NCBI RefSeq assembly: GCF_001693385.1
Contig: NZ_CP016428.1
Span: forward strand, 620,001 to 684,000
Source: Bradyrhizobium icense
GTDB taxonomy: Bacteria; Pseudomonadota; Alphaproteobacteria; Rhizobiales; Xanthobacteraceae
Direction of reading: 5' to 3'
Length of the DNA stretch: 64,000 bases
A program made the translations under genes and the position numbers. Below, one piece after another: positions 1 to 64,000 of the stretch. Under the pieces are notes generated by a model that was given only the letters and a program-made list of their open reading frames with translations, did no database searches and was not told the DNA's origin. The number at the start of each line of letters is the position of its first letter. Position 1 is the stretch's first letter.

Positions 1-582
1 ACATGGCGGGAGCGGATCGACCAATGGATCATGCGTTCCAAGCCAGCCGATCTATTGTCGGTCGATATCTTCTTCGACCTGCGGGCGGTTCACGGCGACG
101 GCAGCCTTGCTGTCTCGGTGCGTCAGGCGGCCTTCGCGGCGGCCGAAGGCCAGGTCGCGTTTATCAAACTGCTGGTCGAGAACGTCAGCGTTCCGGCAAG
201 CCTGAAATTTTTCGGCGGGATCCGCACGGTCGCCGGCCGTATCGACCTCAAGGCGGCCGGACTGTTTGGGCTCGTTGCATGGGTGCGCGCGGTGGCAATC
301 CGCTATCACGTTATGGAACGGTCGACGTCGGCGCGACTCGCCGGCGTGAAGGCGAGGGTTCAGGCCAGCGAGAGCGATCTCGATGCGCTTGGCGAAGCCC
401 AGGGCACCTTTCTCGATCTCATCCTGTCGCAGCAGGTTGAGGACATCGCCTCCGGCATCCCGCCTTCCAACGCGGTTGCCGTAAAGCGATTGTCGAGCCG
501 TGACCTCGATCGGCTGCGTACGGCACTTGCTGCGGTTTCCACCATCGATGAGCTCGGCCGCGACCTCCTGTTCAGGGATTGA
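1..582 (+). CDS. DUF294/CBS-type nucleotidyltransferase-like protein, C-terminal part
   Basis: The frame is open through base 1, so only the last 193 residues are visible. The stretch with VDIFFDLRAVHGDG followed by a helical region resembles the C-terminal substrate-binding-like domain (DUF294_C) that follows the DUF294 nucleotidyltransferase domain in CBS-domain proteins of Rhizobiales. The catalytic and CBS parts would lie left of the window. Such proteins are assumed to be cytoplasmic signalling nucleotidyltransferases, but no activity can be read from this fragment. The next gene on the same strand begins about 250 bases later, so an operon is not evident. Confidence 0.7.
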   Translation, partial: TWRERIDQWIMRSKPADLLSVDIFFDLRAVHGDGSLAVSVRQAAFAAAEGQVAFIKLLVENVSVPASLKFFGGIRTVAGRIDLKAAGLFGLVAWVRAVAIRYHVMERSTSARLAGVKARVQASESDLDALGEAQGTFLDLILSQQVEDIASGIPPSNAVAVKRLSSRDLDRLRTALAAVSTIDELGRDLLFRD

Positions 583-829
583 CGCGGCGTCCTTTCGAAA
601 GCGAAGCATTTTTCTCTGAGTTCCCTGTGGGCTCGGCCGGCGCGGCCCAAATCCCAGTTATTCATTCTTTTGCGCTGCACCATCGACGGAAATTGGTGCC
701 GATTAACTGCTTTTGCGCAACGCGGGAAAGGTTGCCTTGCAAGTCGCCTGCTGACGGTGGACAATCAAATTGCTGACGATCAGCAACGACTTGCATGCTT
801 TCCCGACCTCTTGTCGGCGCCTGGAACAG

Positions 830-1504
830 ATGATTGCTGCTGCCAATACCCATCTCGTCATCGCCGATGACCATCCGCTCTTCCGCGACGCTCTGCGCCA
901 GGCGGTGGCCAGTGTCGTGGCTTCGGCCGCCGTCAGCGAGGCCGGCACGTTCGACGAACTCACCGCGCTGCTCGAGCGCGATTCCGACGTCGACCTGATC
1001 CTGCTCGATCTCACGATGCCGGGGATTTCGGGCTTCTCGGGGCTGATCTATCTGCGCGCGCAATACCCGGCGATCCCGGTGGTGGTCGTGTCGGCTAGCG
1101 ACGATGCGGCCACGATCCGGCGGTCGCTCGATTTCGGTGCCTCCGGCTTCATTCCCAAACGCTTCGGCGTCGAGACGCTGCGCGACGCCATCATGAAAGT
1201 GATGGAGGGCGACGTCTGGGTGCCGCCGGACACCGATCTCTCCTCGGCCAGCGACCCCGACATGACGAGGCTGCGCGACCGCCTGGTGACGCTCACCCCG
1301 CAGCAGGTGCGGGTGCTGATGATGCTGTCGGAGGGGCTGCTCAACAAGCAGATCGCCTACGAGCTCGGCGTGTCGGAAGCGACCATCAAGGCCCACGTCT
1401 CGGCGATCCTGCAGAAGCTCGGCGTCGAAAGCCGCACGCAGGCGGTGATTGCGGCGGCAAAGATCTCCGGCGGCCAGTGGCGCCAGGGCACGCCGACGAC
1501 TTAG
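830..1504 (+). CDS. LuxR-family two-component response regulator
   Basis: This 224-residue protein has an N-terminal receiver domain with the acidic pair Asp13-Asp14, the phospho-acceptor Asp60 in LILLDLTMPG, and a Lys in GFIPKRF. A linker is followed by a LuxR/NarL helix-turn-helix (about residues 155-205, LTPQQVRVLMMLSEG...KQIAYELGVSEATIKAHV). An in-frame TTG at 770 could extend it by 20 residues, but those residues do not look like receiver sequence, so I use the ATG at 830. It is probably a DNA-binding output protein. The hybrid kinase at 2164-5676 points toward it and is a plausible partner, because CbrA/ErcS-like kinases often sit beside LuxR-type regulators. The RAYT unit lies between them. 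Confidence 0.9.
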   Translation: MIAAANTHLVIADDHPLFRDALRQAVASVVASAAVSEAGTFDELTALLERDSDVDLILLDLTMPGISGFSGLIYLRAQYPAIPVVVVSASDDAATIRRSLDFGASGFIPKRFGVETLRDAIMKVMEGDVWVPPDTDLSSASDPDMTRLRDRLVTLTPQQVRVLMMLSEGLLNKQIAYELGVSEATIKAHVSAILQKLGVESRTQAVIAAAKISGGQWRQGTPTT

Positions 1505-2147
1505 ACCGTAGGATGGGTGGAGCGCAGCGATACCCATCACCTCGCCATCCGCGAACACGCCCATGACCGGTTACCGCCGTAACTTTATTGCTGGAGGCAG
1601 CTTCTTTTTCACGGTCAATCTGGCGGATCGCCGGCTGCGGCTGTTGACCGAGAACATCGACGCATTGCGGACAGCCTTCCGCGAGACACAACGGCATCAT
1701 CCATTCGCGATCGATGCGATCGTCGTCTTGCCCGATCATCTCCACACGGTCTGGACGCTACCGGAAGGAGATGCAGATTTCTCCACGCGATGGCGGCTTA
1801 TCAAGACTTCGTTTTCTCGAAAGCTTGTTGTTGGCGAGCCGATTTCGAGTAGTCGGGCTAAGAGAGGAGAACGCGGCATCTGGCAGCGGCGGTATTGGGA
1901 GCACACGATCCGCGACGAAACCGACTTTGCGCGCCACATCGACTATGTTCACATCAACCCGGTCAAACATGGGCTGGTGACACAGGTCAGAGATTGGCCC
2001 TATTCGTCATTCCGCCGTTTGGTTAGAGACGGTGTCTACCCTGAGGATTGGGCAGGTGATGTTTCCAAGCTCGATGGGGAGTTTGGTGAGCGGCGTTGAA
2101 TGTGCGCCGAAATGATGGGTATCGCTTCGCTCCACCCATCCTACGGT
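1505..2147. mobile_element. RAYT unit: REP-associated transposase with inverted REP arms
   Basis: A 35-bp sequence at 1505-1539 (starting ACCGTAGGATGGGTGG) returns as its reverse complement at 2113-2147 with one mismatch. The two arms flank the transposase gene on both sides at short distance. This is the standard layout of a RAYT locus, where the protein acts on REP/BIME hairpins. The unit occupies the gap between two convergent genes, a response regulator and a sensor kinase. That is a neutral site for insertion, and the unit may also serve as a bidirectional transcription stop. Confidence 0.85.
1563..2099 (+). CDS. REP-associated tyrosine transposase (RAYT, IS200-like Y1)
   Basis: The 178-residue protein has the features of the Y1/IS200-like transposase fold. 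These are an early GGSFFFTVNLADR strand, the HUH-type motif in LPDHLHTVW, and the Tyr-containing helix HIDYVHINPVKHGLV that supplies the nucleophile. The motif WQRRYWEH between them is typical of RAYTs. These enzymes cleave single-stranded REP hairpins and are usually domesticated single-copy genes. The gene is complete and lies inside a pair of inverted repeats (1505-1539 and 2113-2147). Confidence 0.9.
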   Translation: MTGYRRNFIAGGSFFFTVNLADRRLRLLTENIDALRTAFRETQRHHPFAIDAIVVLPDHLHTVWTLPEGDADFSTRWRLIKTSFSRKLVVGEPISSSRAKRGERGIWQRRYWEHTIRDETDFARHIDYVHINPVKHGLVTQVRDWPYSSFRRLVRDGVYPEDWAGDVSKLDGEFGERR

Positions 2148-2163
2148 CTACGCCCTATCTCTT

Positions 2164-5100
2164 CTACTCCGCCGCCACCATTTGTTGCGCGCGCCACTGG
2201 CCGAGCAGGGCGCGGAGCGAGGCCGGCTTGACCGGCTTGTTGAGGATGGCGATGTTTTCCTCGCGCGCGGCGGCGCGTACGTTCGGGCTGCGATCGGCCG
2301 TGATCAGGATGGCGGGAATGTTTTCGCCGAAGCGGCGGCGGATCTCGCGGATCGCGGCGACGCCGTTGCCGCGGTCGAGATGATAGTCGACAAGAAGGCC
2401 GGTCACGCTGTGGCCGGACGATTCGATAGCAGCGATCGCAGCTTCCGGATCCGCCACCGCGATCACCTCGGCGTTCCAGGCTGTCAGCAGCGTCTTCATG
2501 CCGTCGAGGATCGCCGGATCGTTCTCGATACAGACGATCAAGGCGCCACTCATAGGCATCTTGGAAAGCGGCGTGGCGCTGGTGACGGCGTGGGTGTAGT
2601 TGACCGCCTTGGCGACCGGCACGGTCACCGAGAACACCGAACCGCCGCTGGCGTTGGCGTCGATCGCGATGCCGTGGTTGAGCACGCGCGCCAGCCGCTC
2701 GACGATCGATAGGCCGAGACCGAGGCCGCGGGCGATCCGCGCGCCCTGCTCGAGGCGGTGGAATTCCTTGAAAATCTCGCCGCGCTTCATCACGGGAATG
2801 CCGACGCCGGTATCGTAGACGGCGATCTGCAGGGATTGCCCGTGGCGGCGGCAGCCGACCAGCACGCGCCCGCGCGGGGTGTACTTGATCGCGTTGGAAA
2901 TGAAGTTCTGCAGCAGCCGGCGCAGCAGCGAGCGGTCCGATTGCACCGGCAGCGAGCAGGGCACGAAGGTCAGCTCCAGCCCCTTGGCGCGGGCGATCGG
3001 CGCAAACTCGATCTCCAGCGAACGCATCAAGTCGGCCATCTTGAAGCTCGAGATCGAGGTCGTCATTGCCCCCGCATCGAGCCGCGAGATGTCCAGCAGC
3101 GCGCCGAGGATCTCCTCGATCGCCTCCAGCGAGTCGTCGATGTTCTCGACCAGGCGGGAATCCTCACCGCCGTTCTGACGCTCGACCAGGCTCGTCACAT
3201 ACAGCCGCGCCGCATTGAGCGGCTGCAGGATGTCGTGGCTGGCGGCTGCGAGGAACCGGGTCTTCGAGATGTTGGCGTCCTCGGCGGTGCTCTTGGCCTG
3301 CGCCAGCTCGGAGTTCAGCCGCGTCAGTTCCTCGGTGCGGTCGCGCACGCGCTTTTCCAGCGTCGCGTTGGCGCGCTCCAGCGCCTCGGCGGCCTCGAAA
3401 CTCGGGGTGACGTCGGAGAAGGTGATGACGAGGCCGCCGCCCGGCATCCGGTTGGAACGGACCTCGATCACCATGTGGCGGTCGGGCAGTCGTTCCAGAT
3501 AGGGCTCGCCTTCGGTGGTGTAGGCCTCCAGCCGCCGCTGCAGCAGCGTATCGGGATCGTCGGCGCCGGACGCGCTGACCGCGCCCATGAATTCGAGGAT
3601 TTCCTGCAAGGGGATGCCGAGCTGCACGAGGTGCGGCGGCAGCGCGAGGACTTCGCCGAATTGAGCGTTCGAGCAGATCAGTTGCAGATCGGCGTCGAAC
3701 ACCGCGATGCCCTGGCGCACATGGTTGAGCGCGGTCTGCAGGATCTCGCGGTTGAAATGCAGTGCGGCGTGGGAATCGTCGAGCAGCTTCAACGCGGCTT
3801 TCGCGGAGACGGTGCGCTTGCGCAACAGGAGCGACATCACGAGACGCGAGGACGCCGCGCCGATCGAGGAGGCGATCAGGCGCTCGGCATATTGCAGCAA
3901 CTCGAAATCGGCAGGTGCCGCCGGATCGAGGTTGCCGGAATGACCGGCAGCAAAGGTCTCGAAGGCCTGGGCTGCGCGCTCCGGGCCGAGATATTGCGCC
4001 ACCGTGCTCTGGATGTCCTGCACGGTGACTGTCGTGCGCCAGCGCCGGAAGTTCGGGGCGATCGGCGCCAGCGTGTTCGGCACGAACAGGTCCGCCTGCA
4101 GCCGTTCGATCGAGGACGGCTGGCGCGCGAGCGACATCAGCACATAGGTCAGGATGTTGAGCGCGAGCGACCAGAACACGCCATGCATCAGCGGCGGCAG
4201 GTCGGTGCCGAGCAGCGCTTGCGGACGTAGTGCTGTGATGCCGAACGGGCCTTGCTGCAACAGTAGAAGACCGGTGGGATTGCCTTCCAGGAAGCTCGGC
4301 AGGAATAGTGTGTAGAGCCACACGGCGACGCCGACCAGCATGCCGCCCATCGCTCCGCGTGCGGTTCCCTGGCGCCACAACAGGCCGCCGAAAAAGGCCG
4401 GCGCCAGTTGCGCCAGCGCCGCGAACGACAGCAGCCCGATCGCTGCCAACTGGGTGTTGCCGAGTGCGCGGTAGTAGAAATACGCCATCACCATGATGGC
4501 GAAGATCGCGAAGCGCCTTATCTTGAGCAGGAAGTCGCCGAAATCCTTGCTGCCGTCGCGCGCCCCGGGACTTCCCTGCAGCACCATCGGCAGCACGATG
4601 TCGTTGGAGACCATGATGGAGAGCGCGACGCATTCCACGATCACCATCGCGGTCGCGGCCGACAGGCCGCCGACGAACACAGCGATGCTGAGCAGCGCCG
4701 AATTTGCCTCGATCGGCAGCGCCAGCACATACATATCGCTGTCGACGGCGCCGAACGGGAAGGTGACGAGACCGGCGAGCGCGATCGGAATCACGAACAG
4801 GTTGATGGCGACCAGATAGAGCGGAAACAGCCAGCGGGCACGATTGACCTCCTCGAGGCTGGAATTCTCGACCACGCTGACGTGGAACTGCCGCGGCAGC
4901 AGCATGATCGCGCAAAACGACAACAGCGTCATGGTCAGGAAATTGCCGATCGACGGCACGTAGTTGATCGCGCGCACCGCCTCCGGGGTCTTCATGGCGC
5001 GTTCGATCAGTTCGACCGGCGTGAACATCCAGAAGGTGACGAAGGCGCCGGCGGCGATAAAGGCGACCAGCTTGACGATGGACTCGGTGGCGATCGCCAG

Positions 5101-5676
5101 CATCAGGCCATGCTGGTGCTCGGTGGCGTCGGTCTGGCGGGTGCCGAACAGCACCGCGAATGCCGCCATCGCCAAGGTGACGACCAGTGCGATGTCGCCG
5201 ATGATCGGGATCGAGGAGAAGAACACCTTGTCCTCGCTCAGGATCGTCTCCAGCGAGGAGGCCACCGCCTTGAGCTGCAGCGCGATGTAGGGCACAGAGC
5301 CGACGATCGCGATGACAGCCACGGTCGCGGCGACCGCCTGGCTCTTGCCGTAGCGCGCCGCGATGAAGTCGGCGATCGAGGTGATGTTCTGCGACTTGGC
5401 GAGCTGGATCACGCGCCGCAACAGCGGCGTGCAAAGCCCGATCATCAGGATCGGCCCGACATAGATGGCGAGGAAGTCGACGCTGGTGCGGGTGGCGAAG
5501 CCGACCGAACCGAAGAAGGTCCAGGAGGTGCAATAGATCGCCAGCGACAGCGGATAGATCAGCATGCTGGCGCGGCCGCGCTGGCTCGGCGACAGGCGGT
5601 CGCCGTAGCTAGCGACGACGAACAGCAGTCCGATATACGCGAACGCGGTGGCGATTACGCCCCAGTCGTGCAGCAT
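2164..5676 (-). CDS. Hybrid sensor histidine kinase with sodium:solute-symporter-like N-terminus (CbrA-like)
   Basis: The 1170-residue inner-membrane protein starts with about 500 residues of hydrophobic helices that resemble SLC5/PutP sodium:solute symporters. It continues with a PAS region and a coiled coil (RVRDRTEELTRLNSELAQA). The kinase core has the H-box AAASHDILQPLN, with His814 as the likely phosphorylated residue, the N-box NFISNAIKYTPRG, and glycine boxes DTGVGIP and GLGLGLSIVERLA. A C-terminal receiver carries an acceptor Asp in LLVDYHLD. Family members such as CbrA sense nutrient status. The gene is convergent with the RAYT and the LuxR-type regulator. The ATG at 5676 gives a normal membrane N-terminus. 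Confidence 0.92.
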   Translation of the reverse strand: MLHDWGVIATAFAYIGLLFVVASYGDRLSPSQRGRASMLIYPLSLAIYCTSWTFFGSVGFATRTSVDFLAIYVGPILMIGLCTPLLRRVIQLAKSQNITSIADFIAARYGKSQAVAATVAVIAIVGSVPYIALQLKAVASSLETILSEDKVFFSSIPIIGDIALVVTLAMAAFAVLFGTRQTDATEHQHGLMLAIATESIVKLVAFIAAGAFVTFWMFTPVELIERAMKTPEAVRAINYVPSIGNFLTMTLLSFCAIMLLPRQFHVSVVENSSLEEVNRARWLFPLYLVAINLFVIPIALAGLVTFPFGAVDSDMYVLALPIEANSALLSIAVFVGGLSAATAMVIVECVALSIMVSNDIVLPMVLQGSPGARDGSKDFGDFLLKIRRFAIFAIMVMAYFYYRALGNTQLAAIGLLSFAALAQLAPAFFGGLLWRQGTARGAMGGMLVGVAVWLYTLFLPSFLEGNPTGLLLLQQGPFGITALRPQALLGTDLPPLMHGVFWSLALNILTYVLMSLARQPSSIERLQADLFVPNTLAPIAPNFRRWRTTVTVQDIQSTVAQYLGPERAAQAFETFAAGHSGNLDPAAPADFELLQYAERLIASSIGAASSRLVMSLLLRKRTVSAKAALKLLDDSHAALHFNREILQTALNHVRQGIAVFDADLQLICSNAQFGEVLALPPHLVQLGIPLQEILEFMGAVSASGADDPDTLLQRRLEAYTTEGEPYLERLPDRHMVIEVRSNRMPGGGLVITFSDVTPSFEAAEALERANATLEKRVRDRTEELTRLNSELAQAKSTAEDANISKTRFLAAASHDILQPLNAARLYVTSLVERQNGGEDSRLVENIDDSLEAIEEILGALLDISRLDAGAMTTSISSFKMADLMRSLEIEFAPIARAKGLELTFVPCSLPVQSDRSLLRRLLQNFISNAIKYTPRGRVLVGCRRHGQSLQIAVYDTGVGIPVMKRGEIFKEFHRLEQGARIARGLGLGLSIVERLARVLNHGIAIDANASGGSVFSVTVPVAKAVNYTHAVTSATPLSKMPMSGALIVCIENDPAILDGMKTLLTAWNAEVIAVADPEAAIAAIESSGHSVTGLLVDYHLDRGNGVAAIREIRRRFGENIPAILITADRSPNVRAAAREENIAILNKPVKPASLRALLGQWRAQQMVAAE

Positions 5677-5805
5677 CGCTGCTTCTCTCCCTATCCGTCC
5701 TGGCTCGCTCGGAAACGCGATCGGGCCGGAACCTCAGTATAAACGCATTGGGCCGGCAGCGCACCGCGCCACCGGCCCAATTCGCAAGGATAAGGAAGGG
5801 TAGGG

Positions 5806-7035
5806 TTACTCGGCCGCCAGCGGTTTCTGTCTTACGGGCAGCCCGAGGCGTTCCCAGACCTGCAGCAGCGCTTCGGCGAGCCGGTCGATCAGGCCGTCAT
5901 CGTGATAGGGCGAGGGCGTGATCCGCAGCCGCTCGGTGCCCTTGGCGACGGTGGGATAGTTGATCGGCTGGATGTAGATGCCGTGCTCTTCCAGGAGGAT
6001 GTCGGAGGCCTGCTTGCACTTCTCGGGATCGCCGACGAACAGCGGCACGATGTGGGTGTCGCTCGACATCACCGGCAGGCCGGCGGCGTTGAGGATCGCC
6101 TTGACGCGGGCGGCGCGGTCCTGGTGGCGCTCGCGCTCCCAGTTCGAGGTCTTCAAATGCCGGATCGCAGCCGTTGCGGCCGAGCAGATTGCCGGCGGCA
6201 ACGCGGTGGTGAAGATGAAGCCCGGCGCATAGGAGCGGACGGCATCGATGATCTCCGCATTGCCTGCGATGTAGCCGCCGAGGCAGCCAAAGGCCTTGGC
6301 GAGCGTGCCTTCCAGCACGTCGATGCGATGCATCACGCCGTCGCGCTCGGCGATGCCGCCGCCGCGCGGGCCGTACATGCCGACCGCATGGACCTCGTCG
6401 ACATAGGTCATGGCACCGTATCTTTCGGCCAGATCGCAGATCTTGGCGAGCGGGGCGACGTCGCCATCCATCGAATAGAGGCTCTCGCAGGCGATCAGCT
6501 TGGGCCGCTCCGGACCCGCTGCGATCAGCAGTTCCTCGAGATGTGCGAGATCGTTATGGCGGAAGATCTGCCGCTCGCAGCCGGCCTGGCGGACGCCTTC
6601 GATCATCGAATTGTGGTTCAGCGCGTCGGACAGAATGAGGCAGTTCGGAATGAGTTTGGCGATCGTCGAGATGCCGGTCTGGTTCGAGACGTAGCCCGAG
6701 GTGAACAACAGCGAGGCCTGCTTGCCATGCAGGTCGGCCAGCTCCTGTTCGAGCTGCACCAGCGGATGATGGGTGCCAGCGATGTTGCGGGTGCCGCCGG
6801 CGCCGGTTCCGACGCGGGTCGCGGTTTCGACCATGGCGCCGACCACTTTCGGGTGCTGGCCCATGCCGAGATAGTCGTTGGAGCACCAGATCACGACATC
6901 GCGCTTGCCCTTCGGCGAGTGCCAGACCGCATGCGGGAACCGGCCCGCGATCCGCTCGAGGTCGGCGAAAACGCGGTAGCGCCGCTCGTCATGCAAGCGG
7001 TTGAGGGCGGCGTGGAAGAATTTGCTGTAATCCAT
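5806..7035 (-). CDS. hemA: 5-aminolevulinate synthase
   Basis: This 409-residue PLP enzyme condenses glycine with succinyl-CoA to 5-aminolevulinate, the first step of the Shemin (C4) heme pathway in alphaproteobacteria. Recognisable segments are [48 protein letters not shown] and the PLP-lysine motif [14 protein letters not shown]. The protein reads like Bradyrhizobium HemA from residue 1 ([11 protein letters not shown]). I therefore place the start at 7035; the frame extends 41 codons upstream without family similarity. A perfect FNR/FixK-type box lies 127 bases upstream of the ATG. Bradyrhizobium hemA is known to respond to oxygen through such a box. Confidence 0.97.
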
Positions 7036-7161
7036 CACAAGACCTGGAAAGGAACCGGCCGTATCGGCGTCGGGCCTTTTTAGAGCCTTTCCAGCTTTGA
7101 TGTCTACGCGGATTCCCACATTTCGGCGCGCCTCCGGGATGCTACTTAGGCAGCGCAAATG

Positions 7162-7175
7162 TTGATCGGGATCAA
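7162..7175 (-). promoter_or_regulatory. FixK/FNR-type box upstream of hemA
   Basis: TTGATCGGGATCAA is a perfect TTGAT-N4-ATCAA palindrome in the 193-base gap between the hydrolase gene and hemA. Its centre is about 133 bases from the hemA start codon. This matches the consensus for FixK2/FnrN-class activators and the published oxygen control of hemA in Bradyrhizobium japonicum. Assignment to hemA rather than to another gene rests on position and strand. Confidence 0.8.
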
Positions 7176-7228
7176 GGCGCTAGCCGCGATTTGAAATCCC
7201 GGCATCTTGGCAAACGGCCGTTGCGGCC

Positions 7229-8290
7229 TCAGGTGGTCCTAAACCGCAGCACGCCGTCGCTCACCTCGGAGGTCAGCCGTCCCTCCACCAGCATGTAATT
7301 GACGTGCGCGACCAGTTCGCCGGCGGCAAAGCCCATCTGGTGCTCGTCCAGCACGTGCTTGTGGAACACGACCGGCACCAGTTCCTTCGAGGTCTGCGGC
7401 ACTTCCCGGCAGGCTTCCGCGATCAGCCGGCAGCGGTCCTCATGATGGTCGGCGAGCTGCTTGATGCGGGTCTTCAGCCCGTAAAACGGCACGCCGTGGC
7501 CGGGCAGCACCATGACGTCGTAAGGTAGCGTCGTGGTGAGGCTCGCCAGCGAAGCCAGATATTCGCCGAGGGAGTTCTGGTCGGGCTCGACCGCCCAGAC
7601 GCTGACATTGGGCGAAATCTTGCTCAGCACCTGGTCGGCCGACAGGAACAGCTTGTCGGCGGCGCAGTACAGCATCACCTGGTCGAGCGCGTGGCCGCCG
7701 CCGGTGATCACCTTGAAGCGCCGGGTGCCGATTACAACCTCGTCGCCATGCGAGATGCGGCGATAGGACGGCGGCAGCACCGAGACCCGTTTCAAATAGT
7801 CCTGGCCGCGGCCGAGCAATCTGTCGGTCAGGCTCTCGTCCATGCCGTGGCGGCGGAAGAACAGCCGCTGCGCGTTGCGCCGCTCCTCGGTGCCGCGATT
7901 CTGGTGATAGACCGATTGCAGGTACTCGACCTGCGACATCTGCAGCGGGCAGTCGAAGCGCTCGACGATCCACCCGGCGAGGCCGACGTGGTCGGGATGC
8001 GAATGGGTAACGATCAGCCGCGTGATCTTCACATGCCGCAGCGGGCCCTCGAACAGGGTGGTCCAGGCCGCGATGGATTCCTCATTGCCGAAGCCGGAAT
8101 CGACCATCGCCCAGCCATCGCCATCGGCCAGCAGGTAGATATTCACGTGATTGAGTCGGAACGGCAGCTTGAGCCGGACCCAGAGCACGCCGGGCACCAC
8201 CTCGACGACCTGATCGTGGCCCGGGTGGCTTTCGAAGGGGTACCGCAGTGCCTCGGCCGAGGACTGCACCGTGTCGGTTTTCGAATGCAT
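7229..8290 (-). CDS. Metallo-beta-lactamase-fold hydrolase
   Basis: The 353-residue protein has the metal-binding motif THSHPDHVGL (HxHxDH) about 100 residues from the N-terminus. GGGHALDQVM, an aspartate in LFLSADQVL and a late histidine in VLPGHGVPF complete the binuclear site. It resembles the glyoxalase-II/MBL hydrolase group found in Rhizobiales with an extra C-terminal winged-helix-like extension. The substrate is unknown. It lies upstream of hemA on the same strand, but the FixK box and 193 bases between them suggest separate transcription. A dispersed palindromic repeat follows its start on the outer side. Confidence 0.85.
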   Translation of the reverse strand: MHSKTDTVQSSAEALRYPFESHPGHDQVVEVVPGVLWVRLKLPFRLNHVNIYLLADGDGWAMVDSGFGNEESIAAWTTLFEGPLRHVKITRLIVTHSHPDHVGLAGWIVERFDCPLQMSQVEYLQSVYHQNRGTEERRNAQRLFFRRHGMDESLTDRLLGRGQDYLKRVSVLPPSYRRISHGDEVVIGTRRFKVITGGGHALDQVMLYCAADKLFLSADQVLSKISPNVSVWAVEPDQNSLGEYLASLASLTTTLPYDVMVLPGHGVPFYGLKTRIKQLADHHEDRCRLIAEACREVPQTSKELVPVVFHKHVLDEHQMGFAAGELVAHVNYMLVEGRLTSEVSDGVLRFRTT

Positions 8291-8348
8291 GCTACCGGCT
8301 TAGCGGTAGAGGCGGCGCCGCGCTAGCCGAAAAAAGCGGGGCAATGCT

Positions 8349-8426
8349 GTCATTCCGGGGCGTCCGAAGGACGAGCCCGGAATCTCGAGATTTCGGGTTC
8401 GCATCTTCGATGCGCCCCGGAATGAC
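8349..8426. repeat. Dispersed palindromic repeat, GTCATTCCGGGGCG family
   Basis: Arms GTCATTCCGGGGCG (8349-8362) and its exact complement CGCCCCGGAATGAC (8413-8426) enclose about 50 bases. The same arms occur at 21628-21679. This is a REP/BIME-like element between the hydrolase start and the chemotaxis-receptor end. Confidence 0.8.
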
Positions 8427-8445
8427 GGTCCATGTGGCTTGACGA

Positions 8446-10569
8446 CTACGCTGCCCTGATATTCGACAGGAACGCGTCGATCTCCTCGCGCAGCACGTCG
8501 GCCTCGCGGCGCAGCGCGTCGGAGGCGGTCAGCACCTGGCCGGCGGCGGTTCCGGCCTGCGCCGAGGCGCTGGAGACGCCGACGATATTGCTGGAAACCT
8601 CGCTGGTGCCGCCGGCGGCATGCTGGATGTTGCGCGCAATCTCGCGCGTCGCCGCACCCTGTTCCTCGACCGCGGCCGCAATCGCGGTGGTCACCTCGTT
8701 GATCTCGCTGATCGTGGTGCTGATGTTGCGGATCGCGGAGACCGCGGTCTCCGTCACCGTCTGCATGCTGACGATCTGCTGGCGGATCTCGTCGGTGGCC
8801 TTCGCGGTCTGGTTGGCGAGGCTCTTCACTTCGGAGGCGACCACGGCGAAGCCGCGCCCGGCATCGCCGGCGCGTGCCGCTTCGATGGTGGCGTTCAGCG
8901 CCAACAGGTTGGTCTGCGAGGCGATGGTCTGGATCAGGTCGACCACCACGCTGATCCGCGCCGCGTTATCTGCAAGCCCCTGCATGGTGGCGTCGGTTGC
9001 GCCGGCATCGTCGACCGCCTTGCGGGCGATCTCCGCCGAGGTGATGACCTGACGGCCGATCTCCTCGATCGAGGAGGACAATTCCTCGGTGCCCGACGAC
9101 ACCGTCTGTACGTTGGCCGAAGTCTGCTCGGCGGCGGTCGCAACCGCGGTCACCAGTGCGCTGGACTGATCGGCGGTCGCCGACATGCTTTGCGCGGTCG
9201 ATTGCATCGAGCCCGCTGCGGTCTGCAGGCTGTCGAGCGCGGTGCGAACGGTGCTTTCGAACTCGACGATGCGGGCTTCCATGCGCGAGGCGCGCTCGGT
9301 CTTGGCGATGCGGTCCTTGTCCTGCTCGGCGGAGAGTGCGCGGCTCTGGATCATGCTCTCGCGGAACACGTGCAGCGAGTCCGCCATGGCGCCGATCTCG
9401 TCCTGCTGGTGGCTCTGATAGACCTCCGTTTCGAGATCGCCGCTGGACAGCAACTGCATCGAGCGCTGCAGATTGCCGATCCGCAGCAGGATGTTGCGGC
9501 CGACATAGAGCCAGACGAACAGGATCGAACCGACCAGCGTCGCCACGCCGAGGGCGAGCATGACCATGGTCCCGAACGAAATCTCCTGACGCGCCTGCCA
9601 GGCCGCAGCGTCGGTTTCCTTCTGCACGCCGTCGACCAATTGCTGCACGCTGATGCCGAGGCCGACGTTGAGCTTGCGGGTTTCCTCCAGAATGGTCTGG
9701 CCGAAATCGTCGGCGTCAAGCTCCTGCTGGCGGACCTTGAAGACGCCGGTCTTGCCGTCGGCAAGTGCCAGCAAGTCCAGGGTCGCTTTGCGGACGACAT
9801 TCATCGCCGTGGTCTTGGGCAGCTTCTCGACATTCGACTTCACGCGCGCCTGCGCGGTGCGGAATTCCTTCCCGATGGCCTCCAGCGTATCGCCGCTGGT
9901 GGCCGACAACGCGGCGATCATGTCGAAGGCCATGAGATTGCCACTGGCGGCGATGTCGGCGAGCTGGTCGGCCGTCCTGTGGGCCTTGATGGCGTCGGCC
10001 TGCGAGAAGTTAGGGGCGGCGTAGATGCTGTAGAGTTCGGTCTGGGCGTCGATCGCGGCGGGGCCGGCGGCTGAAATGAAGCGCCGTTGAGCCTTGCGCA
10101 CCGCTTCGTATAATTTTTCGTGCTGGGCGGCCAGTTCGAGCCGCTCGCGCGCGGCCGCGCCGAGGCTCTTGATCACGTCATCGATGTTCTTCATGTTCTC
10201 GGTGAGCGCGGCAACCACCGCCTTGTCGGCGCCGAGTTCGACGATCACGCCGAGCTTCTGCAGCGCGACCGTCTGGGTCTCCTTCATTTTCATGGTACGA
10301 TCGTTCAGCGCCTCTTCGCTGCGCGCAGCCAGCAGCGCCGGCCCCTGGCTGGCGAGACTCGCGCTCTGCGCCGAGAGTTGCAGGCTGGCGGCGAGGCGGG
10401 GAATATCCCGTCCGCTCAAGTCGACCATGGTCGCGCCAAGCCGCCCGAGCATCAGGCCGGCACCGGCAGAGATGACGATCGCCATGCCGGCGATGACGGC
10501 GAAAGCGGCAAACAGACTGCCCCTGACGCCGAAGCGAAAACCCTTGAGCCGTGATTTGAATAACGCCAT
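8446..10569 (-). CDS. Methyl-accepting chemotaxis protein
   Basis: The 707-residue receptor has an N-terminal membrane helix (about residues 18-45) and a long helical periplasmic sensor. A second membrane helix ([20 protein letters not shown], about residues 330-350) leads into a HAMP domain. The cytoplasmic signalling hairpin carries the highly conserved tip around [20 protein letters not shown] and [20 protein letters not shown]. It passes ligand information to CheA/CheW. The ligand cannot be deduced. No other chemotaxis gene is nearby, so it is an orphan receptor. Confidence 0.95.
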
Positions 10570-10895
10570 CTGCCGCTGCCCCGTCTACGCTACCTAGAGA
10601 TGTTTCCTCGCGCGGCAGTATCGCGATACCCGGTTAACAAGTTTGGAAAAACCGAACTGTTTTAGCCATAATTTTAGCGGCAGGCGCTTGCCGGATTGGA
10701 TTTTTCCGCGATCCGGAAAACGCAAGCGTGAACAAAAACAAAGAAGACCGGCTTGAGAGCCGGCCTTCTGCAATTCTCAGTTGAAGGCGTTTAGTAGCGT
10801 TTTCCAGCGAAGTGGTGGACAACGGTTTGCGTCAAGAAAACGCGTCAAAACGAGAATCTAGAGCCCGGTTCTGATTCAATCAGAATCGAAAGGCT
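10570..10895. other. Non-coding gap between porin end and chemotaxis-receptor start
   Basis: I see no supported gene in this gap. It holds a terminator-like hairpin on the minus strand at 10744-10767 and a second nested palindrome at 10861-10896 directly after the porin stop codon. A short minus frame near 10785-10815 ends in RY and stop like the porin does, but nothing upstream supports a gene. Confidence 0.6.
10744..10767 (-). terminator. Rho-independent terminator, minus strand
   Basis: On the minus strand the stem AAGGCCGGCT / AGCCGGTCTT, with one internal mismatch and a 4-base loop, is followed by CTTTGTTTTTG. It lies about 130 bases past the outer-membrane protein gene and probably ends that transcript. 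Confidence 0.7.
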
Positions 10896-10896
10896 C
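10861..10896. repeat. Nested palindrome at the 3' end of the porin gene
   Basis: Outer arms GAGCC/GGCTC enclose inner arms TTCTGAT/ATCAGAA. The element touches the porin stop codon (10896-10898). Palindromes of this composition recur in Bradyrhizobium genomes. It may help to stop transcription or protect the mRNA 3' end. Confidence 0.55.
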
Positions 10897-11624
10897 TAGT
10901 AGCGTGCCACCACCGGGCTTGCGAAGTTGAAGCGATAGTTGACGCCGAGCTTCAGCGTGTGGTCGTCATTGTGGAAGCTGCCGAACGGCACCAGCGCGGC
11001 AGGGCTGATGAAGCGGGTGCTGCCGAAGTCGTAATACATGTACTCGCCTTTGACGGCCCAGTTCGGGGCGAACATGTACTCGACACCGGCGCCGACGGTG
11101 TAGCCGTGGGTGTGGCTGCCATCGAGCAGGAAGGGAATCGGCGCGCCGGCGAGCGTCAGCCGCTCGCTGTTGTCGGAATAAGCGTAACCGCCTTTGACGT
11201 AGAGCAGGCCCGGACCCCAGGTGTAGCCGATGCGGGCGGTGACCGAGCCGAGGCCGCGCTGATCGTTGGTGTAGACGTAGCCTCCGGGGAAGGTCGCGGT
11301 GAGGTTATTCTTGCCGAGCCAGGAATACTGGCCCTCGGTACCGAGCACCCAGTTCGTCGCGAATTGCCAATCGAGGCCGGCCTGAACGCCGCCGAGCAGT
11401 CGGGCGCTGGAGTCGCTCAGCACCGCGCCGTTGAAATCGTGGCTGCCGGTGAAGGCGCCGCCGAGATGGCCGCCGATATAGAATCCGGTCCAGTTATAGA
11501 CGATGGCCGGCGCATAGACGGGCGGCTGTTTGTAGTAGGGGCGCGCGCCGAGATCGGCGCCAAGGGCGGGCGCGGCGGCGGTGAGAGCGGCGAAGGCCAC
11601 GAGGGCGGCGAGGATCTTTTTCAT
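10896..11624 (-). CDS. Outer-membrane beta-barrel protein (porin-like, Omp25/31-like family)
   Basis: The 242-residue protein has a signal peptide (MKKILAALVAFAALTAAAPALGA) and then YNWTGFYIGGHLGGAF, the signature of the small rhizobial outer-membrane barrel family. Alternating aromatic strands follow up to a final SPVVARY. The start at 11624 has a good ribosome binding site (GGAGA, 7 bases away); the open frame runs 22 codons further upstream without signal features. It probably forms an 8-stranded barrel. Paralogues are numerous in Bradyrhizobium and their roles are mostly structural. Confidence 0.92.
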   Translation of the reverse strand: MKKILAALVAFAALTAAAPALGADLGARPYYKQPPVYAPAIVYNWTGFYIGGHLGGAFTGSHDFNGAVLSDSSARLLGGVQAGLDWQFATNWVLGTEGQYSWLGKNNLTATFPGGYVYTNDQRGLGSVTARIGYTWGPGLLYVKGGYAYSDNSERLTLAGAPIPFLLDGSHTHGYTVGAGVEYMFAPNWAVKGEYMYYDFGSTRFISPAALVPFGSFHNDDHTLKLGVNYRFNFASPVVARY

Positions 11625-11710
11625 GGTGCTGGTCTCCGAAAACCGTTCGGCGACACCCTCGTGCGGGGCGCCATCCATCGCCACGCACATAGACAGCTTT
11701 TATCTAAAAT

Positions 11711-11732
11711 GCTGTCACTCCGGGGTGACAGC
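11711..11732. promoter_or_regulatory. GCTGTCAC...GTGACAGC palindrome upstream of the porin
   Basis: Perfect 8-base arms (11711-11718 and 11725-11732) are separated by 6 bases, about 90 bases before the porin start. Related palindromes occur at 19984-20005 and 27498-27515. It could be an operator, or the terminator of the gene that ends at 11847. Confidence 0.45.
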
Positions 11733-11846
11733 GGGTGGTAACCCAACCCATTGGCAGGCAAACGTTTTTTGTACTTAACGAAGGCCTAATCAAAGGTAAA
11801 GAAAGGCCTAATATTCGGTAGCCCCGAAGCTCCCGGTAAGCCTTGC

Positions 11847-12191
11847 TTAACCAATGCGGCGGCGCACGTCGCTGCGCATCTGCTCGCGGAAGGCTTGCCG
11901 GCGCGCCGGGCGATGTTTCACCGGCACGTCGTGGCGGTCGAACACGTTGAACATTTCGAGGATCGGGTAGTGATCGCTGGCCATTGCCAGGATGCGCAAC
12001 AGCTCCGCCACCGGCCCGGTCGGACCGGTGACCTCCCATTTACGGATGGTGTCGGCGCCGTCTGCGGCCGGCAACCCGCAGAGCTTGGCCATGTCGGCCA
12101 CCGACAGCGGCTGGCCGATGGCCTCACCGAGATGCTCGCGAAGTTTCTTCAGTTCGGCTCCGGTCACGGGTTCCCCATTACAAATCGACAT
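11847..12191 (-). CDS. Small helix-turn-helix protein
   Basis: This 114-residue protein shows an XRE-like helix-turn-helix arrangement in residues 10-75 (ELKKLREHLGEAIGQPLSVADMAKLCGL...TIRKWEVTG...VAELLRILAM). A basic tail follows. It resembles conserved Bradyrhizobium proteins of unknown target. It is probably a DNA-binding regulator. The next gene on the minus strand is the porin, 220 bases away. Confidence 0.65.
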   Translation of the reverse strand: MSICNGEPVTGAELKKLREHLGEAIGQPLSVADMAKLCGLPAADGADTIRKWEVTGPTGPVAELLRILAMASDHYPILEMFNVFDRHDVPVKHRPARRQAFREQMRSDVRRRIG

Positions 12192-12269
12192 CTGTGAAGT
12201 GCGTCACACACCGTATCGGACGCGGGGGCTATACGCAGCCCATTAGGTTTCCTGATGAGGAGGTAACCA

Positions 12270-12503
12270 ATGCGCCGATTGCTTGAAAGCCTAACCCCCC
12301 AGGCCCGCCAGATTTATTGGAAATGGGTCGGCGGCATGTTCGCCCTTTATGTCGTGTTGATGCTCACGGCTGCAGGCGTCTTCGTCAGTCACGAATCATC
12401 GCGAAAACTGGCGCACGAACCCGCCACGACTGTGGCAATCGACGACAAGCCGCGCTCCGTCACCGAGACCCCGGCCTCGCTGCGCCAAGCCGCGCGGTAT
12501 TGA
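12270..12503 (+). CDS. Small single-span membrane protein
   Basis: The 77-residue protein has one clear membrane helix (VGGMFALYVVLMLTAAGVFV, about residues 20-39) and a hydrophilic tail with an alanine- and threonine-rich segment. A strong ribosome binding site (AGGAGG) lies seven bases before the ATG. No family or function is recognised. It ends 5 bases before the convergent glycosidase gene. Confidence 0.65.
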   Translation: MRRLLESLTPQARQIYWKWVGGMFALYVVLMLTAAGVFVSHESSRKLAHEPATTVAIDDKPRSVTETPASLRQAARY

Positions 12504-12508
12504 AGGCT

Positions 12509-13975
12509 TCAGACGCCGATCGCGTTCCGCGCCACCACGTCGCGATAGAAGGCGACGCTCAGCTTCGGCGTCCGGCGCTGCGTCTCGAAATCGACGTGGT
12601 AGAGCCCGAAGCGCTTCTCGTAGCCGTAGATCCATTCGAAATTATCCATCAGGCTCCAGAGGAAATAGCCGCGGATAGGTACGCCCTCCGACGTCGCGCG
12701 CTGCAATTGCCGCAAGTAATTGCGCAGATACATGATGCGATCGAGGTCGTAGACCTGGCCGTCGGCGCGAAGCTTGTCTTCCGACGAGGTGCCGTTCTCG
12801 CTGATATAGATCGTCTCGATGTTCCAGACTTTTGCCGCCAACCGCGGCGCCCAGTAGATCGTCTCCGGCCCCACGCGCAGCCATTCCGAGTTCATGTGCG
12901 GGAAGGAAGCGGGAAACGGCAGCACGCTCCAGCCCGGCGGCTTGTCGGAAGCGGCGATGTAGAACTGCGGCGCGTAGATGTTGAGGCCGACGAAATCGTT
13001 CGGCTGCGAAATGATCTTCAATTCCTCATCGGTGAACTTCGGTGCGTTCTTGCCGGCGAACTGCAGAAAGCCGTCAGTGTATTTGCCTTCCAGGATGACG
13101 CCGAGAAAGCCCGAGTTCAATTCGCGCGTCGCTACTTCGGCGGCACGAACGTTTTCCGGTGTGTCGAACGCCGGCACGCAGGCTGCGATGTTTTCGGCCG
13201 GCCCCACTCTGGTGCCCGCACGTCCGCGCGCGCGGATCGCCTGCACGGCGAGGCCGTGCGCCAACGCCACATGGTGGCGGACCTGGTTGACGTCTGCGTC
13301 CGGCAGTTTGAGCCCGGGGGCGTCGATGCCCCAGCCATAGCCGAAATTCACGAACCTTCCGGCTTCGTTGATCGTGAAGATCGACCGGACACGATCCGTG
13401 ATCCGCGCCGCCACATGGCCGGCATAGTCGCCGAAGGCCTTTGACGTTTCGCTGGATCGCCAGCCGCCGACCTTGTCCTCGAGCGCCTGCGGCAGGTCCC
13501 AGTGATAGAGCGTCCCGTATGGTTCGATGCCGTTCTTGAGCAGTTCGTCGACGAGCCGGTCGTAGAAGTCGAGGCCCTTCGGGTTCGGCTTGCCCGTTCC
13601 TTCCGGAAACACCCGCGGCCAGGCGATCGAAAACCGGTAGGCTCTCGCGCCCAATTCCCTGATAAGGCCGATGTCCTCCTTGTAGCGGTGATAGTGTTCG
13701 TTGGCGCGGTCGCCGCTGGTGCCGTCCTCGATCTTGCCGGGCGTGTGCGAGAAGGTGTCCCAGATCGAGCGACCGCGGCCGTCTTCGTTTACGGCGCCCT
13801 CGATCTGATAGGCCGACGTCGCGGTGCCCCACACAAAATCTTTCGGAAAGCTCGCCGGTGAGGGACGCTCGGCCGCCGGTTGCGCGGCGGCATCGGCAGG
13901 ACGCGCCGCCATGCCGAGCGCGGACAAGCCTGCAAGCTTGGCAAAATGCCGGCGCGAGAATTTTCCGAACATCAT
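12509..13975 (-). CDS. GH1 family beta-glucosidase, Tat-exported
   Basis: The 488-residue protein starts with a twin-arginine-like signal (SRRHFAKLAGLSALGMA). The GH1 barrel then begins with FPKDFVWGTATSAYQIEGA. The nucleophile region is YISENGTS. The acid/base region reads TINEAG, where most members have NEP. It should release glucose from beta-glucoside oligomers in the periplasm. It follows the GH16 gene with 9 bases between them and a GGAGAC ribosome binding site, so the two form an operon that could degrade a beta-glucan in two steps. Confidence 0.93.
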   Translation of the reverse strand: MMFGKFSRRHFAKLAGLSALGMAARPADAAAQPAAERPSPASFPKDFVWGTATSAYQIEGAVNEDGRGRSIWDTFSHTPGKIEDGTSGDRANEHYHRYKEDIGLIRELGARAYRFSIAWPRVFPEGTGKPNPKGLDFYDRLVDELLKNGIEPYGTLYHWDLPQALEDKVGGWRSSETSKAFGDYAGHVAARITDRVRSIFTINEAGRFVNFGYGWGIDAPGLKLPDADVNQVRHHVALAHGLAVQAIRARGRAGTRVGPAENIAACVPAFDTPENVRAAEVATRELNSGFLGVILEGKYTDGFLQFAGKNAPKFTDEELKIISQPNDFVGLNIYAPQFYIAASDKPPGWSVLPFPASFPHMNSEWLRVGPETIYWAPRLAAKVWNIETIYISENGTSSEDKLRADGQVYDLDRIMYLRNYLRQLQRATSEGVPIRGYFLWSLMDNFEWIYGYEKRFGLYHVDFETQRRTPKLSVAFYRDVVARNAIGV

Positions 13976-13984
13976 TGTCTCCGG

Positions 13985-15052
13985 TCAGCGTTCGTCGATT
14001 TGGTAGGCGGATATCCTGTCGATCTCGAATGCGACAATATTGGGAGATTCGCCATCGACGAATCCCACGCCCTCGAGAGTCTTCGAGCCCATCGCAAGGT
14101 TCACGATCATGTACATGGGTTCGTGGAAGCCGACCGGGACCTTGATCTCGGAGACCGGCTGTCGGTCGATGAAATAGGTTATGCGATCCGGCTGCCACAG
14201 CACGCCGTAGTCGTGGAACGCGGTCGGGGCGTCCGGCACAATGAAGTCAAACCCACAGCGCTCCACGCGCTGCGTCTCCGGTATCCGCCAATGTGTCGTC
14301 ATCACGATGTCGCCCGGCCGTTGCCCGCGGCCCTCCATGATGTCGACTTCCGGCGGCCAGCCGCCGTCATCGGCCAGCATCCAGAATGCCGGCCACACGC
14401 CGGTGCCGACCGGCACCTTGGCGCGGATTTCGAAATATCCGTATTTCTGGGCAAACCGGCTCTGGGTCGTCAGGATGCCCGAAATATATTCATTATTGAA
14501 CAGCACGGTCTTCAGCGCTGGCGGGGTCCGGCTGGCGACGATCGAGAGAACGCCGTCTTTGACCTTGAACGGATCGAGGCCGAGCGGCGTTGTTTCGCGC
14601 CCGCCATAACGCGGATCGACATAGATCTGCTGTTCGCCATTGTAGCTGGTCTTGCGCCTGAAGTCGGAGCCCTCGCCACCCCAGTAACGCGCTTCCGGCC
14701 AGGCAGCGCCGCCGGCGTAATGCGGCGCCCATCTACCATCCAGCAGCGGATGCGCGTCGAAATCATCGTGAAAGGTCCGGTGCAGCGATACCGATGCGAA
14801 CGATGCGGGGTTCGGCGCCTCGACGCGGCGGCAGCGCTCGCCAAGCATGGCGGTCGCAACCTGCAGCGTGAGTTTGGCTGTCGCGGCGGCGAGATCGGCC
14901 TGCGCCAGCGCCGGGCCGGCGAACAGGCCGCCGATCGCGACCAAAGCGCACGGCGTCAGTCTCTTGCTTGCCGGTTCGCGTCGCGACGACAGCGGATCAC
15001 TCACGGACGATGCCCTCGATCTGATGGTCCTTCGGCGGCGACCGGCGTGCAT
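13985..15052 (-). CDS. GH16 family endo-beta-glucanase (laminarinase/licheninase type)
   Basis: The 355-residue protein has a long N-terminus with a probable signal segment (LTPCALVAIGGLFAGPALAQ) and a GH16 jelly-roll. The active-site strand reads WPPEVDIMEGRG, in which the two acidic residues of the ExDxxE pattern are present. Nearby are the substrate-loop WPAFWML and the strand YGYFEIRAKVP. A GTG about 16 codons in could be the true start. The enzyme probably cuts beta-1,3 or mixed-linked glucan outside the cytoplasm. It is the first gene of the operon with the GH1 glucosidase. Confidence 0.9.
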   Translation of the reverse strand: MHAGRRRRTIRSRASSVSDPLSSRREPASKRLTPCALVAIGGLFAGPALAQADLAAATAKLTLQVATAMLGERCRRVEAPNPASFASVSLHRTFHDDFDAHPLLDGRWAPHYAGGAAWPEARYWGGEGSDFRRKTSYNGEQQIYVDPRYGGRETTPLGLDPFKVKDGVLSIVASRTPPALKTVLFNNEYISGILTTQSRFAQKYGYFEIRAKVPVGTGVWPAFWMLADDGGWPPEVDIMEGRGQRPGDIVMTTHWRIPETQRVERCGFDFIVPDAPTAFHDYGVLWQPDRITYFIDRQPVSEIKVPVGFHEPMYMIVNLAMGSKTLEGVGFVDGESPNIVAFEIDRISAYQIDER

Positions 15053-15261
15053 ACCTCATTCGAGGTACGTAGTTATACGAGGTGGACGCTTAACGGCAAG
15101 GTAGTCCTGATGTCCAAGAATGAGGTGCGTCAGAGCGCTTGATGCCGATGGCGCCGAGTGCGGGTTCGGCCTTTCAAACCATCGATCGTTCAATTTGTTT
15201 TCAGTTCTTCAACGTTGAGAGACGGTTTCTTCAATATTGGTGCGTACGGACTCTTCCTGAG

Positions 15262-16302
15262 ATGCTCGTCTATTTTGTCACAGACGAACCGACGAAGTTG
15301 CCTGCGGTGCGTGCGATGTTCGAGCCGCAGCACGCCGTAGTACCCTGGCTGCTGGGCGGCGACGGCACCCGGATCAGGTCGCATGGCGTGCTGATGGTCG
15401 ACGTCGACCTGCGGCAGATGCCGCGCGTCGATCAACTCAGGTTCATATTGCGGGACCTTGCCGGCATTTCCGAGAAACTGTTCGTCGTTCACAATCTCTC
15501 CCGTTCGATGGTTGCGCAGGCCTATGCGCTCGGCGCGACCGCGGTCGTTTCACGCGCCAAGGAAGCAATTGCCAAGGTTGCGCAGATCGAAGCGACGGAA
15601 GCGGCCGCCGGGGACAAAGCCGCAATTTCGGGGTCGGAGATGGACGAAGGCGTGGCCGCCTTCGCCTCGATGTTTTCGAATGTGCGCCTGGGCAAGCCGG
15701 TGAAAGTTGCCGATGCGAAGCGTGCGACGTCGAAGATCATTAACCGCGTCGGGCAGGATGGCCTTTCGGCATGGCTCGACGAGGTGCGCCGCTACCACGA
15801 GGGCACGTTTCAGCATTGCCTGCTCGTCACCGGCGTTGCAGTCGGCTTCGCGCTCGATATCGGGTTCTCCGGCGCGGATGTATCGCGGCTCGGACTGGCG
15901 GCGACGCTTCACGACATCGGCAAGGCGCGCATCCCGCTGTCGATTTTGGACAAGCCGGGACGCCTCGACCCCGACGAGGAGGAGATCATCAAGCGCCACC
16001 CCGTGATCGGATATGATCTCTTGAAGGGCGTAACCGGCATCAGTCAGGAGATTCTGGACGGCGTGAGGCACCATCATGAATATCTTGATGGCTCCGGTTA
16101 TCCGGATGGACTGAAGGCCTCGCAGATTTCCGATCTGGTCCGATTGCTGACGATCTCGGACATCTTCGCCGCGCTCATCGAGTCGAGAACCTACCGGCCG
16201 CCGATGCCGCGGCCCGCCGCCTACCAGATCCTGTGCGGCATGGAGGGCAAGCTGGAAGGATCCCTCGTCAGGGCGTTCCGCAGCGTCGCGCTCGGGTCGT
16301 GA
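15262..16302 (+). CDS. HD-GYP domain protein (c-di-GMP phosphodiesterase type)
   Basis: This 346-residue protein has a degenerate receiver-like N-terminal half (MLVYFVTDEPTKLPAVRAMF..., about 130 residues). The C-terminal HD-GYP domain contains TLHDIGKARIP, the late HHHEYLDGSGYPDG and the DIFAAL segment. All metal ligands of the HD-GYP core seem present. The expected reaction is hydrolysis of cyclic di-GMP. The frame opens at 15139, but the ATG at 15262 begins the recognisable fold. It is divergent from the GH16-GH1 operon, with 209 bases between the starts. Confidence 0.85.
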   Translation: MLVYFVTDEPTKLPAVRAMFEPQHAVVPWLLGGDGTRIRSHGVLMVDVDLRQMPRVDQLRFILRDLAGISEKLFVVHNLSRSMVAQAYALGATAVVSRAKEAIAKVAQIEATEAAAGDKAAISGSEMDEGVAAFASMFSNVRLGKPVKVADAKRATSKIINRVGQDGLSAWLDEVRRYHEGTFQHCLLVTGVAVGFALDIGFSGADVSRLGLAATLHDIGKARIPLSILDKPGRLDPDEEEIIKRHPVIGYDLLKGVTGISQEILDGVRHHHEYLDGSGYPDGLKASQISDLVRLLTISDIFAALIESRTYRPPMPRPAAYQILCGMEGKLEGSLVRAFRSVALGS

Positions 16303-16381
16303 GCGGGCCTGCCGATAATCCACGCGGAATGATCCCGCTCCCGGGCTGATTTCCCGATCGAGGTCGGTCGTCTGGGAGAGA

Positions 16382-16410
16382 TGGTGCTGCCAGACAGGAA
16401 TGAACTGTCG
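16382..16410 (-). repeat. 3' fragment of tRNA-Thr, candidate attachment site
   Basis: These 29 bases match the 3' end of the intact tRNA-Thr at 17565-17593 with one mismatch and in the same orientation. They include the CCA, the acceptor 3' strand and the T-arm. The similarity stops sharply at base 16411. Such 3' fragments are left when an element integrates at a tRNA end. The segment between the two copies is 1.15 kb and contains only the Crp/Fnr gene. The rest of 16303-16672 holds no supported gene. Confidence 0.75.
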
Positions 16411-16672
16411 CAAGAAACACCCCGCCAACTGGATTTGTTGAGCTTTTTGGCCGCGCGAGCGGTCCCGAGGGCTGGTGTCGAAGCGGTTCCGCCCGATTAC
16501 CGAAGGGGCGCCGTACCTTTACCGGCGCGGCGCCGTAGGGTACTCAGCAAGTATCGTATCGGCCATGATACACGATGGAAGTGGAGCTAGTGTCGGCGCA
16601 GCGCAGAAGACATTCCTGCCAAAGACATTCCAGGAGGGCTGCGTGTTCTTCTGAGGGAAGAAGTCTCTCGTG

Positions 16673-17437
16673 ATGGGCCGTCCGGCTAGCGCCGGTAATC
16701 GTCTTCTCGCCGCGTTGCCGCCGGCAGACCTCGCGCTGCTCGCGCCCCATCTCCAACAGGTGTTGCTCGAACAGGACACCGTGGTGATACGAGCGGGAGA
16801 TCGACGCCACCATGTTTACTTTCCTCATAGCGGGGCCATCACCTTCATGGTTGGCCTTCCGAACGGAGAAACGATCGCAACCGCGGTAATCGGGCGCGAG
16901 GGAGCGATCGGGGCATTATCGGTGCTGGGACCCTCTTTCTTGTCGTCCGTGACCGCGGTCGTGCGGGTGGGCGGCACCGCCTCGCAAATCTCCGTGTCGC
17001 GGTTTCATGCAGCCTACATGGAGAGCGCCGCCATCAGACATGTGGTCGAGGCGCACACGAGGTCGATACTCATGCAGTTCCAGCACGTCTCAGCGTGCAA
17101 CGGACTGCACTCGGTCGAGGCCCGCATGGCCCGGTGGCTGCTTCACCTGCACGATCGAACTGAGGACAACAACATCCTGTCACTAACGCAGGAGGCGCTT
17201 TCGCAGTTGCTCGGGGTGCGACGAACGACCGTGACGCAGGTGATTGCCAAACTTCGCGCCTTAGGTGCCATCAGATCCGCTCGGCGGGGCTTGGTCGAAA
17301 TCGACAGGCCGCGGCTCGAGGAAGCTGCCTGTGAATGCTACGACATCATACGTAGTGCAACGGATCGGATCGTCCCGCATGAAGCCGTGGGGTCGCACCA
17401 GCATTTTGCGTCGGCCGACAAACTCCACGGTGTATGA
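16673..17437 (+). CDS. Crp/Fnr-family transcription regulator
   Basis: The protein of about 254 residues has an N-terminal cyclic-nucleotide-binding-like barrel (residues 15-130, with YFPHSGAITFMVGLPNGETI). A C-terminal winged helix reads LTQEALSQLLGVRRTTVTQVIAKLRALGAI. The Cys cluster of true FNR proteins is absent, so it is not an iron-sulfur oxygen sensor. A GTG one codon earlier could also serve as start; GAGGGAAG lies at a suitable distance. The gene stands alone between a tRNA-Thr 3' fragment and the intact tRNA-Thr and may have been brought in by an element. Confidence 0.88.
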   Translation: MGRPASAGNRLLAALPPADLALLAPHLQQVLLEQDTVVIRAGDRRHHVYFPHSGAITFMVGLPNGETIATAVIGREGAIGALSVLGPSFLSSVTAVVRVGGTASQISVSRFHAAYMESAAIRHVVEAHTRSILMQFQHVSACNGLHSVEARMARWLLHLHDRTEDNNILSLTQEALSQLLGVRRTTVTQVIAKLRALGAIRSARRGLVEIDRPRLEEAACECYDIIRSATDRIVPHEAVGSHQHFASADKLHGV

Positions 17438-17564
17438 TCGTTTCAAGCTTGCATAACCGCCTACAGACGGCCACGACGACGCGCAAGAAATCGCAATGTT
17501 TTCGAGGAAGCGAATGACCGCGCACACCCGACGCGCGCCTTGTGGCTGATGTTTCAGGGAAGAC

Positions 17565-17639
17565 TGGTGCTGCCAGACAGGATTGAACTGTCGACCTCTC
17601 CATTACCAATGGAGTGCTCTACCACTGAGCTACGGCAGC
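17565..17639 (-). tRNA. tRNA-Thr (GGT anticodon)
   Basis: On the minus strand the acceptor GCTGCCG pairs with TGGCAGC, the D-arm is GCTC/GAGC, and the anticodon stem CTCCA/TGGAG holds the loop TTGGTAA (anticodon GGT). The T-arm GACAG/CTGTC holds TTCAATC. Discriminator A and an encoded CCA complete the gene. A second partial copy of the 3' end lies at 16382-16410. Confidence 0.97.
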
Positions 17640-17989
17640 ATGCCCGGTATCAGGGAATCGGCCCTAAAGGCCCCTACAGGCGGCCGGTTCTTGCCACAAG
17701 GGCCCTTCTGGTGCAAGCGCGCGGGCAGGCTTGGAAAGCACCAAAATGGGGTAAAATCGACGCCGACCATCGGGACTTGAGGCGATCGGGCAACTTCCGG
17801 GCCTTGCACCGGTTCCCGACCTTGTCCTGAGCCGCCGAATCCCAGCTTCCGCTGCTTGCAGTCAGGTGCGGGGCGGCGCCTGACGGCCCGGGTGCGGCAT
17901 GGCTGACCGAAACCGATTATCTTCGAGCCACGGTGTCGCTGACGCCGTTTCGACCAAAGGCATAAGCAAGGCATATTGGCGGACTGACG
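17640..17989. other. Non-coding gap upstream of tRNA-Thr
   Basis: This gap precedes the tRNA on the minus strand and should hold its promoter. It is GC-rich with short hairpins near 17660-17700 (GGCCCTAAAGGCC-type). I see no gene on either strand that is supported by composition or family. Confidence 0.5.
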
Positions 17990-18190
17990 ATGACGGGTGA
18001 TCAAGGCAAGGGCGCGGGGAAGACGGCTGCGGATGTGAAGGATTCACGACGCGACCGGCTGAAGCTCGCGCTGCGCGAAAATCTGAAGCGGCGGAAGTCG
18101 CAGGCGCGCGGGCGCAGTGATTCCGGCGCATCTTCCGAAAGCCCCAATGCCTCCCTAGATGACGCCAGCGGAGAAAAGCCGGGCCAGTAG
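17990..18190 (+). CDS. Small basic conserved hypothetical protein
   Basis: This 66-residue, highly charged, Lys/Arg-rich peptide has a central segment DSRRDRLKLALRENLKRRKSQARGR followed by a Ser-rich tail. Very similar small proteins occur across Bradyrhizobium and Rhodopseudomonas with no known role. It has no membrane helix or signal. It is read alone, 78 bases before the next gene. Confidence 0.55.
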   Translation: MTGDQGKGAGKTAADVKDSRRDRLKLALRENLKRRKSQARGRSDSGASSESPNASLDDASGEKPGQ

Positions 18191-18268
18191 CATCGAGGAG
18201 AATCCCCGATCGCTCGCCGGGCGGCCTGACAGCTCTTTGCGCAGTTGTTGTTTCCTTGGGTGGCGATC

Positions 18269-19975
18269 ATGAGTGCAGACATCACGGCCGGTCCGGCGAC
18301 CGGCGCGGCTTCCATCGCGTTTCCTCGGTACGAACAGACATTCCCGGCGCTCACCGACCACGAAATCATGCGCATGCGCCGGTTCGGGGAGCTTCGGACC
18401 TACAAGGATGGCGAAACCCTGTTCGAGACCGGCAAGGTCGGTCCCGGCATGTTCGTGGTGCTGTCGGGAACGGTCGCGATCACCCAGCGCGACGGCCTCG
18501 GCCATGTCACGCCCGTCATCGATCAGGGACCGGGACAATTCCTGGCCGAGATCGGACAACTCTCCGGCCGCGTCGCGCTCGTCGACGGCCATGCCGAGGG
18601 CGATGTCGAAACGCTGTTGATCCCGCCGGACCAGTTGCGCGCGCTGCTGGTTGCGGAAGCCGAACTCGGCGAGCGCATCATGCGCGCGCTGATCCTGCGC
18701 CGGGTCAGCCTGATCCAGGGCGGCGTGGGCGGGCCGGTGCTGATCGGCTCGCCGTCGCTCGGCGACACGGCGCGGTTGCAGAATTTTCTGGCGCGCAACG
18801 GCCAGCCGCACCACGTGCTCGATCCCGCGACCGATAAGGACGCGGCCGATCTCGTCGCGCGCTATTCGGCCTCGCGGGCCGATCTGCCGCTGGTGGTGTG
18901 CCCTGACGGTAGCGTGCTGCGCAACCCGTCGGAGACGTCGCTGGCTTTGGCGGTTGGCATGATCACCAACCATGCGCATGAGAGGCTCTACGATGTGGCG
19001 GTGGTCGGCGGCGGTCCCGCTGGTCTCGCCACAGCGGTCTATGCCGCCTCGGAAGGGTTGTCGGTGGCGGTATTCGATGCGCGGGCGTTCGGCGGCCAGG
19101 CCGGCGCCAGCGCGCGCATCGAAAACTATCTGGGCTTTCCTACCGGCATCTCGGGGCAGGCGCTCGCGGGCCGTGCCTACAACCAGGCGCAGAAGTTCGG
19201 CGCCGAAATGCTGATTCCGGTTTCGGTGAGGTCGCTGGATTGCTCGCAGCGCGACGGCGTGTTCGCGCTGGCCACCGAATGCGGGCAGTCGCTGCGCGCC
19301 AAGTCCATCGTGGTGGCGAGCGGGGCGCGTTACCGGCGGCCGGAGATCGAAAATCTCGACGCGTTCGAAGGCCGCGGCGTCTGGTACTGGGCCTCGCCGA
19401 TCGAGGCCAAGCTGTGCGTCGGCCAGGATGTCGTGCTGGTCGGCGGCGGCAATTCCGCAGGCCAGGCCGCGGTGTTTCTGTCCGGCCATGCGCGCAAGGT
19501 CTACATGATCATCCGCGGCGGAGGGCTCGGCGCCAGCATGTCGCGCTATCTGATCGAACGGATCGAGGCGGCACCCAACATCGAACTGGTCTTCAACGCC
19601 GAGGTGATTGCGGTCGAGGGCGGCGGGGATGGATCGCTCGAACGCGTGCGCTGGAGGAGCCGGCTGGCGCCCGAACAGCACGGTTTTGACGTCCGTAACC
19701 TTTTTCTGTTCGTCGGCGCCGACCCGGCGACCCATTGGCTGGACGGCTGCGGCGTCACGCTCGACCGCGCGGGCTTTGTGGTGACGGGTGCGCAGTCCGA
19801 GCAGAATCAGGGACGTCCGGTGCCGCCCCTGGAAACTTCGGTGCCCGGCGTGTTCGCGGTCGGCGACGTGCGCTCCGGCTCGGTCAAGCGCGTCGGCGGC
19901 GCGATCGGGGAGGGCGCGCAGGTGGTGGCCGCGCTGCATGGCTATCTCGCCGATGCCGCGAAGCCGTCGCCATAG
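18269..19975 (+). CDS. Cyclic-nucleotide-domain/thioredoxin-reductase-like FAD oxidoreductase
   Basis: The 568-residue fusion begins with a cyclic-nucleotide-binding domain (residues 15-140, GETLFETGKVGPGMFVVLSG). A short thioredoxin-like linker follows. The two-dinucleotide-binding fold has an FAD motif VVGGGPAGLATA (about residue 245) and an NADPH motif LVGGGNSAGQAA (about residue 390). At the position of the redox CATC of thioredoxin reductase it reads WYWASPIEAK, so the disulfide is missing. The overall family is known in Rhizobiales as CNB-domain TrxB-like proteins. The substrate is unknown and it cannot work as a classical thioredoxin reductase. The frame opens at 18245, but ATG 18269 starts the similarity. 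Confidence 0.88.
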   Translation: MSADITAGPATGAASIAFPRYEQTFPALTDHEIMRMRRFGELRTYKDGETLFETGKVGPGMFVVLSGTVAITQRDGLGHVTPVIDQGPGQFLAEIGQLSGRVALVDGHAEGDVETLLIPPDQLRALLVAEAELGERIMRALILRRVSLIQGGVGGPVLIGSPSLGDTARLQNFLARNGQPHHVLDPATDKDAADLVARYSASRADLPLVVCPDGSVLRNPSETSLALAVGMITNHAHERLYDVAVVGGGPAGLATAVYAASEGLSVAVFDARAFGGQAGASARIENYLGFPTGISGQALAGRAYNQAQKFGAEMLIPVSVRSLDCSQRDGVFALATECGQSLRAKSIVVASGARYRRPEIENLDAFEGRGVWYWASPIEAKLCVGQDVVLVGGGNSAGQAAVFLSGHARKVYMIIRGGGLGASMSRYLIERIEAAPNIELVFNAEVIAVEGGGDGSLERVRWRSRLAPEQHGFDVRNLFLFVGADPATHWLDGCGVTLDRAGFVVTGAQSEQNQGRPVPPLETSVPGVFAVGDVRSGSVKRVGGAIGEGAQVVAALHGYLADAAKPSP

Positions 19976-19983
19976 CGTCGCCG

Positions 19984-20005
19984 CTGCTGTCATTTGTGAC
20001 AGCAG
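19984..20005. terminator. Hairpin after the oxidoreductase gene
   Basis: Arms CTGCTGTCA (19984-19992) and TGACAGCAG (19997-20005) are perfect with a TTTG loop, 9 bases past the stop codon. There is no long T-run, so termination efficiency is uncertain. The core TGTCA/TGACA also occurs in the palindromes at 11711 and 27498. Confidence 0.5.
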
Positions 20006-20152
20006 TGCAAATATTTCGTGCATCATACAATTTTCGTTGATGTGTCTGCATCCGCGCACATGCCTGCCTTGCCGCCGCCGCACGCGATGCGTGTGGAAAT
20101 TCTTCGCGCCACGTCGTAACGTTTAGAAGATTTCCAACGAAGGGGGCGCATC

Positions 20153-20653
20153 ATGATTTTGGGTATGAGTTTGGCGACATTTGTTCTCGTGCATGTCATC
20201 ATCAGCCTGATTGCCATCGTTGCGGGCCTGGTCGTGATGTTCGGAATGCTCGGTTCGAAACGGATGCCGGGTCTGACCGCGATCTTCCTGTCATTCACGA
20301 TCCTGACCAGCGCGTCGGGATTTGTGATTCCGCCTCTTTTGTCCGAGAAGCTGTTGCCGTCGCATATTTTCGGCATTCTCTCGCTGGTGCTGCTGGCGAT
20401 CGCCTGCTTTGCGCTCTACGGCATGAAGCTCGCCGGCGCCTGGCGCTGGATCTACGCGCTGACCGCGCTGGTCTCGCTCTATCTCAACGTGTTCGTGCTG
20501 GTGATCCAGTCCTTCCTCAAAGTGCCGGTGCTGCATGCGCTGGCGCCGAGCGTGCCGCCGGCCGAGCCGCCGTTCGCCATCGCGCAAGGTATCGTGCTGA
20601 TCTTCTTCGTCGTCGTGATCATCGGCGTGCTCAGGCGATACAGGCCGGCGTGA
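20153..20653 (+). CDS. Four-helix membrane protein of unknown function
   Basis: The 166-residue protein has four predicted membrane helices (about residues 5-30, 42-62, 68-90 and 98-120) plus a hydrophobic C-terminal helix, so the exact count could be five. GGGGG lies 6 bases before the ATG. It resembles small DUF-type membrane proteins of Bradyrhizobium, but I cannot name a family with confidence. It is followed by an alpha/beta hydrolase 133 bases later. Confidence 0.7.
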
Positions 20654-20786
20654 AGCTTTATCGTCGCCAGCGCAAACTATGGGGCGCTCTTGCGCGCCAG
20701 AGAATCTCGTTCCACCACATCCAGATTCCGGGTCCAGGCGAAGACGCGTGTCACGGAATGACGACCTGACAAGAGGAGAATTCGTA

Positions 20787-21611
20787 ATGCCCACCATCAC
20801 CACCAAAGACGGCGTCGAGATCTTCTACAAGGATTGGGGCAAGGGTCAGCCCATCGTGTTCAGCCACGGCTGGCCGCTGTCGGCGGACGACTGGGATGCG
20901 CAGATGCTGTTCTTCCTCAACAACGGCTTTCGGGTCATCGCCCACGACCGCCGCGGCCATGGCCGCTCCAGCCAGGTGGCCGACGGCCACGACATGGATC
21001 ATTACGCCGACGACCTCGCGGCGCTGACGGCGCATCTCGATCTCAAGGACGCCGTTCACGTCGGCCATTCCACCGGCGGCGGTGAGGTGGTGCATTACAT
21101 CGCCCGCCACGGCGAGAGCCGGGTGGCGAAGGCCGCGATCCTCAGCGCCGTGCCGCCGCTGATGGTGCAGACTCCGGCCAACCCCGGCGGCTTGCCCAAA
21201 GACGTGTTTGACGGCTTTCAGGCCCAGCTCGCGGCCGGCCGCTCGCAATTCTATCGCGAAATCGCGGCCGGTCCGTTCTACGGCTACAACCGGCCGGGCG
21301 CCAAGCCGTCCGAAGCGGTGATCGAGAACTGGTGGCGCCAGGGCATGATGGGCGGTGCCAAAGCGCATTACGACGGCATCGTCGCCTTCTCGCAGACCGA
21401 CTTCACCGAGGACCTCAAGAAGATCACCGTGCCCGTATTGGTGATGCACGGCGATGACGATCAGATCGTGCCTTACGAGGACTCCGCGCCGTTGTCGGCG
21501 AAGCTTCTGAAGAACGGTACGCTGAAGACCTACAAGGGCTTTCCGCACGGCATGCCGACCACGGAAGCCGCCACCATCAACGCCGATTTGCTCGCGTTCA
21601 TCCGGTCGTAA
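20787..21611 (+). CDS. Alpha/beta hydrolase (non-heme chloroperoxidase/arylesterase type)
   Basis: The 274-residue protein has the nucleophile elbow [10 protein letters not shown], an acid residue in [11 protein letters not shown] and the catalytic histidine in [19 protein letters not shown] near the N-terminus supplies the oxyanion-hole loop. The family includes cofactor-free haloperoxidases and aryl esterases. The start at 20787 has a strong AAGAGGAG site, and the frame upstream of it is unrelated. The natural substrate cannot be told. Confidence 0.93.
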
Positions 21612-21627
21612 GCGTCAGAGCATGAAC

Positions 21628-21679
21628 GTCATTCCGGGGCGCCCCTTAGTTCGATGCTAGCGTATCGCCCCGGAATGAC
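21628..21679. repeat. Dispersed palindromic repeat, GTCATTCCGGGGCG family
   Basis: Arms at 21628-21641 and 21666-21679 are identical to those at 8349-8426, with a shorter interior. The element sits just after the hydrolase stop and may end its transcript. Confidence 0.8.
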
Positions 21680-21784
21680 GGCTGCTGGTTAGGCGTCCCC
21701 ATCAAATCGCCGCAAATATCGCCGCTCCTGCTACGGACACGCGCGCTCATAATGCGTGATGCGTGCATAGCAAGAGGGGATGGC

Positions 21785-23074
<1,290 letters not shown>

Positions 23075-23092
23075 GAGGCTATTGAGGACCTC

Positions 23093-23530
23093 ATGCCGGC
23101 GGATCCGCTCAAATTGATTGCGCTCGACGCCGACGATCTCGCCGTCATATCGGCTCATGTGCAGGACGCCCGCGTGCTGGCCTCCGATATCGTCTGGCGG
23201 CAGGGCGAAAAGCGGCTGGTGGTCGGCATGAGCCGGCTGGATTGGGAGCAGACGCTGTCGGGCGGAACCGAACCGCGCCGCCTGATCGCCGCGCTGCGTT
23301 TCGACCGGGTGCTGGCCTGCAAATCGCGCAACATCGACCTGCAGCGGCGTGAAGCGATGCTGGAACTGGTCGGGATCGAATTCCACCCGGGCGAGGCCCC
23401 CGGCGGCAGCGCGCTTCTCCTCTTCAGCCATGGCGAGGCGCTGCGGCTGGACCTCGAGTGCCTGGAATGCGAGCTGACCGACCTCGGCACCAGCGACCTG
23501 GCGGTAGCGCCCCTGGGGCCGGAGGGGTAG
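23093..23530 (+). CDS. DUF2948 family protein
   Basis: The 145-residue soluble protein starts LKLIALDADDLAVISAHVQDA and is the usual neighbour of murA and hisD in Rhizobiales. The family is uncharacterised. It follows murA by 18 bases and is probably cotranscribed with it. Confidence 0.85.
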   Translation: MPADPLKLIALDADDLAVISAHVQDARVLASDIVWRQGEKRLVVGMSRLDWEQTLSGGTEPRRLIAALRFDRVLACKSRNIDLQRREAMLELVGIEFHPGEAPGGSALLLFSHGEALRLDLECLECELTDLGTSDLAVAPLGPEG

Positions 23531-23545
23531 GGGGTATCCCCGTCC

Positions 23546-23684
23546 GTCGTCCCCGCGAACCGCGGGGACCCAACTACAAATGCGTGTTGTGGAAGAGGTT
23601 TGTCGCCTCAGCGTGCCCAAGCCGGACATTGGTGGTTATGGGTCCCTGCGCCCGTGCGCAATTGCGCACTAGGCAGGGACGACG
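23546..23684. repeat. Composite REP-like repeat, GTCGTCCC family
   Basis: Two hairpins lie in the 223-base gap before hisD. The first (23548-23569) has arms around GTCCCCGCG/CGCGGGGAC. The second (23641-23680) has GTCCCTGC/GCAGGGAC with an inner GTGCGCA/TGCGCAC. The two outer ends CGTCGTCCC and GGGACGACG are inverted, as in the related copy at 26142-26267. Confidence 0.75.
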
Positions 23685-23753
23685 TGGAGGGTTGACGGCC
23701 CTTGACCGCCGCGCCATTGAGCAGGGGCCTTCGATCTCTCCCAGAAAGCCGCC

Positions 23754-25049
23754 ATGCCCGTCCGCCTGGATACCAGCAGCGCCGATTTCGGTTCACGATT
23801 CAAGCAATTCCTCGCCGCCAAGCGCGAGGTTTCGGCCGATGTCGAGCGTGCCACCCGCGCAATCGTCGATGACGTGGCCGCGCGCGGCGACGCCGCCCTG
23901 ATCGAGGCGACCAGGAAATTCGACCGGCTCGAACTCGACCCGGCGGGCCTCCGTGTAACCGCGGCCGAGATCGACGCGGCCGTGGAGGCCTGCGATGCCG
24001 CCACCATCGACGCGCTGAAATTCGCCCGCGACCGGATCGAGACGTTCCACCAGAGGCAGTTGCCGAAGGACGAGCGTTTTACCGATGCGCTCGGCGTCGA
24101 GCTCGGCTGGCGCTGGAGCGCGGTCGATGCGGTCGGGCTCTATGTGCCCGGCGGCACGGCGGCCTATCCCTCTTCGGTCCTGATGAACGCGGTGCCGGCC
24201 AAGGTCGCGGGCGTGCCGCGGGTCGTCATGGTGGTGCCGTCGCCGGATGGCAAGCTCACCCCGCTGGTGCTGGCGGCCGCCCATCTCGGCGGCGTCTCCG
24301 AGATCTATCGCGTCGGCGGCGCGCAGGCGGTGGCGGCGCTGGCCTATGGCACAGCGACGATCGCGCCGGTCGCCAAAATCGTCGGCCCCGGCAATGCCTA
24401 TGTCGCCGCCGCCAAGCGGCAGGTGTTCGGCAAGGTCGGCATCGACATGATCGCAGGTCCCTCGGAAGTGCTCGTCATCGCCGACGCGACCTCCAATGCC
24501 GGCTGGATCGCCGCCGATCTGCTGGCGCAGGCCGAGCATGATGCGAGCGCGCAGTCGATCCTGATCACCGACAGCGCAGACCTGGCCACTGAGGTCGAGC
24601 GCGCGGTGGAGTCACAGCTTGCGACGCTGCCCCGCGCCGAGATCGCGCGGGCCTCGTGGAACGATTTCGGCGCCATCATCATGGTGAAAAAGCTCGACGA
24701 GGCGGTGGAGCTTGCGAACGCGATCGCCGCCGAACATCTGGAGATCATGACCGCGGATGCGGAAGCGTTGTCGGCAAAGGTCCGCAACGCCGGCGCGATC
24801 TTCCTTGGCTCCCATACGCCGGAAGCGATCGGCGACTATGTCGGCGGCTCCAACCACGTGCTGCCGACCGCGCGCTCGGCGCGGTTTTCGTCGGGGCTCG
24901 GCGTGCTAGACTTCATGAAGCGCACTTCGATTCTCAAATGCGGGCCGGACCAGTTGCGCGCGCTGGGGCCTGCCGCGATGACCTTGGGCAAGGCCGAGGG
25001 TTTGGATGCCCATTCACGCTCCGTCGGATTGCGCCTCAATTTGCCATGA
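23754..25049 (+). CDS. hisD: Histidinol dehydrogenase
   Basis: The 431-residue zinc enzyme makes the last two oxidations of histidine synthesis (histidinol to histidine, NAD-dependent). Conserved segments are [52 protein letters not shown] and the catalytic [19 protein letters not shown] is also present. Length is normal for the family. Its stop codon overlaps the start of the UPF0262 gene by 4 bases, so the two are translationally coupled. Confidence 0.97.
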
Positions 25050-25549
25050 ACAAGCCGCCACCAGACGATGACCAGCACAACCGCATCGTCGCGGTGACGC
25101 TCGACGAGGAGTCGATCGGCCGCTCCGGTCCCGATATCGAGCACGAGCGGGCGATTGCGATCTACGACCTGATCGAGCAGAACCTGTTCGCGCCGGAAGG
25201 GGCCGTGCAGGGGCCGTTCACGCTGCACATCGCGATCACCGGCAACCGGCTGATGTTCGACATCCGCCACGAGGACGGCACGCCCGTGGTGGCGCATCTG
25301 CTGTCGCTGACGCCGTTCCGGCGGATCGTGAAGGACTATTTCATGATCTGCGACAGCTACTACCAGGCGATCCGCACCGCGACGCCCGACAAGATCGAGG
25401 CGATCGACATGGGCCGCCGCGGCATCCACGACGAAGGCTCGCGCACGCTGCAGGATCGGCTGAAGGGCAAGGTCCGCGTCGATTTCGAGACCGCGCGCCG
25501 CCTGTTTACGCTGATCTGCGTGCTGCACTGGAAGGGGCAGGACGCATGA
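25046..25549 (+). CDS. UPF0262 family protein
   Basis: The 167-residue protein is the standard partner of hisD in alphaproteobacteria. It starts at the ATG that overlaps the hisD stop (ATGA). Characteristic parts are [16 protein letters not shown] and [17 protein letters not shown]. The function is unknown. Its stop codon lies inside a dispersed palindrome (25543-25589). Confidence 0.9.
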
Positions 25550-25589
25550 CGCCGAAAAGTGCGAAGCGGTTTTCGGACAAGGTCATGCG
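25543..25589. repeat. Rhizobiales palindromic repeat at the UPF0262 stop codon
   Basis: Arms CGCATGAC (25543-25550) and GTCATGCG (25582-25589) enclose a second hairpin (CCGAAAAG...TTTTCGG). This composition is that of a very common repeat in Rhizobium and Bradyrhizobium genomes. The left arm provides the TGA of the upstream gene. Confidence 0.75.
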
Positions 25590-25660
25590 TAAAAGAGAAA
25601 GCATGACGCCGAGCTCCGCGCGCAGCGAAGTCGCGCTCCGGAAGAGAGAAGCCTGACCGC

Positions 25661-26128
25661 ATGGAGGCGCCGCCCCGCGCGCGCAATCCGCAGGCCGTGC
25701 TGTTCGCATGCGGGCTGAACAGCGTGCGCTCGCCGATGGCGGCGAGCCTGTTGCAGCAGATGTTTCCGCAAGGGCTCTACGTGAAATCCGCCGGCGTCAA
25801 GAAGGGCGAGCTCGATCCGTTCGCGGTCGCCGTGATGGCCGAACTCGGCCAGGATATTTCCAGCCACAAGCCGATCACGTTCGAGGAGCTCGAGGATTGG
25901 GAAGGGCTCAATTTCGACCTCATCATCACGCTGTCGCCGGAAGCCCACCACAAGGCGCTGGAGCTGACGCGCACGCATGCCGCCGATGTCGAATACTGGC
26001 CGACGCCGGACCCGACCGACGCGGAAGGCAACCGAGAGCAAAAGCTCGCCGCCTACCGCGACGTCTGCGACGGCCTCCTGATGCGCATCCGCCGCCGCTT
26101 CGCCAAGGCGGGCGCCGCGAGCGGGTAG
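25661..26128 (+). CDS. Low-molecular-weight protein tyrosine phosphatase-like protein
   Basis: The 155-residue protein has the P-loop CGLNSVRS (CX5R-S) at residues 17-24 and the general-acid DP in WPTPDPTD near the C-terminus. This is the low-molecular-weight phosphatase/arsenate reductase fold. Its place between UPF0262 and maf is conserved in Rhizobiales. Whether it acts on phosphotyrosine proteins or arsenate cannot be decided; arsenate reductases usually carry extra Cys residues that are not seen here. Confidence 0.88.
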   Translation: MEAPPRARNPQAVLFACGLNSVRSPMAASLLQQMFPQGLYVKSAGVKKGELDPFAVAVMAELGQDISSHKPITFEELEDWEGLNFDLIITLSPEAHHKALELTRTHAADVEYWPTPDPTDAEGNREQKLAAYRDVCDGLLMRIRRRFAKAGAASG

Positions 26129-26141
26129 ACAAAGCCTCGAT

Positions 26142-26267
26142 GTCGTCCCTGCGAAACGCTGGGACCCATACACCGCGGCCCAGCGATTTGAGGAAGTGCC
26201 AATCGCTCGCCGTCATTCCCGTGACAACCGCCTGTGGTTATGGGTCCCTGCGTTTCGCAGGGACGAC
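26142..26267. repeat. Inverted REP-like repeat, GTCGTCCC family
   Basis: A 29-base arm at 26142-26170 (GTCGTCCCTGCGAAACGCT...) is mirrored at 26239-26267 with one mismatch. Both ends share the CGTCGTCCC/GGGACGACG and TATGGGTCCC parts with the element at 23546-23684. It fills the gap between the phosphatase and maf. Confidence 0.8.
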
Positions 26268-26378
26268 GGAAGAATCAAAGTCCTTACAATCACTTGTTCC
26301 CTGGTTGTGGAATGGAGTGCCTTCCGATAGGTTCCGCGCGCGCCTCCATCCGAATCCCAAATCCCCGACATATCCAGC

Positions 26379-27002
26379 ATGCTTGGCCGTCCCAAACTCG
26401 TTCTTGCTTCCGGTTCGCCGCGGCGGCTCAGCCTGCTCAACCAGGCCGGCATCGAGCCCGACGCGCTGCGGCCGGCCGATGTCGACGAAACCCCGAAGCG
26501 GGGCGAGCTGCCGCGCGCCTGCGCCAACCGCCTGGCGCGGGCCAAGGCCGACGCGGCGCTGAAATCCGTCCACCTCGACGACGAGCTGCGCGGCGCCTTC
26601 ATCCTCGCCGCCGACACCGTTGTCGCGGTCGGCCGTCGCATTCTGCCCAAGGCCAATCTGGTGGATGAGGCCGCGCAGTGCCTGCGGCTGCTCTCGGGGC
26701 GCAATCACCGCGTCTACACCGCGATCTGCCTGGTGACGCCGAAGGAGGCGTTCCGCCAGCGCCTGATCGAGACCCGCGTCCGCTTCAAGCGCCTCAGCGA
26801 GGACGACATCCAGGCCTATATCGGCTCCGGCGAATGGCGCGGCAAAGCCGGCGGCTACGCCGTGCAGGGCATCGCCGGCTCCTTCGTGGTCAAGATGGTC
26901 GGCTCCTACAGCAACGTCGTCGGCCTGCCGCTCTACGAATCGGTCACGCTATTGGGCGGGGAGGGCTTCCCGATCCGATTCGGCTGGCTCAATGCCAGTT
27001 GA
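26379..27002 (+). CDS. maf: Maf-like nucleotide pyrophosphatase
   Basis: The 207-residue protein starts [19 protein letters not shown], the family signature, followed by [15 protein letters not shown] with the catalytic Asp and [15 protein letters not shown]. Maf proteins hydrolyse non-canonical or UTP-like nucleoside triphosphates and have been tied to septum formation. The last 11 bases overlap yacG. Length is normal. Confidence 0.93.
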
Positions 27003-27198
27003 GCCGCCCAAGGACGGCGGGAAGGATGCCGGCGGGACCAAGCCGCCGCAAAAACCCTGCCCGGTCTGCGGCAAGCCGGCCGACCCGGCCACGCTTCCCT
27101 TCTGTTCCAAACGCTGCCGCGACGTCGATCTGAACCGCTGGCTCTCCGGCCGCTACGTCATCCCCGGCCGCCCCACCGACCCCGAAGACGCCGAATAG
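26992..27198 (+). CDS. yacG: DNA gyrase inhibitor YacG
   Basis: The 68-residue zinc protein has CPVCGKP and [23 protein letters not shown], the four-Cys site of YacG. It overlaps maf by 11 bases and is the last gene before tRNA-Phe. Known homologues bind GyrB and block gyrase. Confidence 0.93.
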
Positions 27199-27336
27199 TC
27201 AAGTTTTGCCAATTAGTTGGGGACGAGTCCGGCGGCGGGCCGAGCCCAGCGAAGCCAACGGCGAAGCTGGGTGGACACAGCCGCCCGACCTCTCTATAAA
27301 CCGCCCGCTCGGTGCGGCCTTTGGGCCTTCGAGTAT

Positions 27337-27412
27337 GCCCAGGTAGCTCAGTTGGTAGAGCATGCGACTGAAAATCGCAGTGTCGGTGGTTCGATCCCGC
27401 CCCTGGGCACCA
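27337..27412 (+). tRNA. tRNA-Phe (GAA anticodon)
   Basis: Acceptor GCCCAGG pairs with CCTGGGC. The D-arm is GCTC/GAGC and the anticodon stem TGCGA/TCGCA holds CTGAAAA (anticodon GAA). The T-arm holds TTCGATC. Discriminator A and encoded CCA end at 27412. A P4-type integrase starts 162 bases downstream, so the 3' end is the probable left attachment site of the island. Confidence 0.97.
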
Positions 27413-27497
27413 TCAGGCCATTCCACGGTGCAACATTGTTCGCCATGGTGACCTAAAAATCCAGCAATCGCAGCCGTTTAACCCACCATGGTGCATC

Positions 27498-27515
27498 GCT
27501 GTCACCTGTGACAGC
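27498..27515. promoter_or_regulatory. Perfect palindrome upstream of the integrase
   Basis: GCTGTCACCTGTGACAGC is an 18-base perfect palindrome, 58 bases before the integrase start codon. It is a likely operator or recombinase-binding site. The same half-site occurs upstream of the porin (11711-11732). Confidence 0.5.
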
Positions 27516-27573
27516 CCACAAAATTCTGGGTAGGATGCTGGGTAGCAACTCTTCGACGCCGAGGAGCCTACCC

Positions 27574-28776
27574 ATGCTTACGCAAGTTGCGGTCCAGGCG
27601 GCAAAACCGAAGGACAAGCCCTACAAGCTTTCGGACGGAAATGGTCTTCACCTCTTGATCGAAACGAGCGGAAGCAAATTGTGGCGCTTCCGCTATCAGT
27701 TCGATCGAAAGGAAAAGATGCTCTCGCTTGGGTCATACCCAGACATCAGCATCGCGCAGGCTCGGACAAAGCGCGACGAAGCGCGGGCCGTGCTTGCGAC
27801 CGGCGTGGACCCTGCCCGGAAACGCGAGCAGGACAAGGTTACTGCCTCAATCGCGGCGGCAAACACCTTCGGGGTTGTCGCGGCCGAGTACATCGCCCGC
27901 CTCGGAACCGAGGGCGCATCCGAATCAACGATCTCAAAAAACAAATGGCTACTGCAAGACCTTGCTGCTTCGCTGACAAGGCGACCGATCGCTGAGGTAA
28001 CGTCAGCGGAGATATTGTTGCTCTTGCAGCGGATCGAGCAAAGCGGACGCCGAGACACTGCACATCGCCTACGGGGCACCCTTGGTAGTGTTTTCCGTTA
28101 CGCCGTCCGAACGCTCCGGGCGCCGCTCGACCCCACGACCGCGCTTAAAGGCGCTCTCCTGAAGGTTGAGGTAACGCATCGCCCCGCGATCACTGATGAG
28201 CGCCAGCTTGGCGCACTCATGCTCTCAATCGACGAGTACGACGGATGGCCGACGCTCCGAGCCGCGCTTCTCTTCCTCGCACTCACCATGGTCAGGCCGG
28301 GCGAAGTGCGTCAAATGTGCAAATCAGAAATCATCTTTCCAAAGGCGCTATGGAGAATACCGGCCGAACGCATGAAAATGCGCAAGCCATTCGACGTACC
28401 ACTCTCGCGTCAAGCGCTGGCTGTTATTCGGGAAATGTGGGACCTGACGCCGGGAAATGGCCTCTTGTTTCCATCCATTCGATCAAGCGTGAAACCGCTT
28501 TCCGAAAACGCAATGAACTCCGCCTTGCGTCGAATGGGCTACGACAAAGAAGAAGTCACAGCCCACGGCTTTCGGACCTCCGCCTCCACAATACTCAACG
28601 AGCGACGGGTTGCTGATCCTGATGTTATAGAAGTGGCACTCGCACACCAGGATGAGGATGACGTGCGACGCGCCTATAATCGCGCTCAGTACCTCGATGA
28701 GCGAACCATACTCATGCAGCAATGGGCCGATCTGCTCGACCGCTTCAGAGATGCTGCCCGATGCCGAGCCGCATGA
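27574..28776 (+). CDS. P4-type tyrosine integrase
   Basis: The 400-residue protein has the N-terminal DUF4102-like arm-binding domain (KPYKLSDGNGLHLLIETSG and LGSYPDISIAQAR). A core-binding helical segment follows. The catalytic domain has Arg in LTMVRPGEVRQM, HxxR in HGFRTSA, and the nucleophile Tyr in AYNRAQY. GAGGAG sits 7 bases before ATG 27574. The location next to the 3' end of tRNA-Phe is standard for the family, which integrates islands at tRNA genes. Confidence 0.95.
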   Translation: MLTQVAVQAAKPKDKPYKLSDGNGLHLLIETSGSKLWRFRYQFDRKEKMLSLGSYPDISIAQARTKRDEARAVLATGVDPARKREQDKVTASIAAANTFGVVAAEYIARLGTEGASESTISKNKWLLQDLAASLTRRPIAEVTSAEILLLLQRIEQSGRRDTAHRLRGTLGSVFRYAVRTLRAPLDPTTALKGALLKVEVTHRPAITDERQLGALMLSIDEYDGWPTLRAALLFLALTMVRPGEVRQMCKSEIIFPKALWRIPAERMKMRKPFDVPLSRQALAVIREMWDLTPGNGLLFPSIRSSVKPLSENAMNSALRRMGYDKEEVTAHGFRTSASTILNERRVADPDVIEVALAHQDEDDVRRAYNRAQYLDERTILMQQWADLLDRFRDAARCRAA

Positions 28777-28893
28777 CAGACCTCTTGCGAACGGTATTTC
28801 CTTAGATCAAGTCCAAAAATTTCTATTCCCACTCAAAAACTTCTGTCCCCGGTATGCTAGATGAAGTGTCGCGCCGGAAAGGAGGCGCGTCAC

Positions 28894-29103
28894 ATGAGAG
28901 CCGTCATCAACTTCAAAGGAATCAAGGAACTTGGAATACCGTATAGTCGCACTCAGATTTGGCGCATGATGAAGAGCGGGAGATTTCCCCGCTGCTTCAA
29001 ATTAGATGAATACAGAAACAGTCCACCTGTGTGGTGGCGAGATGAAATCATTGAGTGGCTTGAGAACAGAGCCAAACGCGCTTCGATCAAAAGCGCTGCT
29101 TAA
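28894..29103 (+). CDS. AlpA-like phage/island regulator
   Basis: The 69-residue DNA-binding protein has a winged-helix of the AlpA/excisionase type (IKELGIPYSRTQIWRMMKSGRFPRCFKL and DEIIEWLENRAK). AAAGGAGG is well placed before ATG 28894. AlpA proteins usually control integrase or excision in such islands. The next gene starts 5 bases past its stop. Confidence 0.85.
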   Translation: MRAVINFKGIKELGIPYSRTQIWRMMKSGRFPRCFKLDEYRNSPPVWWRDEIIEWLENRAKRASIKSAA

Positions 29104-29108
29104 TAGGA

Positions 29109-29669
29109 ATGCGCTACGTCTCAGACAGGTGTTTGGTTTGCGGCAGTCCCGACAAAACTAATACCACCTGCGCAATTTCTGATTTTTGGTTCTGCTCCTC
29201 AGAGCATTATTCGCAAGCAGTCGAAACTTACGTACCTAAAGAATATAAGAAAGGTACGAGCCAATTTGATGATCCTCGGATACGAGAACTTTGGGATGAA
29301 GCCGGACAAAACGCCGACGACAATTATGAAGAATACATTCGGTTGTACAACCTCGATTGGACACTTGAACAATATGTCTATCACTGCCTAGACCATACCC
29401 CATACAATCAGCTCGTCACCCAGCGGAAAAACTCACGAGATGCAGCATGGGAAGCCGCTCGCCAAAAACTCACATCGCGCCTTGAATCTGAGGCTCGTGT
29501 CCAAAGGGACGAAAAGAGAGAAAAGGAGCGCATGGTTCGCGAAAAAGAGGAGGAGAAGGAACGTATAGTGCGGGAGAAAGAGGAGGACCGCCAGCGCAAG
29601 CTTCAGCAAGAGGAAGATGAAAGAGAAGCCGAGGAAGAGCGGTGGCGGCCGAAGCCATTTGAGTTATGA
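29109..29669 (+). CDS. Zinc-ribbon/charged coiled-coil protein of unknown function
   Basis: The 186-residue protein opens with a zinc-ribbon-like pattern (CLVCGSPDKTNTTC...FCSSEHY). The last 70 residues are a highly charged coiled coil of repeated REKEEEKERIVREKEEDR type. No family is recognised. Its stop overlaps the ATG of the TraG-like ATPase gene by 4 bases, so the two were cotranslated and may act together in DNA transfer or maintenance. Confidence 0.65.
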   Translation: MRYVSDRCLVCGSPDKTNTTCAISDFWFCSSEHYSQAVETYVPKEYKKGTSQFDDPRIRELWDEAGQNADDNYEEYIRLYNLDWTLEQYVYHCLDHTPYNQLVTQRKNSRDAAWEAARQKLTSRLESEARVQRDEKREKERMVREKEEEKERIVREKEEDRQRKLQQEEDEREAEEERWRPKPFEL

Positions 29670-30530
29670 GTATTGATTTAGACACACGCTGCAGCGGTCA
29701 GTGGGTTGTTGCCCAACAGGGGTCCGGTAAAACGAACCTGCTGACCCATATGGTCGGCCAGGACCTCCAACGAGATTGCTCGGTCGTTATCCTGGATTCA
29801 AAAGGTGAATTGACCGGCGCTATCCGCAATCTCGCACTCGGTGATCGCCTCATTGTTGTTGATCCAGCAGAGCCCGTAGCAATCAACCCCTTCGATGTTC
29901 CGAAAGGCGATCATGTCATTTCCCAGCTCGCGTACATGCTCAGTGGATTACTGGAAACCAACATCACTCCAAAGCAACGGGTTTTCTTTGAAACACTCGC
30001 CGGTGCAATCCTCGAATTTCCCAACCCAAGCCTAAACTTGCTATGGGAGATCGTCAGCAAAGGCCCACGTCCGTATCTGAGTGTCATCGAAAAGCTTCCT
30101 GACGACGTGTCCAGTTTCTTTCTACACGAATGGGATAATTACAGGGACACTGCTTCGGAGCTTCAATGGAGACTTCGGGGAATTATCAAAAAGCCACTCA
30201 TCGGCGCAATGCTTAGCGCTCCAAAGACGCGTTTCCACATCGGAAAGGAAATGGATGCTGGCAAGGTCATCGTTATAGATAACTCGCAGGCCAAGTGCGG
30301 GGCTGAAGGGTGCGGGTTTCTCGGCAGGCTCTTCGTCGCTCAGATATGGGCTGCTGGGACGGCCCGAGCCCTTATTCCAGAACACAGGAAAAAGCCGACC
30401 TTCGTCTACATCGACGAAGCCCACTTGGTTATTAAGAAGGATCAAAAAATCGGTATCCCTCCGCCAAAGGCCGTCTTGTTTGAGGGACGCGAGGGCTGCA
30501 GGTCCTAGGGGTAATCCTAGGAGAAGCGCT

Positions 30531-30932
30531 ATGACGATTTCGCGGGCAGAGGTTATCACATCGGTCGAGCGGCGGCGCCGGTGGTCGCAGGATGAGAAGG
30601 AACGGCTTGTTGGAGCATCGCTCGAGCCCGGAGCCAGTGTTTCCGAGGTGGCTCGCATGGCCGGCCTTCATGTGAGCCAGCTGTTCAGGTGGCGCAAAGA
30701 GCTTTGCAAGCATGGTGAAGCGAGTACAGCGCCGTTCGTGCCGGTCGAGATTGGGCCGTCTGCGCCGCCGCGGGAGGTGGCCGAAGTGCCATTGACGACG
30801 ACGGCGGCGCGTCGACGGAAGAGCCAGGGCATCATCGAGATTGATCTTGGTAGCGGGCACCGCATCCGGGTCGATGGCGACGTTGATGGCGACGCGCTAC
30901 GTCGCGTTCTCGATGCTTTGGTACGCCGATGA
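30531..30932 (+). CDS. tnpA: IS66 accessory protein TnpA
   Basis: This 133-residue helix-turn-helix protein ([43 protein letters not shown]) is of the IS66 OrfA type. It is the first gene of the element with AGGAG before the ATG. It overlaps tnpB by 4 bases. Confidence 0.9.
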
Positions 30933-31276
30933 TCCCGGTTCCGACGGGCGCGCGAGTGTGGCTGGCGACAGGCTACACGGACATGCGCCGAGGCTTTCCG
31001 TCGTTGGCACTCCAGGTGCAGGAGGTGCTGCGCAAGGACCCGCTCAGCGGTCATCTGTTCGTGTTCCGCGGTCGCCGAAGCGATCTTGTGAAGGTGATCT
31101 GGCACGATGGCCAGGGGGCATGCCTGTTCACCAAAAGACTCGAGAGAGGAAGGTTCATCTGGCCATCGGTTGCGGGCGAAGCAGTGACGATCTCACCGGC
31201 GCAGATGAGCTATCTGTTGTCCGGAATCGATTGGCGCAACCCTCAAGAAGCGCTGCGACCAACGCGGGTCGGATAG
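30929..31276 (+). CDS. tnpB: IS66 accessory protein TnpB
   Basis: This 115-residue protein has [25 protein letters not shown], the OrfB signature, and [24 protein letters not shown]. It starts on the tnpA stop (ATGA). The role in transposition is accessory. Confidence 0.93.
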
Positions 31277-31322
31277 CCGTTTTACTGTTTGAATCTGCAA
31301 CGTGATCTGATTCAATGGCTTC

Positions 31323-32975
31323 ATGATATCGAAGCCGGACGACCTTCCATCGGACCTCGTGAGTGCCCTGGCTGCGCTGCAGGCCGAGCGTGAGGCGCGG
31401 CTGCAAGCCGAGGCGGTAGCTGCCAGTGCGCGGGCGGAGCTGTCGGCCAACGAGGCGCTGATCGCGCACCTCGAGCTGCGGATCGAGAAGCTCAAGCGCG
31501 AACTGTACGGGCAGCGCTCCGAGCGCACGGCGCGGCTGATCGAGCAATTGGAATTGGAGCTCGAAGAACTCGTCACCACGGCGAGCGAGGATGAGCTTGC
31601 CGCACGTACCGCCGCGGCGAAAACCCAGGCGGTGCGCGCCTTCACACGCAAGCGGCCGGTGCGCAAGCCGTGGCCGGACGACATCGAACGCGAGCGCGTC
31701 GTCATCGAGGCCCCGACGAGCTGTGCATGCTGCGGCGGATCGCGCCTGGCGAAGCTGGGCGAGGATGTGACCGAGACGCTGGAGGAGATCCCGCGCCGGT
31801 TCAAGCTGATCGAGACGGTGCGGGAAAAGTTCACCTGCCGCGATTGCGAGAAGATCAGCCAGCCGCCGGCACCGTTCCATGCCACGCCGCGCGGCTTCAT
31901 CGGTCCGCAATTGCTGGCGACGATCCTGTTCGACAAGTTCGGCATGCATATCCCGCTCAACCGCCAGAGCGTGCGCTTTAAGGCTGAGATGATCGATTTG
32001 CCGCTATCGACGCTGGCCGACCAGGTCGGCCACGGGACCTTCGCCGTCATGCCGCTGTTCCAACTGATCGAGCGGCATGTGCTGTCGGCCGAGCGCCTTC
32101 ATGGCGACGACACCACCATCCGCATCCTGGCCAAGGGCAAGTGCACGACCGGGCGAATCTGGACCTATGTGCGGGATGACCGGCCCTACGGTGGGCCTGC
32201 GCCGGCGGCGGCGGTCTATTACGCCTCGAGCGACCGACGAGGTGAGCATCCGCAGAAGCATCTGGCCGCCTTCACCGGCATCCTGCAAGCCGACTGCTAC
32301 AATGGCTTCGAGCCGCTGTTCGACCCGCAGAAGAAGGTGTTGCCGATCACGCCGGCATTCTGCTTCGCCCATGCGCGGCGGGGCTTCTTCGAGCTGGCCG
32401 ATATCGAGAAAACCGCCCGGGACGGACAGAAAGGCAAACCGGTCTCCCCGATCGCGCTGGAGGCGGTCAGGCGTCTGGACGCCCTGTTCGAGATCGAGCG
32501 CGCCATCAATGGCCGCAGTGCCGACGAGCGGCGTGCCGTGCGCCAGGAGAGAAGCAAGCCGCTGCTCGACGACATGCACGCCTGGCTGCTCCGCGAGCGA
32601 GAAACCCTATCGCGCTCCTCCGAGGTCCTGAAGCCTATGAATTACATGCTCAGGCGCTGGGACGACTTCGCCCGCTTCCTCGACGATGGCAGGATCTGCC
32701 TCAGCAACAACGCCGCCGAAAGAGCGTTGCGCGGCATCGCCTTGGGAAGGCGCAACTGGACCTTCGCCGGCAGTCTGCGTGGCGCTGACCGCGCCGCCAT
32801 CATGCTGACGATGATCACGACCTGTCGCCTGAACGACGTCGATCCCAAAGCCTGGCTCGCCGACATCCTCGCCCGTATCGCCGATCTTCCCGCATCGCGT
32901 CTGCACGAGCTGCTGCCCTGGGAATGGAAGCTCCTGCGCCAAGCCGACAACCCCACCGATCAGCAAGCCGCCTGA
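31323..32975 (+). CDS. tnpC: IS66 transposase TnpC
   Basis: The 550-residue DDE-type transposase has an N-terminal coiled coil and the zinc-binding CACCGGSRLAKLG...CRDCEKISQP. The catalytic region has HGDDTTIRIL, DCYNGFEPLF and FAHARRGFFE. The closing part LSNNAAERALRGIALGRRNW is typical of IS66. It is full length. Confidence 0.95.
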   Translation: MISKPDDLPSDLVSALAALQAEREARLQAEAVAASARAELSANEALIAHLELRIEKLKRELYGQRSERTARLIEQLELELEELVTTASEDELAARTAAAKTQAVRAFTRKRPVRKPWPDDIERERVVIEAPTSCACCGGSRLAKLGEDVTETLEEIPRRFKLIETVREKFTCRDCEKISQPPAPFHATPRGFIGPQLLATILFDKFGMHIPLNRQSVRFKAEMIDLPLSTLADQVGHGTFAVMPLFQLIERHVLSAERLHGDDTTIRILAKGKCTTGRIWTYVRDDRPYGGPAPAAAVYYASSDRRGEHPQKHLAAFTGILQADCYNGFEPLFDPQKKVLPITPAFCFAHARRGFFELADIEKTARDGQKGKPVSPIALEAVRRLDALFEIERAINGRSADERRAVRQERSKPLLDDMHAWLLRERETLSRSSEVLKPMNYMLRRWDDFARFLDDGRICLSNNAAERALRGIALGRRNWTFAGSLRGADRAAIMLTMITTCRLNDVDPKAWLADILARIADLPASRLHELLPWEWKLLRQADNPTDQQAA

Positions 32976-33632
32976 CCTTCACGCATCGCCATCATAGAAC
33001 TCGCCGTGCCCGCGCGCATGCGTCAATCAGGCGGTCTTCTTCGTATGCGTACAAAAATCGCGGCCATCATCGACGAGCTGCGCAGTCAAAAGATCGGCCT
33101 CGTTCTCGCTCACCAAAAACTCCGAGGGCAGATAGAAGACACCAACGTCATTAGCTCGCTTGAGAACTGTGCGATTAAAATGGTCAACGTAGGAATGGGA
33201 GAGGTGGATTACTTCAGCAAGCTTCTCGACATTCCGGTGGATCGGATGAAAAACCTACCACGAGGGCACTTCGCCACCGACATTCGGTGGGAAGGCACCT
33301 CTATAATGTCAGTACCCAAAGCAAAGCTTCCATTTCGGATGATGACTGCCGATGAGGAGCGTGCTCTGCAGTTACGAATGAAGAAACTTTACGGAGTTGA
33401 AACGCGGAAAGCCGATCAGAAGGAGGAGGTGCCATCCCCGCGCTTGCTCCCCGATAAGACGGACAAAGCTCCCGAAGAGGGTTTACGCCGCGTTTCTCTT
33501 TATACGCTTCCTGTAAACACTGATCGGCCCGTTATCTCACAGCCTGAAGAACCCGAAACCGACCCGAGTAAGCCCAGCAAGTGGAAGCGATAAATTTTTT
33601 TTTCAACGCCGCCGCTGCTCCACCGTGCCACA

Positions 33633-33699
33633 TAGCGTCACATAGCTGCTCTAGCTCCGTTATAGCTGCCGCCTAGCATTGTCGCTAGGTGCCTCTAGC
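33633..33699. repeat. Helically phased TAGC array
   Basis: TAGC starts at 33633, 33643, 33652, 33663, 33674 and 33696. An inverted copy (GCTA) at 33684 fills the remaining place. Steps are 9-12 bases, so all seven lie near one face of the helix. The array ends 9 bases before the replication-relaxation gene. It might be a cooperative binding site, an iteron-like origin or an operator. Confidence 0.6.
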
Positions 33700-33707
33700 T
33701 ATCGCGG

Positions 33708-34652
33708 ATGAACTCTCGATGGACCAATCATCCAATTAAACGTGACGGCCAGGTCGTATCCATACGGCCGCATGTCGCTGGCGATCTCGAAATCCTCAAG
33801 TGTCTAGGACGCTATCCCGTTCTCACGCCCCAGGACATCTCTGCGCTCACCCAGCGCTCATATGGCGCGGTAATCGCCCGCACTAATCTCCTCAAGCGCA
33901 AACCTAACGAACTGATCCAGGTCCATCGGTCGCAGCTTGAGCGCCCGCGCATGTATCAGTGTTCTCCGCAAGCGCTTCACCTCACAAATAGAGGCATAGC
34001 CAAACTAAAAGAGATCGGCTTCGAGATTGCCCGCCGCGAGCCGTCGATCCACTTTCTTCACCAATTGACCGAAAGCCAGACTGCTGCCTCATTTGAGATT
34101 GGCGCGCGCGAGCGACTGATCCCCTTCAGTGAGATCGTGAACAGCCCGAGCGCTCCCAAGACCTTTTCGGAGAGCGAGGATCACTCTATCCCGGTAGCGT
34201 TCTCTTACAAGGGCAAGGATTACAACTTCAAACTCTCGCCCGATGGGCGGCCGTTCGGCGTTGCGTATCCAGATGACACCTATCGATTCTGTGTCTTTGA
34301 AACGGACTGTGCTTCAGAACCACTGGTATCGAGCAATCGGGACCGCCAAGCCATTGAAACGAAGCTGGCAGCTTACCTGGCAGTTCTGGAGAACAGGCTA
34401 TATGAGGCGCACCTTGGTCTGCCGAACCTGACCATTTTATTCACATCAACGACCAAGACGCGCGTCGAGAACATGATCGCGCTCTTGGCATCGATGTCCA
34501 CGCGTTACCTCAATTCCTTCGCGTTTCAAACCTTTCCAACAATCGTAGGCGACGCCCCGCAGCCTACTGATCGCGGCTGGGCCATCACCAAGCCGTGGCT
34601 TCAAAGCGGTGGCAAAACCTTGCACCTAGGAGAAGTGAATGGAAAGGCTTGA
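33708..34652 (+). CDS. Putative replication-relaxation family protein
   Basis: The 314-residue protein begins with a winged-helix region (GDLEILKCLGRYPVLTPQDISALT...NLLKRKPNELIQVH...LTNRGIAKLKEIG), like the Replic_Relax family found on plasmids and integrative elements. The C-terminal half (residues 160-310) has a nuclease-like topology but no motif I can assign. It follows a phased TAGC array and precedes three small genes with overlapping stops and starts. It may bind the array, but no relaxase active site is visible. Confidence 0.5.
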   Translation: MNSRWTNHPIKRDGQVVSIRPHVAGDLEILKCLGRYPVLTPQDISALTQRSYGAVIARTNLLKRKPNELIQVHRSQLERPRMYQCSPQALHLTNRGIAKLKEIGFEIARREPSIHFLHQLTESQTAASFEIGARERLIPFSEIVNSPSAPKTFSESEDHSIPVAFSYKGKDYNFKLSPDGRPFGVAYPDDTYRFCVFETDCASEPLVSSNRDRQAIETKLAAYLAVLENRLYEAHLGLPNLTILFTSTTKTRVENMIALLASMSTRYLNSFAFQTFPTIVGDAPQPTDRGWAITKPWLQSGGKTLHLGEVNGKA

Positions 34653-34782
34653 GCAGCTAAGGCAACTCCTCAAACAGAAGGAGGATGTCGACCGGCAATT
34701 GGCGGCCATCCGGCAGCAGATCAGAGAGGAAAGCGGCCTGCTTAAGAAGCCTCGCAAATCGAGGAAACCCGGCAATGGCTGA
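34639..34782 (+). CDS. Short coiled-coil peptide (47 residues)
   Basis: This is too short for most gene callers but well supported. AGGAGAAGTGA precedes the ATG, the gene overlaps the upstream gene by 14 bases and the next gene by 8, and the sequence is amphipathic (MERLEQLRQLLKQKEDVDRQ...). It probably forms a helical dimer. Function unknown. Confidence 0.6.
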   Translation: MERLEQLRQLLKQKEDVDRQLAAIRQQIREESGLLKKPRKSRKPGNG

Positions 34783-35008
34783 ATACTGGTGTTCAAACTG
34801 CAAACAATCATCGGTCCACTACACATTCTTCTTCACTCCAAAATGCGAGAACTGCGCAGAGGAACTAGAGGAAGAACGATCCCCCGAACCGTATATCGTC
34901 GATTTCAAAGAGATCGACATTGGTCCAGTCGAGGGCGAGTGCGATGAGGAAGACAACCATGAGGAGGGGCAAAGTGAGGACGCTGAAGGAGAAGGAGGAG
35001 AGGAATGA
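34775..35008 (+). CDS. Small zinc-ribbon protein with acidic tail
   Basis: The 77-residue protein has one zinc-ribbon (WCSNCKQSS...PKCENCAEEL) and a strongly acidic C-terminus (about 20 Asp/Glu). It overlaps the preceding peptide gene by 8 bases and the next by 4. No family is recognised. The layout suggests a translationally coupled run of small genes. Confidence 0.6.
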   Translation: MAEYWCSNCKQSSVHYTFFFTPKCENCAEELEEERSPEPYIVDFKEIDIGPVEGECDEEDNHEEGQSEDAEGEGGEE

Positions 35009-35538
35009 ACAACCTGAGCCGGGAGCGATCCCGGCTCTACTTTTTGCAGCGGACATTTCGCGCCCTGAAAGTCTCCACGACGCTAGACGAGAAGAGCAAA
35101 GGACGCAGGAAAACTCCGGCTCTTGCTTTTTGCCCTGCCGGAGTGAGGAGCATTGAGGAAGTCCGCGGGAAGTCGAGGTTTTCAACATCGTCAGCGCCGC
35201 GCTTGACAAGAGGATTTATACACACCACTCGCACAATAAGGTCTCTTGGACCTGCTACCATAAGGCTCATGCTGCAGAACACGGACGACCGAAATCGAAC
35301 CAGCTGGCGACGCATCTTGGCACTCTGTTGGATAATCCTTTCGATTCCGTCTGTATTGATCAGTATTCTTGGCGTCGGCATGATCCAATCATTTTCAATC
35401 GATACGATCATCTTTTTGGCTCTTCCTCTATTCTTCGTAATTGGAGCGGTAGCCGGACTTAAGAGGCCGTTCTCGTCCTGGCTCGTACTGCTGCCTGTTC
35501 TCGGCGTGCTCCTCCTGCCTTTGTTTTCGCATTTTTGA
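35005..35538 (+). CDS. Membrane protein of unknown function
   Basis: The 177-residue reading starts at an ATG that overlaps the previous stop and has GGAGAGGA before it. The first 85 residues are basic and low in structure signals. The last 85 form two or three membrane helices (ILALCWIILSIPSVLISILG, TIIFLALPLFFVIGAVAG, WLVLLPVLGVLLLPLF). An alternative start at 35269 would give an 89-residue membrane protein alone. I cannot choose with certainty. Confidence 0.5.
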   Translation: MNNLSRERSRLYFLQRTFRALKVSTTLDEKSKGRRKTPALAFCPAGVRSIEEVRGKSRFSTSSAPRLTRGFIHTTRTIRSLGPATIRLMLQNTDDRNRTSWRRILALCWIILSIPSVLISILGVGMIQSFSIDTIIFLALPLFFVIGAVAGLKRPFSSWLVLLPVLGVLLLPLFSHF

Positions 35539-35566
35539 AAGCAATTGAGTTGGGACTTATTTCTGC

Positions 35567-38164
35567 TTAGATGCCAAAGATAGAGCCCCCCGAGTTACTA
35601 TCAAAGTGCAAGCGTTCCACACCATACAATATGGCGAAAGGATCATCGCTTCCGCGAAGATAAAGAGCAGTCTCCTCGCCGTTAACTATCCAGCTCCAGG
35701 CTCCTTGTGACCCAGACGAGTCAAGCGCATGGGTGCCCGAGCGCCCACGTAAGTGAAGCGTGTCAGTACCTAGGCCCCCATCAATTATGAAAGCTTCAGC
35801 ACCAGTGCCAGTGTGGCCGATGCTTGCGAATTGGAAATTGTCATCGCCCGGCCCCGCGAAGACAAATTGATCGGTCCGAACAAGTCGTACAAAGTCGTTG
35901 GACTCTGTGCCCGGAGCAACCTGAAAATCTGTTATCTGATCGCTCCCAAAATCGCCGGTTTGGATCGCGTTTCCTTCGGGCGTGCCGCCAAAGACATCGC
36001 TATCGACTGCACGGTGCACCAAGTCGATCGTATGATCCACATAGCGCGACATCGAGTGGGCAGAAAGATCCGTCCGTGGAGAATGAGTGAAGATGTCGTT
36101 TGGAGAATGAACGAAAATATCAGTGCCGCTTCGCGGACCGATGAAGCCGTGGCCGTCGTTCTCATTTGCAAAGGGATCGCCAATATCCACGAAATTGACC
36201 TGTCGCGCGTCAGTTGGCTGAGAGAGATTGGAACCAATACTGCCCCACGTATAGCCCCTCAGCATATCCGTGGTTATGCCCGCCATGGGAAAACCCAGTG
36301 CGATTTGCACCATCGATCCCCCAAGACTATGTCCGCTGAACAGTATTTGCTCTATCCCATTCTCGTTCGCGTAGTCGGCAATGGCCGATAAAAGGGGATT
36401 GAAGGAGCCAAAGTAGGCATCTTCCGCGTGCCCAATGTCGTGCAGGAGATCTGCAACAGTGTCAGTACCCCTAAAAGCAATAACGAGCGTGCTCGTTCCG
36501 TTTATATTTCCCGAGAGAACCAAGGCACTTGCGTCCCCTGCGAGCAACGACAGCCCGAGAAGCGATGCGGTGTAAACACCGTCGTTCAGCGAATACTCGG
36601 CAGTGTTCGTAAGATCCAGTTCTTCAGCTGTAAGACCATGCCAATTTCGATCTTCAAAATGCGCCGCGCTCGGATCATAAACATCAAGCGCCAGTTGTGC
36701 CATCTCAGCGACGAGATTCTCAGCCGTCAGGTTTACAACCGGCAGCTGGTTCTCAATGACAGCGAACACCTGCGCCTTGACGGCAGCGCCATTCGTATCC
36801 CCCGTGGCGCCGCCGAGGCCGTGGCTGAAATCCATCCATGTCACCACGAAGCCGCCGTTCGACAGGGTCGTGATCTGCGGACCTCCCTGATCATTGGCCG
36901 TCGCCGTGTTGACCAGGATCTCAGTCCCGAGCGGGTTGCCGTCAGCCGTGAATACCTGCGCTCTGATGGCCGCGCCGCTGGCATCGCCTGTGGCACCGCC
37001 CAGGCCCGTAAAATCCTCCCAGGTCACCACGAAGCCGCCGTTCGAGAGACTCGTGATCCGCTGATGGATCTGATCGGGCGAGATCGCCGTGTTGACCAGG
37101 ATCTCGCTGCCGACGGGGGCCCCGGTGGCCGTGAACACCTGCACCTTGACGGCAGTGCTGCTCGGATTGCCCGTGGAGCCGCCGACCCACGTCACCACGA
37201 AGCCGCCGTTCGACAGGCTCGTGACCACATTAGAGGAGCTTCCAGTCGCTACCAGGATCTCACTCCCTATCGGGGTGCCGTCAGCCGTGAACACCTGCGC
37301 TTTGCCGGCAACGCCGCTCGCATCCCCCGTGTCTGTCCACGTCACCACGAAGCCGCCGCTCGACAGACTCGTGATCTCCGAATCGGACTGAAGACCGGCC
37401 GTGGCCGTGTTAACCAGGATCTCGCTGCCGACGGGGCCCCCGGTGGCCGTGAACACCTGCGCCTTGACCGCAGTTTCGCTCCCATCGAAGCCGCCCCAGG
37501 TCACCACGAAGCCGCCGTTCGACAACGGCGTGATCCGCGGTTGGTCCTGGTGACCTAACGTCTCACTGTTCACCAGGATTTCAGTGCCGAGCGGGTTGCC
37601 GTCGGCCGTGAATATCTGCGCCTTGATGGCACCACCACTCGCATCGCCTGTGGCACCGCCCTGGCCCATGCTAAAATCCCCCCACGTCACCACGAAGCCG
37701 CCGTTCGACAGACTCGTGATCTGCTGATGGTTCTGTTCGTGGAGGGTGGCCGTGTTGACCAGTATCTCGCTGCCGACGGGGACCCCAGTGGCCGTGAACA
37801 CCTGCGCCTTGACGGCTATGCTGCTCGTATCACCCGTGGCGCCGCCGATGCCCTGACTAAAGTCCTCCCACGTCACCACGAAGCCGCCGTTCGAGAGCGC
37901 CGTGATGCGCGGATTTTGCTGATCGTTCACCGTCGCACTGTTCACTAGGATTTCAGTGCCGAGCGGGCTACCGTCAGCCGCGAACACCTGCGCCTTGATG
38001 GCACCACCGCTTGCATCACCTGTGGCACCGCCCACGCCCCAGCTGAAATCCATCCATGTCACCACGAAGCCGCCGTTCGACAGGGTCGTGATCTGCGGAC
38101 CTCCCTGATCATTGGCCGTCGCCGTGTTGACCAGGATCTCAGTGCCGACGAATTGGATCGACAT
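35567..38164 (-). CDS. Eight-repeat lipase-like exoprotein
   Basis: The 865-residue protein has eight tandem repeats of 50-65 residues (about residues 5-480). Each contains a core like GTEILVN...ITxLSNGGFVVTW...GDASG..KAQVFTADG. A lipase domain follows with VIAFRGTDTV and the nucleophile elbow FSGHSLGGSM. The last 150 residues carry GDFGSDQITDF and FAGPGDDNFQF, like secreted calcium-binding proteins. There is no Sec signal, so type I secretion via the C-terminus is likely, but no transporter is nearby. GGAGATTGTC precedes the ATG. The repeats probably form a beta-propeller or solenoid. Confidence 0.85.
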   Translation of the reverse strand: MSIQFVGTEILVNTATANDQGGPQITTLSNGGFVVTWMDFSWGVGGATGDASGGAIKAQVFAADGSPLGTEILVNSATVNDQQNPRITALSNGGFVVTWEDFSQGIGGATGDTSSIAVKAQVFTATGVPVGSEILVNTATLHEQNHQQITSLSNGGFVVTWGDFSMGQGGATGDASGGAIKAQIFTADGNPLGTEILVNSETLGHQDQPRITPLSNGGFVVTWGGFDGSETAVKAQVFTATGGPVGSEILVNTATAGLQSDSEITSLSSGGFVVTWTDTGDASGVAGKAQVFTADGTPIGSEILVATGSSSNVVTSLSNGGFVVTWVGGSTGNPSSTAVKVQVFTATGAPVGSEILVNTAISPDQIHQRITSLSNGGFVVTWEDFTGLGGATGDASGAAIRAQVFTADGNPLGTEILVNTATANDQGGPQITTLSNGGFVVTWMDFSHGLGGATGDTNGAAVKAQVFAVIENQLPVVNLTAENLVAEMAQLALDVYDPSAAHFEDRNWHGLTAEELDLTNTAEYSLNDGVYTASLLGLSLLAGDASALVLSGNINGTSTLVIAFRGTDTVADLLHDIGHAEDAYFGSFNPLLSAIADYANENGIEQILFSGHSLGGSMVQIALGFPMAGITTDMLRGYTWGSIGSNLSQPTDARQVNFVDIGDPFANENDGHGFIGPRSGTDIFVHSPNDIFTHSPRTDLSAHSMSRYVDHTIDLVHRAVDSDVFGGTPEGNAIQTGDFGSDQITDFQVAPGTESNDFVRLVRTDQFVFAGPGDDNFQFASIGHTGTGAEAFIIDGGLGTDTLHLRGRSGTHALDSSGSQGAWSWIVNGEETALYLRGSDDPFAILYGVERLHFDSNSGGSIFGI

Positions 38165-38690
38165 GACAATCTCCTATGAGCCCAAAGTCTGGATAAGGAG
38201 GACACGTGAACATACGGGGTCGTCCAGTATGCGGCCGACTACTATCCCGTGGGACCATTCTGAATCACTTGAAGATCAGTGACGTTGCTAATAATGATTG
38301 GAGTCGTGGTCATACGTTCGCCCTAACGTGATGTGTCGTGCCCCGGGCTCCTTGCCAAGGTTCATACATCGAGGTGTGCTCGCTTCTTCGGCTTGGCCGC
38401 TCTCAAATCAATCGCAACGCGCAACGACAATCATTGTGACGCGTACGATCTCACCGCCCTTAGGAGCAGCTAGGCTAACGAATATCCAACTTTGAATTTG
38501 AGCCGCCGAGCTCGCGCCTAAAGGCGCCGTCTCTGCGGTGCCTGCCGATGGCATCGACGCTGCCAGTTGTAGAAGCGGCGAGTTCGGTATGTCGCCGCTT
38601 TGTGAGCAGCTGTCAGGCGCCCAACTGGCACCCTGTCCCATTCTGACGTTCTTTCCTTCCCGGATGCAAGAAAGAGCGCCATCCGTAATT
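38165..38690. other. Non-coding gap between the lipase start and the XRE operon end
   Basis: The gap is 526 bases. Short open frames exist on both strands (for example 38408-38641 minus), but none has a ribosome binding site, family or codon pattern that I trust. The lipase promoter should lie at its left end. No clear hairpin was seen. Confidence 0.5.
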
Positions 38691-38858
38691 CTACGGGCGA
38701 GCGTCGATTGACCGAAAGAACATCCAGGCTAAAGCAGCTGCATCAAAAATGCCCATGCGCGCATCCTCGCTCATCCAGGGCTTCCGCGCAGGCGGCAGGT
38801 AAAGGCTCAAAGCCGGAATGTGCTTTGCAATCGTTTCGGCGATGGCGTGTTTGGTCAT
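38691..38858 (-). pseudogene. C-terminal piece of a RuvC-like protein (split by frameshift)
   Basis: The 55 codons MTKHAIAETIAKHIPALS... to ...EDARMGIFDAAALAWMFF look like the C-terminal half of the resolvase-like family, whose full-length members read TKHEIAE... and KPWMSED in one chain. The start overlaps the stop of the upstream piece (ATGA), so expression by translational coupling is possible. Confidence 0.55.
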
Positions 38859-39202
38859 GGTGTGAACTCCTCGAAGCACTCAATGATCTGTGCACGCGAA
38901 TAGGTGCGGACGAGCATGCCACGCTGACTAGCGAGCTCAGCTGCGTCACGGTTAAGCTCTCGGATGCGAGTTGCGCGATGAGTGCCGGTCGCCGACATGT
39001 CTTGGAGAACCAGCACGTCAGGCGTGTGCAACGCCAAAAGCGATTCAATGCGATCCAAGCAACGAGCATTTTTGTCTGCACCGCGCGCATCGTAAACTCC
39101 CCAATCGACCGGAGAGAGCCAGCTCTCAAAGAGCACGAATGCGAAACCGCGCGATTGGAAATGAATAGCGAAGACGCGGTCGCGCCGTTTTCGGTAGATC
39201 AT
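38855..39202 (-). pseudogene. N-terminal piece of a RuvC/RNase H-fold resolvase-like protein
   Basis: The 115 residues contain VFAIHFQSRGFAFVLFE...SPVDWGV, as in the first strands of RNase H-fold resolvases, and LLALHTPDVLVLQDMS with a plausible acidic residue. The frame ends at FEEFTP, and the family continuation TKHAIAE appears at once in another frame. It is part of an operon after an XRE regulator, with a 4-base overlap. It could be a broken gene or a two-piece protein. Confidence 0.6.
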
Positions 39203-39558
39203 GAGCGATTCGTGTGCTTCCTTTGTTCTGCGCGCGCAATTGCGGCCTCGAACAGTTCGATTTTCTTCCTGGTCTTCCTCGATGGATCGCCTTGTATCTT
39301 TTCGTACATCTCCCAGAGGCGCGTCATCACATCGGCCTCAATGCTGGCCGAAATATCAGGGAACAGCTCCGCTGCGGGAGCGCCAAATAAAACGAAGCAG
39401 GCGATCACCAACCTGAGTGTCGGTGGACGTTGCTTTTGTTCGATCCGTGAGACGACTTCGGCACGCTTCCATCCGAGCAGGTGCGCGAGCTCCCCTTGTG
39501 AGAGACCCCACCGCAGGCGGTATGAACGTAAATAGTTTAAGGGTTTTCTTGTCTTCAT
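39199..39558 (-). CDS. XRE-family helix-turn-helix regulator
   Basis: The 119-residue protein has a Cro/CI-type helix-turn-helix (YRLRWGLSQGELAHLLGWKRAEVVSRIEQKQRPPTL, about residues 13-47). The C-terminal half is helical and charged. It is the first gene of the minus operon and overlaps the RuvC-like gene by 4 bases. It may control its own operon. Confidence 0.85.
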   Translation of the reverse strand: MKTRKPLNYLRSYRLRWGLSQGELAHLLGWKRAEVVSRIEQKQRPPTLRLVIACFVLFGAPAAELFPDISASIEADVMTRLWEMYEKIQGDPSRKTRKKIELFEAAIARAEQRKHTNRS

Positions 39559-39727
39559 GGTCTGTGTTTGCCAACCGCCAAATGTTGGAAAACACGCGCC
39601 ATGATGCGCGAGGTGCGTCGAGGTCGGGAGGGGTGGAGATTTGCCAAATTGGCAAAGAGGTGGATTGCCCCAGACCAGCCAGCCGCGGGAGCGTGCGAAG
39701 CTGTGCCGGGCTCAAAGATGGGGATGA

Positions 39728-39851
39728 GGGGACGTGGGGAGGTCCCCCCTCGGGTCAGGGCTGCCTGCAGTAAGAGGTAGTGGTTTGCTTGTGATGTGTA
39801 TGGGTGTGGGCAAGGGCTGTTCGGCGACAGTCCCCACATCCCCACGTCCCC
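39728..39851. repeat. Perfect 13-base inverted repeat between the ATPase and XRE genes
   Basis: GGGGACGTGGGGA (39728-39740) is inverted at 39839-39851, just past the ATPase stop codon. About 98 bases lie between. The arms are G-rich on one strand and might fold into hairpins or G-quadruplex-like structures. The gap 39559-39852 holds no supported gene. Confidence 0.6.
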
Positions 39852-39852
39852 A

Positions 39853-41175
39853 TTATACCTCCGGCGGCGCGCTCGCTATTGCGTTCACTCCGTAGCGTGT
39901 GCACAGCAGCTCGATCTTCGATCGATCGCCGATGGGTACGACATACACCCCATGGCTCTTATATGTTCTAACATTGAGGCGCTTTCGCAAAATGCTGCCA
40001 ATCCAGCGGTTGGTGATGGGCCTTTCATACTCGAAGCCGTATCGTTCGATAAATATCGCCACGATGTCGGACACCGGAACGACTGGCCTGTCTGCACCAG
40101 TGATGAGTTCAGCGAGGATCTCCAGCACCTGGGCCTCCACCAGCAAGCCCCGGTCAGCAACCAGACTGAGCTGTGCCTCCAGCGCCATGGATCGTAACTC
40201 GGTGCGTAGATGTTGATCGGAAACGACGCTGAGGAGCGGTAACAAGATCTGGTTGAGCCTCGGTTCGAGCTGTGGATCGACCAGGGTTTCATCGAGCTTC
40301 ACTTCCATCCTTCGGTGAAATCGATACAGCAGTAGCTTATTGCGAAGCTCGCGGGCTTCGTCTTTGAATCTTTCCGGGAGATTTATGGGGATGTCGGGGC
40401 GCAGCTGTCGTGAGCCCATCTCTTCGGTTATGAACCGGCTTTCCAACCCTTTATCGTCGTAGCTGCCGCGTGTAGCTACTATCTTGGGGCCAAATACGTG
40501 AAAGGCCTGCGGATTGAACTCGCGCTGGTTATTCATCAGTGTGCGTAGCACTGGTAGGCCTCGGACGTTGCCGTTGTTCAAAATTTTCACAATTTCGGCT
40601 TTCTCGTCGCTGAAGCGGAAATCTGCTTCATCGAAGACAAGCGTGCCACCAAAGGCGTTCAGTGTGTGGAAGATCGGTGATACCGTTGAAGCTCCACTCG
40701 CGAAAAAGCCCCTGTAGCAGAGCGAGCCGATTGTCAGAAGCGCGCGGGTCTTGCCGCTTCCATAATCGCCCCGCAAGCGCAGATACGGCAATTCATTGAA
40801 GGCATCATAGAGCCACGTCAGTAGGACATAGTACGTGGCCACTTTCTCGAACGATGGAGTGAAGTCGACGTAGCGGTGAATGAACTGCTGAATATCAGCG
40901 ACGAGTTTTTCCTCGCTTCCATAAATTGATGGTTCGGATGGAAGCATTACAACTTCATTCTTGATGAGGTTGTTATTTGGAGAGAATGGCACGAGTCGCG
41001 CATCGGAGCCGAGGTCGATGCCATCCTGCAGCGTCCAGCGTCCAGCGCTATAAATCGCGAAGACAGTTCGCCGATCCTTAGGACGAAATGCCATCTCCAC
41101 AATCGTGCCGTCTTCAAGGACTGCGGATGCGGTTGGTATAATCTGCCTCTTTTTCTGCTCGGTGTCGGTTTCCAC
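39853..41175 (-). CDS. P-loop ATPase of a mobile element (primase/helicase-associated type)
   Basis: The 440-residue protein has Walker A LRGDYGSGKTRAL and Walker B GTLVFDEADF. FSDEKAEIVKILNNGNVRGLPVLRT between them and a C-terminal winged-helix-like part (ITNRWIGSILRKRLNVRTYKSHGVY) resemble helicase-type proteins of phages and islands. A GTG start is used at 41175. It may drive replication of the island, but no primase domain is present. It is divergent from the SnoaL-like gene. Confidence 0.6.
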   Translation of the reverse strand: METDTEQKKRQIIPTASAVLEDGTIVEMAFRPKDRRTVFAIYSAGRWTLQDGIDLGSDARLVPFSPNNNLIKNEVVMLPSEPSIYGSEEKLVADIQQFIHRYVDFTPSFEKVATYYVLLTWLYDAFNELPYLRLRGDYGSGKTRALLTIGSLCYRGFFASGASTVSPIFHTLNAFGGTLVFDEADFRFSDEKAEIVKILNNGNVRGLPVLRTLMNNQREFNPQAFHVFGPKIVATRGSYDDKGLESRFITEEMGSRQLRPDIPINLPERFKDEARELRNKLLLYRFHRRMEVKLDETLVDPQLEPRLNQILLPLLSVVSDQHLRTELRSMALEAQLSLVADRGLLVEAQVLEILAELITGADRPVVPVSDIVAIFIERYGFEYERPITNRWIGSILRKRLNVRTYKSHGVYVVPIGDRSKIELLCTRYGVNAIASAPPEV

Positions 41176-41325
41176 GAGACAAATCTATCTGGCCTCAGGA
41201 CATTCTGCAGAAGGGCGATAGCGCCTATACCGGCATGCACCCGCCAGAGCCGCAAGCAGCGCGATGGCCGGAGCATAGCCGAAGTGCTAAAAGGACAGTC
41301 GCTAAAGCACGCAGGAGAACCAATC

Positions 41326-41742
41326 ATGGGATCGATCACGGCGATTGCCAACGCTTTCTTTGCCGCTTGCGAGACTGGAAAGGGCTGGGAAGGCTGTAAG
41401 ACTTACTGTGCTCCAAATGCCACTTTTGCCGCTCAGGCCGAACCGCTTGCCGATATCAAGGCTCTCTCGGAATACGCGGATTGGATGAAGGGGCTAATGA
41501 CTATTATGCCGGACGGCCGCTACGAGGTGAAATCCTTCGCCACCGATACTGAACGAAACAATGTCGCGGCCTATGCTGTTTTTTCGGGTACTCATACTGG
41601 TCCCGGCGGTCCGTGTGAGCCGACCGGTAAGAAGACGACTTCGGACTACGTCTACGTGATGCAATTCACTGGCGACAAGATCAGTCACATGACCAAGATA
41701 TGGAATTCTGGTGTGGCACTAAAGCAGCTGGGATGGATTTGA
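41326..41742 (+). CDS. SnoaL-like (NTF2-fold) protein
   Basis: The 138-residue protein has the NTF2-like pattern ITAIANAFFAACETGKGWEGCKTYCAPNATF and ends with HMTKIWNSGVAL. AGGAG precedes the ATG 41326; the frame is open 14 codons further upstream. Members include polyketide cyclases and ester-cyclase-like proteins. The substrate is unknown. Confidence 0.85.
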   Translation: MGSITAIANAFFAACETGKGWEGCKTYCAPNATFAAQAEPLADIKALSEYADWMKGLMTIMPDGRYEVKSFATDTERNNVAAYAVFSGTHTGPGGPCEPTGKKTTSDYVYVMQFTGDKISHMTKIWNSGVALKQLGWI

Positions 41743-41804
41743 GCGGCAACGAGCGTTCCTGTGGCCGCTTGCTGCGAGTATCAGTAGTAGATTACTTAGC
41801 GCCT

Positions 41805-41846
41805 CGGCCCAATTGCGACGCCGGGCCGATCACAGTTGATCCGACG
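41805..41846. repeat. 42-bp direct repeat, left copy
   Basis: This segment and 47287-47328 share 35 of 42 bases in the same orientation, with an identical core CACAGTTGATCCGACG. The copies bracket the LprI pseudogene, the CHAT gene and the VHL gene. The repeat might be a remnant of transposon ends. Confidence 0.6.
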
Positions 41847-41933
41847 GCCCAGACGCGAGGACTCGGGCGGTTGATGCAAGCTGTGCTCGACCGGCGCAGT
41901 TCACGGCAAATTTTACGCCACAGGAGGGCGACG

Positions 41934-42330
41934 GTGCCGAGGACGATCACTTTCATGCTCTCTGGGCTCGTTGCTGCGTTGGCGGCGTCGGATGCGGGAG
42001 CCGAATGGTACGGACCGGATTACCGGCAATGCGCGGAGATGCCGACCGCTCAGCTTGTCGCCTGCGTAAAAAAGCGTGCCGGCCACTGGGATCGGGAGCT
42101 GAACCGGGGTCTATCAGCAACTGATGGCTGGCCTGGCCCCGCAGCAGCGGGAACGTCTTCGGGCCGCCCAGCGGCTGTGGATTCAGTATCGCGATGCGAA
42201 CTGCGGATTCTCCGCTGCAGGCGAAGGCTCCATCGCGGGCGTCGAGGCCGCCGAATGCCTCAGGGTCATGACGCAGCTCCGCTATAACGAGCTGGACAGT
42301 ACGGCGAATCCGGAAAAGCCGCGGAACTGA
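41934..42330 (+). pseudogene. LprI/DUF1311-like exported protein with a frameshift
   Basis: A GTG start with AGGAGGG before it opens a signal peptide (TITFMLSGLVAALAASDAGA) and a DUF1311/lysozyme-inhibitor-like domain. After WDRELNR a run of four G bases shifts the frame. Removing one G gives VYQQLMAGLAPQQRERLRAA...IQYRDANCGF...CLRVMTQLRYNEL, which is the family continuation. So the gene is broken by one base, or the sequence has an error. It probably once made a periplasmic inhibitor of lysozyme. Confidence 0.8.
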
Positions 42331-42743
42331 GAGGGCGTGCTTTGCGCGCGAGAAGTGCCCTGCCGCATCGTTGCTTGTGCCCGCGGGTGCGGCCAAGGTG
42401 GACAATGACTGCAGCCTCGCCGGTATTCTGAACCGGCGGCAAGGAGGCACGCCTCCCGACTATTTCCCTTTGCGCAATGAAGACGGGCCGCTGCTGATGG
42501 CCGGCCGCACGTGCTGATCCTCAGCGGAAGCGATGCAGCATCTAAGTCCCCAACCCGCGCACCACAATTTATGGTCGGCAATCGTGTTTCAGGTGACCTC
42601 CCGGGCAGGAGCCACTTCTGAAGGCTAGACCTCACCACGTTACCTCCAGCACGAGCACCAGGAACGGTGACGTGCTCAGCAAAGCTGCTGTATCATTGTG
42701 TCGTGCAGCTGCTGACGCGCACCTGGAGAGGGAGTGCCGCGCG
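42331..42743. other. Gap before the CHAT gene
   Basis: These 413 bases hold no supported gene. A plus frame at 42377-42517 has a protein-like composition but lacks a good start. The promoter of the CHAT gene should lie at the right end. Confidence 0.45.
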
Positions 42744-45700
42744 ATGCCACGACTGCGCTGTGTGGTGCTGCTGACGCTATTCTGGCTTCTGGGTGCAGCA
42801 TCGACCGCTGCCGCGCAGAACACGCGCGTTGATGCGCCGAAGACCCGCGCTGACTTCGAGAAACTTGTGCTCGAACGGGCGCATCCGGATAGCCTCGCCA
42901 CCGACTTCGCCGGCGCTTTCGGTAACATCTACCAGTATCTGGTACCGGCTCGGTTCCTCGACGGCCGCCTCTACGAGCAGGCCCTGCAGCAAATGGCTGT
43001 GACCGACGGCCTTGGTTGCGGCCCACCAATGGCGCCGCGGGCGCGGCTGGCCTGCATGGCCAATCACGCCGCTACAGCCCTGACGTCGTTGACGCTCTTT
43101 TCCGAAGCTATACTGCTTCGCACGGACGCCGTGAACTTCGCCGAGGGTATGGCTGATGCCGACCCGGCGCCGTTGACCGATTCCCTTCTTGCGCTCGCGG
43201 GCGACGAATGGACTCACGGCTCGATGATGAAGGCGGAGGCCGTTGTGCGCCGGGCTTCTGCGCTGATGGCTGGCCGGCCAGATGCTGTGACGGCCAGACA
43301 GCGCATGCTGCTGGCTGTGCTCCAAGCGCAGCTTGCCGACGCCCGTCTCGATGACGGCGCGGCCGTCGCAGCCCTGTCCGAGGCCGTGAATGCACAACTG
43401 GCCAAGGGGACACATCGGGAACCTGCCGATGGTTACCTGTCCGATCTAGTCATGCAGCACCTGCGCGGGCGTTTCTGTCCGAAGTGCGGTCATCCCGTCG
43501 CTGAACCCGTACAGCGCTGGCTGACGGCGATGCTTCAAGCAGATCTTGGCTCCGATTTCCGTGCCTACGACGAGAAAACGCCCGATCGCATGGGGCTGCT
43601 GCTCAAGATGCTCATTGCGCCGCAAGGCACCGTTCCGACTGCCACACTGCAGAGTTACGCGCGGCGGTATCTGGCCGCACAGCCACCAAGACAAGTTACC
43701 GGCATTCGCAAGTTCTTACCGCCGGGTACCGGCGACGTCGCGACCGCCCAGATGCTGACGCTATCCTATTTTCTCGAAGGAGGATCGCCGATCGTTACCG
43801 ATCAGCCGCGGCTCAGGATCCTGCGCGAAGCGGTGCCGCGGCGGCAGGCGATCTTGATGAAAGAGTTTCTCGAGTACGTCGTAGGCGATCATTTCTCGCA
43901 ATTTGGTGCCGACATCCTCGTCCCCGCCGCATTAGAGGAGGCATCCTGGCACTATGAGCGAGCCGGCCTTCGCAACGCGGCGCGCCTGACGCTGGAATTC
44001 CTGATGGATTGGCAGCGCAAGCGCGACATGTCGGGCACGGGCGAGCAGACCCTCGTCAAGGAAACCACGATCCGGCAGGCACGCGTGTTCGTACTGGCGC
44101 TGGCCCGTCTCGCTGCGTTGCAGCTTGCCGCGGGCGATCGCGCGGCTGCGACGAAGAGCCTCGGTGATGCCAGCGCCATCGCACAGGCAAAGCTTCGCGC
44201 GGAATGGCGACACGGGGGCGAGCGCACCATACTGACGATGCGCGATCTATCAGAAGCGCTGCGGCTGATCGCGCAGACGCGTCATGAGCTGCTGGCGCCC
44301 ACGCGGTTTGCAGAGAACCCTCCTGGCGCGGATGCGCTGTTCCGCGCGATGCAGGCGGCGATCACGGGCGAGACCGGACTGACCCTCGAAGTTGCGCGAC
44401 AGCGGCGCATCCTGAGCACGCCGCGACTTGCCGAGCTACGCCGTGAACACCTGCATGCCACGGCAGAAGCCGCGCGCATCGCCGAGATTGAGCAAAGATA
44501 TGAGCCATTCAACTATGAAGGGGCCATGACACGCGCACGGCGCGAAGCCGAAACCCGCCGCGACGAGCTTGCGGCCGAACTGGACAGGCTGGCGGCGCCG
44601 CAACCGGCGGCCGGGGACATCGAGCCCGTGACGCTTGAGGAGGCGAAGGCTAGCCTCAGGTCTGGGGAGGCGCTCGTCCTGCTGCGCGTCGGCAGCCACA
44701 GTCTCGATGGCTTCCTGCTCGATCACGACGGCAGCACGTCGATCTGGCGCACATCCATTCACAAGGACGAGCTGGAAGCTCTGGTCAAATCACTTCGGGC
44801 GGGCGTCGATATGGCAACGTCCAGGGTGCCGGAGTTCAAAGTTGAGGAAGCGGCGCGACTTCACGATGTGATCTTCGGTTCTGCCAAAGTGCGTCTATCG
44901 AACTATCGCAAGCTCATCGTGCTTGGGGACGGTTCGTTGCAGTCGCTGCCTTATGGGATCCTGCTCACACGCAAGCCTGCTCAGGCTCCGAAAACGGCCG
45001 ACGGGTTCCGTGCGGCCGCGCTACCCTGGCTGGTCCGCACCCACGCGATCGCCCTTGTGCCGTCGGTGCGCAGTCTCGTCGCGCAGCGCTCCAGCGCAGC
45101 TGTAAGTACCGCGCCGCGGCCGTTCCTTGGCGTCGGCAATCCGCAACTGGCTTCGAGCGGCGCCGGTCAGCGCAGCATCGATGTGACCTCCGTATTCGGG
45201 AGCGCCGGGAGCGGTCTTGCTGATGTGGGGGTGCTGCGCACGTTGGCGAGCCTGCCGGAGACCGAGGACGAGTTGCGGCAGATCGCCGATGTCCTGCGGG
45301 CCGGGCCGGAAGACATTGTTGTCGGCGCCAAAGCAAATGAGGCGGCCCTGAAAGCGATGCCGCTGGAGCAATACCGCACGATCGCGTTCGCAACCCACGG
45401 CGCGCTTGCCGGCGAATTGGCAGGCACGAGCGAGCCCGGTCTGGTGCTCACGCCACCTATCCAGGCGACGGTTGAAGATGACGGCTACCTGAGCCTTTCA
45501 GAAATTCTCGGCCTCAGGCTCGACGCCGATCTCGTGATCCTTTCGGCCTGCAACACCGGCACCTCCGACGGCAGACCGCGTGCGGAGAGCCTCTCAGGGC
45601 TGGCACGCGGCTTCTTCAACGCAGGCGCCCGCAGCCTGCTCGTGACGCACTGGACGATTCCGTCGGAGTCGGCGGTCAAGACGACGACCGGCCTCGTGGC

Positions 45701-45848
45701 AGCGCGGGGGCGGGATCAAGCGATGGATTGGGCCGATGCGCTTCGTGAGGCAACGCTCGCCATCATCGACAAGGAAGGGCCGGCAGAGTGGGCGCATCCC
45801 ACCTTCTGGGGCGGCTATGTGGCGATCGGCGTGCTGCCGACGCAATGA
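42744..45848 (+). CDS. Secreted CHAT-domain (caspase-like) protease with helical N-terminal region
   Basis: The 1034-residue protein starts with a signal peptide (MPRLRCVVLLTLFWLLGAASTAAA). About 650 residues of TPR-like helical repeats follow, then a CHAT domain from about residue 690. The catalytic dyad is His885 in AFATHGAL and Cys936 in LSACNTG. THWTIPSESA and FWGGYVAIG near the end are also typical. CHAT proteins cleave partner proteins and are often activated by a partner. This copy should work outside the cytoplasm. The gene ends 13 bases before the convergent VHL-domain gene. The frame extends 24 codons upstream of 42744, but the signal peptide fixes the start. Confidence 0.9.
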   Translation: MPRLRCVVLLTLFWLLGAASTAAAQNTRVDAPKTRADFEKLVLERAHPDSLATDFAGAFGNIYQYLVPARFLDGRLYEQALQQMAVTDGLGCGPPMAPRARLACMANHAATALTSLTLFSEAILLRTDAVNFAEGMADADPAPLTDSLLALAGDEWTHGSMMKAEAVVRRASALMAGRPDAVTARQRMLLAVLQAQLADARLDDGAAVAALSEAVNAQLAKGTHREPADGYLSDLVMQHLRGRFCPKCGHPVAEPVQRWLTAMLQADLGSDFRAYDEKTPDRMGLLLKMLIAPQGTVPTATLQSYARRYLAAQPPRQVTGIRKFLPPGTGDVATAQMLTLSYFLEGGSPIVTDQPRLRILREAVPRRQAILMKEFLEYVVGDHFSQFGADILVPAALEEASWHYERAGLRNAARLTLEFLMDWQRKRDMSGTGEQTLVKETTIRQARVFVLALARLAALQLAAGDRAAATKSLGDASAIAQAKLRAEWRHGGERTILTMRDLSEALRLIAQTRHELLAPTRFAENPPGADALFRAMQAAITGETGLTLEVARQRRILSTPRLAELRREHLHATAEAARIAEIEQRYEPFNYEGAMTRARREAETRRDELAAELDRLAAPQPAAGDIEPVTLEEAKASLRSGEALVLLRVGSHSLDGFLLDHDGSTSIWRTSIHKDELEALVKSLRAGVDMATSRVPEFKVEEAARLHDVIFGSAKVRLSNYRKLIVLGDGSLQSLPYGILLTRKPAQAPKTADGFRAAALPWLVRTHAIALVPSVRSLVAQRSSAAVSTAPRPFLGVGNPQLASSGAGQRSIDVTSVFGSAGSGLADVGVLRTLASLPETEDELRQIADVLRAGPEDIVVGAKANEAALKAMPLEQYRTIAFATHGALAGELAGTSEPGLVLTPPIQATVEDDGYLSLSEILGLRLDADLVILSACNTGTSDGRPRAESLSGLARGFFNAGARSLLVTHWTIPSESAVKTTTGLVAARGRDQAMDWADALREATLAIIDKEGPAEWAHPTFWGGYVAIGVLPTQ

Positions 45849-45861
45849 CCGCCTCACGTCC

Positions 45862-47118
45862 CTACCGAAACGCACCTCCGTTCCACCGCATCGCGCGCGG
45901 TGATCCGCCGTGCCCACGCCAGCGAACGGTCGGGATTCGGCCGGCGTCGACCGTAACCATCATGCCGAGCAGATCGCCTACTGCGAGCTTAAGGAGCGGG
46001 CCCTCGCGCACATAGATCATCACCGAGCAGACCTGCATTCCGCACGCGCTGCTCCGCCCGCCGCCTGTGCACGTTATTCCCTCATGGCTGATGATCAGAT
46101 CGGCTTTTCCGTCGCCGGTCAGGTCCCGTTCGATCACCGCCGCCGGATCGATCCTGCCGCCTCTCCTCTCGCACGCATCGCTAATCTGCTCCCTGATGAG
46201 ATAGTCCGCCGCCTTGGAACGGGCGGCGGGCTGGGACGCGCCGGCCTCGGTGCCGTCTCCTTGCCTTAAGTCGACGAACCGCAAGCCGGCAGCGGAGATG
46301 AGGAGCCTGAACGTCGCCTTGGCTGTCGGGCAGCAACGCGGCTCACCCGGACCGAGCACGGTGCCCGTATAGCTGATGGCGCCGCTCTCGAATCGCACAT
46401 CGCGCGGTTCGGTCCCGATAGTTTCGGTCTGTCCGAACGGTGCGAAAGCGCCTTCGGGTCCGGCCTTAAGCACGATGGCAATCTGATACACGGCATTGCC
46501 GCCGACCGCCGACTCATGGGTCACGAAAGCGACCGCGTAATCTGCCGGATCGTCTGGCATTTTTCCGTAGAAGAGTGTCGCTCCGCCGACGAAGTCGGTT
46601 AGGGGACATGTCTTCGCACCCTTGCCAGACATGTCGCAGTCGATGCGGCTGGTCTCGATGTACCGCTCGACCGCGGGCGCTGCCGGCCCCTTGATATTTG
46701 ACTTGTAATTCTGCGCGGCAGCGCTCGCCGCGTTACCGCCAACGGTTTTCGATTGCGGCGCCAGAGGAGCAGTCTCTCCCTTTCCGTCGATCGACACCCG
46801 TCGGGGCTCGCGCGTTGGCATATAGATTGCGAGGCAATCCTCGTTTTCATTTGTCAGAACCCAAGGATGGGTGAGATAGGTCTGCTGATGGTAACTTTGA
46901 TGCGGCCGCACTGCCGCATAGAAGTGCCGTCTGCCCTCGTAGTTGATCCAGTAAATTCTTAAAGTGATCGGCATCAAGTTCGTGAAAGTAATGGACGTGG
47001 AAACCGCTCCCTCGGTGGACCGCAGTCCGGTTTCTTCCGGGCAATGAGCACCTGCGGCGAGAGCGAGGCTTGGGCAGACTGCTAGTATCAAAGTAAACAT
47101 CAACCGCGTGCGGTTCAT
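45862..47118 (-). CDS. Exported protein with von Hippel-Lindau beta domain and C-terminal FG-GAP-like segment
   Basis: The 418-residue protein has a signal peptide (MNRTRLMFTLILAVCPSLALAA) and then a VHL-like beta domain (about residues 38-100: ITFTNLMPITLRIYWINYEG...TYLTHPWVLTN). Residues that align with the hydroxyproline pocket of human pVHL are Trp57, Tyr67, Thr80 (Ser111 in human), His84 and Trp86. Several Cys residues could form disulfides. The C-terminal part has DLTGDGKADLIISHE, an integrin-like calcium loop. Start 47118 has GGAG upstream; the frame is open 26 codons further. It is convergent with the CHAT protease gene. Confidence 0.8.
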   Translation of the reverse strand: MNRTRLMFTLILAVCPSLALAAGAHCPEETGLRSTEGAVSTSITFTNLMPITLRIYWINYEGRRHFYAAVRPHQSYHQQTYLTHPWVLTNENEDCLAIYMPTREPRRVSIDGKGETAPLAPQSKTVGGNAASAAAQNYKSNIKGPAAPAVERYIETSRIDCDMSGKGAKTCPLTDFVGGATLFYGKMPDDPADYAVAFVTHESAVGGNAVYQIAIVLKAGPEGAFAPFGQTETIGTEPRDVRFESGAISYTGTVLGPGEPRCCPTAKATFRLLISAAGLRFVDLRQGDGTEAGASQPAARSKAADYLIREQISDACERRGGRIDPAAVIERDLTGDGKADLIISHEGITCTGGGRSSACGMQVCSVMIYVREGPLLKLAVGDLLGMMVTVDAGRIPTVRWRGHGGSPRAMRWNGGAFR

Positions 47119-47286
47119 GGCTTGCTCCGAAGTTGACGCAGTCGCATGTGTTCGCCTTAAAACAAGCGGCCGATACAGCGGTCTGGTCTGCTTCACCAGC
47201 AGGTTATGGCACGCAAGCTTACAACGGATCTGTACGCACTAAAAGCTCCAGCCGACATGCGCTTGGGCTCGATGTGGTTGGCGACG

Positions 47287-47328
47287 CGGCCCATTACCGG
47301 CGTCGGGCCAAACACAGTTGATCCGACG
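47287..47328. repeat. 42-bp direct repeat, right copy
   Basis: This copy matches 41805-41846 at 35 of 42 positions and lies upstream of the small gene at 47524. The remainder of 47119-47523 shows no gene on either strand that I can support. Confidence 0.6.
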
Positions 47329-47523
47329 TCACAGAACATCGAGCAGAGCTCGATGCCAATTGAGCGAAGTGTTTCCACTTTGCCGGATTGGATTGTATCC
47401 GCACCAATTAGCTTCTTAGACCAAGAGCATACGCTGCAGACGGCCAAGGCCCGAAATCTCGCCCTACCTGGCAAATTATCGCGTCTGGAATCGAGAGGTG
47501 CGAAGGCCTTATCATACAAGCCC

Positions 47524-47727
47524 ATGGTCACAATCAACGTCAATTGGGAGTACTTTCTTGCCGTGATCGGCACACTGGTCGTGCTCGCTTACTACGCCAA
47601 TGGGCGGTTTACCAAGCTGGAGACATCCGTCGAGTGGATGAAAAGCGCGATTGAGAGCCTCACTCAGCACAACGAAGCCGCCGCTATACGCACACACCAG
47701 GTCCATCAGCGTACGCTTCGAGACTAA
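47524..47727 (+). CDS. Small membrane-anchored coiled-coil protein
   Basis: The 67-residue protein has one N-terminal membrane helix (WEYFLAVIGTLVVLAYYANG) and a short helical tail that may dimerise. The reading frame is open from 47206, but the ATG at 47524 begins the plausible protein. Ribosome binding site is weak. The next gene is the convergent serine recombinase, 31 bases away. Confidence 0.45.
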   Translation: MVTINVNWEYFLAVIGTLVVLAYYANGRFTKLETSVEWMKSAIESLTQHNEAAAIRTHQVHQRTLRD

Positions 47728-47758
47728 ACGAATGCGCGCGCACGCTCTCGCCATCCCG

Positions 47759-49549
47759 CTACGCCGCACGGCGATAATGGGAAGATCGGCGAAGGAAAGC
47801 GAGGCCGTCGATTTTCTGCATGCTCGACTTCACCCGCGGATAGGTTGCCTCAATAGTTCGGAAAAGAGGTAAACCGGGGAGCCCGACATCCTGTTTGTTG
47901 CCATATGGACCCATAACGGGAACAGCAACGACCGGTTCGCTAGGCAATATGCGGCTCAACAGCGCCCCAAATCCATCTCGTGCTTCGTAAGCTGTAACTT
48001 GGCGGTTTACGAATTGCAGTTCGGAAAAGATCATTGTCGCTATTTCCCGCCTCTCATTGTCGAGTGCATGTCGGAAGTACATCCCGGCATTCTTCACCAA
48101 CTCCGAGAAGGTAAGGATGCATTTCAACATTTCCGGAACGCTTTCTGCGTAAATCGCAATTTCTGCACTTATCCCAGCCAGCTTCGCCTCCAATCGATCC
48201 TTCTCAGTTTCGATGGCGTTGGCATTCATCGCACCGGTCCGCAGCAGTGTAATTTTGTTTTGGGCAATATAGTCAAGGTCCGCAATGACGGAGCGCTGCT
48301 TGCCTTGGAGATCGCTGAGTGTCCGGTTCCTTTCGTCGGAAAGTTTTTTCAACTCCGTCTTTGAGCCGCTCTCGATTTCCGCGAGCTCCTGATCAGAGAG
48401 ATATATTTTGTCCATGATTATTTGTATCGCGGCCGAAATTTCAGGTTCGCTCAGGTTTGGGTCGCGATTGGCACATCCTTCTTTACAGCGGCTTCTATAG
48501 TAGATGATGCCCTTTTGAATATATGGCGAATACAGCCGCCCGCATCCGCACCGCACAAGTCCTCTATACGTATAGAATGGTTCGTGCACATAATGCACGG
48601 ACACACGCTTCTTCCTTAGCATCGCCTGCACTTGGTGGAACGTTGCCGTGTCGATGAGGGCTTGATGGGCGGCACTGTCGACATAGGCATCACCAACCTT
48701 CACCTTCCCGATGTAAAAGGGATTCGGAAGCATATACTCAATTGTCTTATGGTCGACGGGACGAGCAATCTTCGGTAGCGATCCAATATCGATGTTGTCT
48801 GCTATCTCCGCACCAGTTCGTTTTCGGCGAGTCGGCTTTTTTCTAAGACCCTGCTCTTGCGCCCACTTCGCGAGCTGGCGAATGCTCCAATCGCCTGTAG
48901 CATACAGCTCAAAAATTCTTCTCACGGTCGGAGCGCGCTCGGGATCAATCGGCTTACTATCCGACCCTCTATCCAAATAGCCGATAGGGGCAGCGTACAT
49001 GCAGCGCCGCTCGGCGCGCAACTTTCTCTGCGCGTTCCGAACCTTCTCGCTTATACTCCGAGAGAAGTGTGTCGCAAACACACCATCGATATCTCTGTGC
49101 AATTCGCCGGAGCTTGTGCTGTCGTAGGTTGCCTCGGCAAAGCGGATGTCAGAGCCAATGCGCGTCAGCTTCTTAAGTATCAGATCGTCGTGCGGATTTC
49201 GGCTGGCTCTGTCCCAACATAGGAATATGACACCCTTCACCTTTCCGGCCTTTAGAACTTCGGCCAGCTTCAAGAATTTCGGGCGTAGCACCCGATATTG
49301 AACGGAGCCGTCGGGGAGAATGTCGAACTCGTTGTCCTCCTTAAATCCGGAATGGCTCTCATCGATTACCCCGCCACTGCAAAATCCAGGAATGGTGAGG
49401 TCCTTTGCAACCGGTAGATTCTGCCGCTCGGCGAATTCAAGGTTCCGCTGCCGTTGATACACGAGCGAGTTGCGCTGGTTCTCCGCATCGTCAGTGCTCT
49501 TGCGGTTATAGATGAGGTAAAGGTGTTTGAAGGTATCATTGATCTCCAT
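47759..49549 (-). CDS. Large serine recombinase (resolvase/integrase type)
   Basis: The protein has about 596 residues from ATG 49549. The catalytic serine is Ser18 in YLIYNRKSTDD; the resolvase domain continues with FLCWDRASRNPHDD and ISEKVRNAQRKL. A recombinase domain (RQLAKWAQEQGLRKKP), a zinc ribbon (CGCGRLYSP...RCKEGC) and a coiled coil follow. Other ATGs up to 49666 are open, but none has a clear ribosome binding site. Such enzymes integrate phages and islands, so it marks a nested element. I did not find its attachment sites. Confidence 0.88.
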   Translation of the reverse strand: MEINDTFKHLYLIYNRKSTDDAENQRNSLVYQRQRNLEFAERQNLPVAKDLTIPGFCSGGVIDESHSGFKEDNEFDILPDGSVQYRVLRPKFLKLAEVLKAGKVKGVIFLCWDRASRNPHDDLILKKLTRIGSDIRFAEATYDSTSSGELHRDIDGVFATHFSRSISEKVRNAQRKLRAERRCMYAAPIGYLDRGSDSKPIDPERAPTVRRIFELYATGDWSIRQLAKWAQEQGLRKKPTRRKRTGAEIADNIDIGSLPKIARPVDHKTIEYMLPNPFYIGKVKVGDAYVDSAAHQALIDTATFHQVQAMLRKKRVSVHYVHEPFYTYRGLVRCGCGRLYSPYIQKGIIYYRSRCKEGCANRDPNLSEPEISAAIQIIMDKIYLSDQELAEIESGSKTELKKLSDERNRTLSDLQGKQRSVIADLDYIAQNKITLLRTGAMNANAIETEKDRLEAKLAGISAEIAIYAESVPEMLKCILTFSELVKNAGMYFRHALDNERREIATMIFSELQFVNRQVTAYEARDGFGALLSRILPSEPVVAVPVMGPYGNKQDVGLPGLPLFRTIEATYPRVKSSMQKIDGLAFLRRSSHYRRAA

Positions 49550-49901
49550 AGGCAGTTGGATCAATTCTAGCATGTGTCGGAGCTTCGGCGTGCCCATCGT
49601 CGATGACGTAGCCTTCCGCAAGCAAGCGCGCGTGCACCCGCCGAAAGAGCTCAAGCAGCGCAACAAGTCTCTCGGTTTCGCTGCCAGATAGACAACGCCT
49701 AGATGAATCAGTCATGCCACAAGCTATCGCGAGCAGCGGATGTAAGGCAGAGGTGATACTTGGCCGTTATGGCAATAGGGCCGTAATTCGCCGCGCGGGG
49801 CATTTGTCGTAGGCCCAAACGCATGCTACGCAACGCAAGCCTGCGGTCTAAGTAGCGCATTCAATGCGTCGCCGACTCCAAGGTTGCTTGGGCCGTCCAA
49901 A
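49550..49901. other. Gap between the serine recombinase start and the nuclease-like gene
   Basis: About 350 bases with no supported gene. The recombinase promoter and perhaps one attachment site should be here. The region has moderate GC and a run (49700-49870) without clear hairpins. Confidence 0.4.
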
Positions 49902-50768
49902 CTAAATTCGGCTTTGATATGCGGCGCGCATCAACTCCAAAAGCAAGCCTCGATTTTTTAATAGATCATCGGCAACGACGGACAATCGGTAGGATTTGTA
50001 CGTCTCGTCATAGTCGAGCACCTCAATTCCCGACTGCTCTATCTTTGCATCTACTTCTTCAGTACGCGGCAGTCGAATTTCGACCCTGATGACTCTCTTC
50101 TTTGGCCTGAAAATCACAAAATTGAAGGGTTGGCCTGCTTTCGACAGCCCAATGTAGAACTTGTTGTATTTCAATTCGATCGACGGATCGATTTCTTGAA
50201 CGATCGCCAACAACTGGTCAGCAAGTTGCACCGTCGCCTTTGTCCCCTGCTTTTCCCAATAAGCTCTATCGGTCGGAGTCGCTTCCGCATCCTCGTCCTC
50301 GTCCACAAAGCCTCTGGACATCTCGTCCATCACTTTCGTGAAGACCAGGGTCGTGTGCTCACCAACCTTTAGCGCCTGCATCTGCAGCGCGATCAGCGGA
50401 ATGACCCCGTTGAAGAGCGACACAACATTTAAGAACCGGCTGGTAATATCCTCCGCAACGAGCACCGCGCAGTGCTCATACTGAGGGTAGCGCTTTCGCT
50501 CTATGTCCCAATACTCAATAGAACGGACGATGTGTGCTTCGTCCGTCGAACCCAGTTGGACTTCGACCTCATAACGGCGCTTCGTCTCTGGGTGCTGAAG
50601 AAGTAAATCCAGCCTACCGGCTCGGGGCTGTATCCGTTCCTTGTCGCGCAATACGAGAGCCCCCAGCCCGAGAATTTTTGGGTCGGACGCGATCAGGCCC
50701 TGCACCCACCTTTCGTTAAGCTCGGGATGGAGTTTGAGAGAAACGCGCTCAGCTTTCATAAAGCTCAT
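49902..50768 (-). CDS. PD-(D/E)xK nuclease-like protein
   Basis: The 288-residue protein has the arrangement GRLDLLLQHPETKRRYEVEVQLG, where Asp and the ExE/Q strand resemble a PD-(D/E)xK nuclease core (about residues 50-85). DEAHIVRSIEYWDIERKRYPQYEH follows. The second half (residues 165-288) is a separate domain that resembles DUF5655-like modules. ATG 50768 is used; a GTG five codons upstream is possible. Its position beside a type I restriction operon suggests a defence or modification-related role, but no substrate is known. Confidence 0.55.
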   Translation of the reverse strand: MSFMKAERVSLKLHPELNERWVQGLIASDPKILGLGALVLRDKERIQPRAGRLDLLLQHPETKRRYEVEVQLGSTDEAHIVRSIEYWDIERKRYPQYEHCAVLVAEDITSRFLNVVSLFNGVIPLIALQMQALKVGEHTTLVFTKVMDEMSRGFVDEDEDAEATPTDRAYWEKQGTKATVQLADQLLAIVQEIDPSIELKYNKFYIGLSKAGQPFNFVIFRPKKRVIRVEIRLPRTEEVDAKIEQSGIEVLDYDETYKSYRLSVVADDLLKNRGLLLELMRAAYQSRI

Positions 50769-51143
50769 ATCGTTGCGCCCCACGGCAAATCAGCCCGCTA
50801 TGTGAGCGTCCGGTGGTTAAACAAGGCTGAACGAAGGCCAGGGTAAGACGTATCGTCTCCCTTTTGCCTAACGAGAAGAAAATCCCGGTTCGATTCGTGC
50901 TGTTTGCCGTAAGCGGCAGCAAGGACGTTTGCCGTTTTTCCGCATGCATAAGCCCGATTGAGGATATCCTCAGGGGCTCGTCATCGCGAACCACTAGTTT
51001 TACCTGATGTGCAATTCCCGTTATGGAAGTCCTTTCCTGGCACGAAGCCGTGCCTGCCTTTTCAACCGCCAAGGCGCGATCCATGAGTCGCGAACTTGCA
51101 CCGGTTCGTCCAGTAACCCAGAGAGGAGTGTCGGGAGCTCCTG
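50769..51143. other. Gap between the nuclease-like gene and hsdR
   Basis: These 375 bases include an open frame on the minus strand (50749-51084), which I reject. No terminator with a T-run was found. The promoter of the nuclease-like gene should be at the left end. Confidence 0.45.
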
Positions 51144-53483
51144 TTACCGAGCCACATCGGCGTATAGGTATCTCTGAAAACCGATGAACGTATCCCGGAT
51201 CTTTGGTATGCCGCCAAGTTCGCGAGCGGCGTCACTAACAGCCCGGTACTTCAACTCAAGAAGCGGCGTCAGCTTGGATTGATCCAATTCTCCTACACCC
51301 TCCTTTATGTACTCGGCTAAGACGAAATCAAGGAACTCACGCAGCTTATGATCGCCATACTGTGCAAAGATAGTGCCTTTTCGAGTCTGCACGCGCTCCT
51401 CACGAGTGATCGGAGCAAGCGCGAACGCTATGTAGGCGAGTACGTCATATAGGTCGCTCTTCTCGGCGTCGATTAAGCGTCGAATCTCCGCAAGCTGCGC
51501 GTCTCCGAAGCCCTTCTCTGCTAACCCATCTAGCAGTGCTTTCCTCGTGCCAGGCTCGCTCCAGAGGGCTCTCAACTCATCCTCGTTTTTGAAGAGCGCG
51601 GGAAGCTCACCGAATAGACGCTCGATAAATTGCGCCGCAGACATGGGTTTGCCGTCAGCGCTCCAGAAACTGGTAGCCATCATGTGCTGGATCGTGCGTT
51701 CCTTGCCGTCAGCGAGTTTGATCTTCAGCTTCTGCTGACGGTTCGGCTCCTCGTCGCCGCCATCGTCGTCACGTGGCGCGGGCTCTTCTTCATCGCCTCT
51801 CGGTGGACGCGGTCGGGTTTCCTGCGGTTCTACCGGTTCTCCATCCCACTCCGGATCGTTGAAATGCTGGTAAGCCTTCACGAAGTCGTAAATCGTGAAA
51901 TAGTCCTTCCCTTCATACAGACGCGTCCCGCGGCCGATGATCTGCTTGAACTCGATCATCGAATTGACTGGTCGCATCAGAACGATATTGCGTATGTTGC
52001 GGGCATCGACGCCGGTTGAAAGCTTTTGAGACGTCGTCAGAATGGTCGGGATCGTCTTGTCGTTGTCTTGGAAATCCCGTAGGTGCTGATCGCCAAGCGC
52101 CCCATCTTCGGCAGTGACCCGCACGCAATAATTCGGGTCCTTGCTCTTCTTCATCTGGTTGATGAGATCACGCACCATCAGGGCATGCGCCTGTGTCGCG
52201 CAAAAGACGAGCGTCTTTTGACTTTGATCAATCTGATCCAGGAATAGCTTCACGCGATACTTTTCGCGCTCGGGTATGACGATCACTTTGTTGAAGTCGC
52301 TCTCAACATACCGCTTGCCCAGGACCACCTCACCCTCGACGATTGCATCGTCCGGGGTGTATGTATAGTCGTCCATCGTTGTGGCGATCTGCTTGACTTT
52401 AAACGGGGTCAAGAATCCGTCATTGATCCCTTCACGCAGCGAATAGGTATAGATCGGTTCTCCGAAGTACTTGTACGTATCGGCATTCGCTTTGCGCTTA
52501 GGCGTCGCGGTCAGCCCGAGCTGCACAGCAGGCTTGAAATACGTAAGAATTTCTCTCCACGTGCTTTCGTCGTTCGCACCGCCACGATGGCACTCATCGA
52601 TGATGATGAAGTCGAAGAAGTCCGGCGGATAGTCGCCAAAGTTAGGGGCCGGATTCCCATCAGAATCCGTGCCTGACATGAACGTTTGAAAAATCGTGAA
52701 GAAAACACTGCCGTTCTTTGGAACTCGCCCGTGCTTCCGAATAATCTCCGGATCGATACGGACTAGCGCCTTGTCTTCGAACGCAGCGAACGAGTTGAAA
52801 TCGTTGAAGGCCTGATTGGCCAGCCCATTTCGATCAGCCAGGAACAGAATACGCGGGCGCCGTGTCGGTTCGCCCGTTAGATTCCAACGGGCTTCAAACA
52901 ATTTCCACGCGATCTGGAATGCAATCGACGTCTTCCCCGTCCCGGTAGCCAGCGTCAAGAGCATCCGCTGCGATCCGGTGGCGATTCGCTCCAAGACCCG
53001 CTCTACAGCGATTTGCTGGTAATACCGGATTTCCCAGCTTCCGCCCTTGTCCGGGTACGGCACCCCGGCGAACCGGTCTCGCCAACCGTTTTGCTGCTCG
53101 TACGTCCGATTCCACAGCTCATCCGGACTTGGGAACGCAGGCACCTCGCCTTCGCCTCCCTCCCGCATATCAATTGCATAGATAGCCTTGCCGTTTGACG
53201 AGTACGCAAACCGGATCGACAGCTTGCCTGCATAATCCTTTGCTTGGCCGACTCCCTCGGTCAACTCCTCGTCCCACGCCTTTGCTTCTACGACGGCGAG
53301 CCTATGACTGCGGTACTCCAAGACATAATCGGCCTTCAGCGCCTTGCCACGCTTGCCATGCCCCTCTATTCGGCCCGGCGTGATGAAGAACTCTCGCCGG
53401 ATGCGGCTTCCTGCAATCACGCCCCAACCCGCAGTCTTCAACGCTGGATCAATATGTTCAGCTCTAGTTTCGGCTTCGTTCAT
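51144..53483 (-). CDS. hsdR: Type I restriction endonuclease, HsdR subunit
   Basis: The 779-residue subunit has an N-terminal nuclease region (ADYVLEYRSHRLAVVEAKAW, PD-ExK), then a helicase with Walker A LATGTGKTSIAF, DECH in IIIDECHRGG, LTATPKR and a motif VI IGRGTRLYEGKD. An acidic, Pro/Arg-rich insert (EPNRQQKLKIKLADG...) precedes the C-terminal assembly domain. It cuts DNA after ATP-driven translocation. It is the last gene of the operon, 9 bases after hsdS. Confidence 0.95.
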   Translation of the reverse strand: MNEAETRAEHIDPALKTAGWGVIAGSRIRREFFITPGRIEGHGKRGKALKADYVLEYRSHRLAVVEAKAWDEELTEGVGQAKDYAGKLSIRFAYSSNGKAIYAIDMREGGEGEVPAFPSPDELWNRTYEQQNGWRDRFAGVPYPDKGGSWEIRYYQQIAVERVLERIATGSQRMLLTLATGTGKTSIAFQIAWKLFEARWNLTGEPTRRPRILFLADRNGLANQAFNDFNSFAAFEDKALVRIDPEIIRKHGRVPKNGSVFFTIFQTFMSGTDSDGNPAPNFGDYPPDFFDFIIIDECHRGGANDESTWREILTYFKPAVQLGLTATPKRKANADTYKYFGEPIYTYSLREGINDGFLTPFKVKQIATTMDDYTYTPDDAIVEGEVVLGKRYVESDFNKVIVIPEREKYRVKLFLDQIDQSQKTLVFCATQAHALMVRDLINQMKKSKDPNYCVRVTAEDGALGDQHLRDFQDNDKTIPTILTTSQKLSTGVDARNIRNIVLMRPVNSMIEFKQIIGRGTRLYEGKDYFTIYDFVKAYQHFNDPEWDGEPVEPQETRPRPPRGDEEEPAPRDDDGGDEEPNRQQKLKIKLADGKERTIQHMMATSFWSADGKPMSAAQFIERLFGELPALFKNEDELRALWSEPGTRKALLDGLAEKGFGDAQLAEIRRLIDAEKSDLYDVLAYIAFALAPITREERVQTRKGTIFAQYGDHKLREFLDFVLAEYIKEGVGELDQSKLTPLLELKYRAVSDAARELGGIPKIRDTFIGFQRYLYADVAR

Positions 53484-53492
53484 AAGATTGTT

Positions 53493-54659
53493 CTACAGGT
53501 TTCCAGCGAACGCTTGGTGCAGCAATGACTTCTTCAGCGCCTCCAGAGCGGCCAGCTTTTGCTCGTAAATGTCTTCGAGATGTTGGGTCTCTTCGCTGAG
53601 TGCGTCCAATTTCGCAACGATTAGCTTCTGCTCACTCACTGAAGGGAATGGAAATCGCTCGTGCTCAAACGTACCCATATTGATGTTGGCCTGGGCACTT
53701 CCCTTCCCCAAGGCCTGGAGACGCGCTTTGAATGCCTGCAAAACGTATTCCACATAACCGACTTCCGCCTCTCTCGGATTTGGTACGACACCGATTACAC
53801 TGTCAGGGAAACACGCATCGAAACTGAGTATCGCTGTCTCAGCGATGTTAGCAGCAATCGTTATGCAAATTGTTCCCTTTGGCCATAGCTTGCTTTGCGC
53901 AAGGCCAGCCTCGCTGTAGGTTTGGGTATACTCGGTGATGTAATGTTCGGCATTTCGAATATCGCCGGTTTGAATAAATGGGTATTTGCCGCCATAAAGA
54001 TGTGGTGCATTTCGCGGGCGGTGCTTTGATTTACCGCGGCCGAAGGTTGTCGCGACCTCCTCCAACGTCTTCTCTTTCCATCCGTCGCCACGCTGAGTGA
54101 AAATGGATTGAAGCTGGCTATTGAAGATAGCCCGGGCATTTTGAAGGTTCTTCTCAGCGTTAGCTGCGGCAGTAGCAAGCCCTGCAAATGCCTCATCTAG
54201 TGAGCCGATTATCCGCTTCTGCTCATCCAGCGGCGGCATGACGAGTTCGAAGTTCGCAAGGGTCGAACCGGACACATTCGGAAACGTTGCGCCTGTACCC
54301 TTGCCATGAATTTCGTCTCGCCTCGAACTGACGAAGTAGTTCACCCACGGCTGATATTCGTGCGCCCGGATCGCGGCAACACCTCGCCCGACGCAAGCAT
54401 CAAATCCCGCAATGTTCATTCTCCCCGTGGTCGATCCCCGAACACACAAGATCAGGTCGCCCTTCTTACAAAGCTTCGTTGGTTGCGTGGTGAACTTCGA
54501 CCGAATCGTCTCACCGAAAGATTCATCGCTGAACTCGACCGGACCATTTATAAGCGGCACTCCTGCCCCTGTTGTGTTGTAACTATCACCATCGGGGCTC
54601 TGACCCATGATGATCTCACAGACGTCCCCAAGGCGTTTAATTGGCCATCCTTTCGTCAT
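53493..54659 (-). CDS. hsdS: Type I restriction specificity subunit HsdS
   Basis: The 388-residue protein has two target-recognition domains in tandem (about residues 1-150 and 200-350). Each is followed by a conserved helix (PPLDEQKRIIGSLDEAFAGL and PSVSEQKLIVAKLDALSEE), as in all HsdS proteins. It sets the DNA sequence recognised by the methylase and nuclease. Its start overlaps the hsdM stop by 4 bases. Confidence 0.95.
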   Translation of the reverse strand: MTKGWPIKRLGDVCEIIMGQSPDGDSYNTTGAGVPLINGPVEFSDESFGETIRSKFTTQPTKLCKKGDLILCVRGSTTGRMNIAGFDACVGRGVAAIRAHEYQPWVNYFVSSRRDEIHGKGTGATFPNVSGSTLANFELVMPPLDEQKRIIGSLDEAFAGLATAAANAEKNLQNARAIFNSQLQSIFTQRGDGWKEKTLEEVATTFGRGKSKHRPRNAPHLYGGKYPFIQTGDIRNAEHYITEYTQTYSEAGLAQSKLWPKGTICITIAANIAETAILSFDACFPDSVIGVVPNPREAEVGYVEYVLQAFKARLQALGKGSAQANINMGTFEHERFPFPSVSEQKLIVAKLDALSEETQHLEDIYEQKLAALEALKKSLLHQAFAGNL

Positions 54660-56140
54660 AGCAGCGCCTTGACGCTCTCAAGCACCTCCGCGCTCTCGGC
54701 GTCCAGCGCGGCGATTTCTTCCAGTATTTCCGTCGGGCTCCGGTGCGTCATTTCCTCGCCGCCATTCGGGTTCTTCACTGAGAGATCAAAGGTAGTCTGG
54801 TCAATTATCCTAGCGTCGACGCTCCAGCTCTTGGGTGAGTCGGTAAAGGCTGTTTGCAGCTCAACAAATTCGGCGAGATCCGCGTCGTTGAGCGGGTTGG
54901 TCTTTCCGAGATTTCGGCCGGGGTCGAGCCGGTAAAACCAGACCTTGCGGGTGGGCGCGCCTTTCTCAAAGAAGAGCACCACAGTCTTCACGCCAGCGCC
55001 CTGGAACGTGCCGCCGGGGCAGTCGAGCACGGTGTGCAGGTTGCAGCTTTCCAGAAGGAGCTTGCGCAGGCTGACGGAGGCGTTGTCGGTATTGCTGAGG
55101 AAGGTGTTCTTGATAACGATGCCGCCCCGTCCCCCGGCTTTTAACATCTTGATGAAGTGCTGGAGAAAGAGGAACGCGGTTTCACCGGTACGGATAGGAA
55201 AGTTCTGCTGGACTTCCTTGCGCTCTTTCCCGCCGAACGGGGGATTGGCTAGGACGACGTCGTAACGATCTTTATCTTGAACGTCGGCAAGGTTTTCCGA
55301 AAGCGTATTCGTGTGAATGATATTCGGTGCCTCGATCCCGTGCAGGATCATGTTCATGATGGCGATAACGTAGGCGAGCGACTTCTTTTCTTTGCCGTAA
55401 AAGGTTTTCGTTTGCAGGGTGTTCAGTTGGCTGGTGCTCAGCTTCCCCTTAATCAGATAGTCGTGTGCTTCACACAAAAAGCCTGCCGAACCAACCGCAC
55501 CGTCATAGATACGCTCTCCGATCCTTGGCTTTACGACTTGGATAATGGCGCGAATGAGGGGCCGGGGAGTGTAATACTCGCCGCCGTTGCGGCCAGCATT
55601 CCCCATCCTTTTGATCTTCTCTTCGTAAAGATGGGATAGCTCGTGTTTTTCTTGCTGTGATTGAAAGTGAAGTTCATCAACCAGTTCGAGCGCGTCTCGT
55701 AAGCTGTAACCGCTCTGGAACTTATTTTTTATCTCTCCAAAGATTTCCCCGATCTTATATTCGATCGTATCCGGGCCTTCAGCGCGCTGTTTGAAGCCGT
55801 GGAGGTACGGGAAAAGCTTGCCGTTGACGTATTCTATTAGATCGTCGCCCGTTAGCGCCTTGTCATGATCAAGAGATGCATCAGCCTTCTTGGGCGCAGC
55901 CCAAACGGACCACTGATGCTCCTTATCAATGATGAACTTGTACGGCTTTCCTTCAAGCTCGGCCTTGAGCGCACGTTCCTGCTCAAGATCATCGAGATAC
56001 TTGAGAAACAGCATCCATGAGGACTGTTCTGTGTAGTCCAGCTCGGTTGTGCAACCCGCCTCCTTCCAGAGCACATCATCGAGATTCTTGAATGTCTGCT
56101 CGAAGCGAGAACCGCCCCACGAGCGCGTGATTTCCAGCAT
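54656..56140 (-). CDS. hsdM: Type I DNA methyltransferase subunit HsdM
   Basis: The 494-residue N6-adenine methylase has the N-terminal helical region (FEQTFKNLDDVLWKEAG), the SAM-binding region with YDGAVGSAGFL, and the catalytic motif VLANPPFGG. ATG 56140 has GGGGGGAGA at a good distance; the frame opens 10 codons earlier at 56170 without a ribosome binding site. It is the methylase of the operon whose first gene is the RloC-like ATPase. Confidence 0.95.
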   Translation of the reverse strand: MLEITRSWGGSRFEQTFKNLDDVLWKEAGCTTELDYTEQSSWMLFLKYLDDLEQERALKAELEGKPYKFIIDKEHQWSVWAAPKKADASLDHDKALTGDDLIEYVNGKLFPYLHGFKQRAEGPDTIEYKIGEIFGEIKNKFQSGYSLRDALELVDELHFQSQQEKHELSHLYEEKIKRMGNAGRNGGEYYTPRPLIRAIIQVVKPRIGERIYDGAVGSAGFLCEAHDYLIKGKLSTSQLNTLQTKTFYGKEKKSLAYVIAIMNMILHGIEAPNIIHTNTLSENLADVQDKDRYDVVLANPPFGGKERKEVQQNFPIRTGETAFLFLQHFIKMLKAGGRGGIVIKNTFLSNTDNASVSLRKLLLESCNLHTVLDCPGGTFQGAGVKTVVLFFEKGAPTRKVWFYRLDPGRNLGKTNPLNDADLAEFVELQTAFTDSPKSWSVDARIIDQTTFDLSVKNPNGGEEMTHRSPTEILEEIAALDAESAEVLESVKALL

Positions 56141-56234
56141 CCGCTTCTCCCCCCGACCAACCTGAGTCATAATGATTCAGATTAGCATACGATAGTTATT
56201 TGTTCGTCCAGTGTGCAACTTTTGCCGGACTCCG

Positions 56235-58895
56235 TTACCATCCCAGCTTCTGCGATACCTTTGCCTTCTTGCGCGTCGCTCGCGCGTCCGTAGCCGTCCT
56301 GCGCGCTATCCTTAGGGCCGCTTCGAGTACGTCGAACTCCTTTCGAAGAGCCTTAAGATCGTCGAGATCTGGCGGGTCCTCTCGCCTTTGATCGCTGCGA
56401 TTGTGAGCGAGGATAACCTCAGACAGTCGGCCATGTAGTTCAACAATTTGCAACGCAAGTGACTGATCAAAAATCACCTCCTCAAGGTTCATGACCTTGA
56501 TGTGGTCGTCATACCTTTGAATCGTTCCCGCGAAAAGAATTTCCTCAATCATGGCTTCAGTCGCACTCCGCAGATAGTCGAAGGCTGCTCCGAGCGCCCG
56601 TTCTTGCTCCTTAGCGCCGAGTGAGGAGAAATCTCTCACGGCTTCCTGAGCGTCGTTCTTTAGTTTCGTTAATGAGGCGAGGCGCGGGCTCGTATCGTCT
56701 TCGACTTTCCCAGGGACGCCATCGATCTTGCGCATCCAGTGTGCGATAGCCGGAATGGAATTGCGCTCCGCGTGCTTCACGAGCTGGCTCATAAAAACGA
56801 TGTCGTGCGTGAACACAACGACTTGACGTTCACCTGCTTCTACAGCTAACCGCCTTGCTATTTTATCCTTCCGTTCATGGTCGAGCGAAGTGACGGGATC
56901 GTCGAAGATGATTCCGCAGTTGTTCTTATCGAGTTGGATCTCGGTCAGAAAGTCAGCCAACGAGCAGGCATTCTGCTCACCCTCGCTGAGGATTTCACTG
57001 GGGTTGTATTCTTCCGCAAAATCGAGCCGAAATTCCTTTACGGTGTTGCCTTGCTCTCCGCTTGTGCGCATGACGAGATTGAAGTTGCAATCTAGCCGAC
57101 CAAGCTCTTGATTGAAAATGCCCTTATAGTTCCGAGCCACTCCAACCAAGAAGGACTCGGTGCGCTTCTTGGTAGTGGCCATCTTGATTCCTGCGAAACC
57201 AGCCTTGTTTGCTTTGGCCGACCACTGCAAGTAGGATAGGTATTCAAGAGCAGCCCCTTTTACCGACGCCACCTTCTTCTTGTCTTTAAGCCCATTAAGT
57301 TGGGCCGTCAGCCGTTCAATCTCTGCCGTAGGATCGACTAAGTGTTCTCCTTCGGCCGCCTTGCACTCAATGCGAAGCTCGATCTTCGACAAGTCGACCT
57401 TGGGAACGCCCTTCATGTCGACCTTCCGTAGTGTGTCGATCTTTGCTTCCCAATCGATGGTAACGGCTGCAAGCGCTTGGAACTGAACCTTCAGCCGCGC
57501 AAGGTAGGCCGCATCCTCTTCGATGAGGACCTTTACGCCCGCGTCCGTATCAAGGAACTTTGGATGCAGCGCCTTCGATGATCGAAGATCCTGCAGTAGG
57601 ACCGTTTGGCGACGCTCCAGAAGGGCTAGTTCACTCTCTGCTTTGCTCTCCAGGAACTGCCAGTACTTCACAAAAAGGGCTTGCGCTTCAAGCGTCAGTT
57701 TCTGATGGCACAAAGGACAATGTGCGAGGTCCTTGCCATTGTCGGCCGCTACTTCAGCGGCACGAAGCTCCTTTGCAGCGACGATCAGAGCCCTCCATTC
57801 CGGGCTGCCAATTGTCTGGAGGAGCCCGTCGTCGAAACTGCTTACACTTAGGCTTTCTACAAGTCTTCTCTTCTCAGTGATATCAGTTAGGAGCTGATTG
57901 ACTTCTCGCTCCTTGGCGATGGTGAAACGGTCGACCACAGCCTGCAGTGTCGCCTTGAGCGCTGAAAGATTCTGGCGGTCGTTCAAAAGTTGTTTCTTCT
58001 TTTTGGGGACGTCGAGTTTTCGCTTTTCGTCAATTTGCTTCTGCAAATCTGCCATCGTGCGCACGTCGAGCTCGGGATCGAAGCTCGCATGCGCAAGTAA
58101 ATCGGCTTCGTTTGTCGCGGCCGACATACCTTTGCAAAAGATCGCCGTCGTTGACGTGTCGTTGTCGAAGAACGTCCAACTGAAAGGATTGTCCTTCCTT
58201 TTCTCATGACGCTCGTTCGTAAGCCGCTCCTCCAGCTTCGCAATGGTATCCGCGACCTTGTCAAAGATTTTTATTTGCGCCGGAGTAAAGTTGACATGAT
58301 TAGATTGATCTAAGTGGATAAGCACGCTCTCGGCATCGAAAACGGCGAAGCGCTTGAGTTCGTCAATATCGTCGCCGAGCGAGTACTTGATTTCCGCCGG
58401 TGACGCGTCTTCGGCCTGAATTACAAAAGTCGCCCCAGCTTGCCCGGCCTCATCCAGGCGCACGTTCGGGAGAACGTCGCGCTCACCGCGAGAGAAGCAT
58501 GCGTTGCAGAGCAGGCGGCCAATGCCGCTCTTTCCGCTTCCATTAGCGCCGTAGATTAGGGTGAGGTTTGGGCCGACCTTGATGGAGCATTCTTGCGAAA
58601 TTGCGTTTACATCCACGAAATCTCTTATCTCGATCAACTTGATTTTATCGGCACCAATAGAGGGCTCACCGATTGAGCCGATTTCATTCTTGAAAGAAAT
58701 CGATGGCCGTTGGTCAGAATCCGAAAGGGGGGCAATAATCCCGAGATGTTCTGAAAGGTAGGCGTAGCACTGGTCAACATCTTCCTTGCTCAAAACCTCC
58801 TTCTCGAGATTGAGCTTCCAAACGTACTGTTCCCAAAAGGGCTTTGCGTTCAGCCATGCTTCCAAACTCTCAATAGATGCGTTGCTCTCAATCAT
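56235..58895 (-). CDS. Zinc-hook ATPase, RloC-like
   Basis: The protein has about 886 residues. Walker A LIYGANGSGKSGIG lies near residue 120. A coiled coil follows with a zinc-hook motif CPLC at residues 393-396 in its middle. The second ATPase half has the signature ILSEGEQNACSL and Walker B IIFDDPVTSLDHE (AAA_13 type). The last 120 residues contain R776-x3-E780 (LRSATE) followed by His798, His821 and His831, which recall the R-E-H triad of anticodon nucleases. Known RloC and PrrC proteins stand with type I restriction systems. The gene lies 95 bases before hsdM. ATG 58895 is preferred to 58919 because GGGGCGAAAG lies upstream. Confidence 0.7.
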   Translation of the reverse strand: MIESNASIESLEAWLNAKPFWEQYVWKLNLEKEVLSKEDVDQCYAYLSEHLGIIAPLSDSDQRPSISFKNEIGSIGEPSIGADKIKLIEIRDFVDVNAISQECSIKVGPNLTLIYGANGSGKSGIGRLLCNACFSRGERDVLPNVRLDEAGQAGATFVIQAEDASPAEIKYSLGDDIDELKRFAVFDAESVLIHLDQSNHVNFTPAQIKIFDKVADTIAKLEERLTNERHEKRKDNPFSWTFFDNDTSTTAIFCKGMSAATNEADLLAHASFDPELDVRTMADLQKQIDEKRKLDVPKKKKQLLNDRQNLSALKATLQAVVDRFTIAKEREVNQLLTDITEKRRLVESLSVSSFDDGLLQTIGSPEWRALIVAAKELRAAEVAADNGKDLAHCPLCHQKLTLEAQALFVKYWQFLESKAESELALLERRQTVLLQDLRSSKALHPKFLDTDAGVKVLIEEDAAYLARLKVQFQALAAVTIDWEAKIDTLRKVDMKGVPKVDLSKIELRIECKAAEGEHLVDPTAEIERLTAQLNGLKDKKKVASVKGAALEYLSYLQWSAKANKAGFAGIKMATTKKRTESFLVGVARNYKGIFNQELGRLDCNFNLVMRTSGEQGNTVKEFRLDFAEEYNPSEILSEGEQNACSLADFLTEIQLDKNNCGIIFDDPVTSLDHERKDKIARRLAVEAGERQVVVFTHDIVFMSQLVKHAERNSIPAIAHWMRKIDGVPGKVEDDTSPRLASLTKLKNDAQEAVRDFSSLGAKEQERALGAAFDYLRSATEAMIEEILFAGTIQRYDDHIKVMNLEEVIFDQSLALQIVELHGRLSEVILAHNRSDQRREDPPDLDDLKALRKEFDVLEAALRIARRTATDARATRKKAKVSQKLGW

Positions 58896-59242
58896 TAAAC
58901 TTTCGCCCCGAATCCCCATACAACCGAAAGTATAGACGTTTCGACACGGTGCCGCTACTCAAGGTTTTCGCGGGGGAGCGTCAAGGGTAGCCCCGCAAAG
59001 AAGGTGTGCACGTCTGATTCCCTTTTCTTTGGTCGGCCAAATGAATTTCCAGAGTGCTCCTCTCAAGAAAAACCCTCGCTTTGAAGCGAGGGTGTGGACA
59101 AAAAGAACGTCCGAGGTACATCCGCTCTGTTCGGGCGCATGACAGCGTCACGCTGTCCGTCAGGCCTTCCGAAGCTCCCCACAACAGTGCTTCTCCTGCT
59201 GAAGCATCGATCTGTCGCGCCTAGGCGGGAGGCGGTCTCTTC
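58896..59242. other. Gap with terminator between the RloC-like and DUF3768 genes
   Basis: These 347 bases hold a strong minus-strand terminator (59072-59093), which closes the DUF3768 operon. The promoter of the RloC-like gene must lie between it and 58895. No gene is supported. Confidence 0.6.
59072..59093 (-). terminator. Rho-independent terminator, minus strand
   Basis: A perfect 10-base stem (ACCCTCGCTT/AAGCGAGGGT) with a 2-base loop spacer is followed by five T on the minus strand. It lies 150 bases past the DUF3768 gene. Confidence 0.85.
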
Positions 59243-59587
59243 TTAGTATTCTTCGGCAAGCATGATCGTGAGGACACGCGTAGTCTTTTCGGGATCGGCT
59301 GGGTCTTCAGACCCGAACTCACAGAGCACGTCGTAGTAGTCGATCTTCCAAAAGAACTTCGCACCCGCGACTTCAAAGCTACCAAAGTCGTGCTCATCAT
59401 GCGGATCATTGTCCGCATTGAAATCCGCAAAGCTCTGAACCTGGATCATCGCGCGAGCTTTCACGTCTAATGGCAGACTTGCCACGCCTGAGGTTATGAC
59501 AACTTTGCCGCCCAGAAAGGTCGCGCGAAAGAAGTCGTTGAGTACTCGAATGCGACGCAACGTGACGGCGGTGGCGATATTATTCAT
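59243..59587 (-). CDS. DUF3768 family protein
   Basis: The 114-residue protein starts MNNIATAVTLRRIRVLNDFF and has GKVVITSGVASLPLDVKAR and FFWKIDYYDVLCEFGSEDP, the DUF3768 pattern. It is widespread on rhizobial plasmids and islands, and its function is unknown. It overlaps the zinc-ribbon gene by 8 bases. The frame runs upstream to 59794, but that part reads as another gene in a different frame. Confidence 0.85.
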   Translation of the reverse strand: MNNIATAVTLRRIRVLNDFFRATFLGGKVVITSGVASLPLDVKARAMIQVQSFADFNADNDPHDEHDFGSFEVAGAKFFWKIDYYDVLCEFGSEDPADPEKTTRVLTIMLAEEY

Positions 59588-59732
59588 CGTCGCCCTCCGA
59601 GGCATCCTCGCTCTTGTATGGCGACATGTGACGCGCACCGCAGTGCGGACAATCGTCGTCGCACTGTGCGGACCAAACGTCCGTCCACTCGCGACCGCAT
59701 TCTGCGCAATGGTAGAAGTTTCGGACTTGCAT
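59580..59732 (-). CDS. 50-residue zinc-ribbon peptide
   Basis: The peptide has two Cys pairs (YHCAECGREW...CDDDCPHCGARH) arranged as a treble-clef/zinc-ribbon. It is encoded between the two other small genes and overlaps the next gene by 8 bases. It is likely a real gene because the three form a compact run. Function unknown. Confidence 0.7.
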   Translation of the reverse strand: MQVRNFYHCAECGREWTDVWSAQCDDDCPHCGARHMSPYKSEDASEGDDE

Positions 59733-59742
59733 GGCCGGTCTC

Positions 59743-59985
59743 TTAGATCAGACCGGCCAGCACAAATACGGATACAACGGTGTTGCCCCCACACGCCTCG
59801 CAGACCCCCTGGTCTTGGTCTGGCTCTACCTTGGCGGTGTGGTTACATCCCTCAGTCACGCAGATGGCGGGACACACAGTGTCCGCGATCGCTATCAGCA
59901 GCAGATCGTCAAGACTCTCGACGCCCTGAAGGTCGCAAAGCTTCATTAGCTTTGCCGCCTTGTGGGAAAGAGCAATGGTGGACAT
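59743..59985 (-). CDS. Small conserved island protein, 80 residues
   Basis: The protein reads MSTIALSHKAAKLMKLCDLQ...SLDDLLLIAIADTVCP and has a Cys-rich second half (CVTEGCNHTAK...CEACGG). AAGGAGAAG is at perfect distance from the ATG. The frame runs 91 codons further upstream, but that part is not a protein. It is the first gene of the small operon and occurs in many rhizobial mobile elements. Function unknown. Confidence 0.8.
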   Translation of the reverse strand: MSTIALSHKAAKLMKLCDLQGVESLDDLLLIAIADTVCPAICVTEGCNHTAKVEPDQDQGVCEACGGNTVVSVFVLAGLI

Positions 59986-60147
59986 GTTCTTCTCCTTATC
60001 ACCGTCAGCCCGAACCATTCGGGTGCCGGATAGCAAGGCGGAGCTGCTTGCGGACTTACCAGCGCAGCTGCTCCGCCTCGCTACCGACCCCGAACGGGAG
60101 CCGCCGAAAGAACATGTCCGAGCGGAATACTGCCTGTAAGCGGTCAG

Positions 60148-60409
60148 TGAGGGCAGACGTGAGGTTAAGCCAAGTTGGCAAATACTATTGGGTGCGCGGA
60201 GGCAAGCTAGCAGGGTCAAGTATGACGGCGCTGAATGGCTTTGACGGCGTCCCGTCAATCATAAGCTTGAGATAGATGCGATAATTCGGCAGCTGCAAAA
60301 GATCAATCTCCTCGAACCTCTCGTGGAATTCGCGGACAAGATATGGGGCATCTTCGACGCCGACTTGAAATGAGAAGATCGAACCGGCATTGCCCAGGAC
60401 CGCATGGCG
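60148..60409 (-). pseudogene. Truncated 3' copy of the TraG-like ATPase gene
   Basis: These 262 bases match 62691-62952, the last 74 codons plus 37 downstream bases of the intact ATPase gene, at roughly 85 % by eye, with no gaps and the same orientation. The stop codon is at 60185-60187. There is no 5' part. The two copies bracket three exported-protein genes. Confidence 0.85.
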
Positions 60410-60484
60410 ATGATTGGCGCTCTTGAAATAACGCGCGTGCTGGGCGGCTTGGATGTGGCCGCTTAGGCGGCCAAACCGAGTGTT

Positions 60485-61096
60485 TCATCGAATCGCGCAA
60501 AAGTCCTTTCCGCCAAGCGTTTCGAGGTATCCTGCCCACGCATTCTGTGGAAGTCCCATCTGACACGTTAAAAGCAAGTCGGATCGTGATTTATAATTGC
60601 TAGTGCTCTGGCCTTCGGGTGCCACGCTTCCCCCTTGTCTTGAGGTCCAATGACGAACGCAGCATTGCAGGTTTTGCTCAAAGGTGACCCGCGTTTCAGG
60701 ACGGCGAGGTGAGGAAGGTCGTGGAACCGGTAGAGTAAGTGTCGATGTTGCTTTGTTCTTATCGGCCTCGACGTTCTCGTCCGTCGTATTACACGTGGCC
60801 CAGTACACGCGTTCGCCTAGCCGATCGCCCCACTTCATTTCGCAGCCATCACCAAGCGCGACACTCGATACAGCAGGGATACGGTCGGCTGTCGCTGCGC
60901 AGTACTTCAGTACAAGATACTCAGCATTTCGCTTCAGAAGCTCTTCAGAGATAAGGCCAGATTTCTGTTTCTCGACGAGTTCTTTGATTGTGAGAGGAAT
61001 GGGATGAATGCAGATGAGATCGGCCTTGCTGGCGCCAGAGCACAATGCGCCACCAAGATAGATTCCGGCGCTTACTATCATCTGAACACTTCGCAT
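60485..61096 (-). CDS. Exported hypothetical protein
   Basis: The 203-residue protein has a signal peptide (SVQMIVSAGIYLGGALCSGASKA) and a mainly hydrophilic mature part with five or six Cys. ATG 61096 is preferred over 61102 because GGAGAA lies 6 bases from it. No family is recognised. It is the last gene of a run of three exported proteins on the minus strand. Confidence 0.65.
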   Translation of the reverse strand: MRSVQMIVSAGIYLGGALCSGASKADLICIHPIPLTIKELVEKQKSGLISEELLKRNAEYLVLKYCAATADRIPAVSSVALGDGCEMKWGDRLGERVYWATCNTTDENVEADKNKATSTLTLPVPRPSSPRRPETRVTFEQNLQCCVRHWTSRQGGSVAPEGQSTSNYKSRSDLLLTCQMGLPQNAWAGYLETLGGKDFCAIR

Positions 61097-61152
61097 AGCC
61101 ATTTCTCCGCGAACGGCGTTCGATGAAAGTCAGCCTGTGGTCGGAATGCCAA

Positions 61153-61560
61153 TCATTCATTTGCATTCAACGGAAATAATACTCTAGCATGAGATTGATC
61201 ACGACGGCCTTCGAAATACTCTATGGCTCTCACCTCTTTGCCTCGTCCGCTGTCAAAAACGCCGATTTCGACAGCGTCCTTCATCCACGAACAAAGGATG
61301 GCTGACGATTCGCCTGGCAGGAGATCGTTTGACGTTTCGCCTATCGTTCGACATGTGCCGACAAACTCACCGACGTAATAACCTGTCGTCGGGGTTTGGA
61401 GAGCGACGGACGTGAGAGGCGCCTGGTCGGCTGCTCTAGCGCCTACGGACTGGATGTCCCACTGAATTGTTGACAACATTGTGGGCTGTCCCCGATGCGC
61501 TACCAACAAAACGATAGCAATAATTCCCACAGCAAGTACAAGTAGCCAACGCAACAGCAT
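61153..61560 (-). CDS. Membrane-anchored hypothetical protein
   Basis: The 135-residue protein starts with a single hydrophobic helix (LLRWLLVLAVGIIAIVLLVA) and then a soluble domain with two Cys (GTCRTIGE...ILCSWMKD). Orientation should place the domain in the periplasm. No family is recognised. Confidence 0.6.
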   Translation of the reverse strand: MLLRWLLVLAVGIIAIVLLVAHRGQPTMLSTIQWDIQSVGARAADQAPLTSVALQTPTTGYYVGEFVGTCRTIGETSNDLLPGESSAILCSWMKDAVEIGVFDSGRGKEVRAIEYFEGRRDQSHARVLFPLNANE

Positions 61561-61616
61561 TAGCTACATTATATCACGTCTCATTTGGCAACCGGCGCGA
61601 TCCAAAGATTAGGCCG

Positions 61617-62561
61617 CTATTGCGGTTTTGGTGTCCAGATCTCACAATACTCAAAATCACCCCTTCTCAGCGTGCGATGCCCAGCGCCACACGGGTTCGT
61701 GGGAACTACGGTTGGCTGCTCATTCTGCTTGGCGGAAGACGCAGGCTGCGTTGTTGGTTGTTGCGCCCCGGTCTGCACGGCGGGCGGCGCAGGCTTAGCC
61801 GTTGGCTGTTGCTGCCCACTCTGCTCGGCGGGTGCCGCAGGCTTAACTGTTGACTGCCACGGAGATTGTTTAGCCATAGGATGGGTGCCGAACACGTCAA
61901 CCGAAGGCTTCGGTAGCTCTGACGCTGGCACCGGTTTGCCAACATAAGGATCGTTGAATAATTTCTCTATGCCATATGATGTTGGCAGCGTTTGAACGTT
62001 TCGTTGCTGAACCGCTGAACTTAGGGATTGATCGCCAGTTATTTTTGGAGCGTACGAGGAAAGATAGCCTCCCCCTCCAACAAAAAACTTCATAAGCAAG
62101 CTGCTGTTCGACGACGGTTGTTCTGGGACGCATTGATTTTTGACGCAGCTCAAGCCTGCAGTGCAGTAACCTGATCCGCAGGGAGCTGCCCCTATGGGTA
62201 GGCAACCATTTCGGGTGCACTTATTTCCAGAAGGGCAAGCGAATCTTCCGCAGTCGACGGCATCACTCATTATGCACGTGCCGTTTCGGGCGCACTTTGT
62301 CCCCGCCTGACAATATCCAGCACCACATCGTGTGCTACCAGGTGGAATTTGTGTTTGTTGTCGGTTTTGTTGCTGGCACCCAGAATTTAGGCCAGCAAAT
62401 GAGCCATCCGGGCACTGGCACATCGTACCCCCGCCGCCGGCCACCGGGGTGCTGCCAGCAGGACACTGAAACTGAGCCAAGCTCCAATCTATCCCTGCAA
62501 ATACAAGGAGAGCAGCGATCGGCAAGACACGCAGAAAGAAACGACGCGTCAGTCGCATCAC
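61617..62561 (-). CDS. Cys-rich exported protein with Pro/Gln-rich tail
   Basis: The 314-residue protein has a signal peptide (RRFFLRVLPIAALLVFAGIDWSLA), three to four Cys-rich repeats of the form CGxGYCxAGxxCxxNxC (residues 30-145), and a low-complexity Pro/Gln/Ala region (PAAPAEQSGQQQPTAKPAPP). The C-terminus has CGAGHRTLRRGDFEYCEIW. It resembles secreted or surface-anchored disulfide-rich proteins. No function can be stated. It starts the run of exported genes. Confidence 0.7.
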   Translation of the reverse strand: MMRLTRRFFLRVLPIAALLVFAGIDWSLAQFQCPAGSTPVAGGGGTMCQCPDGSFAGLNSGCQQQNRQQTQIPPGSTRCGAGYCQAGTKCARNGTCIMSDAVDCGRFACPSGNKCTRNGCLPIGAAPCGSGYCTAGLSCVKNQCVPEQPSSNSSLLMKFFVGGGGYLSSYAPKITGDQSLSSAVQQRNVQTLPTSYGIEKLFNDPYVGKPVPASELPKPSVDVFGTHPMAKQSPWQSTVKPAAPAEQSGQQQPTAKPAPPAVQTGAQQPTTQPASSAKQNEQPTVVPTNPCGAGHRTLRRGDFEYCEIWTPKPQ

Positions 62562-62727
62562 TAGCCTCGTACCCTTGGCCGCGACGGTAGCATTTGTAGC
62601 ACGTGATAAGCTAACCCGAAAGGGTCAGCGCGCTCCTTGATACTGTGTCCATGGGCTTGACCTAAGGGTGCCGAACGGATTCCTCAACCATGAGCGCAGA
62701 CGTGAGGTTACGCCAAATTGGCAAATA

Positions 62728-63918
62728 CTATTGGGTGCGCGGAGGCGAGCTAGCAGGGTCAAGTGTGACGGCGCTGAATGGCTTTGACGGCGTTCCATCG
62801 ATCATAAGCTTCAGGTAGACGCGGTAATTCGGCAGCTGCAGAAGATCCACCTCCTCGAACTTCCCGTGAAATTCACGAGCGAGGTACGGAGCGTCCTCGA
62901 CGCCAAGTCGGAATGAGATGATGGACCCCGCGTTGCCCAAAACTGCATGGCGCACGTCAGGTTCAAGCTGGTTTAGATATTGGTGGGCTACCGTGAAGCC
63001 AACGCGGTACTTGCGGAGCTCTGAGAGCATGTTCGCCAAAGCCAGAGTGGTAAAGCTCTGGAACTCGTCGATGTAGACGAAGAAGTCCCGACGCTCAGCT
63101 GCGGGGCTGTCTGCTCGACTGAACGCGGCAAGCCCGATTGTCGTGACGAGCAGTCCACCGAGCAAAGAGGAGCTATCTTCGCCGATGTGTCCCTTGGCCA
63201 GGTTCACGAGGAGAACTTGGCCTTGGTCCATGATCCGGCGGATGTGCAAGTCTCTTGCTGGTGCCGTTAGTATCCGGTCGAGCAGTGGGTCCGCCAGAAA
63301 GGCTCCGACCTTGTTTTGGATCGGTGCGGTGCCGTCGGCACGATAGCCGAACGAGAACCGCTCAAATTCCTTGAGTAGGAACGTCCGGACAGTCTCGTTG
63401 CGGAGCGAATGCGCTATTCTCTTGCGATACCCGTTGTCGGAGAAGACACGCAATACGTCGTGGAGCGTCGCGTCGGGCTGCTCCAAGAGGGCCATAAGGA
63501 CGTTGCGCAGAATATGCTCCATGCGCACGCCCCATGCGTCCGGCCACATTTTCTTAAATACATCCATCATGCCGGAAGCGGCGAGGGCGATCCGATCTTC
63601 GCTGACGTGACGCAGAGGGTTGTACCCATACGGCTGGGTTGGGTCAGTCGCGTCCAGATAGATCAACCTATCCCTATGCGACGCCGGGACGTGTGCAGCA
63701 ACCCGACTGACAAGATCTCCGTGCGGATCAATAAGCGCAAAGCCATTCCCGCGTTCCAAATCCTGAAGCGCCATAGTTTCAATCAGGGTGGATTTGCCAG
63801 TGCCGGTCTTCCCAATGACGTAGATATGCAAAAAGCGATCTTCGTCCTTGATGCCAAAGACGCGATCATCGCTGCGGAAGTCGACACTGGCAAAACGTAA
63901 GACGTGACCTGAGTCCAT
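62728..63918 (-). CDS. TraG/VirD4-like coupling ATPase
   Basis: The 396-residue ATPase has Walker A VIGKTGTGKSTLIE, the FALIDPHGDL strand, Walker B FVYIDEFQSF and the downstream LRKYRVGFTVAHQ. A C-terminal DUF-like beta region (PNYRVYLKLMIDGTPSKPFSAV) follows. It lacks the N-terminal membrane helices of VirD4, so it resembles soluble coupling/HerA-like ATPases of integrative elements. Its last 74 codons are duplicated at 60148-60409. It is intact, unlike the copy at 29666-33593. Confidence 0.85.
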   Translation of the reverse strand: MDSGHVLRFASVDFRSDDRVFGIKDEDRFLHIYVIGKTGTGKSTLIETMALQDLERGNGFALIDPHGDLVSRVAAHVPASHRDRLIYLDATDPTQPYGYNPLRHVSEDRIALAASGMMDVFKKMWPDAWGVRMEHILRNVLMALLEQPDATLHDVLRVFSDNGYRKRIAHSLRNETVRTFLLKEFERFSFGYRADGTAPIQNKVGAFLADPLLDRILTAPARDLHIRRIMDQGQVLLVNLAKGHIGEDSSSLLGGLLVTTIGLAAFSRADSPAAERRDFFVYIDEFQSFTTLALANMLSELRKYRVGFTVAHQYLNQLEPDVRHAVLGNAGSIISFRLGVEDAPYLAREFHGKFEEVDLLQLPNYRVYLKLMIDGTPSKPFSAVTLDPASSPPRTQ

Positions 63919-64000
63919 ATCAGGTGAGCACTATCTCTTTGATCGGTCACACACACGAGGATTGGAGTTTTGCCGTAAGGACGGCATCCGCACCCGATTA
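63919..64000. other. Right edge, upstream of the TraG-like gene
   Basis: The last 82 bases precede the ATPase start on the minus strand. No gene, repeat of the tRNA-Phe end, or hairpin is seen. The island continues outside the window. Confidence 0.4.

Follow-up and report, generated by a model that had tools for sequence, protein, structure and literature searches.

A convergent gene pair

The window, that is, the whole stretch of 64,000 nucleotides analysed here from a genome of 8,322,773 bases, carries on its minus strand (45862..47118) a gene for a protein of 418 amino acids. Translation, Pfam matches and models divide it into a von Hippel-Lindau (VHL) beta domain, a middle domain and a C-terminal FG-GAP-like module. 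The protein begins with a signal-peptide-like stretch, residues 1-21 (47056..47118, minus strand), recognized in the sequence and by a heuristic, with a putative cleavage site between ...SLALA and AGAHC. The original prediction had called the protein exported; its signal-peptide-like start was confirmed by inspection and script, and export itself is what such a start would suggest. The Pfam match to the VHL beta domain (PF01847, E 6.4e-9) covers residues 32-91 (46846..47025, minus strand). The middle domain, about residues 137-285 (46264..46710, minus strand), has no Pfam match at E 0.1; it precedes the VHL domain in P0003 and is found without one in P0004-P0007, and we take its CCPT motif to be reminiscent of LppP/LprE lipoproteins. 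The C-terminal module, residues 300-418 (45865..46221, minus strand), does contain a DLTGDGKADL loop, but the FG-GAP repeat profile (PF01839) scores 13.5 bits against a cut-off of 22.1, so that an FG-GAP-like calcium loop, as first suggested, falls below threshold. This module was found in the window genome only, among 8 genomes searched, and two modules like it end each of the CHAT proteins P0024 and P0026. In P0016 a transposase (PF00872) is joined to part of the same module, probably an insertion into a gene carrying it. A fold search with the full-length model gave no match at E 0.001.

On the plus strand a convergent neighbour (42762..45848) encodes a CHAT-domain protein (PF12770, E 1.6e-43) with a signal-peptide-like start, as judged by eye. 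We placed the start codon at 42762 after P0029, the ORF tool having given 42672. The domain has the His of an ATHG motif (45396..45398, plus strand) and the Cys of a SACN motif (45549..45551, plus strand), which presumably are the catalytic residues of a CHAT protease, and no solved chain matches the protein in sequence at E 0.01. The stop codons of the CHAT and VHL genes are separated by 13 bases and, as the genes are convergent, they do not form an operon. Assuming one gene of each kind among about 7,900 genes, and for the window genome alone, the probability of such adjacency by chance is about 3 in 10,000. The link to the protease is a new result that the original prediction had missed.

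Upstream of the CHAT gene lies a gene for a protein of the SnoaL-like polyketide cyclase family (PF07366, E 3.5e-13; 41284-41742, plus strand). Both genes of the pair sit at the edge of a probable mobile island of lower G+C (about 0.53-0.55) at 47759-63918. Within it, type I restriction-modification genes occupy 51144-56170, an AAA/SMC-like protein is encoded at 56235-58919 and a TrwB-like coupling protein at 62728-63918, and there is also a gene for a serine recombinase.

The VHL fold and its pocket

The VHL beta domain of the window protein is a true homologue of the substrate-binding domain of pVHL. PF01847 scores 36.1 bits against a cut-off of 21, and the modelled domain (pLDDT 94) can be laid over human pVHL with an rmsd of 1.2-1.7 Å for 73-76 residues; profile and model alike favour the VHL-like beta sandwich that had been claimed from the letters. 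The equivalence proposed for the hydroxyproline pocket also holds, as all five positions match in the alignment and in the superposed model, with Thr in place of Ser. On the minus strand these are W57 (Trp88 of pVHL; 46948..46950), Y67 (Tyr98; 46918..46920), T80 (Ser111; 46879..46881), H84 (His115; 46867..46869) and W86 (Trp117, of both pocket and core; 46861..46863). Among 59 aligned bacterial domains the first is Trp and the fourth His in all 59, the second is Tyr in 50 and Phe in 3, the third Thr in 57 and Ser in 2, and the fifth Trp in 58 and Phe in 1.

Thus the predicted fold and the five pocket positions are common to the bacterial domain and the eukaryotic pVHL beta domain (PDB 1LM8, 1LQB, 4AWJ); between human pVHL and a bacterial domain, identity reaches at best 35% over 60 positions. 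Unlike pVHL, the bacterial protein has a signal-peptide-like start and a pair of cysteines; the bacterial domains mostly have Gln where pVHL has Ile109, and Asn67, Arg69 and Arg107, at which pVHL touches the HIF peptide or its mimics, are not kept. At E up to 1 the window protein matches only VHL and, weakly, FG-GAP, and 49 relatives match 18 families at E 0.001, none of them an alpha-domain family. As no alpha domain with its Elongin C-binding box was found, the window protein is no pVHL-like adaptor of an E3 ligase.

The alignment comprised the window domain, 46 others from a contig scan (of its 49 loci, L056, L064 and L070 were excluded as truncated) and 12 that HMM searches recovered from whole genomes. 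Since the peptide patterns used in the contig scan contain pocket residues, its rows are biased, and the HMM-found rows were also assessed on their own. Over all 59 domains, four of the five pocket positions fall within the first five of 75 columns when ranked by entropy, position 98 being 13th; the pocket has a mean entropy of 0.27 bits versus 2.1 over 67 columns, and only 2 of 100,000 random five-column sets were equally conserved. In the 12 HMM-found domains the corresponding values are 0.53 versus 1.78, and 69 of 100,000. All five residues, with Tyr or Phe at position 98, occur in 53 of the 59 rows and in 9 of the 12 HMM-found ones. In metazoans the pVHL pocket is nearly invariant (PMC6650433). 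In contrast, the positions around the pocket that contact the HIF peptide or mimics, as listed in PMC9528729, have a mean entropy of 2.11 bits versus 2.1 for the whole domain and are on average no more conserved. As the pocket is conserved and its surroundings are not, it is the core pocket that has been kept and not the HIF-specific surface.

The evidence for pocket conservation that is least affected by the pattern bias is locus L055 of Rhodobacteraceae bacterium DSL-40 (L055:6030-11696), where one open frame of 1889 residues holds ten tandem VHL units, only one of which the scan had reported. Nine of the ten keep W, Y/F, S/T, H and W, so that constraint on the pocket, seen across the 59 domains, recurs within a single protein and backs the pocket originally proposed. 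The script detected no signal peptide in this frame, which may therefore start late.

Distribution, predicted export and the CHAT link

Bacterial members of PF01847 are already in public annotation, and one of them, P0022, is a named Bradyrhizobium jicamae CHAT protein with both domains. An exported bacterial VHL-domain protein has been published as well: EMK97_00595 of Litorilituus sediminis (PMC9002001) combines, like the window protein, bacterial origin, a signal peptide and a VHL beta domain. In the portion of that paper available to us, tumour suppression is argued for EMK97_00595, without analysis of a bacterial pocket or a link to a protease. Likewise, literature searches among open-licence papers turned up no report of a bacterial VHL hydroxyproline pocket or of a CHAT-VHL pair.

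Counting the window genome each time, PF01847 occurs in 18 of the 391 family genomes, in 7 of 398 drawn from the phylum and in 8 of 242 of the genus. The contig scan yielded 49 loci with a VHL-type domain, of which 41 encode proteins that match PF01847 at E 0.001 and 8 do not; their records name Pseudomonadota groups, Acinetobacter, Cyanobacteria, Chloroflexi, Gemmatimonadetes, Verrucomicrobia and Acidobacteria, and further Sericytochromatia, Obscuribacterales, Streptomyces and Myxococcales. The domain occurs in 3 plasmid records. A phage origin was considered and rejected, as no phage matched and 0 of 62 pattern matches in viral contigs were confirmed. Architectures are mixed, from VHL alone to combinations with SH3_3 (3/49), WD40-type propellers, Big_1 (1/49) and MG2 (1/49), and L046 has a weak LprI match below its cut-off. 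Two VHL-domain genes lie side by side in two genomes (L003/L020 in G073 and L023/L028 in G701). Among the families listed (the best 25 of 134 and the best 25 of 61, from 176/177 flanking ORFs called crudely by length) no neighbour is widely shared; the commonest are response-regulator domains (6/88, second batch) and pyridine-nucleotide oxidoreductases (6/176).

For 35 of the 49 relatives a simple script recognized a signal peptide or a lipobox, several of the other 14 being truncated or started in the wrong frame. By script, too, the cysteines flanking the domain are both present in 34 of the 49 loci, both absent in 7 and single in 8. Three of the single cases have truncated starts (L056, L064, L070), two are script misreads (L037, L065), L068 was inspected only a few residues beyond the match, and L076 and L077 are genuine exceptions. 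In the window protein the pair consists of C26 (47041..47043, minus strand) and C95 (46834..46836, minus strand), the latter position being Cys in 48 of the 55 rows that have a residue there. As the pair was scored in 34 of 49 loci a disulphide is likely, and to judge from the sequence a C26-C95 bond probably braces the VHL domain outside the cytoplasm.

Close homologues of the window CHAT protein (E 1e-100) occur in 2 of the 242 genus genomes, the window's own and G777, and in both a VHL domain is linked, adjoining in one and fused in the other. The B. jicamae protein (P0022 / L052) belongs to the CHAT subfamily of the window neighbour, with which it shares 64-65% identity, and has CHAT and VHL in Pfam; its VHL domain is fused and on another tree branch, whereas the window's is a separate gene. 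A C-terminal VHL domain follows CHAT in P0023 as well, and ten close homologues end directly after CHAT. In two myxobacterial loci (L076:3136-8264 and L077:3148-8264) a CHAT gene and a VHL lipoprotein gene overlap at the TGA stop of the former and the ATG of the latter (TGATG). The CHAT protein of these two loci carries a C-terminal extension that by eye resembles a membrane beta barrel.

With a profile built from P0022-P0055, hence partly from the L052 protein itself, and VHL flanks of up to 8 kb, CHAT was found in 3 of 49 VHL loci (L052, fused; L076; L077) and not in the other 46. None of the 20 regions fetched around HMM-found VHL genes contained it, one of these regions, L129, appearing to be the same contig as L045. 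As CHAT is absent from 46/49 and 20/20 regions, the pairing of CHAT with VHL is not a general one. Of the 391 family genomes, 42 others have a more distant CHAT protein, with 33-40% identity to that of the window; two of these (G354, G373) also have VHL, on a different contig from the CHAT gene. In a tree of the VHL domain, computed from 85 columns and with 36 of 64 inner branches open, the three CHAT-linked VHL groups sit apart: the domains fused to CHAT cluster with Beijerinckiaceae (97/88), the two myxobacterial domains have a branch to themselves (100/99) and the window domain falls with P0003 and P0018-P0020 (82/71, not strong).

Proteins with a C14 caspase domain and a signal-peptide-like start are encoded near VHL genes at L069:5153-6625 (minus strand) and L119:14030-15556 (plus strand), too few to count. 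The VHL proteins of these two loci carry an EAFEAAKALG..AWNAF repeat, which by eye resembles a stretch in the L119 caspase.

Proposed function and ligand

The predicted fold, the pocket residues with their conservation, the fusions and the adjacency were computed directly. We propose that the window protein is an extracytoplasmic recognition protein whose VHL pocket binds a ligand and which serves the adjoining CHAT protease, a proposal for which we see even chances. The protein would be exported and would hold its ligand in the aromatic/His/Ser-Thr pocket, the same that pVHL uses for hydroxyproline; it may then act as the targeting or substrate-recognition part of the CHAT protease, supplied separately. 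The same part would be fused to CHAT in B. jicamae and in one other sequence, and in two myxobacteria it would be the lipoprotein whose gene overlaps the end of the CHAT gene. More broadly, we infer that the VHL domain provides recognition for an extracytoplasmic protease or an envelope process. TPR-CHAT / Csx29 (Craspase) pairs a CHAT caspase-like protease with a target-recognising partner, like the pair proposed here, but is cytosolic and RNA-guided.

Somewhat less probable, and still a serious competitor, is that the domain is a generic extracytoplasmic module for adhesion or carbohydrate binding, with no special tie to CHAT and a pocket that binds a sugar or a non-hydroxylated peptide. The very mixed architectures, including the ten copies in L055, the broad taxonomic spread, the lack of a recurrent neighbour among the families listed, the absence of CHAT from most VHL regions and the CHAT relatives P0030-P0032, which have PAN domains and no VHL, all agree with such a module. 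Yet two CHAT fusions and close linkage in three distinct VHL groups are hard to obtain by chance, and it is at the conserved polar positions that pVHL binds the hydroxyproline hydroxyl (PMC9528729).

Conservation of the pocket could also reflect the beta sandwich alone, the bacterial domain being a ligand-free structural spacer. F76 and W117 belong to the core aromatic tetrahedron of pVHL (PMC3688787), and F76, N78 and S65 (pVHL numbering) are likewise highly conserved in the bacterial domains. Against this, unit 5 of L055 shows V, L, V, R and I in place of the five pocket residues and still stands in the array, so that the pocket may have been lost as a whole, or the unit may be decaying; moreover, an invariant His and a Ser/Thr lining the pocket would be atypical of mere core packing. 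We consider a spacer quite unlikely. Least probable is binding to hydroxyproline in proteins of plant or algal walls (extensins, arabinogalactan proteins) for plant attachment, the target first suggested: the pVHL-type pocket residues, the signal-peptide-like start and a genus that inhabits soil and the surroundings of roots would suit it, but the same pocket occurs in bacterial groups without an obvious plant tie, the domain is present in only 8 of 242 genus genomes, and wall hydroxyproline is largely O-glycosylated, which would be expected to block the pocket. A wall extensin has no specific support.

Returning to the recognition protein that we favour, hydroxyproline in a protein is, by analogy with pVHL, a plausible leading candidate for the ligand, and a fair guess because the hydroxyl-binding Ser/Thr111 and His115 are among the most conserved positions; an aromatic pocket would be suited to a sugar, too, or to some other feature of a peptide. 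A hydroxyproline made by the bacterium itself was considered through co-occurrence with PF13640, a family of 2OG-Fe(II) oxygenases that is not specific for prolyl hydroxylases. Of the 24 genomes with VHL 18 were used, the other six being 70-89% complete. The family was over the cut-off in 10 of these 18 and in 13 of 21 genomes without VHL, and as there is no enrichment with VHL, a self-made ligand has no support from that comparison. In its fullest form the proposal would make the protein an extracytoplasmic pVHL-like adaptor that captures proteins with modified, perhaps hydroxylated, proline and hands them to the CHAT protease, which we regard as unlikely.

Few recognition sites have been studied as much as the pVHL pocket, through oxygen sensing and PROTACs, and we know of no ligand for its bacterial relatives. 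Its conservation over several bacterial phyla raises a concrete question, whether these domains bind hydroxyproline or what else they bind, and the CHAT link provides a candidate partner for the VHL protein. If the adaptor does operate as outlined, VHL-type recognition would be combined with proteolysis in bacteria as well as in the oxygen-sensing pathway of animals.
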